From NCBI GenBank assembly GCA_026398875.1, contig JAPLSB010000024.1, forward strand, positions 248,001-312,000: a stretch of 64,000 nt of DNA, written 5' to 3'. The translations under genes and the position numbers were made by a program. Source of the DNA: Gammaproteobacteria bacterium. Lineage in GTDB: Bacteria > Pseudomonadota > Gammaproteobacteria > Nevskiales > Nevskiaceae. Positions 1-64,000 of this stretch are shown here, one piece after another. Below the pieces are notes generated by a model. That model searched no databases and was not told the origin of the DNA. It saw only the letters and a list, made by a program, of their open reading frames with translations. Each line of letters begins with the position of its first letter. Position 1 is the first letter of the stretch.

Positions 1-1
1 G

Positions 2-640
2 GTCGTCTCGAAGTACTCCACCGCGCAGAACGGTCCGGACGTCAACACCAAGGGCGTTTGCCCGGCGGCGTTGGGTTCCAAGGACCAGCAGCCGGCGGCG
101 TTCAACCCGAAGACCGGCCTGTTCTACATCCCGACCAACCATGTCTGCATGGACTACGAGCCGTTCGCCGTCGACTACACCGCAGGTCAGCCGTATGTCG
201 GCGCGACACTGTCGATGTTCCCGGCCCCGAACAGCCATGGCGGGATGGGCAACTTCACGGTCTGGGACGCTGGCCAGGGCAAGATTGTCTGGTCGAAGCC
301 TGAGAAGTTCTCGGTCTGGTCGGGTGCACTGACCACCGCCGGCGACGTGCTGTTCTACGGCACGCTGGAAGGCTATCTGAAGGCGGTCAGCCTGAAGGAT
401 GGCAAGGAGCTTTGGAAGTTCAAGACGCCGTCCGGCATCATCGGCAACGTCTTCAGCTACCAGCACAAGGGCAAGCAGTACGTCGGCGTGTTCTCGGGCA
501 TTGGCGGCTGGGCCGGCATCGGCATGGCGGCGGGTCTCGAGAAGGACACCGATGGTCTGGGCGCCGTGGGTGGCTACCGCGAGCTGAACCAGTACACGGA
601 GCTGGGTGGTTCGCTGACGGTGTTCGCGCTGAGCGAATAA
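2..640 (+). CDS. xoxF: Lanthanide-dependent methanol dehydrogenase XoxF, C-terminal part (5' end outside window)
   Basis: A reading frame open from base 2 encodes the last ~212 residues of a PQQ methanol dehydrogenase, which oxidises methanol (and often formaldehyde) in the periplasm and reduces a cytochrome c. Landmarks of the family's final propeller blades are present: a [12 protein letters not shown] stretch near the start, [21 protein letters not shown], a tryptophan-docking [10 protein letters not shown] blade and the glycine-rich tail [11 protein letters not shown]. These fit XoxF (clade 5-like) better than an ExaA-type ethanol dehydrogenase. The residues that discriminate calcium from lanthanide use are upstream of the window, so metal use is inferred from overall family resemblance. 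A strong terminator follows 20 bases after the stop, so the gene ends its own transcript. The xoxG- and xoxJ-like genes lie about 7 kb downstream. Confidence 0.93.
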
Positions 641-660
641 ACGTCGGTTGAAGTCCAAGG

Positions 661-698
661 GTGGCGCCGCCGACGAACTCGGTGGCGCCACTTTTTTT
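661..698 (+). terminator. Rho-independent terminator after xoxF
   Basis: A 13-bp stem (661-673 pairing with 679-691, one G-T wobble) with a 5-base loop is followed by seven T residues at 692-698. It lies 20 bases past the xoxF stop codon. Confidence 0.93.
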
Positions 699-830
699 GG
701 CCGCTGCATGCGTTTGCACCGAAATCCGCTTCAAGCGCAGGCGATCACGCCGGCGGCACGAGCTTCGGCCGCTGAGCGCTGAGCCGTAATAAAGCGTTTC
801 AGGATCTTTCTTCCCTCACACCCGATCCCC

Positions 831-1862
831 ATGAAATTCGCAGGATCCGTTCTGCTTGCTGCCACGCTCCTGCTGGCTGGCGTCATGCCGGTCGCGGCGC
901 AGGATCTCGATCGCGAACTGTTCAACCCGATCCTCGGCAGCATCGTCAAGGTTGAAGCCGTCACCGAAGCCGGTGGCTACTCGCTCGGCAGTGCCGTTCC
1001 TATATCCGCCGGCCACTTTGTCACCAGCTGCCACGTCACCGCCAAGGCGGTGTCGATCTCGATCCAGTACCAGGGATTGCGCTGGCCTGTCCGCGGCCAA
1101 CGCGCCGATGGCAAACGTGATCTCTGCATGCTGGACGTACCGAAGCTTTCTGAAGTGCCTGCGGTGCGGCGCAGCAGCTCCCGCAATCTCAAGGTCGGCG
1201 ATGGGGTGGTGGCCATTGGTTATACCTTTGGGGCCGGGCTTTCAACGCAAGTCGGCAAAGTCCGCGCGCTGCACGCGATCGATGACGGCACGGTGATCCA
1301 GAGCGCCGCCTACTTCAATTCCGGCGCCAGCGGCGGCGGCCTGTTCACGCTGGACGGAAGGCTTGTGGGCATCCTGACCTTCCGACTGAAAGGAGCCGAG
1401 GCGTATTACTTCTCCGTACCGGCGGACTGGATCGAATCCGAACCAGGCAGCGACGACAGCTACCGGCCGATTGCGCCACTCGGAGATGCAACACCATTCT
1501 GGTCACAGCCTGCCGACCGGCTTCCGTACTTCATGCGCGCTGCGGCCCTGCAGGCCCGCGAACAGTGGCCGGATCTGTTGATGCTGACGCAAGAATGGGT
1601 CGCTGAAGAATCAAGCAATCCCGAACCATGGTTCATTCGCGGCGAGGTATTCGAAAGACTGGATCGCCACAACGAGGCCGTGACTGCGTTCCAGAGGACC
1701 ACCGAATTGAATCCGCAACTGGCCCTGGCCTGGATGAAGCTCGGCGAAGCCGAACTTCGGCTGCAGCACCTCGATACCGTTCAGAAAGTCATCAAGCGAC
1801 TGGACGCGCTTGATGCCGAACTGGCCGCGGAACTTCGCGTACGCAGCGGTATCAAGCCCTAG
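831..1862 (+). CDS. Exported trypsin-like serine protease with C-terminal TPR repeats
   Basis: The 343-residue product starts with a signal peptide (about residues 1-24, cleavage near VAAQ). The middle is a trypsin-fold domain with a plausible triad: His in FVTSCHV, Asp in DLCMLDV and Ser in SGASGGGLF. The last ~80 residues (WFIRGEVFERLDRHNEAV and the following helix pair) look like tetratricopeptide repeats, a protein-binding module. Such protease-TPR fusions are periplasmic, and substrates are unknown. The gene lies between xoxF and another exported-protein gene, so a role in quality control of the methanol-oxidation apparatus is possible but only inferred. The ATG at 831 is preceded by a weak purine-rich stretch. 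It gives a well-formed signal peptide, which is why this start was chosen. Confidence 0.8.
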   Translation: MKFAGSVLLAATLLLAGVMPVAAQDLDRELFNPILGSIVKVEAVTEAGGYSLGSAVPISAGHFVTSCHVTAKAVSISIQYQGLRWPVRGQRADGKRDLCMLDVPKLSEVPAVRRSSSRNLKVGDGVVAIGYTFGAGLSTQVGKVRALHAIDDGTVIQSAAYFNSGASGGGLFTLDGRLVGILTFRLKGAEAYYFSVPADWIESEPGSDDSYRPIAPLGDATPFWSQPADRLPYFMRAAALQAREQWPDLLMLTQEWVAEESSNPEPWFIRGEVFERLDRHNEAVTAFQRTTELNPQLALAWMKLGEAELRLQHLDTVQKVIKRLDALDAELAAELRVRSGIKP

Positions 1863-1897
1863 CGCTGCCCCCTCTCAAACCATCTGCCGGAGTTTTC

Positions 1898-2560
1898 ATG
1901 CACACGTTCCTGAGCGCCCTGCTGCTGACAGCCGCGGTGTTGATCGGTATCGGCCCGGCATCCGCCGGCGACGAGATCTCGGTGGCCGAGCAGCGCGTAT
2001 TCCTTGACCCTCATCTGCAGAACATCCGCGCTGCCGGCACCGTGACCTACCGCTTCGTGCAGAAAGGCGGCGACAAGGACAGTTACACGGACAGCGTCAC
2101 GCTGAATGTCGGCGCTGGAGCTGCGGACAAGCGCGAACTCAAGGTCGACTTCCTCTCAGGTAGCCGCAAGATGGCGCTGTCGAGCATCGAGGGCGGAACG
2201 GGCAATCCCGTGATCCTCCATTTTCTCGAGCACGATATTCGCGACATGCATGATCGTCTTGGCGGTCAGGAAGCGTACTTTCGCAAACGGATCCGCCTGG
2301 CATTGGCCAATACGGCAACGGTCAAGCCGGTCAAGCTCAAGTTGAATGGCAAATCCATCGACGGGCTGGAAGTGTCGATCAGTCCGTATAGCGATGACCC
2401 GCTGAAAGAGCGCCTGAAGCAGTTCGTATCGAAAACCTACGTTTTCGTACTGTCCGACGCCGTTCCAGGCGGGGTCTATGCGCTGCGCACCCATGTCGAC
2501 GCGACTGCTGCGAGCCCGCCGCTCGACACCGCGCTGACCATCGAAGACAGCGTCGACTAG
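1898..2560 (+). CDS. Exported protein of unknown function
   Basis: The 220-residue protein has a clear signal peptide (residues 1-23, ending ASAG) followed by a soluble domain rich in beta-strand-like segments (TVTYRFVQKGG, DSVTLNVGAG, VKLKLNGKSIDGLEVSISPY). No catalytic motif, cysteine pair or membrane helix was recognised in the mature part. It starts 35 bases after the protease-TPR gene with a purine-rich CGGAG ahead of the ATG, so the two are probably cotranscribed. I do not recognise the family with certainty. Its position next to xoxF suggests a periplasmic accessory role, but nothing in the sequence demonstrates it. Confidence 0.7.
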   Translation: MHTFLSALLLTAAVLIGIGPASAGDEISVAEQRVFLDPHLQNIRAAGTVTYRFVQKGGDKDSYTDSVTLNVGAGAADKRELKVDFLSGSRKMALSSIEGGTGNPVILHFLEHDIRDMHDRLGGQEAYFRKRIRLALANTATVKPVKLKLNGKSIDGLEVSISPYSDDPLKERLKQFVSKTYVFVLSDAVPGGVYALRTHVDATAASPPLDTALTIEDSVD

Positions 2561-3260
2561 AGCACGGCATTCGTTGGCCGAAGCACAGGCGCCCGGCACT
2601 GAGTCGAATAGGAAACAGCGACACGGAAGCAACGCCCGGAATGTGCAAATCGTTGTGCGCAAGTCCCTGATTACTGGAGGCTGGACTCGCCGACTGCGCT
2701 GGCACGTCATCTGCAATCTGCGTGTCTGCACGGCGCGAAACCAGGGCCGGCGAGACATCACTCCGGAAGGGTTTCCGCATGTTCCTCGAAACGTTCGCGT
2801 CGCCACGCGCCGGTAGTCGCAGGATTCCAGCAGCCGGAATCGCCACGGTCGGCAATCGGCGGCCGGTATGAAACGCGATGATCGAAACGGACGCGAGCGG
2901 CAGGTACCGGACCATCCCGAGAAACGGCCGGAAGACGACTGCGAACGGACCGTGTCAGACGCCTCGCGCGGGCGGGCGCAAAGTCGGCTCCGCAGCTTGT
3001 CCGAGGACTACTGGATCGCGATTCCCGGCACTCCGCTCGACCCCGCTCAAGCACCGTTCGTCGCTGATTCTGCGAATAATTCGGTACCGCGAAACCTATT
3101 GTTGTACCGCGCATCCGACGGCGTTAGTCTTCGGCCGTCCGGCGTATCACAGCCCTCTCGTCATCGCGGTCAAAGCGCGGACGACTCGCGCACGATCGCC
3201 GAACGCGATCACGATAACGACCTCGGGCCTACGGGCTCGGCGGCGCTGACGGAGGAAAAC
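2561..3260. other. 700-base gap before the first sigma-54 activator gene
   Basis: No convincing gene was found. An open frame runs into the downstream activator from 2868, but its extra 131 residues are low-complexity, Arg/Ser/Asp-rich and precede a well-placed GGAGG/ATG start at 3261, so they are taken as untranslated. The gap holds a sigma-54-like -24/-12 element (2699-2715) and a pair of GTACCGCG direct repeats (3084-3091 and 3104-3111) whose starts are 20 bases apart. Confidence 0.6.
2699..2715 (+). promoter_or_regulatory. Candidate sigma-54 promoter (-24/-12)
   Basis: CTGGCACGTCATCTGCA matches the sigma-54 consensus (TGGCACG-N4-TTGC-A/T) except for one base of the -12 element, with the required GG-N10-GC spacing. 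It faces right and lies about 545 bases before the activator start codon, so it would make a long leader or an unannotated small RNA. Confidence 0.45.
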
Positions 3261-5333
3261 ATGTTGACCACGCAGAAAGCGGCGCGTCACGCCAGCCTTG
3301 TCGAGTCTGCCGTCCAGAGAATGGTTCCGGCGACCGACATCGATCACCGCGTTCGGCATTCCTGGGCACGGTGCATCGAGACCTACTCGCTCGATCCGCA
3401 GGCGCCCAAGAAGGCAACCGTCATCGACCGCCCCGAGCTTCAGGCCAGACGCGAGCAGCACGGCCTGCTGCTGTCGATTGCCCGCATCGAACTGCTGAGC
3501 CTGCGCGAGCGTCTGCATCACAACGACTTCGGGATCATGCTCACCGACGAGGATGGCGTGATCCTGCACTACGTTGGCGACCCCGGATTTGCCGCCACAG
3601 CGAAGCGCAGCGGCCTGCGTGAGGGTGCGGTGTGGAGCGAACGCGAGCTGGGAACCAACGGCATGGGAACCTGCATCGTCGAACAACGCTCGGTCGTCAT
3701 CCACCAGAACGAACATTTCCTGGCCCAGAACACCGAGCTGACCTGCTCGGCAACGCCGATCTTCGATTCCCGCGGACGCGTCGTCGCAGCGCTCGACATC
3801 TCGGGCAGCTTCAATCGCGCGCAGACTCACACGCTGGCGCTGGTCGAGATCGCTGCCCAGAACATCGAGAACCGGACGCTGCTGGAAAGCTGCAAGCGCC
3901 ACTACATGCTTCGCTTCCACCGCCAGAAGGAATTCATCTCGACGCCGGGCGAAGGCATCGTTGCATTCGACGACAACGGCATGATCGTCGGTGCCAATCG
4001 CAGCGCCCTTGAACTGCTCGGCGTGCCTGATCACCGCGCACTGTGCGGTCAGCCACTCGAATCGGTATTCGACACCACGTTGTCGACCCAGATGCAGCTG
4101 GCGTCGCGGCGCGCCTTCCGCGCAGCACCGCTGCTGGCACGTGCCAGCCAGAGCAAGCTCTGGAGCGCGATCCAGCCGCCTGAACGCGACACCCGCAACG
4201 AGCCTGGGCGTCGCGAGCACGTCGTGCTGCCGGCCAGCACATCCTGCGGGCCTCTGGCGACGATGGAGTACGGCGACCCGCTGATGGCGAACAATGTTCG
4301 TATCGTCCGCCGCGTGATCGATCGTGACATCCCTGTGCTCCTGCTTGGCGAAACCGGCACAGGCAAGGGTTGCTTCGCGAAGGCGATTCATGCGGCAAGC
4401 CGCCGTGCAGACAAGCCCTTCGTCACCGTCAATTGCGCTGCCATTCCTGAAACGCTGATCGAGTCGGAGCTGTTCGGCTACAAGGCCGGGGCCTTCACCG
4501 GCGCCACGCGCGAAGGACATCCGGGTCGCGTCGTTCAGGCAAACGGCGGCACGCTGTTCCTCGACGAGATTGGCGATATGCCGCTGCCCCTGCAGGTTCG
4601 CCTGCTGTCGGTGATTGAAGACCGCGAGGTCATTCCGCTCGGCGGCTCGAAATCGATTCCAGTGGACATTCGCATCATCAGCGCCACTCATTGCGATCTG
4701 CTTCAGCAGGTCCGGGAGCGGCGGTTCCGCGAAGACCTCTACTACCGGCTCAATGGCTTGTCACTGCGCATGCCAGCGCTGCGTGATCGCCGCGACGCGC
4801 GCAACCTGATCCTGAATCTGATTCGCGAAGAATCGCGGGATCGCGGCAGCGCCATCGACATCGACGAGGCAGCGCTGCGCAGACTGCTGCAGTCGCCATG
4901 GCCGGGCAATATCCGGCAGTTGCGTAATGTGCTGCGCACGATGATCGCGATGTCCGAGAACGACAGCCTGACGCTTGCCGATTTCGACGAAGAATGGCTT
5001 TCGGGCGGAACACCGGGCGCAGCGCCGGCACAGCAGAACGACCCGATAGCGCTGGATCTAGATGGCGATGACGTGCTCGGCGAAGCCGAGCGGGAAGCGC
5101 TACGCCGGGTCCTCGAATGCTGTCGCTGGAATGTCAGCGCGGCCGCCGTGCAACTGCACGTAAGCCGGAAGACGCTGTATCGGAAGATGTTCCGGCATGG
5201 CATCACGCGGCGCGAAAACGCAGTAGCCGACGGGGGACAAGGCCGATCGCCCTCTGCACACGCAGCCAGTGCTGACGATGACCGGGCACCGGGCGGTCAC
5301 GCCCGTGGTAGGTCAGCGTTGATTGCCGATTGA
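3261..5333 (+). CDS. AcoR-type sigma-54-dependent transcriptional activator
   Basis: The 690-residue regulator has an N-terminal GAF-like sensor (about residues 70-205, including the GLREGAVWSERELGTNGMGT signature of AcoR-like activators) and a PAS-like segment around 220-275. The AAA+ domain follows, with Walker A GETGTGKG near residue 363 and GAFTGA near residue 410, the loop that contacts sigma-54. It ends in a Fis-type helix-turn-helix (NVSAAAVQLHVSRKTLYRK) and a disordered tail. Proteins of this family activate sigma-54 promoters of alcohol, acetoin or aldehyde oxidation genes in response to small metabolites. The start at 3261 is chosen for its GGAGG Shine-Dalgarno. It is a paralogue of the product of 47410-49461. 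The formaldehyde genes directly downstream are plausible targets, but no sigma-54 site was seen ahead of them. Confidence 0.88.
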   Translation: MLTTQKAARHASLVESAVQRMVPATDIDHRVRHSWARCIETYSLDPQAPKKATVIDRPELQARREQHGLLLSIARIELLSLRERLHHNDFGIMLTDEDGVILHYVGDPGFAATAKRSGLREGAVWSERELGTNGMGTCIVEQRSVVIHQNEHFLAQNTELTCSATPIFDSRGRVVAALDISGSFNRAQTHTLALVEIAAQNIENRTLLESCKRHYMLRFHRQKEFISTPGEGIVAFDDNGMIVGANRSALELLGVPDHRALCGQPLESVFDTTLSTQMQLASRRAFRAAPLLARASQSKLWSAIQPPERDTRNEPGRREHVVLPASTSCGPLATMEYGDPLMANNVRIVRRVIDRDIPVLLLGETGTGKGCFAKAIHAASRRADKPFVTVNCAAIPETLIESELFGYKAGAFTGATREGHPGRVVQANGGTLFLDEIGDMPLPLQVRLLSVIEDREVIPLGGSKSIPVDIRIISATHCDLLQQVRERRFREDLYYRLNGLSLRMPALRDRRDARNLILNLIREESRDRGSAIDIDEAALRRLLQSPWPGNIRQLRNVLRTMIAMSENDSLTLADFDEEWLSGGTPGAAPAQQNDPIALDLDGDDVLGEAEREALRRVLECCRWNVSAAAVQLHVSRKTLYRKMFRHGITRRENAVADGGQGRSPSAHAASADDDRAPGGHARGRSALIAD

Positions 5334-5483
5334 TGTGCGGACGGACATCAGGCGATCGACATCGCGATGCAAGCATCGTTACTGACCGAATCGCAGCGGT
5401 CTGAAGCAAACACCGGATCAGCCGCGAGGAAACCGTCACGCATCGGCAGCGTGCAGCACCGACTGATCAATTGACGTCTTCTT

Positions 5484-5501
5484 TCGCAGCCTGTTCTGCG
5501 A
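5484..5501. promoter_or_regulatory. Inverted repeat upstream of frmA
   Basis: TCGCAG (5484-5489) and CTGCGA (5496-5501) form a perfect 6-bp inverted repeat with a 6-base centre, about 95 bases before the frmA start. Its flanks (CTT on the left, AAG on the right) could extend it imperfectly. It could be an operator for the formaldehyde genes. No protein can be assigned from sequence alone. Confidence 0.3.
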
Positions 5502-5593
5502 CGAAAGTCGTCTGCGTAGTTGTAGCAGCGCTCGAATTACCGACAACCCGGGCGTGACACCCGCGCCCACCAGACAAGACAAGGAGCAAGACC

Positions 5594-6703
5594 ATGGATG
5601 TACGCGCCGCCGTTGCCTTCGAAGCCGGCAAGCCACTGTCGATCGAAACCGTGCAGCTCGATGGCCCGCGTGCGGGCGAAGTGCTGGTCGAGGTCAAGGC
5701 CACCGGCCTTTGCCATACCGACAAGTTCACGCTGTCCGGCGATGATCCGGAAGGCATGTTCCCGGTGATCCTCGGCCATGAGGGCGCTGGCATCGTCGTC
5801 GACGTTGGCGCCGGCGTCACCAGCGTCAAGAAGGGCGATCACGTGATTCCGCTGTACACGCCGGAATGCCGCGAGTGCGACTACTGCCTGTCCGGCAAGA
5901 CCAACCTCTGCCAGCGCATCCGCGCCACGCAGGGCAAGGGCCTGATGCCGGATGGCACCAGCCGCTTCAGCTTCCAGGGCAAGCCGGTACTGCACTACAT
6001 GGGCTGCTCGACGTTCGCGAACTACACGGTGCTGCCGGAAATTGCCGTTGCCAAGGTTCGTGAAGACGCGCCGTTCGACAAGATCTGCTACATCGGCTGC
6101 GGCGTGACCACCGGTATCGGTGCGGTGCTGTTCACCGCCAAGGTCGAGTACGGCACCAACTGCGTGGTGTTCGGTCTCGGCGGCATCGGTCTGAACGTGA
6201 TCCAGGGCCTGAAGATGGTCGGTGCCAACATGATCGTCGGCATCGACATCAATCCGGCTCGCGAAAAGATGGCCCGTCAGTTCGGCATGACGCATTTCGT
6301 CAACCCGAAGGAAGTCCAGGGCGACCTCGTTGCCCATCTCGTCGAGCTGACCAAGGGCGGCGCCGATCACACTTTCGAGTGCACCGGCAACGTCAAGCTG
6401 ATGCGGCAGGCGCTGGAGTGCTGCCACAAGGGCTGGGGCCAGTCGACGATCATCGGCGTGGCGCCAGCGGGTGCCGAAATCGCCACCCGTCCGTTCCAGC
6501 TGGTCACCGGCCGACGCTGGATCGGCTCGGCATTCGGCGGCGCGAAGGGGCGCACCGACGTGCCGCGAATCGTCGACTGGTACATGGACAAGAAGATCAA
6601 CATCGACGATCTGATCACTCACACGATGCCGCTGGAGAAGATCAACGACGGCTTCGATCTGATGGCGCGCGGTGAGTCGATCCGCGGCGTGGTGCTCTAC
6701 TGA
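5594..6703 (+). CDS. frmA: S-(hydroxymethyl)glutathione dehydrogenase / class III alcohol dehydrogenase
   Basis: The 369-residue cytosolic enzyme oxidises S-hydroxymethylglutathione (formaldehyde plus glutathione) to S-formylglutathione with NAD+. It shows the zinc medium-chain dehydrogenase layout: catalytic-zinc Cys in GLCHTD, His-Glu in GHEGAG, the four-Cys structural zinc loop ([16 protein letters not shown]), and a Rossmann fold with [12 protein letters not shown]. Length and sequence match class III ADH closely. A strong AAGGAG Shine-Dalgarno precedes the ATG. Its TGA overlaps the next ATG by one base, so it is translationally coupled to fghA, and together the two form the glutathione formaldehyde-detoxification pathway that handles the methanol dehydrogenase product. 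Confidence 0.96.
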
Positions 6704-7551
6704 TGACGGCAGCGATCGAGAAACGCAGCGACCAGGCCTGCTTCGGTGGCCGCATGGGGTTCTATACCCATGCGTCGAAAGAGACGGGTACGGCGATGAA
6801 GTTCGGCGTTTACCTTCCGCCCCAGGCCGCGCACCGCAAGGTGCCGGCGCTGTACTACCTGGCCGGCCTGACCTGCACCGAGGAAACCTTCCTGATCAAG
6901 GCCGGCGCCCAGCGCGTGGCCGCCGAGCTGGGTATTGCGCTGGTCGCCTGCGATACCAGCCCGCGTGGCCTGAACTTGCCGGGCGAGGCCGACAGCTGGG
7001 ACTTCGGTCTTGCTGCCGGCTTCTACCTGGATGCCACGCAGGACCCGTGGAAGACGAACTACCGCATGGGTTCGTACATCAATGCGGAATTGCCGGCGCT
7101 GATCGAAGCGAACTTCCCGGTGCTCGCCGAAAAGCGCGGCATCTTCGGCCACTCGATGGGCGGCCATGGCGCGCTGGTCACGGCACTCCGTAATCCAAGC
7201 CGCTGGCATTCGGTGTCGGCGTTCGCGCCGATCTCCAATCCGGTTGCAGTGCCCTGGGGCCAGAAGGCGTTCGGAAACTATCTCGGCGCCGATCAGTCCA
7301 CTTGGGAGCAGTACGACGCGAGTCTGCTGATCCGCAGCAAGCCGTATCCCGGCCTGCTGCTCGTCGATCAGGGTCTGGCCGACAATTTCCTGAATCGCGA
7401 ACTGAAGCCTGAGCATCTCGACGCCGCAGCGCGGGCATCAGGGCAGCGTCTCAGCTTGCGCCTGCACGCCGATTACGACCATTCGTACTGGTTCATCCAG
7501 AGCTTCGTCGCGGATCACCTGAAGCACCACGCGAGCCAGCTTGGCCTGTAA
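6703..7551 (+). CDS. fghA: S-formylglutathione hydrolase
   Basis: The 282-residue alpha/beta hydrolase of the esterase D family splits S-formylglutathione into formate and glutathione, the step after FrmA. The nucleophile elbow GHSMGGHG sits near residue 150. Other family landmarks are YYLAGLTCTEE near the oxyanion hole and the catalytic His region DHSYWFIQSF near the C-terminus. Length is normal. The start shares an A with the frmA stop (TGATG), indicating coupled translation. Formate produced here could feed a formate dehydrogenase, not present in this window, and supply reductant for the Calvin cycle encoded further right. Confidence 0.96.
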   Translation: MTAAIEKRSDQACFGGRMGFYTHASKETGTAMKFGVYLPPQAAHRKVPALYYLAGLTCTEETFLIKAGAQRVAAELGIALVACDTSPRGLNLPGEADSWDFGLAAGFYLDATQDPWKTNYRMGSYINAELPALIEANFPVLAEKRGIFGHSMGGHGALVTALRNPSRWHSVSAFAPISNPVAVPWGQKAFGNYLGADQSTWEQYDASLLIRSKPYPGLLLVDQGLADNFLNRELKPEHLDAAARASGQRLSLRLHADYDHSYWFIQSFVADHLKHHASQLGL

Positions 7552-7619
7552 CAGATACACCACTGGCAGCGTCCGGACGACCGTCCAGCGGCACCGGCCG
7601 CGGCCAGCAACACATTAAG

Positions 7620-7651
7620 GACCGGTTCAGCGCCATCGGCGCAAACCGGTC
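7620..7651 (+). other. Strong two-part hairpin in the cytochrome c leader
   Basis: GACCGGTT (7620-7627) pairs with AACCGGTC (7644-7651), and inside it GCGCC (7630-7634) pairs with GGCGC (7638-7642). No T-run follows, so it is not a standard terminator. It ends 30 bases before the cytochrome ATG and may protect or regulate the mRNA between fghA and the cytochrome gene. Confidence 0.6.
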
Positions 7652-7681
7652 TCAGAACATCAACCTGTGGAGGAGTGGGAA

Positions 7682-8083
7682 ATGAAGCAGCACATCCTGT
7701 TGTCCCTGATTGCTGTAACCGCGCTGACAGGCGGTGCATCAATCACCGCATCGGCGGCCGATGCGCCGCTCTATACAGTCGTCGATGGCACCAAGGTGGA
7801 CGCCGACACGCTGACCGGCTTCAAGACCTGGCGCGCCGCAGCCTGCGACCGCTGTCACGGTCCCAACCAGGAAGGTATGGTCGGCCCGTCTCTGGTCGAA
7901 AGTCTGAAGACGCTGACCAAGGACGAGTTCAAGGCCACCGTCACCAATGGCCGCCTTGAAAAGGGCATGCCGAGTTTCAGTACCAATGCCAAGGTCGTCG
8001 ATAACCTCGACAAGCTTTACGCGTATCTGAAGGGCAGGTCCGACGGCAAGATCACCGCGGCGAAAGTGACGGGCATCGAGTAA
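7682..8083 (+). CDS. Periplasmic cytochrome c, likely electron acceptor of methanol dehydrogenase (XoxG-like)
   Basis: The 133-residue protein has a signal peptide (residues 1-24, ASAAD) and one c-type heme site, CDRCH, with a likely axial Met in the GMPSF segment. It is small for a typical XoxG/MxaG cytochrome cL but has the right architecture for a class I cytochrome accepting electrons from a PQQ dehydrogenase. The true start is the ATG at 7682, which follows the GGAGG at 7669-7673 and gives a proper signal peptide; upstream in-frame GTG codons are rejected. Its stop overlaps the next ATG by one base (TAATG), tying it to the XoxJ-like gene, the usual xoxG-xoxJ pairing. Confidence 0.85.
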   Translation: MKQHILLSLIAVTALTGGASITASAADAPLYTVVDGTKVDADTLTGFKTWRAAACDRCHGPNQEGMVGPSLVESLKTLTKDEFKATVTNGRLEKGMPSFSTNAKVVDNLDKLYAYLKGRSDGKITAAKVTGIE

Positions 8084-9024
8084 TGACGCCCGGGCTGCGC
8101 GGCGGAGCCGTTGCGATGAATCCAGCCACGGGACTTCGAAAACCATTCCGGCGGCTTGCCGGGCGCCTTCCGATGCTGGCCTTGCTGGCGGTGGCAGTAG
8201 CAATGCCGTTGCTGCCTGCCGCCGCCCAGCAGGCCGACGACGGACGGAAGGCGTTGCGCATCTGCCGCGATCCCAACAACCTGCCGTTCCAGAACGTCAG
8301 GGGCGAAGGCTTTGAGGACAAGATCGCCGAACTGTTCGCCGCCGACCTCGGGGTCAAGGTCGAAGCCTTCGACTACCCTGCCCGCTTCAACTTCATCCGC
8401 AACACGCTGCGCTTCAAGCTGCCGGGAGATGATTTCCCCTGCGATCTGGTGATGGACGTGCCGGCAGGCTTCAGTCAGGGCACGGCATCAACGCGGCCGT
8501 ACTACCGATCTACCTACGCACTGGCCTTTCCCGGCAACAAGGCGCTGGCCGGCATCACCACGGTCGAGCAGTTTCTGGCGCTGCCGCAGGAAAAGCTGGC
8601 AAAACTCAAGATCGGCGTGATCGACAAGTCGCCGGCGTCCGACTGGCTGGCCAAGCGCGGCCTGCTCGACATCGGCGTGCCGTACCGGGTGCTGGTCGCA
8701 GATCCGGAGCAGAGCTCCGGCAGCATCATCGAAGGCGATCTGATCGCCGGCAAGCTTGACGCCGTCATCATCTGGGGGCCGATCGCTGGCTATTACGCCA
8801 AGCGTTACCCGGAAGCGGATCTGCGCGTCGTGCCGATGCAGTCCGAACGCAACATCAAGTTCGACTACGAGATCGCGATGGCCGTACGCATGGCCGACAA
8901 GGCCTGGCTGAAGACGGTCGACGGCCTCATCGAGCGCAACAAGGCGAAGATCGATGCAATCCTTGCCGACTACGGCGTGCCGCTGCTTGATCCGTTAGCG
9001 GCGACACCGGCCGGCGGCGACTGA
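8083..9024 (+). CDS. xoxJ: XoxJ-like periplasmic binding protein associated with quinoprotein dehydrogenase
   Basis: The 313-residue protein belongs to the solute-binding protein family 3 fold that accompanies methanol dehydrogenases (MxaJ/XoxJ), thought to bind and help mature the dehydrogenase rather than import a solute. Characteristic segments are LRICRDPNNLPF near the mature N-terminus, the domain-crossover GDDFPCDLVMDVP, and VDGLIERN near the end. The export signal is the hydrophobic stretch MLALLAVAVAMPLLPAAAQ. Translation may start at 8083 or at the in-frame ATG at 8116, since both leave the signal intact. It is coupled to the cytochrome gene by a one-base overlap. A second, divergent copy lies at 37930-38802. 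Confidence 0.86.
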   Translation: MTPGLRGGAVAMNPATGLRKPFRRLAGRLPMLALLAVAVAMPLLPAAAQQADDGRKALRICRDPNNLPFQNVRGEGFEDKIAELFAADLGVKVEAFDYPARFNFIRNTLRFKLPGDDFPCDLVMDVPAGFSQGTASTRPYYRSTYALAFPGNKALAGITTVEQFLALPQEKLAKLKIGVIDKSPASDWLAKRGLLDIGVPYRVLVADPEQSSGSIIEGDLIAGKLDAVIIWGPIAGYYAKRYPEADLRVVPMQSERNIKFDYEIAMAVRMADKAWLKTVDGLIERNKAKIDAILADYGVPLLDPLAATPAGGD

Positions 9025-9078
9025 ACTGCCGACGCGCGCCGCGTACTCTCGTCCCGAATCCCTTCAGGTTCCCGTTCC

Positions 9079-9444
9079 ATGATCCCTCGCAACGCTGTAC
9101 CGCCGCTGGCCGCCCTGTTCGGCGCACTGGCCATCGCGGTGTCCCTGCCGGCGCAGGCCTACGACTACCCCACTGTCGATCGCGTGGAATTTGTCCACAT
9201 GTGTCAGCGCGAGCATCCGGACAAGCCGCCGCACGAAATGCTCTACAAGTGCGCCTGCGTGATCGACAAGCTCGGCGAAGCAATCCCCTACGATGATTTC
9301 GTCGAAAGTTCCACGGCGTACTACGCCTCGACGATTGCCGGCGAGCGCGGCCAAGTGATCCGCAACGAACGCGTTGCCAAGGCGCTGGCCGACAGTTTCC
9401 GCGAGCAGCTTGGCCGCGCTCGCAAATCCTGCTTCATCAACTGA
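9079..9444 (+). CDS. Small Cys-rich exported protein in the methanol-oxidation cluster
   Basis: The 121-residue product has a signal peptide (to about PAQAYD) and a mature part of ~94 residues with four cysteines (HMCQRE, YKCACVID, KSCFIN), which could form two disulfides in the periplasm. The only other recognisable trait is a predicted helical, charged body. No heme CxxCH is present. It starts 54 bases after the xoxJ-like gene and its stop is five bases before the zinc hydrolase ATG, so it is part of the same operon. Function unknown; a chaperone or redox partner for the quinoprotein is conceivable but unproven. Confidence 0.75.
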   Translation: MIPRNAVPPLAALFGALAIAVSLPAQAYDYPTVDRVEFVHMCQREHPDKPPHEMLYKCACVIDKLGEAIPYDDFVESSTAYYASTIAGERGQVIRNERVAKALADSFREQLGRARKSCFIN

Positions 9445-9449
9445 TCCCG

Positions 9450-10418
9450 ATGCACGCGCTGCGGATCGGCTCATTGTCGACCGCAGTGCTGATTGGTTCG
9501 CTGCTGGCCCTGCTGCTGGGCGCGCTGCCGATCACCGTCAATGCGGACGTTGCGGGCAAATCGCCGTTGCTGCTGGAGAACCCGGCCGACGGGATCTACG
9601 TCCATCGCGGCGCGATGGCGACGACTGCCGCCGAGAACGGCGGGGACATCGCCAATATCGGCTTCATTGTCGGCAGCCGCTGTGTTGCGGTCATCGATAC
9701 CGGCGGCACCCAGGCAGTCGGCACCGCCCTGCTCGCCGCGCTGCGCAAGCGCACCGACAAGCCGGTCTGCTACGTCATCCACACCCACGTCCACCCCGAC
9801 CACTCGTTCGGCGATGCTGCCTTTGTCGGCGACGCAACCGTGTTCGTGGCCCACGCCCGGTTTCCGGCGGCACTGGCCGCCCGACGCGAGGGCTACCGTC
9901 AGGCACTCGACAGGCTGCTCGGTGTGCAGGCTGCCGGCAGCGAGATCGCCATGCCGACGCTGCTGGTCGAAGGTGAACGGCAACTCGACCTTGGCGACCG
10001 CGTCATCAGCCTGAAGGCCTGGCCGACAGCACACACGAATCAGGATCTGACGGTCTTCGATCTGCGCACGAAAACCCTCTGGACCGGCGATCTGCTGTTC
10101 GCCGGCCACGTGCCGGTGGTCGATGGCAAGGCCATTGGCTGGCTGGCGGCGATCGACGCCTTGATCGCACTCAACGCAGCGCACGTGATCCCCGGCCATG
10201 GCCCGCCGTTGCGCGACGCCGCGACCGCATTCGCCGATCAGCGTCGCTATCTGCAGGTGCTGGTCTCGGAGTGCCGGCAGGCGCTGCGCGACGGCGTGAC
10301 GCTGGCCACCGCCGTCGATGCCATCGGTTCCGTTGAAAAGGAACGCTGGCTGCTGTTCGAGGACTACCATCGCCGCAACGTCACCGCCGTCTACACCGAA
10401 CTGGAGTGGGAGAACTGA
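9450..10418 (+). CDS. SoxH-like periplasmic zinc metallohydrolase (quinoprotein relay system, type 2)
   Basis: The 322-residue exported protein (signal residues 1-31) has a complete metallo-beta-lactamase fold signature: HTHVHPDHSFG (the HxHxDH motif), a His in WPTAHTNQD, the bridging Asp in TLWTGDLLFAG and the last His in IPGHGPP. It therefore should bind two metal ions and hydrolyse a thioester-like or ester bond, as glyoxalase II and SoxH relatives do. Family knowledge places such proteins next to PQQ dehydrogenases and SoxYZ-like carriers; the substrate is not known. The next gene, the carrier, starts two bases after its stop. Related hydrolases occur at 36197-37147 (intact) and 14102-15040 (ligands lost). 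Confidence 0.87.
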   Translation: MHALRIGSLSTAVLIGSLLALLLGALPITVNADVAGKSPLLLENPADGIYVHRGAMATTAAENGGDIANIGFIVGSRCVAVIDTGGTQAVGTALLAALRKRTDKPVCYVIHTHVHPDHSFGDAAFVGDATVFVAHARFPAALAARREGYRQALDRLLGVQAAGSEIAMPTLLVEGERQLDLGDRVISLKAWPTAHTNQDLTVFDLRTKTLWTGDLLFAGHVPVVDGKAIGWLAAIDALIALNAAHVIPGHGPPLRDAATAFADQRRYLQVLVSECRQALRDGVTLATAVDAIGSVEKERWLLFEDYHRRNVTAVYTELEWEN

Positions 10419-10420
10419 CC

Positions 10421-11281
10421 ATGCGCCGACGTGTTGCGCGGTACTCCACGCTGCTGCCGGGATTGCTGTTGCTGGCTGCCAGCCTGCTGTCGACGACTGC
10501 CGCGTTGGCAGACACAGCGCCGCAGGCCTCGGAGGTCAGCGTCTGGTCAAAGGTCCGCAGCGCCCTGTTCGGCAGTCGCGTGATCGACGAGAACGCCGAA
10601 GCGATCATCCGGCTCGATGCACCCAGCCGGGCAGAGGATGCGGCGACCGTGCCGATCGCGATCCGCAGCCAGCTGCTGCAGACGCCATCGCGCTATATCC
10701 GGAAGCTTTACCTGCTGGTCGACAACAATCCATCGCCGATCGCGGCGGTGTTCGAGTTGCAGCCGGAAAGTGGCCGCGCCGAGATCGAGACCCGTATCCG
10801 CGTCGAGCAGTACACCGAGGTTCGCGCGATTGCCGAACTCAACGATGGCGCGCTGTACATGGCGCACCGTTACGTCAAGGCGTCGGGCGGCTGCTCGGCG
10901 CCCGCCGGAAAGGACCCGCAGGAAGCCCTGCGCAATGTCGGCCGCATGCGCCTGCGCGTCGATGGGCCGATCGAAGCCGGCCGTCCGACGGTGGCACAGC
11001 TGGCGATCAGCCACCCGAATGCTTCGGGCCTGGTGCTTGATCAGCTGACGCGGCTATACCAGCCGGCGTACTACGTTCGCACGATCGAGGTCCGCTACGC
11101 CGGCCGGCCCGTGCTGACGGCCGATATCGATTTCTCGATCAGCGAGAACCCGAACTTCCGCTTCTACTTCGTGCCGGATGGCGATGGCGAACTGCAGGCC
11201 GACGTCGTCGACACCGAGGATCTGCACTTCGGTAGCCAGCTCGCGATCAAGGTCGGCGGCCTCGGCGGCCCGACGCGATGA
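10421..11281 (+). CDS. SoxYZ-like fused carrier protein associated with quinoprotein dehydrogenase
   Basis: The 286-residue exported protein fuses a SoxY-like N-terminal domain to a SoxZ-like C-terminal domain. Between them is a flexible KASGGCSAPAG segment with a single Cys, equivalent to the GGC swinging arm on which SoxY carries sulfur intermediates. The signal peptide covers about residues 1-33 (cleavage after AALA). The SoxZ part ends in FRFYFVPDGDGELQ and FGSQLAIKVGG. The ATG at 10421 is preferred; a GTG 15 bases upstream would overlap the hydrolase gene. No soxA, soxX, soxB or soxC lies nearby, so this is not thiosulfate oxidation; the carrier's cargo in the PQQ context is unknown. A second copy is at 37144-37899. 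Confidence 0.85.
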   Translation: MRRRVARYSTLLPGLLLLAASLLSTTAALADTAPQASEVSVWSKVRSALFGSRVIDENAEAIIRLDAPSRAEDAATVPIAIRSQLLQTPSRYIRKLYLLVDNNPSPIAAVFELQPESGRAEIETRIRVEQYTEVRAIAELNDGALYMAHRYVKASGGCSAPAGKDPQEALRNVGRMRLRVDGPIEAGRPTVAQLAISHPNASGLVLDQLTRLYQPAYYVRTIEVRYAGRPVLTADIDFSISENPNFRFYFVPDGDGELQADVVDTEDLHFGSQLAIKVGGLGGPTR

Positions 11282-11613
11282 CGGTGGCATCGCATGTTGC
11301 TTCGATCATGCGGCGGACCAGCTGGATGCCATCGGCCTGATGCAGGCCGGTCAACGGATATCGGGAACTGCCGGCGCTGTCGCTCACCTACAAACGATGC
11401 TAGCCCCGGTCAGTACGGTGCTGAAGCGAGATCCAATCCCCTCCGTCGCGGCCTTGCTGTCCGTGACCGATCAAGCCCACCGCAAGCCTTTTGCCAACGC
11501 TTGGCGCCTGCACCACCGATACACGCGGGCGGCAGGTCAAGCTGCGACCACCGGACTGAACCGCTGGAAGCAGGCATGCTCGATGGGAACCGCCAAATAA
11601 AATCCGTGATCGC
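11282..11613. other. 332-base gap between the quinoprotein cluster and the lipid kinase operon
   Basis: No gene, clear terminator or consensus promoter was recognised. The short frames crossing it have no family features. The promoter for the lipid kinase operon probably lies here. Confidence 0.5.
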
Positions 11614-12570
11614 ATGAGCCCCGCCGCTGCCGCCGACCGTCCCTGCTTCATCGTCATGAATGCAGGATCGGGCCACAACGACACTCGCCAGACCGCTGAC
11701 ACCATTCGCGAGGTGCTGAGCGCGGCCGGCCGGCCGCACGAACTGCTGATGGCCACGCAAGGTCGTGACATCCCGCAGCTGGCTCGCAAGGCGGTGGCGC
11801 TGGCCTGTGCGCAGGACGGCATCATCGTTGCCGCCGGGGGCGATGGCACCATCAATGCCGTGGCGCAGGCTGCACTCGGCTGCGGCCAGCCTTTCGCGGT
11901 GCTGCCGCAGGGCACGTTCAACTACTTCGGCCGCGCCAGCGGTACTCCCGAAGACATCCGGGCTGCCGTCACCGCACTGCTTGGCGCGCAGGTGCAGCCC
12001 GTGCAGGTCGGTCTGGTCAACGACCGGGTGTTCCTCGTCAATGCCAGCCTCGGGCTCTATCCGCAGCTGCTGGAAGACCGCGAAGCCTTCAAGGCGCGCT
12101 TCGGCCGCAGCCGACTCGTGGCGATGCTGTCCGGCCTGATCAGCTTTCTGCGCGAACGCCGGCAGCTGACTCTGGAAATCGAGATCGAGGGCGAAATCCG
12201 CAAGGTGCGCACACCGACGCTGTTCGTCGGCAACAACGCGCTGCAGCTGACCCAGATCGGCATTGCCGATGCCGAAGCACTGGGCCGCGGACGGCTGGTG
12301 GCCATCGCCCTGAAGCCGGTCAGCAGCCTGGCGATGGCCGGCCTGCTGCTGCGCGGCGCATTCGGCCGGCTCGGAGCAGCCGATCAGGTCATCAGCTTTC
12401 CGCTACGCACGCTGACCATCCGCCCGCCAGGCCGTCGCCGTCGACGCTTCAAGGTGGCGATGGACGGCGAAGTCACCCGGCTCGCCTCGCCACTGGTGTT
12501 CCGGGTCTCCCCCGAGCCGCTGCTGCTGATGGTGCCGGCAGCGGAAACAGTGCCGGCGGATGCGTCATGA
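11614..12570 (+). CDS. Diacylglycerol/lipid kinase family protein (YegS/DagK-type)
   Basis: The 318-residue cytosolic or membrane-associated enzyme has the DAGK catalytic hallmark GGDGT (in VAAGGDGTINAVA) about 75 residues in, and the downstream PQGTFNYF segment that replaces the usual PLGTxN(D)FA. The second domain has the beta-sandwich typical of YegS. Family members phosphorylate diacylglycerol, other lipids or related alcohols with ATP; the substrate cannot be read from sequence. Its stop overlaps the next gene (ATGA), and the operon also contains a metallophosphoesterase and a PAP2 phosphatase, so a lipid phosphorylation-dephosphorylation cycle is likely. Confidence 0.85.
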   Translation: MSPAAAADRPCFIVMNAGSGHNDTRQTADTIREVLSAAGRPHELLMATQGRDIPQLARKAVALACAQDGIIVAAGGDGTINAVAQAALGCGQPFAVLPQGTFNYFGRASGTPEDIRAAVTALLGAQVQPVQVGLVNDRVFLVNASLGLYPQLLEDREAFKARFGRSRLVAMLSGLISFLRERRQLTLEIEIEGEIRKVRTPTLFVGNNALQLTQIGIADAEALGRGRLVAIALKPVSSLAMAGLLLRGAFGRLGAADQVISFPLRTLTIRPPGRRRRRFKVAMDGEVTRLASPLVFRVSPEPLLLMVPAAETVPADAS

Positions 12571-13364
12571 GCCTGGTCCTGCACCTGTCCGATACCCACT
12601 TCGGCGTCGAGCGCGGCGAGGTGGTTCTGGCGCTGCTGAAGTTGGCCGATGAGCAACGCCCGGATGTCGCCGTGCTGTCCGGCGACGTCACCCAGCGTGG
12701 CCGCCGCGAGGAATTCGCCGCCGCGCGCCGCTTCATCGACGCGCTGACGGCGCGCCGGAAACTGGTGCTGCCGGGCAATCACGACATTCCGCTGTTCGAC
12801 CTCGGACGCCGGCTGTTCGCGCCGTACTGGAATCATCGCCGTGCCTTCGGTCCGGAACTTGAACCCGAGCACGAGGACGAGCAGCTGCTGATTCTCGGCA
12901 TCCGCACCACGCGCCGCTACCGGCATGTCGACGGCACCGTGTCGGCCGCGCAGGTGCGCCGCAGCAGCCAGCGGCTGCGCGGCAGCCGGGCTCGGCTGAA
13001 GCTGGTGGTCACGCACCAGCCGGTGCACGTGCAAAGCGCGGTCGACCACCACAACCTGCTGCGCGGCCGCGAGACGGCACTGCGCGGCTGGTCCGCGGCC
13101 GGTGCCGATCTGATTCTCGGTGGCCACATCCACCTGCCGTTCGTGGCGCCGCTGCGCAGCATTCACGGCCTGCCGCGCGAGGTCTGGGCCGTGCAGGCCG
13201 GCACGGCCGTCTCGCAGCGGACCCGGCCCGGCGCCCCGAACTCGGTGAACCTGATCCGCCTCGATGACCACACCGGCCAATGCCGCGTCGAACGCTGGGA
13301 TTTCGACGCCAGCAGCGCCGCGTTCGCCTGCGCGACAGCCACCGACGTGGCGCTGGACCGCTGA
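12567..13364 (+). CDS. Calcineurin-like metallophosphoesterase
   Basis: The 265-residue protein contains all five conserved blocks of the superfamily: LSDTHFG, GDVTQRG, PGNHDIP, VTHQPVH and GGHIHLPF, giving a two-metal phosphoesterase site. There is no signal peptide or membrane segment, so it is cytosolic. Related enzymes include Lpx-type UDP-diacylglucosamine hydrolases and cyclic nucleotide phosphodiesterases; the exact substrate is not assignable. It overlaps the lipid kinase by four bases and is followed six bases later by the PAP2 gene, so it is in the middle of one operon and may act on a lipid headgroup or phospholipid-derived phosphate. Confidence 0.87.
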   Translation: MSLVLHLSDTHFGVERGEVVLALLKLADEQRPDVAVLSGDVTQRGRREEFAAARRFIDALTARRKLVLPGNHDIPLFDLGRRLFAPYWNHRRAFGPELEPEHEDEQLLILGIRTTRRYRHVDGTVSAAQVRRSSQRLRGSRARLKLVVTHQPVHVQSAVDHHNLLRGRETALRGWSAAGADLILGGHIHLPFVAPLRSIHGLPREVWAVQAGTAVSQRTRPGAPNSVNLIRLDDHTGQCRVERWDFDASSAAFACATATDVALDR

Positions 13365-13370
13365 GCGGCC

Positions 13371-14096
13371 ATGACGCTGATCGCGACCACGGTGGCGCGT
13401 CACCTGCCACTGCTGCTGTGCGGCCTGATCGGCGTCGCGTGGCTGATCACGGCGGCATTGTGGCGGCGCGGTGCGCCGTCACCGACGAGCCAGTGGCGAA
13501 TCGTGGCCTTGGCCATCGCCTTGTTCGGTCTGCTGGCCACGATGCCGCCGGCCGTGGTTGCCTGGGACCAGGCCATTGCCGAAGCAATGCGCACCCAGGT
13601 ACCACGGCCGCAGCTTGAAGCGGCTTACGCCATCACCTGGTTCGGCAACTTCGAGACGCTGGTCGTGATCGGCGGCATCGTGGCACTGGCGCTTGCGGCT
13701 TGTCGGCGCTGGTCGGACCTCGCGCTCTGGGTCGCGGTGACGCTCGGCAACGGGCTGCTCAATCGCCTGCTCAAGCACGGCTTTGCGCGGGCGAGACCGC
13801 TGCACGATCACGGTCTGGTGATCGAGCCTGCGTACAGCTTCCCGAGCGGCCACGCCTCCGGCGCGCTGGCGGTCTACGGGCTGCTGGCCATCCTGCTGAT
13901 GCCGCATCTGGCGCCGGCTGCGCGTCTGCCAGTTTTGCTGGCAACGACGGCGCTGGTGCTGATGGTCGGCGCCAGTCGGGTGATCCTGCACGTGCATTTT
14001 GCGAGCGACGTGCTGGCCGGCTACGCCAGCGCGCTGGCCGTGGTGGTCGCCGGCTATGCGCTTCGCGAACGCAGTCTGCGTCGCGCAGCGCGTTGA
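13371..14096 (+). CDS. Integral membrane PAP2-family phosphatase
   Basis: The 241-residue protein has about six hydrophobic helices and the three phosphatase motifs of the PAP2 family: KHGFARARP, PSGH (SFPSGHASG) and SRVILHVHFASD. Such enzymes remove phosphate from phosphatidate, phosphatidylglycerophosphate, undecaprenyl pyrophosphate or lipid A at the outer face of the inner membrane. The catalytic His residues in PSGH and in the third motif are intact. It follows the metallophosphoesterase by six bases and precedes the degenerate metallo-beta-lactamase-fold gene by five, so it probably counterbalances the lipid kinase encoded at 11614-12570. Confidence 0.88.
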   Translation: MTLIATTVARHLPLLLCGLIGVAWLITAALWRRGAPSPTSQWRIVALAIALFGLLATMPPAVVAWDQAIAEAMRTQVPRPQLEAAYAITWFGNFETLVVIGGIVALALAACRRWSDLALWVAVTLGNGLLNRLLKHGFARARPLHDHGLVIEPAYSFPSGHASGALAVYGLLAILLMPHLAPAARLPVLLATTALVLMVGASRVILHVHFASDVLAGYASALAVVVAGYALRERSLRRAAR

Positions 14097-14101
14097 TCCG
14101 A

Positions 14102-15040
14102 ATGTCGATGGCGTCCCGCACCGTCGTGCTTGCACGCCTTGTCGTCATCGCCGCACTGCTGGCATTCATCGGCAGCCTGCGCGCCGAGGTCGTGACGCTC
14201 GCCGCTGGTGTCCATGCCGATCTGGGCAGCCACACGGCGATTGCGCCGGAGAATCTCGGCGAGATCGCCAACAGTGGCTTGATCGTCGGAGAACAGCAGA
14301 TGCTGGCGATCGACAGCGGCGTATCGCGCGCGCATGGCGAGCGCCTCTACGCCGCCTGGAAGGCACGCGCAGACAAGCCATTCGCTGGATTGCTGCTGAC
14401 GCAGCCGCACCAGGAGTTCCTGTTCGGTGCCGGCGCTTTCCAGGCGCATGGCGTCCGCGTGATCGCCCATCGCGATGCAGCGCTGCTGATGCGCCAGCGC
14501 TGCGAGAACTGCCTGACTCACCTGCGCGAACGGCTGCCCGGCGGCTTGATGAAGGGCACCGCCTTGATCACGCCGGACCGCCTGCTGGACAGCGCAATAC
14601 CGATCGATCTCGGCGAGCGGATCGTGCAGTTGATCGACGGCGGCCAGGCCACCACGCCGGGCACGCTGGCCGTGTTCGACGCCACCAGCGGAACGCTGTT
14701 TGCCGGAGGGCTGATCGCCAGCCAGCGGATTCCGAGCCTGCGCGACGCCCGCATCGCCGAGTGGCTGGCGGTGCTAGAGGCGCTGCGCAAGCTGCCGGTC
14801 AAGCGCATCGTGCCGGGCTTCGGGCCAGTCGGCGATCAGGGCCAGATCAGCGACATGCAGCGCTACCTGCAGCAGATCGACACCGCCGTGCGCCGCGAAT
14901 ACCAGCGCGGGGCGAGCCTGCTCGAAACCGTGGCGGCCGTGCAGCTGCCGGCATACGCCAGCTGGAACGAGTACGCCGTGCTGCATCCGCAGAACGTGCA
15001 GTACCTCTACCGACAGCTGGAAGACGCCGACTTCAAGTGA
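14102..15040 (+). CDS. Exported metallo-beta-lactamase-fold protein with lost metal ligands (degenerate quinoprotein-relay hydrolase)
   Basis: The 312-residue exported protein aligns along its length with the SoxH-like hydrolase at 36197-37147, but its metal site is dismantled. The HxHxDH motif (LTHAHPDH in the paralogue) is LTQPHQEF. The next His (GHTDGD) is in a GQATTPG stretch. The bridging Asp (FAGDLVF) is Gly in FAGGLIA. The final His (PGHGP) is Phe in PGFGP. The fold's other landmarks remain (ANSGLIVG, MLAIDSGVS), so it looks like a pseudoenzyme, possibly a partner or scaffold, rather than random decay; the frame is intact. The start is the ATG five bases after the PAP2 stop. Its 3' end overlaps the convergent cbbR end by eight bases. 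Confidence 0.8.
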   Translation: MSMASRTVVLARLVVIAALLAFIGSLRAEVVTLAAGVHADLGSHTAIAPENLGEIANSGLIVGEQQMLAIDSGVSRAHGERLYAAWKARADKPFAGLLLTQPHQEFLFGAGAFQAHGVRVIAHRDAALLMRQRCENCLTHLRERLPGGLMKGTALITPDRLLDSAIPIDLGERIVQLIDGGQATTPGTLAVFDATSGTLFAGGLIASQRIPSLRDARIAEWLAVLEALRKLPVKRIVPGFGPVGDQGQISDMQRYLQQIDTAVRREYQRGASLLETVAAVQLPAYASWNEYAVLHPQNVQYLYRQLEDADFK

Positions 15041-15971
15041 CGGCGCCCGCGGGCGCGCTGCGGAACAGGTTGGCGAGCATCGCCTCGCCGCGTTCCAGCA
15101 CGAAGTGGCGAAGCGCTTCGGCCGCCGGCGACAGGCTCGTCGAGCTGATGCTGACCACGTGCCAGGCACGCATCAGTGGCAGGCCGACGACATCGATGAC
15201 GGCCAGGTGTCCGGTATCGACTTCCAATCCCACCGTGTGCAGCGACAGCAAGGTCAGCCCCATGTTGGCCATCACCGCCTGCTTGATCGTTTCGTTGCTG
15301 TTCTGCTCCATCAGCAGCGACGGCGCGATGCGCATCTCCTTGAACCAGGCCTCCATTGCCGAGCGGGTGCCGGAGCCGGTTTCCCGAGCGATGAAAACCT
15401 CACGGTCAAGCCGCGAAGGCGGCACATCCCGAGCACCCGCCAGCCGATGCGTGCTCGCGGCGATCACCGCCAGCGGGTTGGCGGCGAAGGCTTCGGCGCG
15501 CACATCGATGTCGCGCGGTGGCCGCCCCATGATCGCCAGATCGATGCTGCGTTCGTGCAGTTGCTTGTCGAGCTGATCGCGATTGCCGATGTTGATCCGC
15601 ATTTCGACACCCGGATAGTCGATGCGGAATTGCGACAGCAGCCGCGGCACGAAGTACTTCGCGGTACCGACCATGCCGACGGTGATTCGCCCGGCCTGCA
15701 AGCCGCGCAGCCGGGCGATCGTGTCCTCGGCTTCCTTCATCGTCGTGATCACGCGCCGGGCGTAGACCAGCAGGTACTCGCCGGTGGTGGTCAAGCTCAT
15801 CGTCCGGCCGCCGCGCTCGAACACCGGCAGGCCCAGTGCGGTTTCCAGATCACGGATCTGCATCGATACGGCCGGTGCAGTCAGGTGCAGTTCGTCTGCA
15901 GCACGCGCAAAGCTGAGATGCCGCGCGGCCGACGCGAACGTGCGCAACTGGCGAAGACTGACGTTCAGCAT
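15033..15971 (-). CDS. cbbR: LysR-type transcriptional regulator of the Calvin-cycle operon
   Basis: The 312-residue regulator has an N-terminal LysR helix-turn-helix (FASAARHLSFARAADELHLT in residues ~10-30) and a periplasmic-binding-like effector domain (VGMVGTAKYFVPRLLSQFR). It is divergent from cbbL, about 100 bases away, the standard position for CbbR, which senses Calvin-cycle metabolites or NADPH and activates cbb transcription. Two TNA-N7-TNA LysR boxes lie in the intergenic region, one at its own start codon, allowing autoregulation. The C-terminus overlaps the neighbouring convergent gene by eight bases. Confidence 0.93.
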   Translation of the reverse strand: MLNVSLRQLRTFASAARHLSFARAADELHLTAPAVSMQIRDLETALGLPVFERGGRTMSLTTTGEYLLVYARRVITTMKEAEDTIARLRGLQAGRITVGMVGTAKYFVPRLLSQFRIDYPGVEMRINIGNRDQLDKQLHERSIDLAIMGRPPRDIDVRAEAFAANPLAVIAASTHRLAGARDVPPSRLDREVFIARETGSGTRSAMEAWFKEMRIAPSLLMEQNSNETIKQAVMANMGLTLLSLHTVGLEVDTGHLAVIDVVGLPLMRAWHVVSISSTSLSPAAEALRHFVLERGEAMLANLFRSAPAGAVT

Positions 15972-16015
15972 CAGAAAACCTTACGTGACAATGCAGACAT
16001 CGTGAATTTACCTTA
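15971..16015. promoter_or_regulatory. Candidate CbbR binding sites upstream of cbbL
   Basis: Two matches to the CbbR pattern TNA-N7-TNA occur at 15971-15983 (TCA-N7-TTA, touching the cbbR start codon) and 16003-16015 (TGA-N7-TTA). They are 32 bases apart, about three helical turns, and lie between the divergent cbbR and cbbL genes. Confidence 0.45.
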
Positions 16016-16032
16016 TCCAGTGCCCCTCTTAA

Positions 16033-17568
<1,536 letters not shown>

Positions 17569-17585
17569 GCCCGGGAGCCACGATC

Positions 17586-18020
17586 ATGATGACCAATACC
17601 AACCAGCGGCTGACGCAGGGCCAGTTCTCGTTCCTGCCGGATCTCACCGACACGCAGATCACCGCGCAGCTCGACTACGCGCTCAAGAACGGCTGGGCGA
17701 TCGGCGTCGAGTACACCGACGATCCGCATCCGCGCAACACCTACTGGGAAATGTTCGGCAACCCGATGTTCGATCTGAAGGACGCCGCCGGTGCGCTGAT
17801 GGAAATCAACAGCGCCCGCAAGACTTTCCCGAACCAGTACATCCGGGTCACCGCTTTCGACGCCACCCGCGGGGTCGAGTCGCCGACGATGTCGTACATC
17901 GTCAATCGTCCCGCGAAAGAACCGGGTTTCGGTCTCGTGCGCCAGGAAGTCGATGGCCGCGCGATTCGCTACACCATTCATTCCTACGCCACCGACAAGC
18001 CGGAAAGCGAACGCTACTGA
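17586..18020 (+). CDS. cbbS: RuBisCO small subunit, form I
   Basis: The 144-residue small subunit shows the conserved blocks [14 protein letters not shown], the [21 protein letters not shown] core and [11 protein letters not shown]. The C-terminal extension ([20 protein letters not shown]) is typical of red-type form I small subunits, whose hairpin helps assemble the L8S8 enzyme without a dedicated chaperone. It starts 17 bases after cbbL and precedes cbbX by 88 bases. Two ATG codons three bases apart can serve as start. Confidence 0.96.
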
Positions 18021-18108
18021 TACCGACTGACTTGCACGGCGGGTGGCGATGGCCGCAATGGCTCTCGTCACCGCCGCCCGTTTATTGCCCTTGACCGAGG
18101 AGGCGACT

Positions 18109-19014
18109 GTGGACGACGCGAAGACCGTAGACCTCCAGGCGATCGTTCGCGATTCGAACGTCACCGAGGTGCTCGACCAGCTCGACCGCGAGCTGGTCGG
18201 ACTGGCGCCGGTGAAGCGGCGCATCCGCGAGATCGCGGCGTATCTGGCGGTGACGCGCGCCCGCAAGACGCTGGGTCTCGAAGCAACGCCGCCGAGCCTG
18301 CACATGTGCTTCACCGGCAATCCCGGCACCGGCAAGACCACGGTGGCGCTGCGGATGGCAGAAATCCTCCACCGGCTTGGCTATGTCCGCAAAGGCCATG
18401 TGGTGTCGGTGACCCGCGATGATCTGGTCGGCCAGTACATCGGACACACCGCGCCCAAGACCAAGGAGGTGCTGAAAAGGGCGATGGGCGGCGTGCTGTT
18501 CATTGACGAGGCCTACTACCTGTACCGGCCGGAAAACGAGCGTGACTACGGTCAGGAATCGATCGAGATCCTGCTGCAGGTGATGGAGAACAATCGCGAC
18601 GACCTCGTCGTGATCCTGGCCGGTTACCACGACCGGATGAACACGTTCTTCAGCTCGAATCCCGGCATGTCGTCGCGCATCGCGCATCACGTCGACTTCC
18701 CGGATTACTCGCAGCCGGAGTTGCTGTCGATAGCCGGGAAGATGGTCAGCGCGATGAATTACCGTTTCGACGCCGATGCCCAGCAGGCGATGGGCTACTA
18801 CATCGATCGCCGGCTCACGCAGCCGAACTTCGCCAATGCCCGCTCGGTGCGCAATGCGCTGGACCGCGCCCGGCTGCGGCAGGCGAACCGGCTTTTTGCC
18901 GGCGTCGGCGCTGGGCGGCCCAATGTCACGGCCGATGATCTCAGCACGCTATCCGCGTCCGATATCCTCGCCTCGCGAGTGTTCGACGCACCCGATTCCG
19001 CCGACAAGACCTGA
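18109..19014 (+). CDS. cbbX: RuBisCO activase CbbX
   Basis: The 301-residue AAA+ protein has Walker [10 protein letters not shown] near residue 71 and Walker [11 protein letters not shown], plus the [16 protein letters not shown] sensor region shared by CbbX. CbbX is the activase that removes tight-binding sugar phosphates from red-type RuBisCO by pulling on the CbbL C-terminus, so its presence matches the red-type small subunit. The start is the GTG at 18109 preceded by a GAGGAGG Shine-Dalgarno; an in-frame ATG at 18043 has no such site. It lies between cbbS and fbp in the operon. Confidence 0.95.
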
Positions 19015-19024
19015 GGGCCCCGCC

Positions 19025-20098
19025 ATGCAACCCGGAAGAACCACGCTCTCGAAGTTTCTGATCGAGCAACTGCATGAAGTCGATGACAACGGCCAGCTGG
19101 CCGGCCTGCTGATCGACGTGGCGGCGGCGATGAAATCGATCGCCGCCATGACTGCCAAGGGCGCGCTCGGCGGCTTCCACGGCAACATCGAAGCCACCAA
19201 CATCCAGGGCGAGATCCAGAAGAAGCTCGACGTGCTGTCGAATGACGCGCTGATCGATGCCTGCGAATGGGGCGGCACGCTGGCCGGGATGATCTCCGAG
19301 GAAAACGAGGACCCGATCCGGATTCCACCGGAGTTCAAGCGGGGCCGCTACCTGCTGAACTTCGACCCGCTCGATGGCTCGTCGAACATCGACGTCAATG
19401 TCTCGGTCGGCACCATCTTTTCGGTGCTGGTGCACGACAACGACGCCGAGCCGACCAAGGCCGATTTCCTGCAGATCGGGCGCAAGCAGGTCGCTGCCGG
19501 TTACGCGATCTACGGGCCGGCAACGATGCTGGTGATCACGGTCGGCAAGGGCACCCACGGGTTCACGCTGGATCGGGAAATCGGCAACTTCATCCTGACC
19601 CACGAGAACCTGCTGATTCCCGAGGACACCAGCGAATTCGCGATCAATACCTCGAACGAGCGCTTCTGGGAGCCGCCGGTGTCGCGCTATGTCGAGGAGT
19701 GCAAGGCCGGCAAGACCGGCGTGCGCGGCCGCGACTTCAACATGCGCTGGATCGCGTCGATGGTTGCCGAAGTCCATCGCATCCTGATGCGCGGCGGCGT
19801 CTTCATGTACCCGCGCGACACCAAGGATCCGCAGAAGCCGGGCCGCCTGCGGCTGCTGTACGAAGCCAATCCGGTCGGCTTCATCATCGAGCAGGCCGGT
19901 GGCGCAGCCAGCCATGGCCGCGGACCGATCCTCGATCATCCGGCCGAGTCGCTGCACCAGCGGATCGCGGTGATCTTCGGATCGCGGAACGAGGTCGAGC
20001 GCATCGAGCGCTATCACGCCGAGTTCGATGCCGGCGAGGATCGTCCGTTCATCTCGCCGTTGTTCAGCAATCGCTCGCTGTACCGCTCGGAAGTCTGA
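19025..20098 (+). CDS. cbbF: Fructose-1,6-bisphosphatase class I (Calvin-cycle)
   Basis: The 357-residue enzyme hydrolyses fructose-1,6-bisphosphate (and often sedoheptulose-1,7-bisphosphate) for ribulose-bisphosphate regeneration. The metal-binding [13 protein letters not shown] signature, the upstream acidic EENED stretch and the [18 protein letters not shown] substrate segments identify class I FBPase. Length is normal. It starts ten bases after cbbX; its Shine-Dalgarno is poor (GAGGGCCCC), suggesting coupling to cbbX translation. Phosphoribulokinase follows after 62 bases. Confidence 0.95.
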
Positions 20099-20160
20099 GC
20101 CCAAGTCCCACCAGAACAGCCGCCCGCACACCACGAGGCGATCGACACGAGGAGACGCGC

Positions 20161-21033
20161 ATGTCCGTCAAGCATCCGATCATCGCGGTGACCGGCTCAT
20201 CTGGAGCCGGAACGACGACGGTGATGAAAGCGTTCCAGCACATCTTCCGGCGCGAAAAGCTGAAGCCCGGTGTCGTCGAAGGGGATGCCTTCCACCGCTT
20301 CGATCGGCTGGGCATGCGCGCGCGGCTGAAAGAGGAAGAAAGCCAGGGCAACACGCACTTCAGCCACTTCGGCCCGGAAGCCAACCTGATCGAGGAACTC
20401 GAGAAGCTGTTCCGCAGCTATGGCAAGAGCGGCACCGGCAAGATCCGTCACTACCTGCACGATGCCGACGAGGCCGCGCCGTACAAGCAGGACCCCGGCA
20501 CGTTCACGCCTTGGGTCGATCTTCCGGACAACACCGACCTGCTGTTCTACGAAGGCCTGCATGGCGGCTATGCCGACGAAAAGCACAACATCGCCGCCCA
20601 GGTCGATCTGCTGGTCGGCGTGGTGCCGATCATCAATCTCGAATGGATCCAGAAGCTGCACCGCGACAAGAACATGCGCGGTTACTCGCAGGAAGCGGTT
20701 GTCGACACGATCCTCCGGCGCATGCCGGACTACATCAACCACCTGTGCCCGCAGTTCTCGCGCACCCACGTGAACTTCCAGCGCGTGCCCACGGTGGACA
20801 CCTCCAACCCGTTCATTGCACGCGATATTCCGACCGCCGACGAGTCGATGCTGGTGATTCGTTTCGCCGACCCGAAGGGCATCGACTTCCAGTACCTGCT
20901 GAGCATGCTGCACGGTTCGATGATGACCCGGCCAAACAACATCGTCTGCCCGGGTGGCAAAATGTCGCTCGCGATGCAGATGATCTTCACGCCGATGATC
21001 CTGCGTCTGATGGACAAGAAGCGCCGCGCCTGA
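20161..21033 (+). CDS. cbbP: Phosphoribulokinase
   Basis: The 290-residue bacterial-type enzyme phosphorylates ribulose-5-phosphate to the RuBisCO substrate. It has the P-loop GSSGAGTTTV at residues ~12-21, followed by the EGDAFHRFDR segment with the catalytic Asp, and the LLFYEGLHGGY block. The ATG at 20161 has an excellent ACGAGGAGA site upstream. Together with CbbL it marks a functional Calvin cycle rather than a RuBisCO-like salvage route. A striking inverted repeat separates it from the transketolase gene. Confidence 0.97.
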   Translation: MSVKHPIIAVTGSSGAGTTTVMKAFQHIFRREKLKPGVVEGDAFHRFDRLGMRARLKEEESQGNTHFSHFGPEANLIEELEKLFRSYGKSGTGKIRHYLHDADEAAPYKQDPGTFTPWVDLPDNTDLLFYEGLHGGYADEKHNIAAQVDLLVGVVPIINLEWIQKLHRDKNMRGYSQEAVVDTILRRMPDYINHLCPQFSRTHVNFQRVPTVDTSNPFIARDIPTADESMLVIRFADPKGIDFQYLLSMLHGSMMTRPNNIVCPGGKMSLAMQMIFTPMILRLMDKKRRA

Positions 21034-21064
21034 CCGGGCGGCCCACCCCAACAACATTCCTCAT

Positions 21065-21144
21065 GCAGAGAACGCGAAGCGCGCAGAGAACAGCCAGACC
21101 GGAAGTGTTGTTGCCGTTCTCTGCGTCCTTTGCGTTCTCTGCGT
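21065..21144. repeat. Long imperfect inverted repeat between cbbP and cbbT
   Basis: The left arm (about 21065-21091) and the right arm (about 21115-21144) are nearly perfect inverted copies. Each arm itself contains two copies of a GCAGAGAAC-type unit (as GTTCTCTGC on the right). The arms are separated by ~24 bases. The layout resembles dispersed intergenic REP/BIME-like elements of proteobacteria and could also fold as an mRNA-processing hairpin within the operon. Confidence 0.75.
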
Positions 21145-21174
21145 GAGATCGCTTTTTTCAAGCCCAAACAAGTC

Positions 21175-23226
21175 ATGACCGCCCCACTGAACGCCGCCGC
21201 CCGTCGCCGTCTGGCCAACGCCATCCGCTTTCTCGCCATCGACGGCGTGGAAGCCGCGAAGTCCGGCCACCCCGGCATGCCGATGGGCATGGCCGATCTC
21301 ACTGAAGTGCTGTGGCGCGACTACCTGAAGCACTCGCCGAACAACCCGAAGTGGGCTGACCGTGACCGCTTCCTGATTTCCAACGGCCACGGCTCGATGC
21401 TGCATTACGCAGCGCTGAACCTGGCCGGCTACGACCTGCCGATCGAGGAGCTGAAGAAGTTCCGCCAGCTGCACTCGAAGACCGCCGGCCATCCCGAATT
21501 CGCGATCACGCCGGGCGTCGAAACCACCACCGGTCCGCTGGGTCAAGGCATCGCCAACGGCGTTGGCATGGCGCTGGCTGAAAAGCTGCTTGCCGCTCGC
21601 TACAACAAGCCGGGCCACACGATCGTCGACCACCGTACCTTCGTGTTCCTTGGCGACGGCTGCCTGATGGAAGGCGTCAGCCACGAAGTCTGCTCGCTGG
21701 CCGGCGTGTTCGGCTTGAACAAGCTGGTCTGCTACTACGACGACAACGGCATCTCGATCGACGGCCATGTCGAAGGCTGGTTCCGCGACGACACCGCCGC
21801 CCGCTTCAAGGCCTATGGCTGGCACGTGATCGGCCCGATCGATGGCCACGACGTGGCAGCCATCGACGCAGCAACGAAGGAAGCACTGGCCCAGACCGCC
21901 AAGCCGACGCTGATCATCGCCCGCACCCAGATCGGCTGGGGCTCGCCGAACAAGGTCGGCACCGAGGAGGTTCACGGCGCGGCACTCGGTGCCGCCGAAG
22001 TCGCTGCCACCCGTGCCGCGCTCGACTGGAACTATGGCCCGTTCGAGATTCCCGACGACATCCGCGCCGCCTGGGATGCCCGCGCAGCTGGCGACGCCAA
22101 GGAAGCGGCCTGGAACGCGGCATTCGCTGCCTACAAGACCGCGTTCCCGCATGAAGCGGAAGAGTTCCTGCGCACTCAGCACGGCCTGCTGCCGAAGAAC
22201 TGGCTGGACACCACGAAGGCGCTGCTGGCTTCGGCTCATGGCGTGACGGCGGCGGTCGCCACTCGCAAGTCCTCGCAGGTCGCGCTCGAAGCGCTGGTGC
22301 CCGCGGTGCCGGAACTGCTCGGCGGTTCGGCCGACCTCACCGGCTCCAATCTCACGGCAGCCAAGGCCAGCGCCGCGTTCCACACGGTTGGTGCAACCGG
22401 CAACTACGTCAGCTACGGCGTCCGTGAATTCGGCATGGCGGCGATCATGAACGGCGTGGCGCTGCACGGCGGCTTCATTCCGTACGGCGGCACCTTCGCG
22501 GTGTTCTCCGACTACATGCGCAACGGCATGCGCATGAGCGCGCTGATGAAGCTGCGCGTGATCTACGTGCTGACCCACGATTCGATCGGCCTCGGCGAAG
22601 ACGGCCCGACCCACCAGCCGGTCGAGCATGCCGCGAGCCTGCGCGCGATTCCGAACCTGGACGTCTGGCGGCCTTGCGATGCACTGGAAACGGCGGTGGC
22701 CTGGAAGGCCTCGATCGAACGCCACGACGGCCCGGCGGCGCTGCTGCTGTCGCGCCAGAACCTGGCCCAGCAGAAGCATGGCGACGGCGCCGAAGCGCTG
22801 ATCGAGCGCGGCGGCTATGTGCTGGCCGAATCGGAACTGCCGATCAACGTGATCCTCATCGCCACCGGCTCGGAAGTGACGCTGGCGGTGCAGGCCCAGG
22901 CCAGCCTCGCCGCGCTCGGTATCGGCGCGCGCGTGGTGTCGATGCCGTCGACCGACGTCTTTGATCGTCAGGACGCCGCCTACAAGGCCGAGGTTCTGCC
23001 ACGCGGCCTGCCACGGGTCGCGGTTGAAGCCGGCACGGCTGACGGCTGGTACAAGTACATCGGCCTCGACGGCGGCTTCGTCGGCATGTCCAGCTTCGGC
23101 GAATCGGCCCCGGCGCCGGCGCTTTACGAGTACTTCGGCATCACCGCTGCGGCGGTCGTCAAGGCGGCGCAGCAGGTGGTCGAAACCACGACCGCGCCGG
23201 CGATCATCGAACGGTCGAGCAACTGA
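21175..23226 (+). CDS. cbbT: Transketolase
   Basis: The 683-residue thiamine-diphosphate enzyme transfers two-carbon units in Calvin-cycle regeneration and the pentose phosphate pathway. Recognisable segments include [25 protein letters not shown], the ThDP-binding [12 protein letters not shown] with the FLGDG/DDN metal site, and [14 protein letters not shown]. Length is usual. The ATG at 21175 is preferred over an upstream GTG inside the repeat. The Shine-Dalgarno is weak. It lies between the inverted repeat and the phosphatase gene, five bases before the next ATG. Confidence 0.96.
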
Positions 23227-23231
23227 AGCGC

Positions 23232-23954
23232 ATGAGCCGCCCGTTCGACGCCGTGCTGTTCGATCTGGACGGCACACTGCTCGAAACCGCGCCGGAAATC
23301 GGCGCGGCGGTCAGTCTGGCGATCGCCGAACAGGGGCTGCCGCCGGTCGACATCGCCGGCGTGCGCTTTTTCATCGGCCACGGCGTGCGCCAGACGATCG
23401 CCAAGGCCTATGACACAGTGGCGCCACCAGGCACTACCGCCACAAAGCGCGATGCTGACATCGACGCGGCACTGCTCCGCTTCGAGCATCACTACGCTCG
23501 GCTGGCGCCGCAAAGCCAGCCGTTCGCCGACACAGTGTCGACCTTGCGCACGCTGCGGGCGCTCGGCGTGAAGTGCGCCATCGTGTCGAACAAGGAAACC
23601 CGCTTCGTCGAACAGTTGCTGGCCGGCGGGCCGCTGCCAGCGCTGATCGACCTGCTGGTCTGCGGCGACACGCTGGCCAGGAAGAAGCCGGACGCCGCCC
23701 CGATCCTGTACGCGCTGGAAAAGTTCGGTACCGCCGCGGCGCGGACCTTGATGGTCGGCGACTCGTCGATCGACGTCGCCTGCGCCCGCAATGCCGGCGT
23801 CCCGGTATGGATGGTGCCGTATGGCTACAACGGCGGCGAACCGGCCGAGCTGGCCGGTGCCGACCGGGTGATTCCAACCCTGACCGAAGTCGCACTCGCC
23901 TGTTCCGGCACGGTGTCTGCGTCGGTTACCCTAAGTGGCGGTGTCAAAAGCTGA
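23232..23954 (+). CDS. cbbZ: Phosphoglycolate phosphatase (HAD family)
   Basis: The 240-residue HAD hydrolase removes phosphate from 2-phosphoglycolate made by RuBisCO oxygenation. Motif I FDLDGTLLET, motif II SNKE and motif III/IV VGDSSIDV (with KKPD upstream) are all present. The cap region FFIGHGVRQ resembles Gph/CbbZ. It follows cbbT by five bases and is embedded in the cbb operon, which supports the CbbZ assignment over a generic sugar phosphatase. Confidence 0.93.
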   Translation: MSRPFDAVLFDLDGTLLETAPEIGAAVSLAIAEQGLPPVDIAGVRFFIGHGVRQTIAKAYDTVAPPGTTATKRDADIDAALLRFEHHYARLAPQSQPFADTVSTLRTLRALGVKCAIVSNKETRFVEQLLAGGPLPALIDLLVCGDTLARKKPDAAPILYALEKFGTAAARTLMVGDSSIDVACARNAGVPVWMVPYGYNGGEPAELAGADRVIPTLTEVALACSGTVSASVTLSGGVKS

Positions 23955-24000
23955 TATCAGCCTAGCGCCGCCCCCAACAAACCCAAAGAGATTGAATTCA

Positions 24001-25064
24001 TGGCACTGATTTCCCTGCGCCAATTGCTGGACCATGCGGCCGAGCACGGCTACGGCCTGCCCGCGTTCAACGTCAACAACATGGAGCAGGTCTCCGCGAT
24101 CATGCAGGCCGCAGACGCCTGCGACAGCCCGGTGATCCTTCAGGCCTCCGCCGGCGCTCGCAAGTACGCCGGCGAACCGTTCCTGCGCCACCTGATCGAA
24201 GCGGCCATCGAGTCGTACCCGCACATCCCGATCTGCATGCACCAGGACCACGGCGCCAGCCCGGCCTCGTGCCAGGCCTCGATCCGCTCGGGCTTTTCGA
24301 GCGTGATGATGGACGGCTCGCTGAAGGAAGATCAGAAGACCCCGGCCGAGTACGACTACAACGTCCGCGTCACCGCGCGGGTTGTCGAAATGGCACATGC
24401 CGTCGGCGTGTCGGTCGAAGGCGAGTTGGGCTGCCTGGGTTCGCTCGAAACCGGCACCGCCGGTGAGGAGGACGGCGTCGGTGCAGAAGGCGTGCTCGAT
24501 CATTCGCAGCTGCTGACCGATCCGAACGAAGCCGCCGAGTTCGTCAAGGCCACCGGCGTCGATGCGCTGGCCATTGCCATCGGCACCAGCCACGGCGCCT
24601 ACAAGTTCACCCGTCCGCCGACCGGCGACGTGCTGGCAATCAGCCAGATCAAGGCGATCCACGCCCGCATTCCGAACACCCATCTGGTGATGCACGGCTC
24701 GTCGAGCGTGCCGCAGGAATGGCTGGAGATCATTCGCAAGTACGGCGGCAACATCAAGGAAACCTACGGCGTGCCAGTCGAGGAAATCCGCGAAGGCATC
24801 AAGCACGGCGTGCGCAAGATCAACATCGACACCGACATCCGTCTGGCGATGACCGGCGCGATCCGCCGCTACCTTGGCGACAAGCCGGAAGAATTCGATC
24901 CGCGCGGCTACTTGAAGGTCGCCACCGCTGCTGCAAAGGACATCTGCCAGCTGCGCTTCGAAGCATTCGAGAGCGCCGGCAAGGCCTCGAAGATCAAGGT
25001 CGTGCATCTGGACAAGATGGCCAGCCGCTACGCCAAGGGCGAGTTGAATCCAGTCGTCAACTGA
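24001..25064 (+). CDS. cbbA: Fructose-bisphosphate aldolase class II
   Basis: The 354-residue zinc-dependent aldolase condenses triose phosphates to fructose-1,6-bisphosphate (and sedoheptulose bisphosphate) in the Calvin cycle. It has the zinc-ligand motif HQDHG, the [12 protein letters not shown] block and the GSSSVPQEW and KINIDTDIR segments of the CbbA-type subgroup. It is the last gene of the operon: a terminator starts 27 bases after its stop. Confidence 0.96.
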
Positions 25065-25091
25065 TCGCTTCGCTTTATCGCTGATTGAAGA

Positions 25092-25124
25092 GCCGCCCGG
25101 TTGAAGAACCGGGCGGCTTTTTTA
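25092..25124 (+). terminator. Rho-independent terminator of the cbb operon
   Basis: An 11-bp perfect GC-rich stem (25092-25102 with 25107-25117), a GAAG tetraloop and a following T-run end the cbb operon. Confidence 0.95.
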
Positions 25125-25292
25125 TTTCTTCAATAGCTCGCATTCAATCGCTTCATCAGCAACTCGCTAGCCGGGCTCGACGCGCCCAAGTGCCGCCCGC
25201 TTCACGACCTAAGACGCTCGGAAAGCTGACCCTTACCATCAAGCATTGCCAAATCTCGGAAATCAAATCACCAAGCTCGCAGCGGAGCATCC
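25125..25292. other. Start of an AT-richer island; no gene seen
   Basis: Base composition drops compared with the operon to the left. No gene or known repeat was recognised. A promoter for the signal-peptide ORF at 25293 may be here. Confidence 0.4.
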
Positions 25293-25433
25293 ATGCCGAA
25301 AGCAACTCACCGATTGCCAGCAGCATTTTCATTCTTGTTGTTGGTTTCGCTACCCGTTTCCACGGATCAGACAGGCATTTTTAGCCCATCTGACAAAGAT
25401 CATCGAGCAGTTGGGGGGATTAGAGCGTCGTAA
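25293..25433 (+). CDS. 46-residue ORF encoding a signal peptide, in frame with the TonB-C-like gene
   Basis: The ATG at 25293 opens a 46-residue frame starting MPKATHRLPAAFSFLLLVSL, a credible Sec signal peptide, ending in TAA at 25431-25433. The same frame continues after the stop into the TonB-C-like gene at 25443, whose first ATG is only ten bases after the TAA. This suggests a single secreted or anchored protein interrupted by a nonsense codon. Alternatives are a genuinely separate short exported peptide or stop read-through. It is too short for family recognition. Confidence 0.5.
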   Translation: MPKATHRLPAAFSFLLLVSLPVSTDQTGIFSPSDKDHRAVGGIRAS

Positions 25434-25442
25434 GGATCCGAT

Positions 25443-26009
25443 ATGTTGAATCCCGTTTATCGCCATGGGACTACTGAAAACTCAGAACAAAAAAGCACTT
25501 CGGTTGATTCGACGATATGGTATCTATACGCCTCACTGGAAGAGCATGATGACAATCCAGATCAATCACAAAGCGAAGTCACCGAAGCTCTAGAGAGATC
25601 TCTGGAGATAAACTTTCTGGATACAGAAAATAAAACAAACGACTCCACAACCGGGGTTCCTGACGAACAACGAGAACACAAAAAGGTCAATGTTCAAAGC
25701 AGTACTGATGAGAAAATCTCATATTATGAGGAACTACAAGGCTTGATCGTTCAGAATGTCACTTATCCTGAGCGCGCGTATAGAAATAACATTCAAGGAA
25801 CCTGCATCGTCTTTATCAAGATCTTGCGAACAGGTAATTTGATCAGCTACGAATTAAGCAAGAGCGCAGGTTCGGCTGTTTTGGATGCAGAGTGTCGGGC
25901 AACTATTGAACGCATCGGAAAATTCCCTCCAGTTTCACCCAGTACACCTGAAAAATTCACGGAGTTCCAAGTCTCCATTCCGATCACTTTCGACATGGGT
26001 CGTCATTGA
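25443..26009 (+). pseudogene. TonB C-terminal-domain-like protein, possibly the 3' part of a disrupted gene
   Basis: The 188-residue product has an acidic, polar first ~90 residues and then a TonB-C domain: TYPERAYRNNIQGTCIVFIK, the GNLISYELSKSAGSAVLDAEC block and the final PVSPSTPE...PITF strand. TonB-C domains contact the outer-membrane receptor TonB box. No N-terminal membrane anchor exists in this frame, but a signal-like segment lies upstream in the same frame behind a TAA (25293-25433), so the gene may be a pseudogene. AT content is clearly higher than in neighbouring genes, suggesting recent acquisition. If translated alone the protein would be cytosolic and unlikely to work as a TonB. 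Confidence 0.6.
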
Positions 26010-26453
26010 TCAGAACCTACATTTTTTCTTTTAAAGAATTATTGACAGCGGGGCCAAGCCTGACGTCAGTTAGTGAGGTCGTATCCGGGATCTACGTCGT
26101 CCGGATCTCGCGCTGCTCTAACCAAGCGACCATGGGCTGGTCGATGCCCTGCGCCGGTTGCACGCTCGGACTGCGTCAAGCGTGCCAACGACCGGCGATC
26201 CATGACCCGGTGCTCGACCGGAATGTGTGTCGTTCGAGTTCGCGGCAAGTAACGCTGCCGACAGAGCAGCCGGGGTAGAGCGCAGCGAAATCCGTGACAC
26301 GGCAAGCCCAGCATCGGCGTCGCACCGAATTTCGCACTGCGCTTTCCAGGGGACATCGCTGACAGTGGGAACCTGAATCCGACACGTCGCGAGTTCCGGA
26401 CCTCGGCCGGCGGGCCGCCTCGTCGGACAGAAAGTCCGTAAAGCGTCAGAAAA
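26010..26453. other. Non-coding stretch with a putative intergenic repeat relic
   Basis: Frames here lack family features on either strand. The segment around 26265-26310, read on the minus strand, contains CACGGATTTCGCTGCGCTC and then CCCCGGCTG, resembling the CGGATT-CGCTGCGCTC dispersed repeat found between genes in many proteobacteria. It may be a remnant of a mobile or repeated element next to the acquired TonB-C gene. Identification is from memory of the pattern only. Confidence 0.35.
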
Positions 26454-26481
26454 TTGACATCTCCAGCTTTTTGGCTACTAT
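26454..26481 (+). promoter_or_regulatory. Sigma-70 promoter of the M23 peptidase gene
   Basis: TTGACA (26454-26459) and TACTAT (26476-26481) are 16 bases apart and lie 65 bases before the M23 ATG. This is the best sigma-70 match noticed in the window. Confidence 0.75.
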
Positions 26482-26490
26482 GCTGCTCCG

Positions 26491-26514
26491 CAACATGATT
26501 CGTATGTCATGTTG
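26491..26514. promoter_or_regulatory. Perfect inverted repeat just downstream of the -10 element
   Basis: CAACATGA (26491-26498) and TCATGTTG (26507-26514) are perfect 8-bp inverted copies around an 8-base centre, placed at the expected start of the transcript. It could be a repressor operator or a 5' mRNA hairpin. Confidence 0.5.
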
Positions 26515-26545
26515 ACGAGTAAATCATTTGTAGCCGGACGATGCC

Positions 26546-27253
26546 ATGCGCAAGTTGCTGACGAAGATTGGGTTCTCACTGGCCACCGCCGTGGTTGGAC
26601 TGACGCTGTCGCAGTCCGCGATGGCGCTGGACCTTGGCATTGCTCTGCCTGCTGGCGCTGAAGTCGCCATGGCCGCTCGCCTTTCGAACACGCTGGGCTC
26701 GGCGGCGTATCCGAAGATCACGCCGCCGGTGCACGGCGCGCCGATCACGTCGGCGTTTGGCTGGCGCCGGCACCCGATTTTCAAGCGCATGCGCTTCCAT
26801 GGCGGCATCGATTTCGGCGCGCGCACCGGCACGCCGGTCCATGCCGCAGCGGCAGGCACGGTCGTGAAGGTTGCACGCACCAAGGATCGCGGCCGCTATG
26901 TGGTGGTGCGTCACTCGAACCTGTTCGAGACCGGCTATTCGCATCTAGCCACAATCAAGCCGGGTATCAAGGTCGGCACCCAGGTAAAGGCGGACGAGGT
27001 GATCGGCACGGTTGGTACCTCCGGTCGCTCGACCGGCCCGCACCTCGACTTCGAGGCCTTCATCGATTCAAACCGCGTCGATCCGGCTCCGATGCTGATC
27101 AAGGCCGTGATCACGGCGGAGGTGACGCCCGCAGAGTCGCTGCAACTGGTCATGACCCAGACACTGTCTGCTGCTACGGACATCCGCACGGCGACCCTCG
27201 TGCCGGTGCAGCTCGAGGCCTCGACCGAAGCTCTCAGCGACCGTCCGGTGTGA
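26546..27253 (+). CDS. Exported M23-family (LytM-like) peptidase with an altered HxH motif
   Basis: The 235-residue protein has a signal peptide (residues 1-28, SAMA) and one M23 domain starting FGWRRHPIFKRMRFHGGIDF, which contains the HxxxD zinc ligands. SHLATIKPG is the usual central strand. The closing motif, normally HLHFE, reads GPHLDFE: the catalytic-type His remains but the second zinc-ligand His is Asp. The protein is therefore either a peptidoglycan endopeptidase with an Asp ligand or an inactive amidase-activator-like factor. It is monocistronic with its own sigma-70 promoter and a palindrome. Confidence 0.83.
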   Translation: MRKLLTKIGFSLATAVVGLTLSQSAMALDLGIALPAGAEVAMAARLSNTLGSAAYPKITPPVHGAPITSAFGWRRHPIFKRMRFHGGIDFGARTGTPVHAAAAGTVVKVARTKDRGRYVVVRHSNLFETGYSHLATIKPGIKVGTQVKADEVIGTVGTSGRSTGPHLDFEAFIDSNRVDPAPMLIKAVITAEVTPAESLQLVMTQTLSAATDIRTATLVPVQLEASTEALSDRPV

Positions 27254-27373
27254 GCCCCGCCCATGTCGCGCCGCCGATCGAGTCGGCGAGCGGAGACCCG
27301 AAGCAGAAGCCTCGGCTATCGAGCAAGGCGCGTGTGGACCCGTAGTACTACCCTCAGCCCCTCGGCACGAACC

Positions 27374-27655
27374 TCAATCCCCGTCCTCATTCTCCTGCGC
27401 CAGCAGTGACTTGAGATGGTAGGCATTGACGTCGAAATCCCGGTCATCCGATGCCGCGGCAAGCATCTGAGGCGCAAGGCGGGCGCGTTCTTCTTCGATT
27501 TCGGCGCGCGTGAAGCCCGCATCGGCAGCCTCGGCAACCAACTTGTCCATCAGGCGCTTCGCGCGGGCGGCGTAGGTTTCGATATCGGGGTTGGCGCCGG
27601 GCGGGATGTTGTCCTCGATCCAGGTTCCGGCCCATCTCAGGAAGCGATTGCTCAT
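27374..27655 (-). CDS. Small soluble protein, possibly DUF768-like
   Basis: The 93-residue product starts with MSNRFLRWAGTWIEDNIPP and is acidic and predicted helical, with a central AKRLMDKLVAEAADAGFTRA helix and an EIEEERARLAP segment. The combination of a W-x-x-N-x-P N-terminus and an A-G-(x)n-EIEE helix recalls small DUF768-type proteins known mainly from rhizobia, but this is only a resemblance. The ATG at 27655 is chosen over an upstream frame start. It is transcribed opposite to its neighbours with no obvious partner. Confidence 0.55.
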   Translation of the reverse strand: MSNRFLRWAGTWIEDNIPPGANPDIETYAARAKRLMDKLVAEAADAGFTRAEIEEERARLAPQMLAAASDDRDFDVNAYHLKSLLAQENEDGD

Positions 27656-27926
27656 GTCTGCCCGCCCTGCGTCGACTGGGGTGTCGATGCTGAAAGGCGT
27701 GCGGCACACGAACCAAGCCATCGACGAGACCGCAGCTTAGTCGATGCCTCGCTCCGTCGGAATCGCCTCGATTCCCTGGTGCATGTCGACATCCACTGTC
27801 CCGCTTCCGTGACAGCACATGACAGGGGCTCGTCCGCCATCGGCCGAATACGGCGCACAAACAAGGGCTTGATCGCTATTCTGCGGGTCTCATCTCACGG
27901 CACGTTTACTGCTCTCCGCGCCGACC

Positions 27927-28253
27927 ATGCCGACACCCCGCCTTCGCTTCTCCGCCAGCTTGCTTGTCGCCGGCCTCATTGCGGCAGCGCCTGCACTGGC
28001 GACGCCATCGGCCATATCGGCGAAACGGCTGTCGCCGCTGGCGCTGTCCTGTCAGGGCTGCCACCAGCCGGCGGTGAATGCGGCGTCGATGCCATCGCTG
28101 GCCGGCTATTCAGCAGCGCGAATCGCAGCCAGCCTGCGGGCGGCGCGTGAAGCACCCGAGCCGGGCTCGATCATGGCGCGGTTCGCGAAAGCGCTGACCG
28201 ATACTGAAATCGACGCGCTGGCGGCCGAACTCGGAACATCCGCCGCGCGATGA
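27927..28253 (+). CDS. fccA: Cytochrome c subunit of flavocytochrome c sulfide dehydrogenase
   Basis: The 108-residue exported protein has a signal peptide (to about ALAT) and one heme site CQGCH, with a likely axial Met in the ASMPSLAG segment. It is a single-heme c-type subunit that passes electrons from the FccB flavoprotein to the respiratory chain. Its stop overlaps the fccB start (ATGA), so the two are translationally coupled. Small monoheme FccA variants are common outside purple sulfur bacteria. Confidence 0.85.
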   Translation: MPTPRLRFSASLLVAGLIAAAPALATPSAISAKRLSPLALSCQGCHQPAVNAASMPSLAGYSAARIAASLRAAREAPEPGSIMARFAKALTDTEIDALAAELGTSAAR

Positions 28254-29536
28254 ACCCCTCGCGCCGCCGCTGGCTGCAGTCCGCTGCCCTCTCCTGCCTT
28301 GGCGGCGCAACACCATTGCTGGCAGTGGCTCGGCCTAAGGCCCGGGTGATCGTGATCGGCGCCGGCTTCGGCGGTGCAACATTCGCAAAGACGCTGCGGG
28401 CACTGTCGCCCCACACCGACATCCTGCTGATCGACGCCCGCACGCACTGGTGCACCGGGCCGTTCACCAATCTGGCGGTAACCGGCCTTCGCAGCATCGA
28501 CAGCATCCGCCGCAGCACCATCGACATCGGCCGCGCGCACGGCGTGCGGACGCTGGTCGATGAGGTCACCGCGATCGACCCGATCACGAAGCGCGTGCGC
28601 GTCGCCAGCGGCCAGCAGCTGCACGCCGATCGCATCGTGCTGTCGCCGGGCATTGCAATGCGCTGGGGCGTCATCGAAGGACTGACACCGGCGCTGTCCG
28701 GCGCCATGCCGCACGCATGGACCGGTGGCGCACAGGTGCAAGCACTGCGTGATCGCATCGACGCGCTGGCTGATGGCAGCACGGTATTGATCAGCTCGCC
28801 GCCGAATCCGTACCGCTGTCCGCCCGGCCCGTACGAGCGCGCCAGCCTGATCGCCGAGCATCTGCTCGCCACCGACCGCAAGCGCTGCAAGATCCTGATT
28901 GCCGATGCCAAGGACGATTTCACCAAGCGGCCGTTGTTCCTCGCCGAGTGGGACGAGCGCTACGGCGGGATGATCGAGTGGATTCCGCGCGCCAAGGGTG
29001 GCGAGGTGGTGCGCGTCGACCCAAGCAGCGGCGAGGTCTGGCTGCGCGATCAGCCGAACTCGATCGGCACTCATCTGGCGTCGATCGTGCCGCCGCAGCA
29101 GGCGGCTGCCATCTCCGGAAGCGCTGATCTGGTCGACGAATCCGGCTGGTGCCCGGTACATCCGCAGACCTTCGAGTCGACCCGCCATGCCGGCATCCAC
29201 GTGCTCGGCGATGCAGCGATTGCGGCACCGATGCCGAAATCGGCATTCGCCGCGAACTCGCAGGCCAAGCTCGCGGCATCGGCCATAGCGGCTGCCCTTG
29301 CTGGTCGTCAGCCGCCCGATGCCCGCATGATCAACACCTGCTACTCGATGGTCGCGCACGACGCGGCGATCTCGGTATCCGGTTTCTATTCCGCTGCCAG
29401 CGGCCGCATCGCCATCGTCTCCGAAGGGGTCAGTCCGCTGAACCCGCCGGACGGGCTGCGGCAACGCGAGGCGGCCCAAGCCTATGACTGGTATGAAAGC
29501 ATTTCGATGGACAGCTTCGGCAGTGCCACCCGGTAG
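28250..29536 (+). CDS. fccB: Flavocytochrome c sulfide dehydrogenase, flavoprotein subunit
   Basis: The 428-residue FAD protein oxidises sulfide to polysulfide/sulfur in the periplasm. It starts with a twin-arginine type signal (SRRRWLQ) and hydrophobic stretch, then the FAD-binding GAGFGGATFAK. The redox-Cys region NPYRCPPGPYERAS and a C-terminal Cys (SGWCPVHP) match FccB; these Cys residues form the active disulfide. FccAB would let the organism use sulfide as an electron source, compatible with the cbb operon. The following ExbB-like gene overlaps its end if the first in-frame ATG is used. Confidence 0.9.
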   Translation: MNPSRRRWLQSAALSCLGGATPLLAVARPKARVIVIGAGFGGATFAKTLRALSPHTDILLIDARTHWCTGPFTNLAVTGLRSIDSIRRSTIDIGRAHGVRTLVDEVTAIDPITKRVRVASGQQLHADRIVLSPGIAMRWGVIEGLTPALSGAMPHAWTGGAQVQALRDRIDALADGSTVLISSPPNPYRCPPGPYERASLIAEHLLATDRKRCKILIADAKDDFTKRPLFLAEWDERYGGMIEWIPRAKGGEVVRVDPSSGEVWLRDQPNSIGTHLASIVPPQQAAAISGSADLVDESGWCPVHPQTFESTRHAGIHVLGDAAIAAPMPKSAFAANSQAKLAASAIAAALAGRQPPDARMINTCYSMVAHDAAISVSGFYSAASGRIAIVSEGVSPLNPPDGLRQREAAQAYDWYESISMDSFGSATR

Positions 29537-30206
29537 CGCGGTGGAAGCACTGCGCGCACAGGAGGTGCCCGGCTCGCCGTGGCATCGCTGGCTGCTGATC
29601 GTTTCGGCGATCAGCTACCTGATCTATCTGAGCACCGGCCCCGGCTACCTGCAGTTGCTGCTGCTCGACGATCCGACCTTCCTCACACCGGCAGTCGCAG
29701 TGCTGTTCCTCGTTGCCACCGGCTACATCGGCATGCTGGCCTGGGAGTTGTCGCAGCAGCACGATGTGTTGCTGGCCCATCTCGGCGGCGCGCCGTTGCC
29801 AGCCCACTCCTGGGCGGGCGACTTTCTGCGCGAACGAGCGTCGCTTGGCAGCCGCGACGCAACACCGCTGGGCGATCTGCTGCACGAGCGGATCAAGGGC
29901 CGCACCGAGCTGGGCTGGTTCTCGGCAGGCCTGCACATCAAGCTCGGCCTGCTCGGCACGGTGATCGGCTTCGTGATGATGCTGGCCTCGGTTGGCAGCG
30001 CGAACGACCTGCAGGCGCAGGGCATCGACACGCTGATTCGCGGCATGGGAACCGGCATGCGCGTGTCGCTGTACCACACGATCGCCGGCCTGGTCGGCTC
30101 GATCCTGATCGGCTTCCAGATGCTGGCGATCGACCGGGCTGCCGATCGCCTGTTCGCGCTGATCATCACGCTGCCGGATCCGGCTGCCGATCGCCCGACG
30201 CGCTGA
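29484..30206 (+). CDS. MotA/TolQ/ExbB-type proton channel protein
   Basis: The 240-residue membrane protein has three main hydrophobic helices and the family core LGLLGTVIGFVMML and GMRVSLYHTIAGLVGSILIG. These proteins form pentamers that use the proton gradient to move a partner (TolR/ExbD-like) dimer. The partner here is the next gene product. Start is uncertain: ATG at 29484 overlaps fccB by 53 bases, while a GTG at 29541 would avoid it. No tolA, tonB or pal lies adjacent, so its output partner is unclear. Confidence 0.82.
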   Translation: MTGMKAFRWTASAVPPGSAVEALRAQEVPGSPWHRWLLIVSAISYLIYLSTGPGYLQLLLLDDPTFLTPAVAVLFLVATGYIGMLAWELSQQHDVLLAHLGGAPLPAHSWAGDFLRERASLGSRDATPLGDLLHERIKGRTELGWFSAGLHIKLGLLGTVIGFVMMLASVGSANDLQAQGIDTLIRGMGTGMRVSLYHTIAGLVGSILIGFQMLAIDRAADRLFALIITLPDPAADRPTR

Positions 30207-30234
30207 GCCGCGGCCCGCCACCGACACCGCGCCC

Positions 30235-30846
30235 ATGGCCCGACGAGGTACCAATCGCCAGCACTTCGAGGTCGATCCGTTCACGGATCTGCTGTTCAAC
30301 GTGCTGATGGGCTTCACGATGCTGATGTTCATGCTGCTGCTGTTCCTGAACCCGCCAGCGAAGAAGACCGGCATGATCGATACCAAGGCCGAGTTCATCA
30401 TCACCACCACCTGGCCGGATGGATCCGAAGACGACATCGATACCTGGGTGGAAAGCGGCGATGGGGATGTGGTCTGGTTTCGCCACCCGGACTCCGGGCA
30501 GATGCATCTGGACCGCGATGATCGCGGCATCGCCAACGACACGATCACCGTCAACGGCCAGAAGATCATCAATCCGCTGAATCAGGAAGTGGTGACCTTG
30601 CGCGGCAAGGCGCCGGGTGAGTACACGGTGAACATCAACAACTACAAGTCGAACGCGACTGCGCCGGTGCCGGTGCAGGTCAATGTCGTCAAGGTCAATC
30701 CGGTCCTGACGGTTCTGTACTACGACACCGTTCAACTCACCCGTCAGGGCGAGGAAAAGACCGCAGTGCGCTTCACCGTGCTGCCGGATGGCAGCGTGAC
30801 CAACATCAACACTCTCCAGAAATCGCTGGTCAAGTCGCGAGACTGA
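30235..30846 (+). CDS. ExbD/TolR-like membrane protein with a large unusual periplasmic domain
   Basis: The 203-residue protein has a short cytosolic N-terminus, then a single helix preceded by the DPFTDLLFNVLMGF segment, whose Asp corresponds to the proton-carrying Asp of ExbD/TolR. After the helix come ~150 residues of beta-rich periplasmic sequence (KAEFIITTTWPDGSEDDIDT and VVWFRHPDSGQMHL) that do not look like the TolR/ExbD C-terminal domain; they resemble a binding or scaffold domain. It starts 28 bases after the channel gene and pairs with it. Confidence 0.7.
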   Translation: MARRGTNRQHFEVDPFTDLLFNVLMGFTMLMFMLLLFLNPPAKKTGMIDTKAEFIITTTWPDGSEDDIDTWVESGDGDVVWFRHPDSGQMHLDRDDRGIANDTITVNGQKIINPLNQEVVTLRGKAPGEYTVNINNYKSNATAPVPVQVNVVKVNPVLTVLYYDTVQLTRQGEEKTAVRFTVLPDGSVTNINTLQKSLVKSRD

Positions 30847-30871
30847 TCACTCCACCACCCCACGCCAGACC

Positions 30872-31387
30872 ATGTCTCAAGGAATCGTTCTGCTGTCGCT
30901 GCTGTACTTCCTGCTGGTCCTGCTGGCGCTTGCGTTGGCGATTCGGACCTCGATTCCTGCGCGACTGAAAACCGTGCTGATCCTCGCCTTCATCGCCATG
31001 GCGATCGTCACCCACCATGCCTGGGAACGACTGGCAGGCTGGCCGACGAAGCAGCCGCTGCCCGAGCGCTTCCTGTATCACGCCGCCAGCGTCCGCGAGC
31101 CGAACGCGGCCACCGGTGACCCTGGCCTGATCCATCTTTGGGCCACCGAGCTGACGCCGGACGGCCCCGCGGCGGAGCCGCGTGGCTACGAGCTGCCGTA
31201 CACGCCGGAAGACCACAAGCAGATCCAGGACGCCCGCGAGCGCCAACGCCAGCAGGGGCTGCCGCAGATCGGCCGCAAGGCCGGGCCGCGCAACAAGTCC
31301 AACGTGGTGTCGGACAACAAGCGCAGTGCCGGTACTGCGAACTTCTCGCTGGCCGATCTGCCTGATCCGGCGCTGCCCGAAAAGTGA
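30872..31387 (+). CDS. Membrane-anchored protein of unknown function in the ExbB/ExbD-like cluster
   Basis: The 171-residue protein has two N-terminal hydrophobic helices (residues 5-23 and 31-48), then a Pro/Gln-rich hydrophilic part with a predicted helix (DHKQIQDARERQRQQG) and a flexible tail. No catalytic motif. It follows the ExbD-like gene after 25 bases and overlaps the lipoprotein ORF slightly at its end, so the four genes form one operon. It may be the third component of the energised complex. Confidence 0.65.
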   Translation: MSQGIVLLSLLYFLLVLLALALAIRTSIPARLKTVLILAFIAMAIVTHHAWERLAGWPTKQPLPERFLYHAASVREPNAATGDPGLIHLWATELTPDGPAAEPRGYELPYTPEDHKQIQDARERQRQQGLPQIGRKAGPRNKSNVVSDNKRSAGTANFSLADLPDPALPEK

Positions 31388-31398
31388 GACGCGCCGTC

Positions 31399-32103
31399 AT
31401 GAACCTGCGCCTGCTGCCGATCGGTCTTGCCAGCCTGCTGCTCGCCGCCTGCGGCAGCGCACCGGACACGCCGTACTTCCCGCTCGCCTCTGGCCACCGC
31501 TGGATCTACGACCTGCATGAAGCGAATCCGCTGGGCGAAAAGACCGAAACCTTCGAGATCACCAGCGCCGGACCGCGCGAGCGCGGCGGCGATACCTACT
31601 GGCTGCGCCGCAACAGCCTGGGTACCGAGTACTGGCTGAAGCTCGATGGCGGCAACATCGTGCGCAGCGCGCTCAGGACCACGGTCGAACTGGAACCGCG
31701 TGACGATGCGGTGGCGCGTACCGTGCTGCCGATTGCACCGAAGCTCGGTGACAGCTGGGAGCAGCCAAGCCAGCCGTTCATCCTCGAACGCGCCGTGCCA
31801 TTCCGCGAGCGCTTCCTGCACCACGAGTCGGTGCGCTTCACGCTGGCGATGAAGATCACCGCCGTCGACGAGGAAGTGACCGTGCCGGCCGGCACCTTCA
31901 AGCACTGCATCAAGGCCGAGGGCGATGCGCTGATCCACGTGCTGGCCGATCCGCGCCTTGGCGGGTCAGAGGTGGTGGTCAAGCACACCGAGTGGTACGC
32001 GCCGGATGTCGGGCTGATCAAGCTGCAGCGAGTCGAGCCGCTGGAAACCACGCAGATCGTCGGCGGCGAAGTGACGATGGAACTGCAGGCCTTCGAGCGC
32101 TAA
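31399..32103 (+). CDS. Lipoprotein of unknown function in the ExbB/ExbD-like cluster
   Basis: The 234-residue product begins MNLRLLPIGLASLLLAACGS, a lipoprotein signal with lipobox LAAC. The mature part has repeated beta-strand segments (FPLASGHRWIYDLHEAN, DTYWLRRNS, AGTFKHCIKAEG, TEWYAPDVGLIKLQRVE), a pattern seen in TapB/DUF3108-type outer-membrane lipoproteins. It could be the outer-membrane end of a proton-driven trans-envelope machine formed with the three preceding genes. The ATG at 31399 is preferred to the overlapping GTG at 31384. Function is not established. Confidence 0.72.
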   Translation: MNLRLLPIGLASLLLAACGSAPDTPYFPLASGHRWIYDLHEANPLGEKTETFEITSAGPRERGGDTYWLRRNSLGTEYWLKLDGGNIVRSALRTTVELEPRDDAVARTVLPIAPKLGDSWEQPSQPFILERAVPFRERFLHHESVRFTLAMKITAVDEEVTVPAGTFKHCIKAEGDALIHVLADPRLGGSEVVVKHTEWYAPDVGLIKLQRVEPLETTQIVGGEVTMELQAFER

Positions 32104-32235
32104 CGCCGAAGCATCGGATCAAACCTCGACGCTTGACCTTTCGGCGACGCCCTCCTAGAAACTGGGCTTCGGTCCGGCTGCCGCAGCGCGATTCGCGCAT
32201 CCGGTGCAACCATGCGCCGGGAACAGCGCCGACGA

Positions 32236-33324
32236 TCAGGAAGCCGCGCCGATCACCGATGCATCCTGCACCTTCACCGGCTTGGCCCCTACCCGCGCCT
32301 GCCGCTCGAGCTGGCGACGAATGCGGGCGGCATCGGCGTAGCGGGTCATGGTGCCGTCCGAATCCAGGAACACCATCATCAGGCGGCGGCTCAGCACCGT
32401 GGCGTGCATGATCAGGCAGCGACCGGCCTCGTTGGTGAAGCCGGTCTTCTGCAGATCGATCTGCCAGTCGCTGCTGGTGTTGCGAACCAGCCGATTGCTG
32501 TTGACGAAGGTCAGCGTACGACCCTTGACCGTGACATCGGCCTCCGGCTGCGTCGAATAGGCACGCAGCAGCGGCTTGGCGTGCGCAGCGCGGATCAGGT
32601 GCTGCAGGTCACGAGCGGTCGACTGGCTGCCGTTCGAAAGACCCGCCGTGTCGGCGAAACGGGTCTTGGTCATGCCGAGTGCCCGAGCCCTGTCGTTCAT
32701 CGCGGCGATGAACGCCGTGCGGCCGCCGGGGTAGTGACGGCCAAGTGCCATCGCTGCGCGGTTCTCGGACGACATCAGCGCCAGCAGCAGCATCTCGTCG
32801 CGCCGCAGCTGCGTGCCTACCGACAGCCGCGAATGCGTGTGGCGCTCGGTGTCGACATCTTCCGGGCCGATCTCGAGAACCTCATCGAGCGGCAGGCGGG
32901 CGTCCAGCACGACCAGCGCCGTCATCAGCTTGGTCAGCGATGCGATCGGCATGACCGTGTCGGCATTCTTGATCGCCACCAGTTCGCCATTGTCCTGATC
33001 GACGACCAGCACGCTGTTGGAGCGCAGCGTCAGGTCATCGATGGCGTCGACGCGGGCTGCATTCCGCGCGCTGCGACGCTTGCGCTTGACGGCCTTGTGC
33101 TTCGCGCCGGATATCGCTTTCGACGCCGCCTTGCGGGTCACCCGCTTCGCGGCAACACCGGGCTTGGTGGCAACGCCTGACTTGGCGGCCGGGCGGCTCG
33201 ACGCGGGCGTCGCCGACGCGGCCTGCGCAGGGCTGACAGCCGCCGTCACCAGCACCGCGAGCATCACGATGACGCCGCCGATCAGGGATTTTGTCGACGG
33301 CCGGCGGAGGTTGGGGGCAATCAC
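32236..33324 (-). CDS. pbpG: D-alanyl-D-alanine endopeptidase/carboxypeptidase (PBP7-like)
   Basis: The ~362-residue serine peptidase cuts or trims peptidoglycan cross-links in the periplasm. It has a signal/hydrophobic anchor near the start and an unusual Lys/Arg/Ala-rich linker (AAKRVTRKAASKAISGAKHK). The catalytic domain has SLTK (active Ser), SSEN (SxN motif) and KTGFTNEAG (KTG triad). The chosen start is the GTG at 33324; a longer frame to 33417 also exists. The C-terminal extension is short. The basic linker is longer than in typical PBP7 and may bind anionic wall polymers. Confidence 0.87.
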   Translation of the reverse strand: MIAPNLRRPSTKSLIGGVIVMLAVLVTAAVSPAQAASATPASSRPAAKSGVATKPGVAAKRVTRKAASKAISGAKHKAVKRKRRSARNAARVDAIDDLTLRSNSVLVVDQDNGELVAIKNADTVMPIASLTKLMTALVVLDARLPLDEVLEIGPEDVDTERHTHSRLSVGTQLRRDEMLLLALMSSENRAAMALGRHYPGGRTAFIAAMNDRARALGMTKTRFADTAGLSNGSQSTARDLQHLIRAAHAKPLLRAYSTQPEADVTVKGRTLTFVNSNRLVRNTSSDWQIDLQKTGFTNEAGRCLIMHATVLSRRLMMVFLDSDGTMTRYADAARIRRQLERQARVGAKPVKVQDASVIGAAS

Positions 33325-33490
33325 GATGGCTCTGACTTCCGTTTTGATGAGCGGTCTGTCCCGAAACTGTAGCAATTTGAATGACCTGCTGTCGCCTTTT
33401 GCAGTGCTTCCTGACATTCCGGCTACGGCCGTTCATCGGAATCGGACAAGAGACGCCGCCGCCCGCGAACCTTCACGACGGGCAGACAGC

Positions 33491-33522
33491 AAAAAGCCCG
33501 GCATCGCGAGGCGATGCCGGGC
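33491..33522 (-). terminator. Rho-independent terminator of the glutathione S-transferase gene
   Basis: Perfect 12-bp stem (33496-33507 with 33511-33522) and, on the minus strand, five T residues (33491-33495), placed 25 bases after the GST stop. Confidence 0.9.
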
Positions 33523-33547
33523 CCGTGGCAGCAGTCGGGCTGCGCGA

Positions 33548-34201
33548 TCAGCCGCGCATCTTCACGTCGGTCCAGTTCGGGCTGAGGCTCGATGTGGCAC
33601 TCGGACGGGCGTCCATGCGCTTGAACCAGGCGGCGATGTTGGCGTTCGCCGGATCGATCGGCTGGCCAAGGTCCTTCGCGAAGTCCATGCAGCAGTACAG
33701 GATGATGTCGGCGAGACGGATCTCGTTGCCGACGATGAAGCTGCGGCCGGCGATCAGACCATCGAGCTTCTTCAGCCACTTCTGCGCCGACACCTTCATT
33801 TCCGGCGCAGCGACCGGAATGCAGTGCACCCGGTCCTTGAACAGGCCATAGCCTTCGGCGAAGCGGAAGGCGTTGTAGATGTACTCGGTGATGTTCAGTT
33901 CGACGCGCCGCTGCCACTGCCGCGATTCCGCACGGGCGAGCGCGTTGGCGCCGACCAGCACCGGCGTCGGATGCAGTTCCTCCAGGTATTCGCAGATGAC
34001 GACGGTTTCGCCGATCACCGTACCGTCATCCAGTTCCAGCGCCGGCGTCTGACCGCCGGGATTCCGCGCCAGGTAGGCCGGCTGGCGGTTATCGACGGCA
34101 CCGAGAATGTCGATGTCCATCTTGTCGAGGGTGATGCCCTTCTCGGCCAGGAACATGCGCACGGCGCGCGGGTTGGGGCCGAAGGAATTGATCAGCTTCA
34201 T
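33548..34201 (-). CDS. Glutathione S-transferase family protein
   Basis: The 217-residue cytosolic protein has a thioredoxin-like N-terminal domain beginning MKLINSFGPNPRAVR, the cis-Pro segment GGQTPALEL, the glutathione-binding DGTVIGETVVICEYLE, and a helical C-terminal domain (FIVGNEIRLADIILYCCMDF). It conjugates or reduces electrophiles with glutathione; the substrate is not assignable. It has its own terminator and stands apart from neighbours, although glutathione chemistry also serves formaldehyde oxidation elsewhere in the window. Confidence 0.9.
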   Translation of the reverse strand: MKLINSFGPNPRAVRMFLAEKGITLDKMDIDILGAVDNRQPAYLARNPGGQTPALELDDGTVIGETVVICEYLEELHPTPVLVGANALARAESRQWQRRVELNITEYIYNAFRFAEGYGLFKDRVHCIPVAAPEMKVSAQKWLKKLDGLIAGRSFIVGNEIRLADIILYCCMDFAKDLGQPIDPANANIAAWFKRMDARPSATSSLSPNWTDVKMRG

Positions 34202-34415
34202 GGGTTCTCCTCATCGTGTTGTGGTTTTGGGGGGCGTCGCTGACGTCCGACACTCTTGCTGCCGCTGCAGCGTTCCGATTCGCGCCGGGACGCTGTTCAG
34301 CACCTGCAATGCGCGCCGGCATTCTGCCTGCCGGCATCACGGAACAATGCTGATCCGGCAGTGACGAGGGTTCGCCCCTCGCGCGGACCGCATGACGACA
34401 AGCGCGCGGGACGCA

Positions 34416-36200
34416 TCAATCCGGCAGCCCGAACGTCACCACGGCATCGCCCTGCCGGAAGCCCCAGATCGCGCTGCCGCCCGCAGCGACGGTGACGTAC
34501 GGCTTGCCGTCGATCACGTAGGCGATCGGCGGCGCATTGGCGCCGGCGCCGCAGTTGAACTGCCAGAGGCGCTTGCCGGTCTTCGAGTCGAAGGCCGAAA
34601 GATGGCCGTCGCCCTCGCCGGTGAACACCACGCCGCCGGTCAGCGCGAGCACGCCCCCGACCAGCGGCTGCGGCGTTTTCGTCGTCCAGGCCAGCTTGCC
34701 GTCGCGCCTCAGGTCGATCGCAGCCAGCACACCCCAGCGCTCGCCCTGCGTCGGCTCGGCGGAGAAGTACGGCACTGCCGGCTTGCCATCAGCCGCCGGA
34801 ATCTCCTTGACCGTGTAGGTGGTCGGCATGTGCATCGCCGCGACGAAGGCCAGACCGCGTGGCGCATCGACCGCGACCGGCGACCAGTTGACGCCGCCGC
34901 CGATGCCAGGCGCGATGGTGATGCCGTCCCGCGTCGGCTGCGCGAACAGGTTCTGCTGCGGCACGAAGGCGTCAGACCGGTACAGCAGGCGGCCGTCGGT
35001 GCGATCGTGAACGAACATCCAGCCCAGCTTCGAGGCCTGCGCGACGGCCGGAATCCGCTTGCCGCCGACGGCGGCCTCGATCAGCACCGGCGGCGAGGCC
35101 ACGTCATAACCCCACAAGTCATGCGGCACCTGTTGCCAGTGCCACAGCCGCTTGCCGGTGCGGCCGTCGATCGCGACGAGGCTCGACGTATACAGGTTGT
35201 CGCCGGGCCGACCATCGCCATTCATCTGCGGGCTTGGATTGCCGACACCGAAATAGATCGTCCCGGTCGCCGGATCGACGGTCGGCGTCGAATAGATCGA
35301 ACCGCCGCCGCTCTTCCAGGCATCGCGCCGCGTGTCGGCCTGTGCGCGTTCGGCCGCCAGATCGCGAGTCAGCGGCACGCCACCGGCCCCAGTCGCCGAA
35401 TAGGCGCCTTCCCAGCCGCCATCCTCGGGCCGGGCGATCGTGTCGAAGCGCCAGACCGGCTTGCCGGTCGCGACATCGAAGGCGGCCAGGAAGCCAACGC
35501 CACCGAATGCGCCGGGCAAGCCCACCACGGCACCAAGCGGCGCACCGGGACGGCTGCTGTCCAGATGCAGGCCGTAACCGAGGCCGTTGGCACCCACGAT
35601 CACGCGACCCTCGAACACCAGCGGCGCAGCGGCCAAGCCGACACCGGAGGCGCCACTGACCTTCTGCGCCTTGAGCTGGTCACCGCTTGCCAGCCCGGCA
35701 ACCGTTTCCTCGGCGCCATCGTTGCGGGCGACCTCGACATCCCACAGCAGCTTGCCGGTCGCGGCATCGAGCGCGATCAGCCGAGCGTCGACCGTGCCGA
35801 CAAACACGCGTCCGTTCGCGACCGCCACGCCGCGGTTCGCCGGGCCGCAGCAAATCTTCTCGACGCGCTTGACGTGCTCGTAGCGCCACAGTTCACGGCC
35901 GGTCCGGGCATCGAGCGCCACCACGTGGGCACCGGGCAGCGACACGTACATGCGGCCATCGACGACGATCGGCGTGGCCTGGAACGTGCCACTGACGCCG
36001 CTCTGGTAGATCCACTTCGGGACCAGCCTGGCTACCGTTTTCGGGTTGATCGCGGTGATGTCGGCAAGACGGTGGTTGTTGGCGTCACGTCCGTAGACGG
36101 GCCAGTCGAGCGTCTTGCCTTGCTCTGTTGCCGCAGCCGCCCCAGAAAGCGTCATCAGCGCGATCGCCGTGAGGCGGTGCAGCAAAGTGCGAGGGATCAT
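34416..36200 (-). CDS. PQQ-dependent dehydrogenase with a substituted catalytic Asp
   Basis: The 594-residue exported eight-bladed propeller protein has a short signal (residues 1-22) and typical PQQ-dehydrogenase blades: adjacent cysteines EKICCGPANRG that stack on PQQ, the VGNPSPQMNGDGRPGDN metal/PQQ region, and repeated W-docking blades (GRELWRYEH, GKRLWHWQQ). It resembles quinate/shikimate or sugar-type dehydrogenases in the HDLW...SPPVL segment. In related enzymes this reads WDYD, whereas here it is WGYD: the residue equivalent to the catalytic base is Gly, and only the Asp two residues later remains. Activity is therefore uncertain. It overlaps the upstream hydrolase gene by four bases. 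Confidence 0.85.
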   Translation of the reverse strand: MIPRTLLHRLTAIALMTLSGAAAATEQGKTLDWPVYGRDANNHRLADITAINPKTVARLVPKWIYQSGVSGTFQATPIVVDGRMYVSLPGAHVVALDARTGRELWRYEHVKRVEKICCGPANRGVAVANGRVFVGTVDARLIALDAATGKLLWDVEVARNDGAEETVAGLASGDQLKAQKVSGASGVGLAAAPLVFEGRVIVGANGLGYGLHLDSSRPGAPLGAVVGLPGAFGGVGFLAAFDVATGKPVWRFDTIARPEDGGWEGAYSATGAGGVPLTRDLAAERAQADTRRDAWKSGGGSIYSTPTVDPATGTIYFGVGNPSPQMNGDGRPGDNLYTSSLVAIDGRTGKRLWHWQQVPHDLWGYDVASPPVLIEAAVGGKRIPAVAQASKLGWMFVHDRTDGRLLYRSDAFVPQQNLFAQPTRDGITIAPGIGGGVNWSPVAVDAPRGLAFVAAMHMPTTYTVKEIPAADGKPAVPYFSAEPTQGERWGVLAAIDLRRDGKLAWTTKTPQPLVGGVLALTGGVVFTGEGDGHLSAFDSKTGKRLWQFNCGAGANAPPIAYVIDGKPYVTVAAGGSAIWGFRQGDAVVTFGLPD

Positions 36201-37147
36201 TTCGGCTTCGATCTCGGGATCGTGGGCAAGGTATCCAGCTCGTAGGCGGGATACAGATGCGTCACCGAGCGTTCGTACTCGGTCTTCAGCACCGCCAGTT
36301 GCTGGAAGCGTTCCGGCACCGGCAATTGCAGCACTTCGGGCATGTCCAGACCACGGCGGGCCGCCCCTTGCAGGCCGTCCCTCAGCCAGCGCAGATAGTC
36401 GCGGGTCTGGGCGATTCCGGCATGGTCGTGCAGCACCGGTCCATGACCGGGCACCAGCACGGCGAAATCGAGCGAATCTAGGCTGTCCAGCGTGCTCAGC
36501 CAGTGCGGAAGATCGGCATTCGGTGTGGTCGGCGTTCGTTCGAAGAACACCAGGTCGCCGGCAAACAGCGTGCGGCTGGCTTCGTCGAACACCATGAGAT
36601 CGCCATCGGTGTGGCCGCGGGCCGCCATCAGCCGCAGCTTGCGGCCGGCCATGCTGAAGGCACCATCGGCCGCTGCGGCATTCGGCAGGCGAACTTCGGT
36701 GTCGCGCATCGCATCGCCGACCAGCCGGTACAGGTTGCCAAGCAGGGCGTCGCCGCTTTGCGTGAGCGTCACCGCCGTGGCCGGCAGGCTGGCGATCGGG
36801 ATGCCCGGATAGGCCTGATTGCCGAACACATGATCGGGATGCGCATGGGTCAGCAGCAGCTGCACAATCGGCTTGTCCGTCACGCGGGCAATCGCGGCGC
36901 GCTGCTGCTCGCCGTAGGCTTTCGACGGCCCGGAGTCGATGACGATGACGCCATCGCGACCGATGATGAAACCGGTGTTGACGATGTTGCCGCCGTTCTC
37001 GCGGCTGAAGTTCTCGGTCTTGCCGATCAGCGCATAGACGCCATCGGCGACCTTGCGCGGTTGCAACTGGTAGTCGAAACCCGCAGCACTGGCCAGCGTC
37101 GACGCAACGGCCGCGGCCAGCGCCGCCAGCCAGCGCCAGCGGCTCAC
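36197..37147 (-). CDS. SoxH-like periplasmic zinc metallohydrolase (quinoprotein relay system, type 1)
   Basis: The 316-residue exported hydrolase (signal to ASAAGF) has the full metallo-beta-lactamase ligand set: LLTHAHPDHVFG, ARGHTDGDL, FAGDLVFF and VPGHGPV. It would hydrolyse an ester or thioester in the periplasm. It overlaps both neighbours by four bases (carrier upstream, dehydrogenase downstream), so the three are one translational unit; this tight coupling of carrier, hydrolase and quinoprotein is the clearest sign that they act together. The product of 14102-15040 is a ligand-less homologue. Confidence 0.87.
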   Translation of the reverse strand: MSRWRWLAALAAAVASTLASAAGFDYQLQPRKVADGVYALIGKTENFSRENGGNIVNTGFIIGRDGVIVIDSGPSKAYGEQQRAAIARVTDKPIVQLLLTHAHPDHVFGNQAYPGIPIASLPATAVTLTQSGDALLGNLYRLVGDAMRDTEVRLPNAAAADGAFSMAGRKLRLMAARGHTDGDLMVFDEASRTLFAGDLVFFERTPTTPNADLPHWLSTLDSLDSLDFAVLVPGHGPVLHDHAGIAQTRDYLRWLRDGLQGAARRGLDMPEVLQLPVPERFQQLAVLKTEYERSVTHLYPAYELDTLPTIPRSKPK

Positions 37148-37899
37148 GGCGTGATCTCGGCGGAAAACTGGTTGCCCTGGATATCGCCGCCGACGACGCG
37201 CACCGCACCGCTGCCGTTCAGATCGAAACTCAGCACCGGGTTTTCCGAAATCGGCTCGAAGGTGTTGAGCCGCGCCAAGGTCAGTCCCTTGGCATCGCTG
37301 AGCACGATGCGATCGATGTAGAACGCCGGAATGCCATTGGCGAGTCCGGTATCCATCGGGTGAATCACGCGCAGCCGCAGGCGCTGGGTACCACGGCCAT
37401 CAGCCGGCCACAGGCGGCCGCGAACTTCGTTCAGCCGCGTCTGCCAGACCGGATCAGCACTTCCGTAGCTCGGCGTCGTGCAGCCACCACCGGCGGCGCT
37501 GAGCCAGACGCCGCCAAGATGCCAGACGCCATCCCGGGTTCGGGCGGCAGCACGGATCGGCGTCGACTGTTCGACCTTGAAGCGGAACGCAAGGCTCGGT
37601 GCCGCGTGCAGCGGCTCGTAGCTCAGGATCTTCTGGATCGGATTGAGGTCGGCGACGACCAGCATTTCCTGGACATCCGCGAGACCTTCGGCGCTGATCT
37701 GCACCGGCACGTCGAGCGGATCTTCGGCACTGGCCGGCGCCGTGACCTTGACCCGGGCATCGAACACCACCGGCTGGCCCTTGAAGTAACGGCCGGCGAT
37801 CGTGCTCCAGGCCGGCGAATTCAGCGGGTCAGCCGGAAGCTCGGCAGCGAACACCGGAAGCGAAATACTCAGCACCACGATCAGCGGCAGCTTCGACAT
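37144..37899 (-). CDS. SoxYZ-like carrier protein, second copy
   Basis: The 251-residue exported protein (signal to about VFAAEL) repeats the SoxY-SoxZ fusion of the gene at 10421-11281. Landmarks are a SoxY-like N-domain (YFKGQPVVFDARVKVTA), an arm WLSAAGGGCTTPSYG with the single carrier Cys after a Gly run, and a SoxZ-like C-domain (GLTLARLNTFEPISENPVL). The Gly-Gly-Cys arm is shared by both copies although the surrounding sequence has diverged, arguing for function. It is coupled to the hydrolase by a four-base overlap. Confidence 0.84.
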   Translation of the reverse strand: MSKLPLIVVLSISLPVFAAELPADPLNSPAWSTIAGRYFKGQPVVFDARVKVTAPASAEDPLDVPVQISAEGLADVQEMLVVADLNPIQKILSYEPLHAAPSLAFRFKVEQSTPIRAAARTRDGVWHLGGVWLSAAGGGCTTPSYGSADPVWQTRLNEVRGRLWPADGRGTQRLRLRVIHPMDTGLANGIPAFYIDRIVLSDAKGLTLARLNTFEPISENPVLSFDLNGSGAVRVVGGDIQGNQFSAEITP

Positions 37900-37929
37900 G
37901 CAGCCTCCCGGTTACGACTTGTGCCGCCC

Positions 37930-38802
37930 TCAGCGCAGGCCGGGAGCGTTGTAGTCCATCCCATGGCGTGCGTAGATGGCCTTGATCTCGCCACTCTCGA
38001 TCAGTTTCGCCATCGCGTTGGCCAGCGCATCGCGCAGCTTCGGGCTGTCCTTCTTAACCGCGATGCCGAGTTCCCAGGCGCCGTGATAGATGCCCTGCAG
38101 CACCAGCGGCTGAGGTACCGCGTAGCGTTCCGGACAGCCGTTGTCGTGCATCAGGCCCTGCAGTTCGCCCTTCGGCGCGATCGCGCTGTCGAGCTTGCCT
38201 TCGCAGTAAGCCTTGGCAGCTTCGTTCAGCGTTGGGAAACGCTGCACGGCCTTGGCGATGGCGCCGCCGTGATAGTTGGTCAGGTACTGATCGGCAAGCG
38301 TGCCGAGTTCCACGCCAACCTTGTGGCCTTCGAGATCATCAAGCGTGGTGTAGCTGCCAAAGCGCTGCGGATCGAACGACACCGCGATCGCTTCACGGTA
38401 GTAGACGCCGAAGATCGACACCTTGTCCTGGCGCGCGACGTACTGCGGGTCGGCGCCGACGTGCAGCATCACGTCACCGACCGAACCGCCGACGATGGTG
38501 CCGCGCCACAGCTGGTTGCGCAGGTCGTCGTCGAGGTCGTCACCGGGAATGAAGGTGCGGAAGCTCGCCTTCATGCCGAGTGCTGCGGCAAGCGCACGGC
38601 CCATGTCGATGTCGACACCGGTGAATACGCCGCCGGTCTCGTTCGAGTACGGCGGGAAGTCGCGGTAAACGATGAACTCGATCGACCCTTTCTTCTGCAC
38701 CAGGTCAAAGCTGTCGGGATTGTCGTCGTCGGCCTGCGCCAGGCCGATCGTTGACGCGGCCAGCAGCGCCAGTCCTGCGGCCAGCTGATTGAACGCCTTC
38801 AT
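37930..38802 (-). CDS. XoxJ/MxaJ-like periplasmic binding protein, second copy
   Basis: The 290-residue exported protein (signal to GLAQAD) belongs to solute-binding family 3: EFIVYRDFPPYSNETGGVFTG with bound-ligand-type residues, GTIVGGSVGDVMLHVG and KRFPTL-type C-terminal lobe. It sits between the PedF-like cytochrome and the carrier gene, the same neighbourhood as the XoxJ-like gene at 8083-9024. It likely helps its quinoprotein mature or dock rather than importing a solute. It overlaps the cytochrome gene by one base. Confidence 0.8.
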   Translation of the reverse strand: MKAFNQLAAGLALLAASTIGLAQADDDNPDSFDLVQKKGSIEFIVYRDFPPYSNETGGVFTGVDIDMGRALAAALGMKASFRTFIPGDDLDDDLRNQLWRGTIVGGSVGDVMLHVGADPQYVARQDKVSIFGVYYREAIAVSFDPQRFGSYTTLDDLEGHKVGVELGTLADQYLTNYHGGAIAKAVQRFPTLNEAAKAYCEGKLDSAIAPKGELQGLMHDNGCPERYAVPQPLVLQGIYHGAWELGIAVKKDSPKLRDALANAMAKLIESGEIKAIYARHGMDYNAPGLR

Positions 38803-39230
38803 CAGTCTTCGACGTGGACGCTGACGAGGTAGCTGCGGATCGCCCAGATCGCCTCTTCCTTGAACACGTCCTTGAATGCCGGCATGTATGTCACGCCGTT
38901 GCGGACTGCGCCGTTCTGGACCTTGCCCTTGAAGTATTCATCGGTAGGCTGGTCAGTCGGCAAGTAGCGGAGGTCCGGCGCAATGCCACCGGAAACGGCA
39001 CCGAGACCGTGGCAGCGTGCACAGTTCTGGTTGAACGCCGACGAACCCAGCTTGATCGCTTCAGGGTTGCCGACGTAGGGATTCTTGTCGACCGGCGCTG
39101 CCAGCGGCGGCAGCTTGGAGGTATCGACGGCCTGCGGCGTGACATCGCCATGCGCGAAGGCGACGGCACTGGCGAAACCGAGTGCGGTGACGGCCGCGCG
39201 TGCGGCGAGCTTGATCGGATTGCGGTTCAT
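38802..39230 (-). CDS. pedF: Cytochrome c-550 PedF-like electron acceptor
   Basis: The 142-residue exported protein (signal to AVAFAH) has one heme site CARCH and a conserved tail YMPAFKDVFKEEAIWAIRSYL that supplies the axial Met. The N-terminal HGDVTPQAVDT and LGSSAFNQNC segments match the PedF/ExaB-type cytochromes that accept electrons from PQQ ethanol dehydrogenases. The ATG at 39230 (MNRNPIKL) is chosen; the longer frame lacks family sequence. It is separated from the PQQ alcohol dehydrogenase gene by a terminator, so it can be transcribed separately. Confidence 0.9.
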   Translation of the reverse strand: MNRNPIKLAARAAVTALGFASAVAFAHGDVTPQAVDTSKLPPLAAPVDKNPYVGNPEAIKLGSSAFNQNCARCHGLGAVSGGIAPDLRYLPTDQPTDEYFKGKVQNGAVRNGVTYMPAFKDVFKEEAIWAIRSYLVSVHVED

Positions 39231-39331
39231 CGTGGGTTCCAGGATTGCGAATGAAATGGACAGTTCCGGCGGCCGGAGGGGGGCCGGAAACGGCAAAGTA
39301 AACGGGGCAAGGGATGCAGCCGCGTGAATCG

Positions 39332-39360
39332 AAAAAGGAGCCCGGAGCACCCGGACTCCT
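39332..39360 (-). terminator. Terminator between the PQQ alcohol dehydrogenase and pedF
   Basis: On the minus strand a 10-bp stem (39351-39360 with 39336-39345, one G-T pair) and a 5-base loop are followed by a short T-run, about 45 bases after the dehydrogenase stop. Confidence 0.8.
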
Positions 39361-39404
39361 CTTTCGTTCCGCTTATGACTTGGGGTCAGACAGCCTGCGC
39401 GCCG

Positions 39405-41192
39405 TTACTGCTGGGCAACGGTGGCCTTGCCCGACTTGTGCAGCTTGAAGACCCAGAACGAGCCACCCTGGCTGATGTCCTTGACCTTCTTGGCCACTTC
39501 ACCGCCCCAGAGCGGAACGGCACCACCCCAACCCGACGCGACGCCGACGTACTGTTCGCCATCCATTTCCCAGGTCGTCGGCTGACCGACCACGCCCGAA
39601 CCGGTCTGGAACTTCCACAGCTCCTTGCCCGTCTTGGCGTCGAACGCCTTCAGGAAGCCTTCCGGCGTGCCGGTGAACACGAGGTTGCCGGCCGTGGTCA
39701 TCACACCACCCCACAACGGCGCCGGGTTCTTGTATTCCCAGACGATCTTGCCAGTGGCCGGATCGACGGCACGCAGTGCGCCGATGTAGTCGTCATACAG
39801 CGGCTTGATCGTGAAGCCGGCACCCAGATAGGCCGCACCCTTCTTGTAGGTGATCGGCTCGTTCCAGATGTCCATGCCCCACTCGTTGGCCGGCACGTAG
39901 AACAGGCCGGTCTGGCCCGAATAAGCCATCGGCATCCAGTTCTTGCCGCCAAGGAACGACGGCGCGGCGAACACCGACGAGCCCTTTTCGGCCTTCTGCG
40001 GATCGCCGGGACGGTTGTTCGATTCCACCGGACGGCCAGTCTTCAGATCGACACCCGAAGCCCAGGTCTGCTTGGTCACGAACGGGCTGGCTGACAGCAG
40101 CTTGCCGTTCTCGCGGTTCAGCACGTAGAAGAAGCCGTTGCGGTCGGCCTTGGCACCGGCCTTCACAGTCTTGCCGTCCTTCTTGTAGTCGAACGAGATG
40201 AACTCGTTGACGCCGTCGAAATCCCAGTGATCGTTCGGCGTGCCCTGGTAGCTCCACTCGATCTTGCCGGTGTCGGCGTTGATCGCGACGGTCGAGGTCG
40301 AGTACAGGTTGTCGCCCGGACGGGTGAAGGCATTCCACGGAGCCGGGTTGCCGGTGCCGCAGTAGATCTGGTTGGTGTCCGCACCATAGGTGCAGCCCAG
40401 CCAGGTGGCAGCGCCGCCGGTCTTCCAGAGATCACCCGGCCAAGTGGCGTTGGTCTTGCCCGAAATGCCGTTTTCCTTGCCGTTCAGGTAGCCCATGTGG
40501 CCTTCGACGGTCGGACGCGACCAGACCATCTTGCCGGTCTTGGCATCACGCGCTTCGACGCGGCCAACCACGCCAAACTCGCCGCCGGACACGCCGGTAA
40601 TCAGCTTGCCCTTCACGATCAGCGGTGCGGCCGTGTACGAGTAGCCGCCCTTGAAATCGTCGATGGTTTCGGTCCAGACGACCTTGCCAGTGTCGGCGTT
40701 CAGCGCGACCAGCTTGGCGTCGAGGGTGCCGAAGATCACCAGGTTGTCGTACAGCGCGGCGCCGCGATTGACGACGTCGCAGCACGGCACGATGCCTTCC
40801 GGCAAACGGTGCTCGTACGACCACAGCTTGGCACCGGTCTTCTGGTCCAGCGCCCACAGGCGCGAATACGAGCCGGTGATGAAGATCTTGCCGTTATGCA
40901 CCAGCGCCTGGGTTTCCTGGCCGCGCTGCTTCTCGCCACCAAACGAGAACGACCACGCCGGCACCAGATCGACCACGGTGTCGGAGTTGATCTGCGTCGA
41001 ACTGCTGAAGCGCTGGCCGGTGGTGCCCATGCCGACCGTCAGCACGTCGTTCGGCGTGTTCTGGTCGTTCAGGATCATCGCGTCGGTCACCGGGCCTGCG
41101 AAGGCCGACGAGACACTGGCAGCAAGTGCGAGGCCGACCAGCGCCTTGAAGCGGGCTCCGGCCGTGTTGCGAGCTGTTGCGTAACTGGACAT
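39405..41192 (-). CDS. PQQ-dependent alcohol dehydrogenase, predicted lanthanide type
   Basis: The 595-residue exported quinoprotein (signal to AFAGP) oxidises primary alcohols in the periplasm. Landmarks are the PQQ-stacking cysteines [12 protein letters not shown], the [17 protein letters not shown] segment and the catalytic region [11 protein letters not shown]. The catalytic Asp is followed two residues later by a second Asp (DFD), the signature known from XoxF/ExaF/PedH-type lanthanide enzymes, where calcium enzymes carry Ala or Ser. The start (MSSYATARN) follows a GAGGAG Shine-Dalgarno. A sigma-54-like element lies 70 bases upstream. The nearest relatives by pattern are ExaA/PedH ethanol dehydrogenases. 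Confidence 0.93.
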
Positions 41193-41261
41193 TTTTAGTT
41201 TCTCCTCAAGCTTTGTTGTGTACTGGTGTGGCGAAAAGCAGGTGTCACCGGCGCGCCGGGA

Positions 41262-41277
41262 AGCACGATCGGTGCCA
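41262..41277 (-). promoter_or_regulatory. Candidate sigma-54 promoter of the PQQ alcohol dehydrogenase
   Basis: On the minus strand TGGCACCGATCGTGCT has TGGCAC at -24 and TGC at -12 with exact GG-N10-GC spacing. The -12 box is imperfect (GTGC for TTGC). It would start transcripts about 60 bases ahead of the dehydrogenase ATG. Confidence 0.5.
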
Positions 41278-41603
41278 GTCAATCGATGTGCAATGCAGCA
41301 ACACCGCGCGCCCGGAGAAATCTTCCCGCCCGCTCGATGCTGCACGACAAATCATTGAAATTATTGGCGAAAATTCCTCCATCCGACGGGCGCCTTGCAG
41401 CCCGATCCGCAGTGACCCAAGCACCGGCGCCCTGATAAGCGGCCACATCTTAAGGAGCTGTCTCCAGCGAGGGACAGCCTTGCCAGTGCTGTCACATTGC
41501 CGGGACGAACTCCTCGTCTGGCTCATCCACGACACAGCGGTTCCGGGCGGGTGGCAAGTGAAACACCGTTGCCGATGGAAGTCCCTACCTACCCGGCAGC
41601 CAT

Positions 41604-41628
41604 AAAAAAACCGGGCGCAAGGCCCGGT
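41604..41628 (-). terminator. Rho-independent terminator of the porin gene
   Basis: Stem 41611-41616 pairing with 41622-41627 and extended by one A-T pair, with a run of seven T on the minus strand (41604-41610), 41 bases beyond the porin stop. Confidence 0.9.
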
Positions 41629-41668
41629 CAATTTGGCGCAAGGAGAGGTTCGCTTTCGGAACGGCGCC

Positions 41669-42910
41669 TCAGAACGACAGGAACGTGCCGACGTTGAAGT
41701 TCAGCGCTTCGTTCTTGCCGCCGAGGTGGTTCTTGGCTTCGATTGAAGTCACTTCACCGACCAGGGTCAGGTTCTTGGTCAGCGAGTGATAGACGCCACC
41801 GGTGACCTTCTTGTTCGACTTCACCAGTGTCGACGCCGCTTCGCCGTTGGCACGGTCAAGATTCGATTCGCCGTAGTTGATGCCGAACTTGGTGGCGCCC
41901 AGCTTGTACGTCGCCTGCGCAAGGAAGCCGTCCGACTCGCGCTTGCCGAGACCCGCGGCGCTGGCGTCGCCGAGCAGGAACAGCGCAGTGGTACCGACGC
42001 CGTCACCCAGGTAGTACCAGCCGGCGAACTCGAAGTCGGCGATCGACACCTTGCCGCCGAAATCGACGGCCGATGCGGTGTAGCTGACGTCCCCCAGCGG
42101 GCCCTGATCATTCTGCTTCTGGGTCAGACCGGAAGCCGACAGATAGACCTTCGCACCGCTGAGCTCGGTGGTGTACGTCACCTTGCCGTGGAAGCCCGGA
42201 GCCGACTTCTGGTTGACTGCGCCAGCGACCGGGTTCAGCGGGTCGTAGATGCCCACGGTCGCCTTCAAGCCCGAGAAGTCCGGCGTCGAGTAATTGATCT
42301 GGGCCAGCGTGTCGGTGTAGAGGTAGCCGAGGCCGATCGAGCCGAGCGTGGTGTTGGCCGGCGCACCGCCAGCAGCCGCGCCTGCGGCACCTACGCCCGG
42401 GATGGTGATGTCATTGATGATCGCGTCGAAGCCGAACAGGCCAAAGTTGCGACCGAACAGGAACGTGCCGATGTCCTTGTTGCCGAAGGTCAGATAGACC
42501 TGACGAACGTCGAGGCCGGTGGTGGCAAGGCCGACGTTGCTGCCGATCGGTGCGCCCTGCTGCAGGTTCGGGCTGCCGCCATCATTGCTGCTGACGCCCG
42601 GGTAGAAGCCGAAGTGCGCTTCGATGTCGAGACCCGCCTGCTGGGTGATGACGCCGAACGACAGCGCCGCGGGCAGCAGGCCGTTGGAGATGCTGGAGTT
42701 GTTGCCGGCAGAACCGTTCTCGGTGCAGGCGAGGCCGCCACCGATCAGCGACGCGTTGTTCTCGCAGCTGGAATAGATGTAGTGGACGTTGATGTTGCCG
42801 TTGACGGTGAACTTGTAATCACCGGCATTGAGTTCGAGCGCGCTGGCGCCCGTGGAGGACAGCAGAGCCACTGCGGCTGCAATCAGGTTTCGCTGCTTCA
42901 TCTTGGACAT
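41669..42910 (-). CDS. Outer-membrane porin
   Basis: The 413-residue protein has a signal peptide (to GASAL) and a beta-barrel with alternating hydrophobic strands (DYKFTVNGNINVHYIYS, VRQVYLTFGNKDIGTFLFGR, FGINYGESNL). It ends in Phe (FLSF), as BAM-assembled barrels do. The long loops are Gly/Asn-rich. It resembles general diffusion porins; a substrate such as alcohols or organic acids is plausible from its neighbours but not shown. It is probably transcribed alone, ending at the terminator above. Confidence 0.88.
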   Translation of the reverse strand: MSKMKQRNLIAAAVALLSSTGASALELNAGDYKFTVNGNINVHYIYSSCENNASLIGGGLACTENGSAGNNSSISNGLLPAALSFGVITQQAGLDIEAHFGFYPGVSSNDGGSPNLQQGAPIGSNVGLATTGLDVRQVYLTFGNKDIGTFLFGRNFGLFGFDAIINDITIPGVGAAGAAAGGAPANTTLGSIGLGYLYTDTLAQINYSTPDFSGLKATVGIYDPLNPVAGAVNQKSAPGFHGKVTYTTELSGAKVYLSASGLTQKQNDQGPLGDVSYTASAVDFGGKVSIADFEFAGWYYLGDGVGTTALFLLGDASAAGLGKRESDGFLAQATYKLGATKFGINYGESNLDRANGEAASTLVKSNKKVTGGVYHSLTKNLTLVGEVTSIEAKNHLGGKNEALNFNVGTFLSF

Positions 42911-43245
42911 TTTTTAATTCCCCAATATTGTCGAGAGGTACCGCATGGACGTTCGCTGCTGCGAACCCCCATCCGGCGCCGCCCCACTTCCTCTTCAGCT
43001 GCAGCAGCTATGGACCAGTCTGTTGACCGCTGGCCTGCAACCCGCTGCAACCCGCACAAGTGTGACGACGAGCCCCGAGGAGCAATCGACATGCCAAATC
43101 AGGAACACTTCCCAAGGCACTGAATGGAGTGATGTTTATGTCAATTGCCCGGCCTGCACGCGTCTGCACGCGTCTTCAGCCTGTTTCATTGAAGGGACGA
43201 CCTTCGAGTCACAGGCGTTACAGCCGGTGGTGACAGATGCGCCGA
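42911..43245. other. 335-base gap between the porin and the sensor kinase genes
   Basis: Both flanking genes are on the minus strand. The segment should hold the porin promoter and 5' leader, but no consensus promoter or terminator was convincing, and no small gene was recognised. Confidence 0.45.
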
Positions 43246-44622
43246 TCAGAGCGGCGGATGCAGTGGCAGCCGTACCGAGATCGTCGTGCCTTCACCGGGC
43301 AGCGAATCGATGCGCAAGGTCGCACCGAGCGTTTCAGCGCGTTCGATCATGCCCAACAGCCCCAAGCCGACCCGATCGCCATCGGGCTTCGCACGGCGAC
43401 GCGCCTCGCTGCCGCCGCCGAAGCGGAGATCGGCAGGCAGACCGCAGCCGTCATCGGAGATGCGCAGATGCAGCGCCGCATCAACATCGCGGCACAGCAT
43501 CACGCTGACTCGCCGGGCCCGTGCATGGCGGGCAATGTTGACCAGCGCCTCCTGCGCGATGCGGTACAGATAGACCTGCACCAGCCCTTCGCCGGCAACC
43601 CGCTCGACGTCGATCCGCACCTCGAAGCGAATGTCAGGGCAACGGCCGGACCAGTCGGCGACCAGGCTTTCCAGCGTCGGGCCGAGTCCGAACTCGTCAA
43701 GCCCGGCCGGGCGCAGTCGTGCGAGCAGCAGATGCAGGCCGTCGTAAAGACTGCCGATGCCGCTACGAATGCCTTGAGTGCGCACGGAAAGCTCCGGCGC
43801 CGCGAGGGCGACACGCTGGTGCAGCAGTGCGGCTTCGGCATCCATCGCTGCAAGGCTCTGGCCGATCTCGTCGTGCAGTTCGCGCGCGATTGACCGCCGC
43901 TCGCGCTCCTGAACTTCCAGGCTGTGCCGCAGCAGTCGCTGGTTGTCGGAGCGGGCCTGCTCAAGGCTCTGGCCGAGTTCGACCACGCCATCGATGATCG
44001 TCCTCAGCTCCGGGGTCGTGGCCTTCGGCAAGCCCGGGTGCAGATCGCCCCGACCGATGCGGCCAAGCGCATCGCGGATCAGGTCGATCGGCTTCAACGC
44101 GCGCCAGACGGAAAACACGACGACCGCATTGGTCAGGAAGCCGATGGCCACGATCAGCAGCAGCAAGGGACGCGCCTCGTTCCATGCCTCAAGAATCTCG
44201 TCGGCCGGATCGGAATGGATCAGCACTGGCTGCCGCTGACCATCGATAGTCGGCAGTTCGACGCGCAAGGCGCGCGGCGCGGTCGTGACATGGGCGATGA
44301 ACCAGTCGGGAACCGAATCGTCGATCGCGGCCGGACAAGGCCGCTGGCTGCCCGCGGCATCCGCGCCGTCCCGCGCCACGCAGAGATGACGCGTGTGATC
44401 GAAGACGCTGATCAGCACCGGCAGAACGGTCTGATCGGTGGCCTCGGCAGGAATCGCCTTGTCGTCGAGCAGATTGCTCGCCAGCCGCATCACCGCGTCG
44501 ATTTCGCCCTGTACGGCGCGCTTGGAATTGCCCAGCACCGCGTAGACCGCCAGCAGCAGCACCACACCCAGCAGCAGTCCGATCGACAGGCTGAGCCGGG
44601 TCTTCAGATCAAGCCGCGTCAT
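43246..44622 (-). CDS. Sensor histidine kinase (NarX/DegS type) of a two-component pair
   Basis: The ~458-residue membrane kinase has two transmembrane helices (SLSIGLLLGVVLLLAVYAVL and PLLLLIVAIGFLTNAVVVFS) flanking a periplasmic sensor region, a HAMP-like linker, the HisKA_3 dimerisation segment with phospho-His in RSIARELHDEIGQS, and a HATPase domain ending VGLGLLGMIERAE. It should phosphorylate the adjacent LuxR-type regulator. The start is uncertain: ATG 44622 leaves a short gap, while a GTG at 44691 or TTG at 44706 would overlap the regulator. The pair resembles ExaDE/PedS2R2-like systems that control PQQ ethanol oxidation. Confidence 0.87.
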   Translation of the reverse strand: MTRLDLKTRLSLSIGLLLGVVLLLAVYAVLGNSKRAVQGEIDAVMRLASNLLDDKAIPAEATDQTVLPVLISVFDHTRHLCVARDGADAAGSQRPCPAAIDDSVPDWFIAHVTTAPRALRVELPTIDGQRQPVLIHSDPADEILEAWNEARPLLLLIVAIGFLTNAVVVFSVWRALKPIDLIRDALGRIGRGDLHPGLPKATTPELRTIIDGVVELGQSLEQARSDNQRLLRHSLEVQERERRSIARELHDEIGQSLAAMDAEAALLHQRVALAAPELSVRTQGIRSGIGSLYDGLHLLLARLRPAGLDEFGLGPTLESLVADWSGRCPDIRFEVRIDVERVAGEGLVQVYLYRIAQEALVNIARHARARRVSVMLCRDVDAALHLRISDDGCGLPADLRFGGGSEARRRAKPDGDRVGLGLLGMIERAETLGATLRIDSLPGEGTTISVRLPLHPPL

Positions 44623-44683
44623 CAGGGCGCGCAGCAGGCCTCGCGGGCCGCCGGCCGATGCCTCCGATTGATCGACGGCGAGC

Positions 44684-45310
44684 TCAGACACGCACGATGC
44701 CGGCAACGATGGCCAGGCGCGCCATCTCCGCCGCCGAGCGCAGGCCGAGCTTCACGCGGATCTGCGAGTAATGGTTGGAAACGGTCTTGCCGCTGATGCA
44801 CAGACCACTGGCGATGTCACGCACCGAACGCCCTTCGGCCACCTGACGGAAAATCTCGAACTCCCGCTGCGAAAGACTGTGCAAGGCATCGTTCGGCTTG
44901 CGCTGATTGGCGCGGGCATGCGCGAGATCCGGCGACAGGAATTCCCGGCCACGCGCCACCGCATCGACGGCGGCCACCAAGGTATCCGGCGCCGAACGCT
45001 TCGACACATAGCCCAGCGCACCGGCCGCCATCGCCCGATCGACAAACATCGGCTCTTCATGAACGCTGAACGCCAGCGCCCGCAGGTCCGGCTGCCGCGC
45101 GCGCAGGCGGCGCAGCAGTTCGATGCCACCGACCCCGGGCAGCGACAGATCAATGATCACCACATCCGGCGCGCACTCCAGAAAGCGTCGGTAGCCCGCT
45201 GCGGCAGAGGCCGCTTCGGCCACCACCTGGTACTCCGGCGCGCACTCGAGCAACTGCCGGTAGCCGGCACGGACCACCGCGTGGTCATCCACCAGCAGGA
45301 TTCGAATCAT
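44684..45310 (-). CDS. LuxR/NarL-family response regulator
   Basis: The 208-residue regulator has a receiver domain (LLVDDHAVVRAGY with the acidic pair, phospho-acceptor Asp in VVIIDLSLPG, conserved Lys in YVSKRSA) and a C-terminal LuxR helix-turn-helix (LSQREFEIFRQVAEGRSVRD and GKTVSNHYSQIRVKLG). It is the partner of the kinase directly downstream. Being beside a PQQ alcohol dehydrogenase and aldehyde dehydrogenase, it likely regulates these genes, as ExaE/AgmR/PedR2 relatives do. Confidence 0.92.
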   Translation of the reverse strand: MIRILLVDDHAVVRAGYRQLLECAPEYQVVAEAASAAAGYRRFLECAPDVVIIDLSLPGVGGIELLRRLRARQPDLRALAFSVHEEPMFVDRAMAAGALGYVSKRSAPDTLVAAVDAVARGREFLSPDLAHARANQRKPNDALHSLSQREFEIFRQVAEGRSVRDIASGLCISGKTVSNHYSQIRVKLGLRSAAEMARLAIVAGIVRV

Positions 45311-45376
45311 GTGCTGCCTCCTCAGGCAAGGTGCGCTCGATGCGGCGCTTGATGACGGGTCTTCACCTCAAAACAA

Positions 45377-45407
45377 CGAGGCCCGGGTGAGCATCACCCG
45401 GGCCTCG
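45377..45407 (-). terminator. Terminator of the aldehyde dehydrogenase gene
   Basis: A perfect 14-bp inverted repeat (45377-45390 with 45394-45407, three-base loop) is followed on the minus strand by a short T-rich stretch, 48 bases after the stop codon. Confidence 0.85.
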
Positions 45408-45454
45408 TGTCACTGACAACTGCTGACGGCCATCCGAAGACGGCCGAGACCCGA

Positions 45455-46966
45455 TCAGTAGGCGATGCAGACCGACTTGGTTTCGAGATAGTTGTTCAGC
45501 ACGTGATGACCCATCTCGCGGCCCCAGCCCGACTGCTTGTAACCGCCGAACGGCATCGAGGCGTCGAAGACGTTGTAGCAGTTGACCCAGACGGTGCCGG
45601 CACGCAGGCGCGGCACCAGCTTGTGGATCTTCGACACGTCCTGCGACCAGATGCCGGCCGCCAGACCGTAGACGGAGTCATTGGCACGGCGGACCAGTTC
45701 GTCGTCCAGATCGGTGAAGCGGCTGGCCACCAGCACCGGCCCGAAGATCTCTTCCTGAACGACCTTGGCGCTGTCGGCGACGTTGACCATCAGGGTCGGC
45801 TCGACGAAATAGCCTTCGTTGCCCCAGCGGCTGCCGCCGGCGGCCAGCGAAGCGCCTTCGGCCGGACCGGCCTTCAGGTAGCCGCTGACGCGATCAAGCT
45901 GGTTCTGCGAGACCAGCGGGCCGAGCTGGGTCGACGGATCGAGACCCGGACCGACCTTCAGGCCCTTGGCATATGCGGCGATGCCGGCAATGACTTCGTC
46001 GTAGACCTTGTCCTGGATGAACAGGCGCGAGCCGGCGCAGCAGGTCTGGCCCTGGTTGAAGAAGATCGCGCTTGCAGCGCCCGGGATCGCCTTCGACAGG
46101 TCGGCGTCGTTAAGGATGATGTTCGGCGACTTGCCGCCGAGTTCCAGCGTCAGCTTCTTGAGGTCGTTGGCGGCGGCCTTGACGATCAGCTTGCCGACTT
46201 CGGTCGAACCGGTGAACGCGACCTTGTCGACGCCAGGGTGGCCGGCCAGCGGCGCACCGGTGGTTTCACCGAAGCCGGTGACCACGTTCAGCACGCCCTT
46301 CGGCAGGCCGGCTTCCTGGATCAGTTCGGCCAGACGCAGCGCGGTCAGCGGGGTTTCTTCGGCCGGCTTCAGTACCACGGTGCAGCCGCAGGCCAGCGCC
46401 GGAGCGAGCTTCCAGGCCGCCATCAGGATCGGGAAGTTCCACGGAATGATCTGGCCAACGACGCCGATCGGCTCGCGCTTGGTGTACGCGTGATATTCGG
46501 TGCCCGGGGTAAACGGCACCGACAGGTCCAGCGTGTTGCCTTCCGACTTGGTGGCCCAGCCGGCCATGTAGTGGAAGATATCGGCGGCCAGCGCGACATC
46601 CGCAATCTTGGCGACGACGACCGGCTTGCCGTTGTCCAGCGATTCCAGTTCGCCGAGTTCGTCCTGGTGCTTCAGGATCAGGTCGCCGATGCGATGCAGC
46701 AGCTTGCCGCGATTGGCCGGCGACATCTTGCGCCACTCGCTGTTGTCGGCGAACGCGCGCCGGGCGGCAGCCACGGCAGCATTGACGTCTTCCTTCGAAC
46801 CGCTCTGCGCGTGAGCGACAACCTGGCCGGTAGCCGGATTGTAGACCTCGAAGGTTTCGCCCGAAGTCGAATTGACCCAGGCGCCGTCGATCAGGATCTG
46901 CTTCGGCGTGCTGATGAACTTGCGGGCAGCTGCGCCCAGTGCTTCAAGACCCTTTGATCCATCCAT
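45455..46966 (-). CDS. NAD+-dependent aldehyde dehydrogenase (ExaC/AcoD-like)
   Basis: The ~503-residue enzyme oxidises aldehydes, such as acetaldehyde from the quinoprotein, to acids. It has the class-defining LTLELGGKSPN (general-base Glu) and FFNQGQTCCAGSRLF (catalytic Cys), and the NAD-binding FTGSTEVGKLI. Length and sequence match ExaC/AcoD/AldB. The ATG at 46966 follows a GAGGAG Shine-Dalgarno; the longer frame lacks it. A sigma-54-like promoter lies ~115 bases upstream and a sigma-54 activator is divergent. Confidence 0.95.
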   Translation of the reverse strand: MDGSKGLEALGAAARKFISTPKQILIDGAWVNSTSGETFEVYNPATGQVVAHAQSGSKEDVNAAVAAARRAFADNSEWRKMSPANRGKLLHRIGDLILKHQDELGELESLDNGKPVVVAKIADVALAADIFHYMAGWATKSEGNTLDLSVPFTPGTEYHAYTKREPIGVVGQIIPWNFPILMAAWKLAPALACGCTVVLKPAEETPLTALRLAELIQEAGLPKGVLNVVTGFGETTGAPLAGHPGVDKVAFTGSTEVGKLIVKAAANDLKKLTLELGGKSPNIILNDADLSKAIPGAASAIFFNQGQTCCAGSRLFIQDKVYDEVIAGIAAYAKGLKVGPGLDPSTQLGPLVSQNQLDRVSGYLKAGPAEGASLAAGGSRWGNEGYFVEPTLMVNVADSAKVVQEEIFGPVLVASRFTDLDDELVRRANDSVYGLAAGIWSQDVSKIHKLVPRLRAGTVWVNCYNVFDASMPFGGYKQSGWGREMGHHVLNNYLETKSVCIAY

Positions 46967-47079
46967 TGCTGATCTCCTCGTAATCGTTATTTCAAATGAC
47001 ATGAGTGCCTGCGACAGCCCGGCCTGATCATGTGTTGTCGATGATCAGCGGCCCGACTGCGTCGCGACGGCCTCGCGAT

Positions 47080-47095
47080 GGCAAGAAGCAAGCCA
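47080..47095 (-). promoter_or_regulatory. Candidate sigma-54 promoter of the aldehyde dehydrogenase
   Basis: On the minus strand TGGCTTGCTTCTTGCC has the -24 GG and -12 GC 10 bases apart and a full TTGC. It would start transcription roughly 100 bases before the ATG. The divergent activator gene (47410) could act here. Confidence 0.55.
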
Positions 47096-47200
47096 TCCGG
47101 ACGTGACCGCGCAAAGTGCTGAAGACCCACGACTTTCAGTGCCAGGTCGCAGCACATCTATCCTGCGCTGTCTCAGGACCGATGCGCCAGACAAAACCGC

Positions 47201-47216
47201 TGTCGCGGCGGTGACA
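47201..47216. promoter_or_regulatory. Inverted repeat, candidate activator binding site
   Basis: TGTC (47201-47204) and GACA (47213-47216) form an inverted repeat with an 8-base centre, about 110-130 bases upstream of the sigma-54 element at 47080-47095, a normal enhancer distance. It lies between the divergent aldehyde dehydrogenase and activator genes. Confidence 0.35.
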
Positions 47217-47409
47217 CAGTATTTGCCCCCTATGCCGTCGCGTGACGACCGTTTACGAACGGCACGCTCTCGTTGACGCGGTGTCCACGCGCGACTACCG
47301 TCCGGTGGCACCAGTGTTGCTTCCGGCGCGCCGGCAACCCACTGGGACGATCTGGTCGCGTGAAGACAATCAATAAGCCTCGGCATCGAAGCCGCACGAG
47401 GCGTTCGAC

Positions 47410-49461
<2,052 letters not shown>

Positions 49462-49629
49462 CACAGCGACTGATTCCCGACACCGCAATACCCGTCTTCG
49501 TCGTCGCGTGCGATGCCGGAAAACGGCTTGATCCGAGCTTCAAAATCGCCTTAAAGTCCAGCTGTGACAAAGACTTGCAGGTTTGCAATCGCGATGATTG
49601 ATAGAGACGATTGGGAACTTGACCTGACG

Positions 49630-49645
49630 TGGCATAGTCTCTGCA
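49630..49645 (+). promoter_or_regulatory. Candidate sigma-54 promoter of the pqq operon
   Basis: TGGCATAGTCTCTGCA has the -24 GG and -12 GC at exact spacing and lies 63 bases before the pqqA ATG. The -12 box is CTGC rather than TTGC. An AcoR-type activator gene ends 170 bases upstream. Confidence 0.5.
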
Positions 49646-49707
49646 CTGCCGCATCGTCCTTTTAAGGGCATGCGGCACACCACTGCGAACAAAATGGAGG
49701 ATTGATC

Positions 49708-49782
49708 ATGCGTTGGACGACCCCGAGCTTCACCGAAATGCGTTTTGGCATGGAAGTGACGATGTACATCCTGAACCGCTAA
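49708..49782 (+). CDS. pqqA: PQQ precursor peptide PqqA
   Basis: A 24-residue ORF too short for a usual gene call, with a strong GGAGG Shine-Dalgarno seven bases before the ATG. It has the invariant Glu16 and Tyr20 (EVTMYILNR end) that PqqE cross-links to build the PQQ skeleton. The N-terminus (MRWTTPSFTEMRFGMEV) is typical of PqqA. It lies 152 bases before pqqB, with an intrinsic terminator in between, as in other pqq operons where pqqA is made in excess. Confidence 0.97.
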   Translation: MRWTTPSFTEMRFGMEVTMYILNR

Positions 49783-49852
49783 GTCTTCCGGGCCATGCCC
49801 GACCGGGTCATTCCGGACGGCGCAGACCCGATAGCGGCAGATGCAGAATGGG

Positions 49853-49878
49853 GCCCCCGGAAACGGGGGCTTTGTTTT
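49853..49878 (+). terminator. Attenuator-type terminator between pqqA and pqqB
   Basis: A 7-bp GC stem (49853-49859 with 49864-49870) with a GAAA loop is followed by TTTGTTTT. It probably ends many pqqA transcripts and lets fewer reach pqqB. Confidence 0.85.
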
Positions 49879-49939
49879 GCGAGACGATTTCTTGGCTGCA
49901 GCGCAGCAATTGCCGCTGCATCCCGGCAGAACCATGGTC

Positions 49940-50854
49940 ATGAAAATCAAGATTCTGGGCTCCGCAGCGGGCGGCGGATTCCCGCAGTGGAACTGCAATT
50001 GCGAGACCTGCGACGGCTGCCGCACGCAGCGCCTGCGGACGCTTGCTCGCACGCAGTCGTCGATCGCCGTGTCGTCGAACGGCAGCGACTGGGTGCTGAT
50101 CAATGCATCACCCGACATCCGCCAGCAGATCCTGTCGAACCCGGAACTGCAGCCGAACCGCAGCCTGCGCGATACCGGCATCAAGGCGGTATTCCTGATG
50201 GACGCGCAGATCGACCACGTGACCGGCCTGCTGATGCTGCGCGAATCGCGCGTGCGCCTGCCGATCTACTGCTCGGCGCGGGTCAAGGCCGATCTCACCA
50301 GCGGCTTTCCGATCTTCAACATTCTCGAACACTACTGCGGTGTCGACTGGCACGAGGTCAAGCCGGACGGCAGCGCGTTCACCGTGCCCGAGATCGCTGG
50401 CATCCAGTTCGAACCGTTCGCGCTGACCTCGAAGGCACCGCCGTACTCGCCGCATCGCGCAGCACCGGCAGCGGGGGACAACCTCGGGCTGGTGATCCGC
50501 AATACCGTCACCCACGCGTGCGCGCTGTACGCACCCGGGCTGGGCGTGATCGAGCCACCGGTCGAGCGGGCGATGCGTGAAGCCAGCCTGATCCTCGTCG
50601 ACGGCACCACCTGGACCGACGACGAGATGAGCCGTCGCGGCGTCGGCAAGAAGCTGGCGCGCGAAATGGGCCACCTGTACCAGTCCGGCCCCGGTGGCAT
50701 GCTCGAAGTGCTGGCGGCTTATCCGCAGGCGCGCCGCGTCTTGATCCACATCAACAACACCAATCCGATCCTCGTCGAGGATGGCCCCGAGCGAGCCGCC
50801 GTTCGCGCCGCCGGTGTCGAAGTGGCACAGGACGGAATGGTGTTCGAGCTGTAG
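49940..50854 (+). CDS. pqqB: PQQ biosynthesis protein PqqB
   Basis: The 304-residue metallo-beta-lactamase-fold protein acts in PQQ biosynthesis, after or alongside the PqqE-PqqD steps. It starts [21 protein letters not shown] with the conserved Gly-rich loop and Cys pair, and has the [13 protein letters not shown] and [16 protein letters not shown] blocks. The ATG at 49940 is preferred; one at 49934 and a longer frame at 49841 also exist but would run into the terminator stem. It is followed by pqqC after 29 bases. Confidence 0.94.
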
Positions 50855-50883
50855 CCGCCACAACCTGCAGGAGGAGCCGTCAG

Positions 50884-51672
50884 ATGAATGCAGCCGTCGC
50901 AACGCACGACCTGCCGTGGACCCGCGAAGAGTTCGCCGCACGCCTCAAGGCTTTCGAGCCGTACTACCACATCCATCATCCGTTCCAGCGGGCGATGAAC
51001 GAAGGCCGGCTGTCCAAACAAGCCGTGCAGGGCTGGGTGCTGAACCGCTTCTATTACCAGACGGCGATCCCGAACAAGGACGCCGCCCTGCTCGCCAATT
51101 GCCCGGATCGCGAGGTCCGCCGCCGCTGGATCCAGCGGATCATCGACCATGACGGCAACGACGAAGTCGAGGGCGGCATCGAGCGCTGGGTCCGCCTCGG
51201 CATCGCTGTCGGCCTGAACCGCGACGACATCGTCAGCCATCGCCACGTGCTGCCCGGCGTCCGTTTCGCAGTCGATGCCTACGTGAACTTCGTGCGCCGT
51301 GCGTCCTGGCAGGAAGGCGTGGCCTCGTCGCTGACCGAGCTGTTCGCGCCCAGCATCCACAAGGAGCGCATTGCCGAATGGCCGAAGCACTATCCGTGGA
51401 TCGAGAACAGCGGGCTGGACTACTTCAAGGGCCGCGTCCAGGAAGCGCACCGCGACGTGCAGCACGGTCTTGGCTTGACGCTCGACCTGTTCCGTACCCG
51501 CGCCGAACAGGAACGCGCGCTGGAACTGCTTAAGTTCAAGCTCGACATCCTGTGGACCATGCTCGATGCGATGACCATGGCCTATGTGAAGAACGAGCCG
51601 CCATATCACTGCGTCGAAGGCTTCCGCCAAGGCATGACGGCAGCCGAGATCAGCGGAGCGATCCATGTCTGA
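50884..51672 (+). CDS. pqqC: PQQ synthase PqqC
   Basis: The 262-residue cofactor-free oxidase performs the final ring closure and oxidation to PQQ. Signature stretches are [29 protein letters not shown] and [11 protein letters not shown], then [20 protein letters not shown] strong AGGAGG site precedes the ATG. It overlaps pqqD by eight bases. Confidence 0.96.
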
Positions 51673-51976
51673 TGCGTACGAGAAGAAGATCGAGTACGCA
51701 ACCGACTACAAGCCGCTGCACGATGGCCCGCTGAAGCTGGCCCGCGGCCACCGCATCCAGTACGAGACCGTGCAGGGCTGCGACGTGCTGCTCTACCCGG
51801 AAGGGGTGGTGCAGCTCAGCGAATCGGCGGCGATGATCCTGAAGACGGTCGACGGTCAGAAGACCGCCACGGACATCGCCACCGCGTTGATGGCGCAGTT
51901 CCCCGAAGCCGGCGACATCTCCGGCGATGTGAAGAGTTTTCTGGAGGTAGCCCATGCACGAGGGTGGATCGCCTGA
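51665..51976 (+). CDS. pqqD: PQQ biosynthesis peptide chaperone PqqD
   Basis: The 103-residue RRE-type protein delivers PqqA to the radical-SAM enzyme PqqE. It shows the usual PERxPHL-like start region ([19 protein letters not shown]), the [18 protein letters not shown] core and the final [14 protein letters not shown] helix. It overlaps pqqC by eight bases and pqqE by 23 bases, indicating tight coupling. Length is normal. Confidence 0.95.
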
Positions 51977-53120
51977 CCCGGTCGTGATGCCGGCCATCAA
52001 GCCGCCGCTGTGGCTGCTTGCCGAGCTGACCTATGCCTGCCCGCTGCAGTGCGCGTATTGCTCCAACCCGGTCGACTTCAACGGCCATGGCAAGACCATG
52101 GACACCGAAACATGGCTGCGCGTGCTGCGTGATGCCCGCTCGATGGGGGCGCTGCAGCTCGGCCTGTCCGGCGGCGAGCCGCTGGTACGGCAGGATCTTG
52201 AAACGCTGGTCGCCGAAAGCACGAAGCTCGGCTACTACTCGAACCTGATCACCTCCGGTATCGGCATGGATGCGGCGCGTGCCCGTTCGCTGAAGGCGGC
52301 CGGGCTTGATCACATTCAGGTCAGCTTCCAGAGCAGCGAAGCGAATCAGAACGACGAGATCGCCGGCATGCGCGCCTACGCGCACAAGCTGGACATGGCG
52401 CGCGCCGTCAAGGCCGCCGGCTTTCCGATGGTGCTGTGCTTCGTCCTGCATCGCGACAACCTGCATCGCCTGCGCGAGATGCTGGACCTCGCGATCGAAC
52501 TCGAAGCCGACTACGTCGAACTGGCGACCACGCAGTACTACGGCTGGGCGCTGCTGAATCGCGATCGCCTGCTGCCGACGCTCGAACAGGTCCGCGAAGC
52601 CGAAGGAGTCGCCAACGAATACCAGGCGCGGCTCAAGGGCAAGATGGACATCTACTTCGTGGTGCCGGACTACTACGAGAAGCGCCCGAAGCCGTGTATG
52701 AACGGCTGGGGCTCGGTGTTCCTGCTGGTGACGCCCGACGGCACCGCCCTGCCCTGTCACGCTGCGCGTCAGCTGCCGGGCTTCGAATTCCCGAACGTGC
52801 AGACCGCCTCGATCAAGGAAATCTGGCAGGCGTCGGATGCCTTCAACCGCTTCCGTGGCTTTGGCTGGATGAAGGAGCCCTGCTCGTCGTGCCCGGAGAA
52901 GGAAAAGGACTTTGGCGGCTGCCGCTGCCAGGCCTTCCAGTTCACCGGCGATGCCGCCGCCACCGATCCGGTCTGCGACAAATCGCCGCTGCGTCATCTG
53001 GTTGACGAGGCGGTGTCGAGCGCACGCAGCACCACGGTCGAAAAGCCGATCATCTTCCGCAATCCGAAGAACTCGGATCGCCATACCAAGAAGCCGGCCG
53101 ATATGGCCAGCCCCACGTGA
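51954..53120 (+). CDS. pqqE: Radical-SAM PqqA cross-linking enzyme PqqE
   Basis: The 388-residue enzyme forms the Glu-Tyr C-C bond in PqqA. The [4Fe-4S] motif CPLQCAYC is near residue 28, followed by LGLSGGEPLVRQD (SAM-binding GGE). The C-terminal SPASM part has additional Cys residues (CMNGWGS, PCHAARQ, CSSCPEKEKDFGGCRCQ) for auxiliary clusters. It overlaps pqqD by 23 bases. The C-terminus is somewhat extended after the SPASM region. Confidence 0.96.
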   Translation: MHEGGSPDPVVMPAIKPPLWLLAELTYACPLQCAYCSNPVDFNGHGKTMDTETWLRVLRDARSMGALQLGLSGGEPLVRQDLETLVAESTKLGYYSNLITSGIGMDAARARSLKAAGLDHIQVSFQSSEANQNDEIAGMRAYAHKLDMARAVKAAGFPMVLCFVLHRDNLHRLREMLDLAIELEADYVELATTQYYGWALLNRDRLLPTLEQVREAEGVANEYQARLKGKMDIYFVVPDYYEKRPKPCMNGWGSVFLLVTPDGTALPCHAARQLPGFEFPNVQTASIKEIWQASDAFNRFRGFGWMKEPCSSCPEKEKDFGGCRCQAFQFTGDAAATDPVCDKSPLRHLVDEAVSSARSTTVEKPIIFRNPKNSDRHTKKPADMASPT

Positions 53121-53133
53121 GGAGCCGTAACCG

Positions 53134-53445
53134 ATGATCAAGGTCAGCGTGATGTACCCCAACAGTGCCGGTGCCAAGTTCGACATCGACTACTACGTGA
53201 ACAGCCACATGCCGATGGTGAAGAGCAAGGTTGGCGCGGCGCTGAAGTCGATGGCGGTCGAATCCGGGCTGGCCGGCGGCGCACCCGGGGCACCGCCAAC
53301 CTATATCGCGATGGGCCATCTGTACTTCGACTCGGTCGATGCCTTCCAGACCGCGTTCGGCCCGCCGTCGGCCGAGATCCTGGCCGACATCCCGAACTAC
53401 ACCAACACCCAGCCGGTGCTGCAGATCAGCGACGTCAAGCTGTAA
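53134..53445 (+). CDS. EthD-family small protein in the pqq operon
   Basis: The 103-residue alpha-beta barrel-type protein carries EthD features: VSVMYPNSAGAKFDIDYYV near the start, the HMPMVKSKV helix, and a C-terminal FQTAFGPPSAEILADIPNYT block. EthD proteins are small dimers often encoded beside oxygenases or redox enzymes; some are isomerases or decarboxylases, most unknown. It starts 13 bases after pqqE, with no terminator between, so it is cotranscribed. A PQQ-related or aldehyde-handling role is only inference. Confidence 0.83.
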   Translation: MIKVSVMYPNSAGAKFDIDYYVNSHMPMVKSKVGAALKSMAVESGLAGGAPGAPPTYIAMGHLYFDSVDAFQTAFGPPSAEILADIPNYTNTQPVLQISDVKL

Positions 53446-53452
53446 GCCACGC

Positions 53453-53489
53453 CGGGCGCCGGCCCGACTTCGAGTCGGGTCGGCGCCCG
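53453..53489 (+). terminator. Strong hairpin ending the pqq operon
   Basis: A 17-bp stem (53453-53469 with 53473-53489, one G-T pair) with a TCG loop lies eight bases beyond the EthD stop. It lacks a long T-run but is the only strong structure here, so it probably terminates or protects the mRNA. Confidence 0.7.
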
Positions 53490-53573
53490 ATGACCCTGTG
53501 TTAAGTTCAAGGCTCGTCTCACTCGCGGCTTCGTGCCAGCGCACCGTCCAGCCTGCCTGACGGCTTGCGCTGA

Positions 53574-54476
53574 GTGCCGCCGACTCCGCGTCCGACTCCG
53601 GAGCCCCAGCCCTTGAACCTGTTCGCCGAATGGAGCACTGCCCTGCAGGACGTGCTGTCCGCGTTCCTCGGCAAGGCCTCGCAATTCCTGCCCAAGCTGA
53701 TCGGCGCGCTGTTGCTGCTGCTGGTCGGCTGGCTGATCGCCCGCTTGCTGCGTTCGATCGGCACCAATGTGGTGATGACCGTAGAGCGTGTGCTGTCGCA
53801 GTCCTCGATCGCCCGTACCGGCGCGAGCGTCAAGCTGCCGCTGATCTCGGCGCGTCTGCTCGGCGGCATCCTGTTCTGGCTGGTGCTGCTGTTCTTCGTC
53901 ACGGCTGCCACCGAGGTCATGGGCCTCGGCATCTTCACGTCATGGCTGGCGCAGCTGGTCGGCTATCTGCCGACGGTGGCCGCCGGTGGTTTGATCATCA
54001 TCGTTGGCGTGCTGGCCGCTCGCATGGCGCGGCAACTGGTCGAAGCGGCGCCAATCGGCGAGGTCCGCGCCCAGCGCGAGCTGCTCGGTAGCATGGTTCA
54101 GGCGGTGATCCTGATCACCGCGATCCTGGTCGGCGCGGACCAGATCGGCGTCCGCGTCACCTTCGTGGTGATCATGGCGGCGGTGATCGTCGCGGCACTG
54201 GTCGGCGCTGCAGCACTGGCGGTCAGCCTCGCCTCGCGCAGCTATGTCGCAAACCTGATCGGCAGCCACTACCTGCGCCAGACCTACGCGATTGGCCAGC
54301 AGGTCAGAGTCGACGGTTACGAGGGCAAGATCCTCGAGATGTCGGCGACCAGCCTGGTATTGGAGACCCGCGACGGCCGGGTCAGCCTGCCGGCAAAACT
54401 GTTCAACGACGCGCCGATCGTGCTGCTCATCGATCGCCCGGCCGATGGTTCGACGCAGGGTGATCGCCGTGGCTGA
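53574..54476 (+). CDS. MscS-like small-conductance channel protein
   Basis: The ~300-residue membrane protein has four hydrophobic helices (for example FLPKLIGALLLLLVGWLIAR and TVAAGGLIIIVGVLAARMAR), followed by a short MscS-type beta domain (QTYAIGQQVRVDGYEGKILEM). It resembles the CmpX/conserved TM-helix subgroup of mechanosensitive channels. The start is uncertain: GTG at 53574 or TTG at 53613, the latter with a GGAG upstream. It overlaps the next gene's likely start, so the three transport genes form one operon. Confidence 0.83.
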   Translation: MPPTPRPTPEPQPLNLFAEWSTALQDVLSAFLGKASQFLPKLIGALLLLLVGWLIARLLRSIGTNVVMTVERVLSQSSIARTGASVKLPLISARLLGGILFWLVLLFFVTAATEVMGLGIFTSWLAQLVGYLPTVAAGGLIIIVGVLAARMARQLVEAAPIGEVRAQRELLGSMVQAVILITAILVGADQIGVRVTFVVIMAAVIVAALVGAAALAVSLASRSYVANLIGSHYLRQTYAIGQQVRVDGYEGKILEMSATSLVLETRDGRVSLPAKLFNDAPIVLLIDRPADGSTQGDRRG

Positions 54477-55329
54477 AGCCGCCAGCCTGTCGCTGGCTTT
54501 CCTCGAAGCCCATCCGGTCGACGCCGCGCGGGTGCTTGAACGGCTGGCACCGAGTGTCGCGGCCGACCTGCTGGAATCGATCCCGCAGCGCCTCGCCGCC
54601 CCGGTGGCTCGACAGATGCTGCCGCTGTTCTCGGCACGGGCAATGGACCGGCTGGCCGACGACAGCGCCGCCGGCCTGCTTAGGGCGATGGGGCCGCAGG
54701 CGGGGGTTGCCGTGCTGCGGCAGATGCCGACCACCCGCGCTGACACGCTGCTGGCGCTGCTGCCGGCCGGTCATGCAGTGACGTTCCGGCTGCTGCTCGG
54801 CTATCCGGAAAACACCGTTGGCGCCTGGGCCGATCCGCACGCGCTGGCACTGACCCCGAACGTCAACGCCGGTTACGCGATCGAGCGGCTGCGCGAAACC
54901 GAGCATGAACACGACGCGCTGTATGTCGTCGATCACGATCAACGCCTGCTCGGCGTGATCGCACTGGTCGAGCTGCTGCGGGTGGCACCGGACATGGCTC
55001 TGCGCCGGATCATGCGGCCGCCGAGCGTCACCGTGCCGGCGCAGTCGCTGATCGGCGCGATGCGTGACCACCCGGGCTGGGCCAGCGATCGCGCGCTGGC
55101 TGTGGTCGAACGCGGCGAACGCTTCGCCGGCGTGCTCTGGCAGTCGGCGCTGGCGCTGGCATTGGCACCGTCGACGGTCCGCGAACGGGGCCACACGCCG
55201 GCCGATGCACTGTCGCTGCTCGCCAATGGCTACTGGTCCGGCGTTTCCGGCTTGATCGACGTCGTGGTGTCCTGGCTGCCCGGCGGTCCGCGCCCTGTCG
55301 ATGCCGGCCAAGGGGAGACCACGTCATGA
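54445..55329 (+). CDS. MgtE N-domain plus CBS protein lacking the transporter domain
   Basis: The ~294-residue soluble protein has an MgtE intracellular N-domain-like helical repeat (LEAHPVDAARVLERLAPSVA and DRLADDSAAGLLRAMGP), a CBS pair (DALYVVDHDQRLLGVIALVE and the following half), and a tail without transmembrane helices. It overlaps the next gene (ATGA), which encodes a complete MgtE. It may be a regulatory partner for the transporter. The start is one of ATG 54445, GTG 54460 or GTG 54469, all overlapping the MscS-like gene end. Confidence 0.78.
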   Translation: MVRRRVIAVAEAASLSLAFLEAHPVDAARVLERLAPSVAADLLESIPQRLAAPVARQMLPLFSARAMDRLADDSAAGLLRAMGPQAGVAVLRQMPTTRADTLLALLPAGHAVTFRLLLGYPENTVGAWADPHALALTPNVNAGYAIERLRETEHEHDALYVVDHDQRLLGVIALVELLRVAPDMALRRIMRPPSVTVPAQSLIGAMRDHPGWASDRALAVVERGERFAGVLWQSALALALAPSTVRERGHTPADALSLLANGYWSGVSGLIDVVVSWLPGGPRPVDAGQGETTS

Positions 55330-56630
55330 GCGTCGAGACCGCATCGGCGGCACTGACACTGCGTTACCTGCTCGATTACCCGCGTGAAGCGGCACGGCGG
55401 CTTGAACGGCTGCCGCCGGACGAAATCGCCAGCGTCTTCGCGAGCCAGCCGCTGCAGGTGCTGATGCCGGTCTGGCGCGGCCTGACCGGCGACATCGAGC
55501 AGTCGGTGCTGCCGTTGCTGCCCGCGCGGATTGCCCGTCACATCCTGACCGAGCTGGAACCGACCGAAGCCGTTGCGCTGCTCAACCGGCTTGGCGAAAA
55601 CCAGCGCGGCCAGTATCTGGACTTGCTGAACCCGGAAGTCGCCGACGAGCTTCGCGCCAGCATGCAGCGCTTGCCGGATTCGGCAGGTGCGCTGATGGAT
55701 CCGCGTTTTCTTGCCTTCGACGACGCACTGCCGGTCGCCGAGACCCTGGCCCGCCTGCGTCGCGCTGGCCGCCGCGGCGTGCGCGAGATCTATCTGATCG
55801 GTGATGGCGGGCGGCTCGAAGGCCGTGTCGAAATCCAGGATCTGGCGCTGGCCGAACTGGACCAGACGCTTGCCGATCTGCGCCAGCCGATCATCGCCGT
55901 TGTGGACGACAGCGTGCCGCGCGAGGAGGTCGTCGACCTGCTGGAGCAGCACGAAGCGCTGACCGAACTGCCGGTGATCGATTTCAGCGGCCGACTGATC
56001 GGCGTGATCCATCAGGGCGAACTGGTCAATGCGATGCAGGAGGAAACCAGCCTCGACATCCAGACCATGGTCGGCGCCTCGAAGGACGAGCGGGCGCTGT
56101 CGTCGCCGCTGTTCGCGGTTGCCAAGCGCCTGCCCTGGCTGCAGATCAACCTGCTGACTGCCTTCCTCGCGGCATCGGTCGTCGGCCTGTTCGAGGACGT
56201 CATCGCCAAGTACACCGCACTCGCGGTGCTGCTGCCGGTGGTCGCCGGGCAAAGCGGCAACGCGGGCGCGCAGGCGCTGGCGGTGACCATGCGCGGCTTG
56301 ATGCTGCGCGAGATCAGCATCCGTCACTGGCCGCGCGTGGTCGCCAAGGAAGTCAGCGTCGGGCTGCTGAACGGACTGGGCATCGCGCTGACCACGGCCA
56401 TCGGCGTCTACCTGTGGAGCCGCTCGATCGGACTGGTGCTGGTGATCGCGACCGCGATGGTGATCTCGATGGTTGCTGCCGGCTTTGCTGGCGCGCTGGT
56501 GCCGATCACCTTGCGCCGCTTCGGTCAGGACCCGGCGCAGTCGTCGTCGATCATCCTGACCACGGTCACCGACGTGGTCGGATTCTTCTCGTTTCTCAGC
56601 ATCGCGACGCTGTTTTCGCGGCTACTGTGA
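55326..56630 (+). CDS. mgtE: Magnesium transporter MgtE
   Basis: The 434-residue protein has the N-domain (EAARRLERLPPDEIASVFA), two CBS halves (REIYLIGDGGRLEGRVEIQD and LPVIDFSGRLIGVIHQGE) and five transmembrane helices with the pore signature PVVAGQSGNAGAQALAVTMRG and the DPAQSSSIILTTVTDVVGF motif. It carries Mg2+ across the inner membrane, with CBS domains sensing internal Mg2+. It is coupled to the preceding MgtE-like gene by a four-base overlap. Confidence 0.93.
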   Translation: MSVETASAALTLRYLLDYPREAARRLERLPPDEIASVFASQPLQVLMPVWRGLTGDIEQSVLPLLPARIARHILTELEPTEAVALLNRLGENQRGQYLDLLNPEVADELRASMQRLPDSAGALMDPRFLAFDDALPVAETLARLRRAGRRGVREIYLIGDGGRLEGRVEIQDLALAELDQTLADLRQPIIAVVDDSVPREEVVDLLEQHEALTELPVIDFSGRLIGVIHQGELVNAMQEETSLDIQTMVGASKDERALSSPLFAVAKRLPWLQINLLTAFLAASVVGLFEDVIAKYTALAVLLPVVAGQSGNAGAQALAVTMRGLMLREISIRHWPRVVAKEVSVGLLNGLGIALTTAIGVYLWSRSIGLVLVIATAMVISMVAAGFAGALVPITLRRFGQDPAQSSSIILTTVTDVVGFFSFLSIATLFSRLL

Positions 56631-56754
56631 GCCGCCTCACCTGGCGACCGTTCAGGTTCATGACATGTTCAGCCGCCGAGCCTAGTCTTCACGCACACCG
56701 ATCCGCACCGTGGCACAGCAACGGCAGCAAGGATCGGGAACCTGGAGATGGAAC

Positions 56755-57189
56755 ATGAGCATCAAATCGCTGTTCACCGCTGTCCTGCTGCTGGTTAGCG
56801 CCGTGTCGGCAGTGCCGGCGTCGGCCGCCGACGTCGGCGTGTCGATCAACATCGGCCAGCCCGGCTTCTATGGCCGCATCGATATCGACAACGCCCCGCG
56901 CCCGCGGATCATCTACCGCGAGCCGGTGATCATCGAGCGCCGCACGATCATCGAGCAGCCGTACTACGTCCGCGTGCCGCCGATTCATCGCCGGAACTGG
57001 CGCCGCTACTGCAGCCGCTACGACGCCTGCGGCCGCCCGGTCTACTTCGTCGACAACGCCTGGTACAACAACGTCTATGTGCCGCACTACCGCGGCCGGC
57101 ATGACCACCGCAACGGCCGTCACGACGACCGGCGCGACGACCGGCGCGACGACGACCGTGGCCGTGGCCGCGGCAATCGCCGTGACTGA
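56755..57189 (+). CDS. Exported Arg-rich protein of unknown function
   Basis: The 144-residue product starts MSIKSLFTAVLLLVSAVSAV, a good signal peptide, and is then dominated by Arg, Tyr, Asp and His (IEQPYYVRVPPIHRRNWRR, DDRRDDRRDDDRGRGRG). The C-terminal RD repeats are low-complexity. It resembles small exported basic proteins of unknown function. A terminator follows 36 bases later. It stands alone. Confidence 0.7.
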   Translation: MSIKSLFTAVLLLVSAVSAVPASAADVGVSINIGQPGFYGRIDIDNAPRPRIIYREPVIIERRTIIEQPYYVRVPPIHRRNWRRYCSRYDACGRPVYFVDNAWYNNVYVPHYRGRHDHRNGRHDDRRDDRRDDDRGRGRGNRRD

Positions 57190-57224
57190 ACCCGGCCCGG
57201 TCTGACCGGCAGCAAGCAGCGAAG

Positions 57225-57247
57225 CCCGGCGCCCACGCCGGGTTTTT
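57225..57247 (+). terminator. Terminator after the Arg-rich exported protein
   Basis: Seven-bp stem CCCGGCG (57225-57231) with CGCCGGG (57236-57242), 4-base loop and five T. Confidence 0.88.
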
Positions 57248-57367
57248 CGCATGTCAGGCAGGCACGCCGCTTCCAGACAGCAGGAATGCTGCGGAGCGCT
57301 AAAATTTCGTTTCAACCTTCCATCGAAGCCTGCGCAATTCCGCGCCGGCGCTTTCCCGGAGCAACAC

Positions 57368-57937
57368 ATGTCCCACAAGACCCTCGCGCTGACCGTTGCA
57401 GCGCTTGCCCTTGCCGCCTGCGCGAAGACCGAAACCCCGGCGCCCGCCGCCACCGTTGCCGCCCCGGCGCCGGAAGCACCCGCCACCGTCGTGGCCAACA
57501 GCAATGCCGGCATCGAAAGCTGCGCCAAGGCCGCGCTGGCGCAGGCGCCGGGCGAGCTGACCCAGGCCACGCTGAAGCAGGAGCCGGAAGGCCGCGTCTG
57601 GGAATTCGAAATCAAGCAGGCCGACGGCAAGCTGTTCGACATCGAGTGCTCGGACAGCGCCGGCACGATCGTCGAAAGCGAAACCCGCGTCGCCTCGGCT
57701 GCGGATCCGGCGTTCGCCGCAATCGCCAAGGTCGATGAAGCGGCTGCCCGCACCAAGGCACTGGAAGCGAAGGCCGGCACGGTCGAGCGCGTCGAATTCG
57801 AACTCGAGGCCGACGGCAAGGCCTCTTACGAGTACGACATCAAGACCGCCGACGGCGACTACCGCATCGAAGTCGATGCTGCCAGCGGCGAAGTGGTCGA
57901 AAGCTCGTCGGAGCTGCTGGAAATCGGCGGCGTCTGA
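57368..57937 (+). CDS. PepSY-domain lipoprotein
   Basis: The 189-residue protein has a lipoprotein-type signal (LALTVAALALAACAK, lipobox LAAC) and an Ala/Pro-rich linker, then two PepSY-like repeats: AQAPGELTQATLKQEPEGRV and KAGTVERVEFELEADGKASY, each ending in the typical strand (EIKQADGKLFDIECS and YRIEVDAASGEVVESS). PepSY domains bind or inhibit peptidases and may sense metals or redox. It is flanked by terminators and stands alone. The ATG at 57368 is chosen for its fit to the signal. Confidence 0.8.
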   Translation: MSHKTLALTVAALALAACAKTETPAPAATVAAPAPEAPATVVANSNAGIESCAKAALAQAPGELTQATLKQEPEGRVWEFEIKQADGKLFDIECSDSAGTIVESETRVASAADPAFAAIAKVDEAAARTKALEAKAGTVERVEFELEADGKASYEYDIKTADGDYRIEVDAASGEVVESSSELLEIGGV

Positions 57938-57958
57938 ATCGAGCCCCGCTGTCGAAAG

Positions 57959-57985
57959 GCCGCCGCTCGCACCGGCGGCTTTTTT
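57959..57985 (+). terminator. Terminator after the PepSY lipoprotein
   Basis: Stem 57959-57965 with 57973-57979 followed by six T. Confidence 0.9.
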
Positions 57986-58105
57986 GTTGGCCGCAGCCTG
58001 CTGCGGGCACGACCTCGCTACGCATCGTCGCGACGCCGCTGCATGATCGACCCACCCCGGGCTACGCGCACCGGCGGATTCGGCGAAAACAGCGAGGAGA
58101 GACCC

Positions 58106-59734
58106 GTGAGCGAAACCAAGGCTGCATTGCATACGGTGGATGCGGTTGTCATCGGCGCCGGCTTTTCCGGCCTGTACCAGTTGTATCGATTGCGCGAACA
58201 GGGCCTGAAGGTTCGCGTTTTCGACACCGCCAGTGGCGTCGGCGGCACCTGGTACTGGAACCGCTATCCCGGCGCACGGACCGACTCGCCGAGCCACGTC
58301 TACCAGTACTGGTTCTCCGACGAACTACTCGCCGAATGGGACTGGAAAGAGCGCTTCCCGGCCCAGCCGGAGACCGAGCGCTATCTGAACCACATGGCCG
58401 ACAAGTTCGACCTGCGTCGCGACATCACGCTGGACACGCGGGTCACCCGTGCCGTCTGGGATGAAGCGGCCTCGCGCTGGATCGTCGACACCGAAAGCAC
58501 CAGCGGCCAGCGAGAAACGGTCAGCAGCCAGTTCCTGATCACCTGTACCGGGCCGGTATCGGCACCGCTGCTGTCGCCGTATCCGGGTGCCGAGGACTTC
58601 AACGGTACGATCGCCTACACCGCGCGCTGGCCGAAGGAAGGCGTCGACGTTGCGGGCAAGCGGGTCGGCATCGTCGGCACCGGCGCGACCGGCATCCAGG
58701 TGATCCAGACCATCGCGCCCGAGGTCGCCCACCTTACGGTGTTCCAGCGCACGCCGAACTACGCGATCCCGATCAGCAACCCCAAGCTCGACGACAGCAG
58801 CCGCGCAGCACTGCGCGCCCGCTACCCGGAAATCAGGGAGATCGTCTGGAATACCTTCGTCGGCTTCGATGTCGACCCCGATCCACGTGCCTACGCCGAT
58901 GTCACGCCGGAGGAACGGCGCGCGACGCTGGAACGGCTTTGGGCCGACGGCTCACTGAACTTCTGGCTGTCCGGCTTCCGCGAAGCCTTCTTCGATCAGG
59001 CGATCAACGACGAACTGTCGGACTTCGTGCGCGACAAGATCCGCGTGCGGATCAAGGATCCGGCGATCGCCGCCAAGCTGCTGCCGCGCGATCACGGCTT
59101 CGGCACCAAGCGCGTGCCGTTGGAGAACGGCTACTTCGAGGTCTACAACCAGCCGAACGTGCGTCTGGTCGATGTCCGCGAAACGCCGATCGAAAAGCTG
59201 ACTGCGCGCGGCGTGAAGACGACCGCCGAGGAATTCGATCTCGACGTGCTGATCTTCGCCACCGGCTTCGATGCCAGTACCGGCACCTTGACGCGCATCG
59301 ACATCCGCGGCCGCGACAACCTGTCGCTGAAGGAACACTGGGCGCGCGACCTGCGCACCGCGATGGGCTTGCAGGTCCACGGCTTCCCGAACCTGTTCAT
59401 GACCTCGGCCCCGTTCGCGCCCGGTGCCGCGTTCTGCAATGCCCCGACCTGTCTGCAGCAGCAGGTCGACTGGATCAGCGACTGCATCCGGCACCTGCGC
59501 GAGGCGCGCCACGCGAGCAGCATCGAGGCGACGGCGGATTTCGAAACCCGCTGGATGGCGCATCACGACGAAGTCGCCAACATGACGCTGATCAGCAAGA
59601 CCAAGTCCTGGTACACCGGCGCCAACGTCGCCGGCAAATCGAACCGGGTGCTTGGCTATCTCGGCGTCGGCAACTATCGCGCGGCCTGCGAGGACGTGAA
59701 GGCCAAGGGCTACGAGGGTTTCGAGATCGTCTGA
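58106..59734 (+). CDS. Flavin-containing monooxygenase, Baeyer-Villiger type, with a His-to-Tyr change in its fingerprint
   Basis: The ~542-residue FAD/NADPH enzyme has two Rossmann motifs (VVIGAGFSGLYQLYRLR near the start and VGIVGTGATGIQVIQ near residue 190) and BVMO-like segments (GVGGTWYWNRYPGARTD, FATGFDASTG). The type I BVMO fingerprint FxGxxxHxxxWP reads FNGTIAYTARWP: the conserved His is Tyr. Such enzymes insert oxygen into ketones or oxidise heteroatoms. The start is the GTG at 58106 with a GAGGAGAG site; a longer frame exists. It is monocistronic and convergent with the ABC set. Confidence 0.85.
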   Translation: MSETKAALHTVDAVVIGAGFSGLYQLYRLREQGLKVRVFDTASGVGGTWYWNRYPGARTDSPSHVYQYWFSDELLAEWDWKERFPAQPETERYLNHMADKFDLRRDITLDTRVTRAVWDEAASRWIVDTESTSGQRETVSSQFLITCTGPVSAPLLSPYPGAEDFNGTIAYTARWPKEGVDVAGKRVGIVGTGATGIQVIQTIAPEVAHLTVFQRTPNYAIPISNPKLDDSSRAALRARYPEIREIVWNTFVGFDVDPDPRAYADVTPEERRATLERLWADGSLNFWLSGFREAFFDQAINDELSDFVRDKIRVRIKDPAIAAKLLPRDHGFGTKRVPLENGYFEVYNQPNVRLVDVRETPIEKLTARGVKTTAEEFDLDVLIFATGFDASTGTLTRIDIRGRDNLSLKEHWARDLRTAMGLQVHGFPNLFMTSAPFAPGAAFCNAPTCLQQQVDWISDCIRHLREARHASSIEATADFETRWMAHHDEVANMTLISKTKSWYTGANVAGKSNRVLGYLGVGNYRAACEDVKAKGYEGFEIV

Positions 59735-59760
59735 GCCGCGTCAGCCTGCCGCAACGTGAA

Positions 59761-59786
59761 AAGCCGCCGGAGCGATCCGGCGGCTT
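59761..59786. terminator. Bidirectional terminator between the monooxygenase and the ABC set
   Basis: A perfect 10-bp inverted repeat (59761-59770 with 59777-59786) lies between convergent genes. On the plus strand it is followed by a TTTT-rich run. Confidence 0.85.
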
Positions 59787-59807
59787 TTCTGGCTCAGGTG
59801 TCGCGAA

Positions 59808-60614
59808 TCAGGCCTGCGCCCGCTTCTTGAGCATGCCGCGCTGCGGGTCATAGCCGTAGGCGGCCCAGACGAAGAACACCGTGGCGGAACCCGCGACCAC
59901 CGCCAGCGACGTGATGTTCAGCTGCTCGTACATCGCGAAGCGGGTCAGCTCGACCATGTGGGTGAACGGATTGACGCTGGCCACCCAGTACAGCCATTCG
60001 GCGCCGGATTCCTTGAGCTTCCACAGCGGGTACAGCGCCGACGACATGAAGAACATCGGGAAGATCACGAAATTCATCGTGCTGGCGAAGTTCTCGATCT
60101 GCTTGATGTAGACGCTCAGCAAAAGCCCCAGCGCGCCCAGCATCAGGCCGCCCAGCAGCAGCGCCGGCAGCGCATACAGCCAGCCGATCCACGGCAGATC
60201 GACGCCGAACAGCGCGCAGACGATCAGGAACGCGTAGCACTGCACCAGCGACAGCAAGGTGCCGGCAACCAGCTTGCTGGCCAGCAGCCAGGCACGCGGC
60301 AGCGGCGCGGTCAGCAGCAGCCGCATCATCCCCATCTCGCGGTCATAGACCATCGCCAGTGACGACTGGATGCCGTTGAACAGGCAGATCATCCCGAGCA
60401 GGCCCGGTGCCACATAGACCTGATACTCGATGAAACTCGAATACGGCTCGATGACCGCGACACCGAATACGTTGCGAAAGCCGGCCGCGAACACCACCAG
60501 CCACAACAGCGGCCGGACCAGCGCCGACAGCAGTCGCGAGCGCTGCTGCATGAACTTGCGCAGCTCGCGAAAGCTGATCGCGCCCAGCGCTTCCAGCGCG
60601 TGTCCTGCTCTCAT
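59808..60614 (-). CDS. ABC-2 type transporter permease of the PQQ-associated ABC system
   Basis: The 268-residue inner-membrane protein has six hydrophobic helices (for example PLLWLVVFAAGFRNVFGVAV and ALLLGGLMLGALGLLLSVYI) and the ABC-2 signature in its C-half. It resembles PedC-type permeases of the alcohol-associated ABC set found with PQQ dehydrogenases. It is the most downstream gene of the minus-strand operon and overlaps the binding-protein gene by four bases. The transported substrate is unknown. Confidence 0.85.
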   Translation of the reverse strand: MRAGHALEALGAISFRELRKFMQQRSRLLSALVRPLLWLVVFAAGFRNVFGVAVIEPYSSFIEYQVYVAPGLLGMICLFNGIQSSLAMVYDREMGMMRLLLTAPLPRAWLLASKLVAGTLLSLVQCYAFLIVCALFGVDLPWIGWLYALPALLLGGLMLGALGLLLSVYIKQIENFASTMNFVIFPMFFMSSALYPLWKLKESGAEWLYWVASVNPFTHMVELTRFAMYEQLNITSLAVVAGSATVFFVWAAYGYDPQRGMLKKRAQA

Positions 60615-61822
60615 TTGGCCACTCCTGAACCGCTACCCAAGGCCTGCGCTTTCGGGCAGGCGGTTTCCCGGGCATCGAAGCCCAGGGTGTCGAGATTGTT
60701 GACCGGATCAAGAAAGCCCTCGATCGGCGCCACGGCAATCGCGTAATTGCCGGTGTTCAGCAGGATCGGCTGGCGCAGCTGGCCGTCCCACGGCCGGTAG
60801 CCCATCCGGAAGCCCTTGAAGCCGTCGATGACGATGTCCGGACCCCGCAGGTAGGCGTAGCTCTTCGCATAGTCCGGCGTGCCGGCACGGATCACCGCTT
60901 CAACGATGCTCTTCACCGCCATCCACGCGGCCCAGTCGTACGAGGTGACATGGCGGCCGGCGGCCTTCAGCAGGCGATTGTTCAGCTGGCGCGCGCCATC
61001 GCGCTCCCAGGACCAGTGCCAGGCATCGGCGACCAGCCCGCTGGCGCCAACGACGATCCGTGGCTTGGCGGTCTGGTACGGCACGTTGCGCGCGAACTCG
61101 CCGTCGGTATCGGCGACGAACACGGCGTCGTAGTCCTTCGAACCGGTCAGCAGCTGCAGGTTGTTCAGCTCGCGCTCGCGCGGATCGAGGCCGAGCTTGA
61201 ACGGGCGGGTATCGACGATCTTCAGGCCCAGCCGCTTTGCCGATCGTGCCCAGGCAGCAGCAAGCGCGGCATCGGCCGGCAAGGGGCCCTGCAGCACCAG
61301 CACGTTCGACCAGCGGCGCAGCACCAGATACTGGGCCAGCGCATCGGTCAGCATCGCGTGGTTGGGAATCACATGCAGCAGCTTGGCACTGCACTGTGCG
61401 CCGCGCAGCGCGTCGTCCTGTGCTGCGATGTTGAACAGGGTCACCGGCAGGCCAGCCGTGCGCTTGGCGACATCGGCCATCACCGCGCCGTCGGCATCGA
61501 CGATCACGTAGTGCACGCCGGCCGTCACCATCGCCTTGATCATCTCGACCATCGCGGTCGCGTCGGCCGCTTCGCGCTTCAGCAGTTCGAAGCGCAGCTT
61601 CAGCGCGCTGCCGGAAAACGCGGTTTCCTTGATGGCCTGCTCGGCTGCCGCGAACGGCCGGCCCCACGGCAGCAGTGGATACTCGGCCTTGATCCGCTCG
61701 TTGCGATAGCGCGGGTCTTCTGACCATTCCAGATAGCCGATCCGGAACGGCATGTCCGCTGCGCGGGCGACAGGAATCGTCGCCAGCAGTGCCAGCGCGA
61801 TGAGGGTCAGCAGGCGCTTCAT
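60611..61822 (-). CDS. Substrate-binding protein of the PQQ-associated ABC system
   Basis: The 403-residue exported protein (signal to PVARAA) has a type I periplasmic-binding fold like branched-chain amino acid receptors: MPFRIGYLEWSEDPRYRNER near the start, VHYVIVDADGAVMAD, and DYDAVFVADTDGEFARN. It matches the binding proteins of PQQ alcohol dehydrogenase clusters. ABC-2 permeases usually do not need such proteins, making the combination notable. It overlaps its neighbours by four bases on each side. Confidence 0.85.
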   Translation of the reverse strand: MKRLLTLIALALLATIPVARAADMPFRIGYLEWSEDPRYRNERIKAEYPLLPWGRPFAAAEQAIKETAFSGSALKLRFELLKREAADATAMVEMIKAMVTAGVHYVIVDADGAVMADVAKRTAGLPVTLFNIAAQDDALRGAQCSAKLLHVIPNHAMLTDALAQYLVLRRWSNVLVLQGPLPADAALAAAWARSAKRLGLKIVDTRPFKLGLDPRERELNNLQLLTGSKDYDAVFVADTDGEFARNVPYQTAKPRIVVGASGLVADAWHWSWERDGARQLNNRLLKAAGRHVTSYDWAAWMAVKSIVEAVIRAGTPDYAKSYAYLRGPDIVIDGFKGFRMGYRPWDGQLRQPILLNTGNYAIAVAPIEGFLDPVNNLDTLGFDARETACPKAQALGSGSGVAK

Positions 61823-62781
61823 TCGAGAATACCGACGGTGTACGGCACGCGGCCAACCGGTACTGCCTTGGCAAGCTTGAAGCTGGCGACGTCGATCACC
61901 GCCATGTCGTCGGACTGGCCATTGGTCACGTACAGCGTCTTTTCATCGCGGGTCAGCGCGATGCCCCATGGCCGGCCGCCGGTCAGCAGATAGCCCTTCA
62001 CATCACGCGTCTTCACGTCGACCTTGGCGATGTGATTTGCGCTGCCCATCGTCACGTAGGCGGTCGAACCGTCCCTGGTCATCAGGATGCCGACCGGCGT
62101 GATGTCCTCGGCGCGGAAGCCCTTCGGCTGGAACTTCACTTCGCCGGTGACGGCGTTGGTCCGGGTATCGATGATCGAGATCGTGCCGGACAGCTCGTTC
62201 GAGACCCAAAGCGTGGTGCCATCCGGCGTCAGCGCGAAGCGGCGCGGCCGATTGCCGACGCTGATGTTGGCCTTGACCGTCTTCGAGGCCACGTCGATCA
62301 CATGAACCAGATTGGCCACTTCGGAAGTCGCGTAGATGGTCTTGCCATCTGGCGTGATCAGAATGCCTTCCGGCTCGTCGCCGACCGGGATCTCGGCCAG
62401 CCGCTTGCCGCTGGCGACATCGGTGCCGGAGACGATGCCGTCTTCCTCAAGCGTCGCCCACACGGTCTTGCCGTCCGGCGAAAACACGAAACGCTCCGGG
62501 TCTTCGCCGACGTTGAGCTTGCCGATGACCTTGTCGGTCGCGGTGTCGATCACGTCGATCCGGCTGCCTTCGCCGCAGGCGACGTAGAGTTTCTTGCGGT
62601 CCGGCGAAAACACCAGATCGCGCGGCTTGTCGCCGGTCTTGATCTTGCCAAGCGGCTTCAGGCTGCCGGACTCGAGCACGGTGACCGCGTTGTCCTTTTC
62701 GCTGGAGATGTAGAGCTTGCCGGCGCTGGCCGGCAGGGCGGCCAGCAGACTGGCGGCGACGATCAGGTGGACAGGCTTCAT
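61819..62781 (-). CDS. PQQ-associated YVTN-type beta-propeller protein
   Basis: The 320-residue exported protein has a signal (to ASAGK) and seven or so repeats of the VSP/YVTN type (DRKKLYVACGEGSRIDVID, DGTTLWVSNELSGTISIID and DEKTLYVTNGQSDDMAVID). It is the beta-propeller family that accompanies PQQ-dependent catabolism ABC genes. It may bind the dehydrogenase, cofactor or a metal; no direct evidence. It overlaps both neighbours by four bases. Confidence 0.86.
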   Translation of the reverse strand: MKPVHLIVAASLLAALPASAGKLYISSEKDNAVTVLESGSLKPLGKIKTGDKPRDLVFSPDRKKLYVACGEGSRIDVIDTATDKVIGKLNVGEDPERFVFSPDGKTVWATLEEDGIVSGTDVASGKRLAEIPVGDEPEGILITPDGKTIYATSEVANLVHVIDVASKTVKANISVGNRPRRFALTPDGTTLWVSNELSGTISIIDTRTNAVTGEVKFQPKGFRAEDITPVGILMTRDGSTAYVTMGSANHIAKVDVKTRDVKGYLLTGGRPWGIALTRDEKTLYVTNGQSDDMAVIDVASFKLAKAVPVGRVPYTVGILE

Positions 62782-63572
62782 GCCGATTTCTCCGTGGGTT
62801 TGCCGCCGGCGCCGGGTACGCCTGGCGGCGGAACGGTCATTTTCAGGAACGCTTCCTCCAGCGTCGCGCAGCCGCTGGCTGCGGTGACGCCTTCCGGCGT
62901 GCCTTCGATCAGCTGCTTGCCCCGGTGCAGCACATAGACGCGGTCGGCCTGTTCGGCTTCATTGACCAGATGCGTGGCCCACAGCACCGACAGGCCCTGA
63001 TCGCGGCACAGGCCCTTGACCAGGGCCATCAAGGTGGTACGCGACTGGGGATCGAGGCCGACCGTGGCTTCATCCATCAGCAGCAGTGCCGGCTGGTGCA
63101 GCAGCGCCCGCGCCAGTTCGACCTTGCGGCGATTGCCGCCGGACAAGGTGCGGCAGATCTTGTCTTCGGATCCGGCCAGGCCGACCTGCGCCAGCAGCGG
63201 CGCGATCCGTGCGCGTCCGGCGCGGCCGAGGCCGTGCAGCGAGGCATGAAAGCGCATGTTGCCGGTGACGCTCAGATCCAGATCCAGCGTCGGCTGCTGG
63301 AACACGACGCCGATCTTTGCCAGGCCGACGGTCGGCTTGTTCAGGAAATCCTCGCCGCAGATGCTGATCGCCCCGGCATCGGGCACGAACAGGCCGGACA
63401 GCAGCTGGAACAGCGTCGACTTGCCGGCGCCGTTCGGGCCGAGCAGCGCCATGAACTGGCCAGGCGCGATCGTCATCGACACGCCCTGCAGGGCTTTCAC
63501 GTCGCCGTACGATTTAACGGCGTCGCGAACTTCCAGGGTTTGGGGAAGCGTGTTTGCAGCAGGCGACGTCAT
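62778..63572 (-). CDS. ATP-binding subunit of the PQQ-associated ABC system
   Basis: The 264-residue ATPase has Walker A LLGPNGAGKST, signature LSGGNRRKVELARAL and Walker B LLLMDEATVGLD, and an H-loop WATHL. It is of the ABC-2/DrrA type and pairs with the permease at 59808-60614. It is first of the four coupled genes and shares one base with the upstream partial ATPase gene. Confidence 0.9.
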   Translation of the reverse strand: MTSPAANTLPQTLEVRDAVKSYGDVKALQGVSMTIAPGQFMALLGPNGAGKSTLFQLLSGLFVPDAGAISICGEDFLNKPTVGLAKIGVVFQQPTLDLDLSVTGNMRFHASLHGLGRAGRARIAPLLAQVGLAGSEDKICRTLSGGNRRKVELARALLHQPALLLMDEATVGLDPQSRTTLMALVKGLCRDQGLSVLWATHLVNEAEQADRVYVLHRGKQLIEGTPEGVTAASGCATLEEAFLKMTVPPPGVPGAGGKPTEKSA

Positions 63573-64000
63573 CAGACGGCCTCCGGTTTCGGGCAGGCGG
63601 CGGCAAGTCCGCCAAGCAATTCGGGATGTCGGGACATCAGTTCGTGGTGGGCCTGCGACACCGCATCGTCATCGCGGTGGCGAGGCTTCGGCAGCGCCAC
63701 GCGATGATCAAGGATGACCCGCGCCGGGCTCTTGCTGACGAACAGCACGCGGTCGGCCAGCGCCAGTGCTTCGCGCAGATCGTGCGTGACCAGCAAGGTG
63801 GTCGGCATCACATCGGCCCTGAGCGCGGCCAGCACGTCGTACAGGCTGTCGGCGGTGGGCGCATCGAGCGATATGAACGGTTCATCGAGCAGCAGCAGTT
63901 CGGGCTTGATCAGGAAGGCGCGCAACAGCGCCACGCGGCGCTGCATGCCGCCCGACAGGCGCAGCGGCAACTGATGCGCCGTACCCGGCAGGCCGACCTT
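63572..64000 (-). CDS. NitT/TauT-type ABC ATPase, partial (5' end outside the window)
   Basis: About 142 C-terminal residues of an ATPase are present: signature LRLSGGMQRRVALLRAF, Walker B LLLLDEPFISLD and H-loop VTHDLREALALADR, closest to SsuB/TauB/NrtD importers. The Walker A lies beyond the right edge. It shares one base with the downstream ATPase gene, so a second ABC system or a mixed complex may share the operon. Confidence 0.88.
   Translation of the reverse strand, partial: KVGLPGTAHQLPLRLSGGMQRRVALLRAFLIKPELLLLDEPFISLDAPTADSLYDVLAALRADVMPTTLLVTHDLREALALADRVLFVSKSPARVILDHRVALPKPRHRDDDAVSQAHHELMSRHPELLGGLAAACPKPEAV

Follow-up and report, generated by a model that had tools for sequence, protein, structure and literature searches.

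A fused SoxY-SoxZ carrier and its zinc hydrolase as a possible periplasmic protein-thiol module of particular PQQ alcohol dehydrogenases

The window, a stretch of 64,000 nucleotides from a gammaproteobacterial genome (G000), encodes two carrier-hydrolase pairs, the first of which occupies positions 9450-11281 of the forward strand. Its hydrolase gene (9450..10418; ATG at 9450, stop at 10418, 322 aa) matches zinc metallohydrolase 2 of the quinoprotein relay system (TIGR04559) with 383 bits against a cut-off of 280. All zinc ligands are in place (HHDHHDH: H113, H115, D117, H118, H195, D214, and H250), the H-x-H-x-D-H motif being encoded at 9786..9803 and the other His, Asp, and His within 10026-10046, 10083-10100, and 10191-10205, respectively; the AlphaFold model has a pLDDT of 92. 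Two bases separate its stop from the start of the fused SoxY-SoxZ carrier of the XoxF-associated type (10421..11281, forward strand; TIGR04557, 275 bits, cut-off 140), which comprises 286 aa when read from the ATG at 10421, the mechanical open reading frame starting at a GTG 15 bases upstream. Both halves lie in one frame, with Pfam domains SoxY at residues 47-158 and SoxZ at 185-270, and match the SoxY and SoxZ folds in structure comparison with Z-scores of 12.1 and 9.8. Of the inner parts of the carrier model, the GGC arm (residues 156-158, codons 10886..10894, with Cys158) has the lowest order (block pLDDT 73 and 67), the remaining folded part reaching 84-98. The original prediction of a carrier with a GGC arm between SoxY- and SoxZ-like halves, next to a hydrolase with a full zinc site, is thus borne out, as is the second pair that it placed at 36197-37899. 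For both pairs chance is excluded (E 4e-63 to 5e-121).

The second pair belongs to a module on the reverse strand with the order ExaF-type PQQ alcohol dehydrogenase (39405..41345; TIGR03075, 782 bits; lanthanide signature WDFDG, vicinal CC), cytochrome c550 PedF (38802..39350; TIGR04494, 179 bits, cut-off 122), PedG-like periplasmic binding protein (37930..38802; SBP_bac_3, clustering with Pseudomonas-type loci in cluster 16), carrier of the ExaF-associated type (37144..37899; TIGR04557, 213 bits; GGC at 37480-37488), zinc metallohydrolase 1 (36197..37147; TIGR04558, 403 bits, over the cut-off; full zinc site HHDHHDH), and a divergent quinoprotein (34416..36206; TIGR03075, 379 bits, cut-off 480) in whose motif VPHDLWGYD the catalytic WD has become WG. 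Carrier and hydrolase genes overlap here by 4 bases.

The description of the pairs as lying beside quinoproteins is exact for this second module; for the first, the nearest quinoprotein is an XoxF-type PQQ methanol dehydrogenase whose C-terminal end occupies positions 1..640 (forward strand), nearly 9 kb upstream, its start lying about 1.1 kb before the window (TIGR03075, 734 bits, at G000:C22:246901-248508). It carries the motifs TPFDEWDFDGINE and CCDTVNRG and falls in the XoxF clade. Lanthanide-type enzymes have an extra Asp two residues past the catalytic Asp, and the WDFDG of this dehydrogenase and of the one at 39405-41345 predicts that both are of this type. On the same strand follow a secreted-looking protein (1898..2560) that has no family match in NCBIfam or Pfam and is conserved beside the carrier in beta- and gammaproteobacteria (cluster 24, C24), the formaldehyde-oxidising S-(hydroxymethyl)glutathione dehydrogenase (5594..6703; TIGR02818, 610 bits, cut-off 544), S-formylglutathione hydrolase (6703..7551; TIGR02821, 428 bits, cut-off 282), a c-type cytochrome resembling those of methanol metabolism (7667..8083; Pfam Cytochrome_CBB3; TIGR03874, 62 bits, under the cut-off of 162), and a MoxJ/XoxJ-type periplasmic binding protein (8083..9024; TIGR03871, 246 bits, cut-off 212). 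Immediately before the hydrolase, a small secreted-looking protein (9079..9444, forward strand) without a family match in Pfam or NCBIfam has four cysteines in the pattern C...CxC...C, all of which are kept in 46 of 46 aligned relatives. The order PQQDH-SBP5-C24-4CYS-MBL-CARR recurs in named genomes. Signal peptides, like the lineage names of some sampled genomes, are our own reading and not predictor output.

Downstream of the first pair, a third hydrolase paralogue (14102..15040, forward strand), which the original prediction had overlooked, has a signal-peptide-like start and a metallo-beta-lactamase fold without zinc. It scores 199 bits with TIGR04559, under the cut-off of 280 and so outside the family; its zinc positions read QHEFTGF, and it has a CXXC motif (CENC) at 14501-14512. 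All 45 zinc-less paralogues have both cysteines and form one clade (support 0.99), whereas none of 93 zinc-competent relatives and none of 3 forms with NHDYHGH has them. A median dN/dS of 0.16 over 47 pairs, which are phylogenetically non-independent, indicates purifying selection. The gain of a cysteine pair in a hydrolase relative that lacks zinc suggests thiol chemistry as the job of the module. Among the literature matches listed (titles and abstract starts, few subscription journals), no CXXC metallo-beta-lactamase relative beside a methanol dehydrogenase was found. The distribution is uneven: in 29 of 80 named loci, the stretch examined lacks both the CXXC paralogue and the four-Cys protein, 19 of these loci being Methylococcales by title.

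Co-occurrence was assessed by profile searches over 279 Pseudomonadota genomes and five families, with Fisher tests. An intact fused carrier is present in 31 genomes and a PQQ alcohol dehydrogenase in at least 60, the counts for dehydrogenases, hydrolases, and rhodaneses being lower bounds from the best 5, 8, and 12 candidates scored per genome, respectively. All 31 carrier genomes have a PQQ alcohol dehydrogenase, against at least 29 of 248 others, and all 31 have a hydrolase relative, against at least 17 of 248. The two carrier types track dehydrogenase clades: among the 31 genomes, which are phylogenetically non-independent, an XoxF-clade dehydrogenase occurs in 19 of 21 with the first carrier type and 0 of 10 without it (p 1.5e-6), and an ExaF/PedE-clade dehydrogenase in 14 of 14 with the second type and 0 of 17 without it (p 3.8e-9). 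Both groups are monophyletic on the dehydrogenase tree (support 0.86 and 1.0, respectively). The lanthanide-type Asp was found in 30 of 31 carrier genomes, one dehydrogenase below the cut-off (G111:C109) being left out of the reading, and in 11 of 29 carrier-less PQQ genomes (13 of 29 counting the Asp alone), where the reading covered 30 of 50 listed dehydrogenases. Lanthanide-type enzymes without the carrier belong to the ExaF/PedE clade in nine carrier-less genomes and to XoxF in two, which makes the module dispensable for such enzymes in general. All 38 fused carriers read have the arm motif GGC, as do, in the aligned column, all 92 carrier ORFs from 80 named loci. These loci, the best 80 of 569 confirmed, are biased towards relatives of this carrier, and some of their contigs are short.

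SoxB accompanies the carrier in 11 of 31 genomes, compared with 25 of 248 others, so that the co-occurrence with soxAXB that had been named as an argument against the original prediction is seen weakly, and for SoxB alone. In this genome (assembly 95% complete) a genome-wide search found no match to SoxB (TIGR04486), which upholds the claim that no other Sox components are present as far as SoxB is concerned. Together with the invariant arm cysteine, the hydrolase relative in every carrier genome, and the clade matching, the absence of SoxB from 20 of 31 carrier genomes agrees with the prediction of a protein-thiol module dedicated to quinoproteins.

Other lineages add partners to the operon. 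A rhodanese over the cut-off was detected in at least 27 of 31 carrier genomes and 0 of 248 others, with C-X3-C-W in 23 of 23 rhodaneses read, and thioredoxin and/or CcdA adjoin the rhodanese in 5 of 42 neighbourhoods, reminiscent of SoxW and SoxV. These partners are suggestive of sulfur or thiol-redox chemistry. The original prediction had left such chemistry out of its considerations. The profile search found no CXXCW rhodanese over the cut-off in this genome, and none of 48 named beta- and gammaproteobacterial carrier genomes has a rhodanese over the cut-off, which rules the protein out as a universal partner.

The families TIGR04557, TIGR04558, and TIGR04559, represented in Pseudomonas putida by PP_2677, PP_2678, and PP_2666, are already in print together with hypotheses on them, and both pairs described here exceed the curated cut-offs. 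In the second module the genes are arranged as in the P. putida ped cluster, tabulated in the available part of a review (PMC12997753); the locus differs from the P. putida system in its two pairs for two dehydrogenase clades, its zinc-less CXXC paralogue below the cut-off, and the lack of a CXXCW rhodanese over the cut-off. According to passages of PMC10308882, methanol upregulates the ped cluster PP_2662-PP_2683, the two pair genes being left unnamed, and according to those of PMC12997753, transposon data from P. putida show that these genes matter very little on short-chain alcohols when rare earths are absent. For lucinid symbionts, the available passages of PMC11237559 describe SoxYZ-S2 and SoxYZ-S4 fusions near soxH, one kind at a PQQ alcohol dehydrogenase and one at xoxF, and mention a viral carrier member; the present analysis goes beyond these passages by counting, over 31 genomes, how carrier type matches dehydrogenase clade, and by adding zinc-site states together with the CXXC clade. 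In the parts available, PMC12875217 merely maps the locus, PMC12423496 treats PQQ and Sox regulation without a role for the fusion, and PMC13088180 and PMC7391723 do not mention the pair. No measured reaction for the pair was found among the literature matches listed, in which few subscription journals are represented. The clade matching of carrier types, the co-occurrence counts, the invariance of the arm cysteine, the CXXC paralogue clade, and the extra operon partners are new here.

The pair resembles the SoxYZ system of thiosulfate oxidation in placing a carrier cysteine on a GGC arm next to a hydrolase. It differs in that Y and Z are fused and the arm is internal, whereas SoxY is there a separate protein with a C-terminal GGCGG, and in that the hydrolase has a metallo-beta-lactamase fold and SoxB is absent. 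The first carrier also fails the thiosulfate-type profiles (SoxY_true 87 bits against a cut-off of 125, SoxZ_true 45 against 76). With glutathione-dependent formaldehyde oxidation (FlhA and FghA, both encoded at 5594-7551) the pair would share thiol-bound C1 chemistry; glutathione, however, is a soluble cytoplasmic tripeptide, and here a secreted protein thiol would serve in a putative carrier chemistry.

Based on gene content, dehydrogenase-clade pairing, the invariant cysteine, the zinc-site state, and the CXXC clade, all of which are observed, a periplasmic protein-thiol module reserved for certain PQQ alcohol dehydrogenases, and found nearly always in genomes with a lanthanide-type enzyme, is tentatively proposed, the explanation as a whole having somewhat less than an even chance of being right. 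The carrier would dock on the dehydrogenase, its arm cysteine working with one clade (XoxF for the first pair, ExaF/PedE for the second) and taking up a covalent group that arises in alcohol oxidation, which the zinc hydrolase would remove where its zinc site is intact. An aldehyde-level group (hemithioacetal or thioester) is tentatively favoured over a sulfur group as the cargo. Dithiol partners that depend on the lineage would keep or reset the arm as a free thiol: C-X3-C-W rhodanese, thioredoxin, and CcdA in some lineages, and probably the zinc-less CXXC paralogue and the four-Cys protein in beta- and gammaproteobacteria like this one. The more specific proposal, that a metallo-beta-lactamase-fold protein of beta- and gammaproteobacteria lost its metal site, gained CXXC, and now acts as a dithiol oxidoreductase, resetting the arm thiol of a carrier that serves a lanthanide methanol dehydrogenase, is speculative and somewhat unlikely; if true, it would be a new use of this fold, in a periplasmic protein-thiol route of alcohol oxidation that has gone unrecognised. 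Methanol and ethanol dehydrogenases of the lanthanide type are widespread in bacteria, and the pair accompanies many of them. With the clade matching and the redox-looking zinc-less paralogue, what was a vague annotation becomes a thiol pathway open to test, in which the partners are named and one residue can be mutated.

The relay put forward in the original prediction, worked out here as a sequence in which the carrier cysteine binds the quinoprotein's aldehyde as a hemithioacetal, which is oxidised to a thioester before the hydrolase frees the acid, would be a protein-bound counterpart of glutathione-dependent formaldehyde oxidation; as a complete account it is unlikely. A cargo derived from the enzyme leads one to expect that carrier types track dehydrogenase clades, as they do, and in this genome, as in three close relatives (L212-L214), glutathione pathway genes share the gene row. 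Viral contigs that hold the carrier but no hydrolase point the same way, as phages typically do so with stoichiometric carriers. PqsE, a thioesterase-fold protein with thioesterase activity, is among the hydrolase fold matches listed (Z 23.2 over 257 residues), but an uncharacterised Burkholderia protein (8d2z, Z 32.8) and chlorothalonil dehalogenase (6uxu, Z 32.3) match better, and alkylsulfatases and class B beta-lactamases (Z 23-25) are level with or slightly over it; glyoxalase II is absent from the 50 fold matches listed, though it may lie beyond them. The relay gives rhodanese, thioredoxin, and CcdA no evident part, and nothing here reveals an aldehyde or thioester on the cysteine, which leaves the predicted cargo unsupported. 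Its hydrolytic release does not hold as a general step: the second-module hydrolase reads N-H-D-Y-H-G-H in eight genomes (five betaproteobacterial, three of one family), and two Rubrivivax gelatinosus genomes have a dehydrogenase, two GGC carriers, and a zinc-less protein as sole hydrolase relative, a search up to E 1e-30 finding no zinc-competent one. Some lineages have given up the zinc site but retained the carrier cysteine, so that such release is neither universal nor obligatory.

The SoxY and SoxZ folds of the carrier, the alkylsulfatases among the closest solved hydrolase folds listed, and the confinement of sampled rhodaneses over the cut-off to carrier genomes (27 of 27) would also suit a clean-up function, in which the carrier binds sulfite, thiosulfate, or sulfane sulfur, which would form adducts with PQQ or the enzyme, and is then unloaded by rhodanese and the SoxH-like hydrolase. 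A role in shielding PQQ or methanol dehydrogenase against sulfur compounds has been proposed (available parts of PMC12997753 and PMC11237559). This function is nevertheless considered quite improbable: a general scavenger has no need of dehydrogenase-specific paralogues, the 48 named beta- and gammaproteobacterial carrier genomes lack the rhodanese over the cut-off, and SoxB accompanies the carrier in a minority of genomes. General sulfur oxidation is rejected as the main role because 20 of 31 carrier genomes lack SoxB, as does this genome.

A part in maturation or repair of the dehydrogenase, e.g., making or mending its vicinal disulfide as suggested in a 2026 review, is given a similarly low probability. 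The clade-specific pairing and the thiol-redox partners fit it, and zinc-site loss in some lineages is compatible with a binding role; however, vicinal CC occurs in 102 of 112 dehydrogenases read, including all 30 from carrier-less genomes (the exceptions are a truncated reading and nine divergent relatives, each of which comes from a carrier genome), and 29 of the 60 PQQ genomes do without the module. Occurring with and without the module, the vicinal CC rules out maturation of this disulfide as a discriminating role. A leftover of sulfur oxidation unconnected to alcohol oxidation, to which the sequence kinship with SoxYZ and SoxH might point, is strongly disfavoured and scarcely credible, given a PQQ dehydrogenase in every carrier genome and SoxB in 11 of 31.

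A rule coupling loss of the rhodanese to loss of the zinc site was also considered. The site is intact in 29 of 29 hydrolase copies of rhodanese genomes, and in G348 and G334, but the rule fails in this genome, G439, G300, and G391, which have no rhodanese over the cut-off and keep the zinc site intact.

Family searches confirmed the predicted coordinates of the first pair, in which a hydrolase of the metallo-beta-lactamase fold, whose start resembles a signal peptide (9450-10418; TIGR04559, 383 bits), is separated by two bases from a fused SoxY-SoxZ carrier whose GGC arm is internal (10421-11281; TIGR04557, 275 bits). The second pair (36197-37899) was likewise found as predicted, with a four-base gene overlap and a hydrolase of another family, TIGR04558. 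The first pair is preceded by the two formaldehyde genes of the glutathione pathway and by genes for a cytochrome c, a MoxJ/XoxJ-type binding protein, and a small four-Cys protein, and the left window edge is crossed by a XoxF-type dehydrogenase gene. In the second module, a ped/exaF cluster, the genes follow the order of P. putida PP_2674-PP_2679, as tabulated in PMC12997753. A genome-wide search of the source genome (4.15 Mb, 24 contigs) gave two carrier matches, and the closest carriers among the best 80 of 569 confirmed loci belong to a Lysobacteraceae MAG (82%) and two Nevskia MAGs (75% and 69%). The protein families of carrier and hydrolases are already known; what is new is the counted matching of carrier type to dehydrogenase clade, together with a zinc-less CXXC clade of hydrolase paralogues.

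Five families were each searched against one set of 279 Pseudomonadota genomes. The carrier family matched in 98 and exceeded its cut-off in 52, of which the 31 with one open frame formed the fused-carrier set and 21 were left out because stops fell inside the match, as expected from separate SoxY and SoxZ genes. PQQ alcohol dehydrogenase was present in 31/31 carrier genomes (60/279 overall; Fisher p 8e-25), a hydrolase relative also in 31/31 (48/279 at E up to 1e-40; p 3e-29), and SoxB in 11/31 (36/279; p 5e-4), all p values being uncorrected for kinship. A CXXCW rhodanese over cut-off was detected in 27/31 carrier genomes and 27/279 overall (p 1e-33, likewise uncorrected), so that every such genome sampled is a carrier genome; weaker matches occurred in 12 more genomes, none of them carrier genomes.

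Phylogenetic placement of the 112 dehydrogenases read revealed that carrier type follows dehydrogenase clade. A XoxF-clade enzyme occurs in 19 of the 21 genomes with a first-like carrier and in 0/10 carrier genomes without one, while the ExaF/PedE clade occurs in 14/14 genomes with a second-like carrier and in 0/17 others, genomes G191 and G271 being the exceptions to the matching. The tree recovers both groups as monophyletic, with support of 0.86 and 1.0. An extra Asp marks lanthanide enzymes, and such a dehydrogenase was found in 30/31 carrier genomes (all but G054) versus 11/29 carrier-less PQQ genomes (13/29 if the Asp alone is counted), the latter count covering 30 of 50 listed dehydrogenases. 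The vicinal CC, present in 102/112 enzymes, does not discriminate.

GGC is present in 38/38 fused carriers of the 279-genome sample and, in the aligned column, in 92/92 carrier ORFs from the best 80 of 569 loci. In a confident structure model (pLDDT 85), the SoxY half matches 2ox5 (Z 12.1, 2.0 Å over 112 residues) and the SoxZ half 1v8h (Z 9.8, 1.9 Å over 105 residues), with arm blocks falling to pLDDT 73 and 67; this anatomy is that of a swinging-arm thiol carrier, whose arm would presumably swing. Carrier genes with intact GGC also lie on 11 viral contigs, with no hydrolase gene within the stretches examined around them; in L322 (4920-5711) a terminase large subunit lies two genes upstream, and in L325 (4671-5777) a DnaB-like helicase gene directly upstream.

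For the 9450-10418 hydrolase, the best fold matches of the model (pLDDT 92) are 8d2z and chlorothalonil dehalogenase (Z 32-33); alkylsulfatases and class B beta-lactamases come next at Z 23-25, and PqsE reaches 23.2. The predicted fold by itself does not choose between a thioester and a sulfate substrate. All seven zinc ligands are kept in 29/29 copies from rhodanese-bearing genomes, and among 106 copies from the best 80 of 569 loci 60 keep all seven, 43 are of a zinc-less kind, and three are truncated. The second-module site is intact in the source genome, G348, G439, G391, G300, and G334, and reads N-H-D-Y-H-G-H in eight genomes, five betaproteobacterial and three others of one family (loci L057, L058, L059, L310, L312, L313, L314, and L315).

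The window itself encodes a zinc-less paralogue (14102-15040; 199 bits, cut-off 280; ligands Q-H-E-F-T-G-F), absent from the original prediction, and this kind occurs in 43 of the best 80 of 569 loci. CXXC (Cys 146 and 149) is present in 45/45 zinc-less copies (43 from these loci, one in G246, and one in the window), which form one clade (support 0.99), and in 0/93 zinc-competent relatives and 0/3 NHDYHGH sequences. The paralogue is under purifying selection equal in strength to that on the active enzyme (median dN/dS 0.16 over 47 pairs versus 0.17 over 89, with pairs that are not independent). Two Rubrivivax gelatinosus genomes, which have two GGC carriers and a dehydrogenase, gave this paralogue as their sole relative at E up to 1e-30.

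As for other potential thiol partners, thioredoxin and/or CcdA come after the carrier and rhodanese in five of 42 neighbourhoods (L043, L044, L046, L049, and L050), where none of the genes drawn is a dehydrogenase. The rhodanese C-X3-C-W is kept in 23/23 sequences read, and all four Cys of the four-Cys protein in 46/46 relatives; in the window this protein (9079-9444) matches no Pfam or NCBIfam family. Among 48 beta/gamma carrier genomes the rhodanese search gave three weak matches and none over cut-off, and in 32 of these genomes the CXXC paralogue lies close to the carrier, so it looks like one thiol partner was replaced by another between lineages, a pattern confounded with taxonomy. Neither the paralogue nor the four-Cys protein was found in 29 of the best 80 of 569 loci within the stretches examined, 19 of them Methylococcales by title.

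Taken together, these data support reading the carrier-hydrolase pair as a thiol module that is dedicated to particular quinoproteins and does not depend on SoxB. The clade-specific paralogues are most simply explained by an arm Cys that would carry a cargo either produced at the dehydrogenase or damaging to it. Proposals in print include protection of PQQ from sulfur and enzyme maturation (PMC12997753, PMC11237559), and in a Roseobacter methylotroph soxH adjoins xoxF5 (PMC5934484). An aldehyde as cargo, suggested by analogy in the original prediction, is possible. Release by the hydrolase, which that prediction also proposed, is plausible for enzymes with an intact zinc site; as a general rule it is contradicted by the zinc-less lineages. 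Dithiol partners may reset the arm thiol, as their cysteines suggest.

Three further features of the window were noted. In the PedH position a divergent quinoprotein (34416-36206, minus strand) has the catalytic Trp-Asp changed to Trp-Gly (VPHDLWGYD) and keeps the vicinal CC. Just past the methanol module, Calvin-cycle genes (16045-25064; RuBisCO large subunit, CbbX, fructose bisphosphatase, transketolase, and aldolase) suggest autotrophic use of methanol carbon. Finally, a protein of unknown family (1898-2560) is conserved in many xoxF clusters of betaproteobacteria, where its gene lies between those of the binding protein and the carrier.
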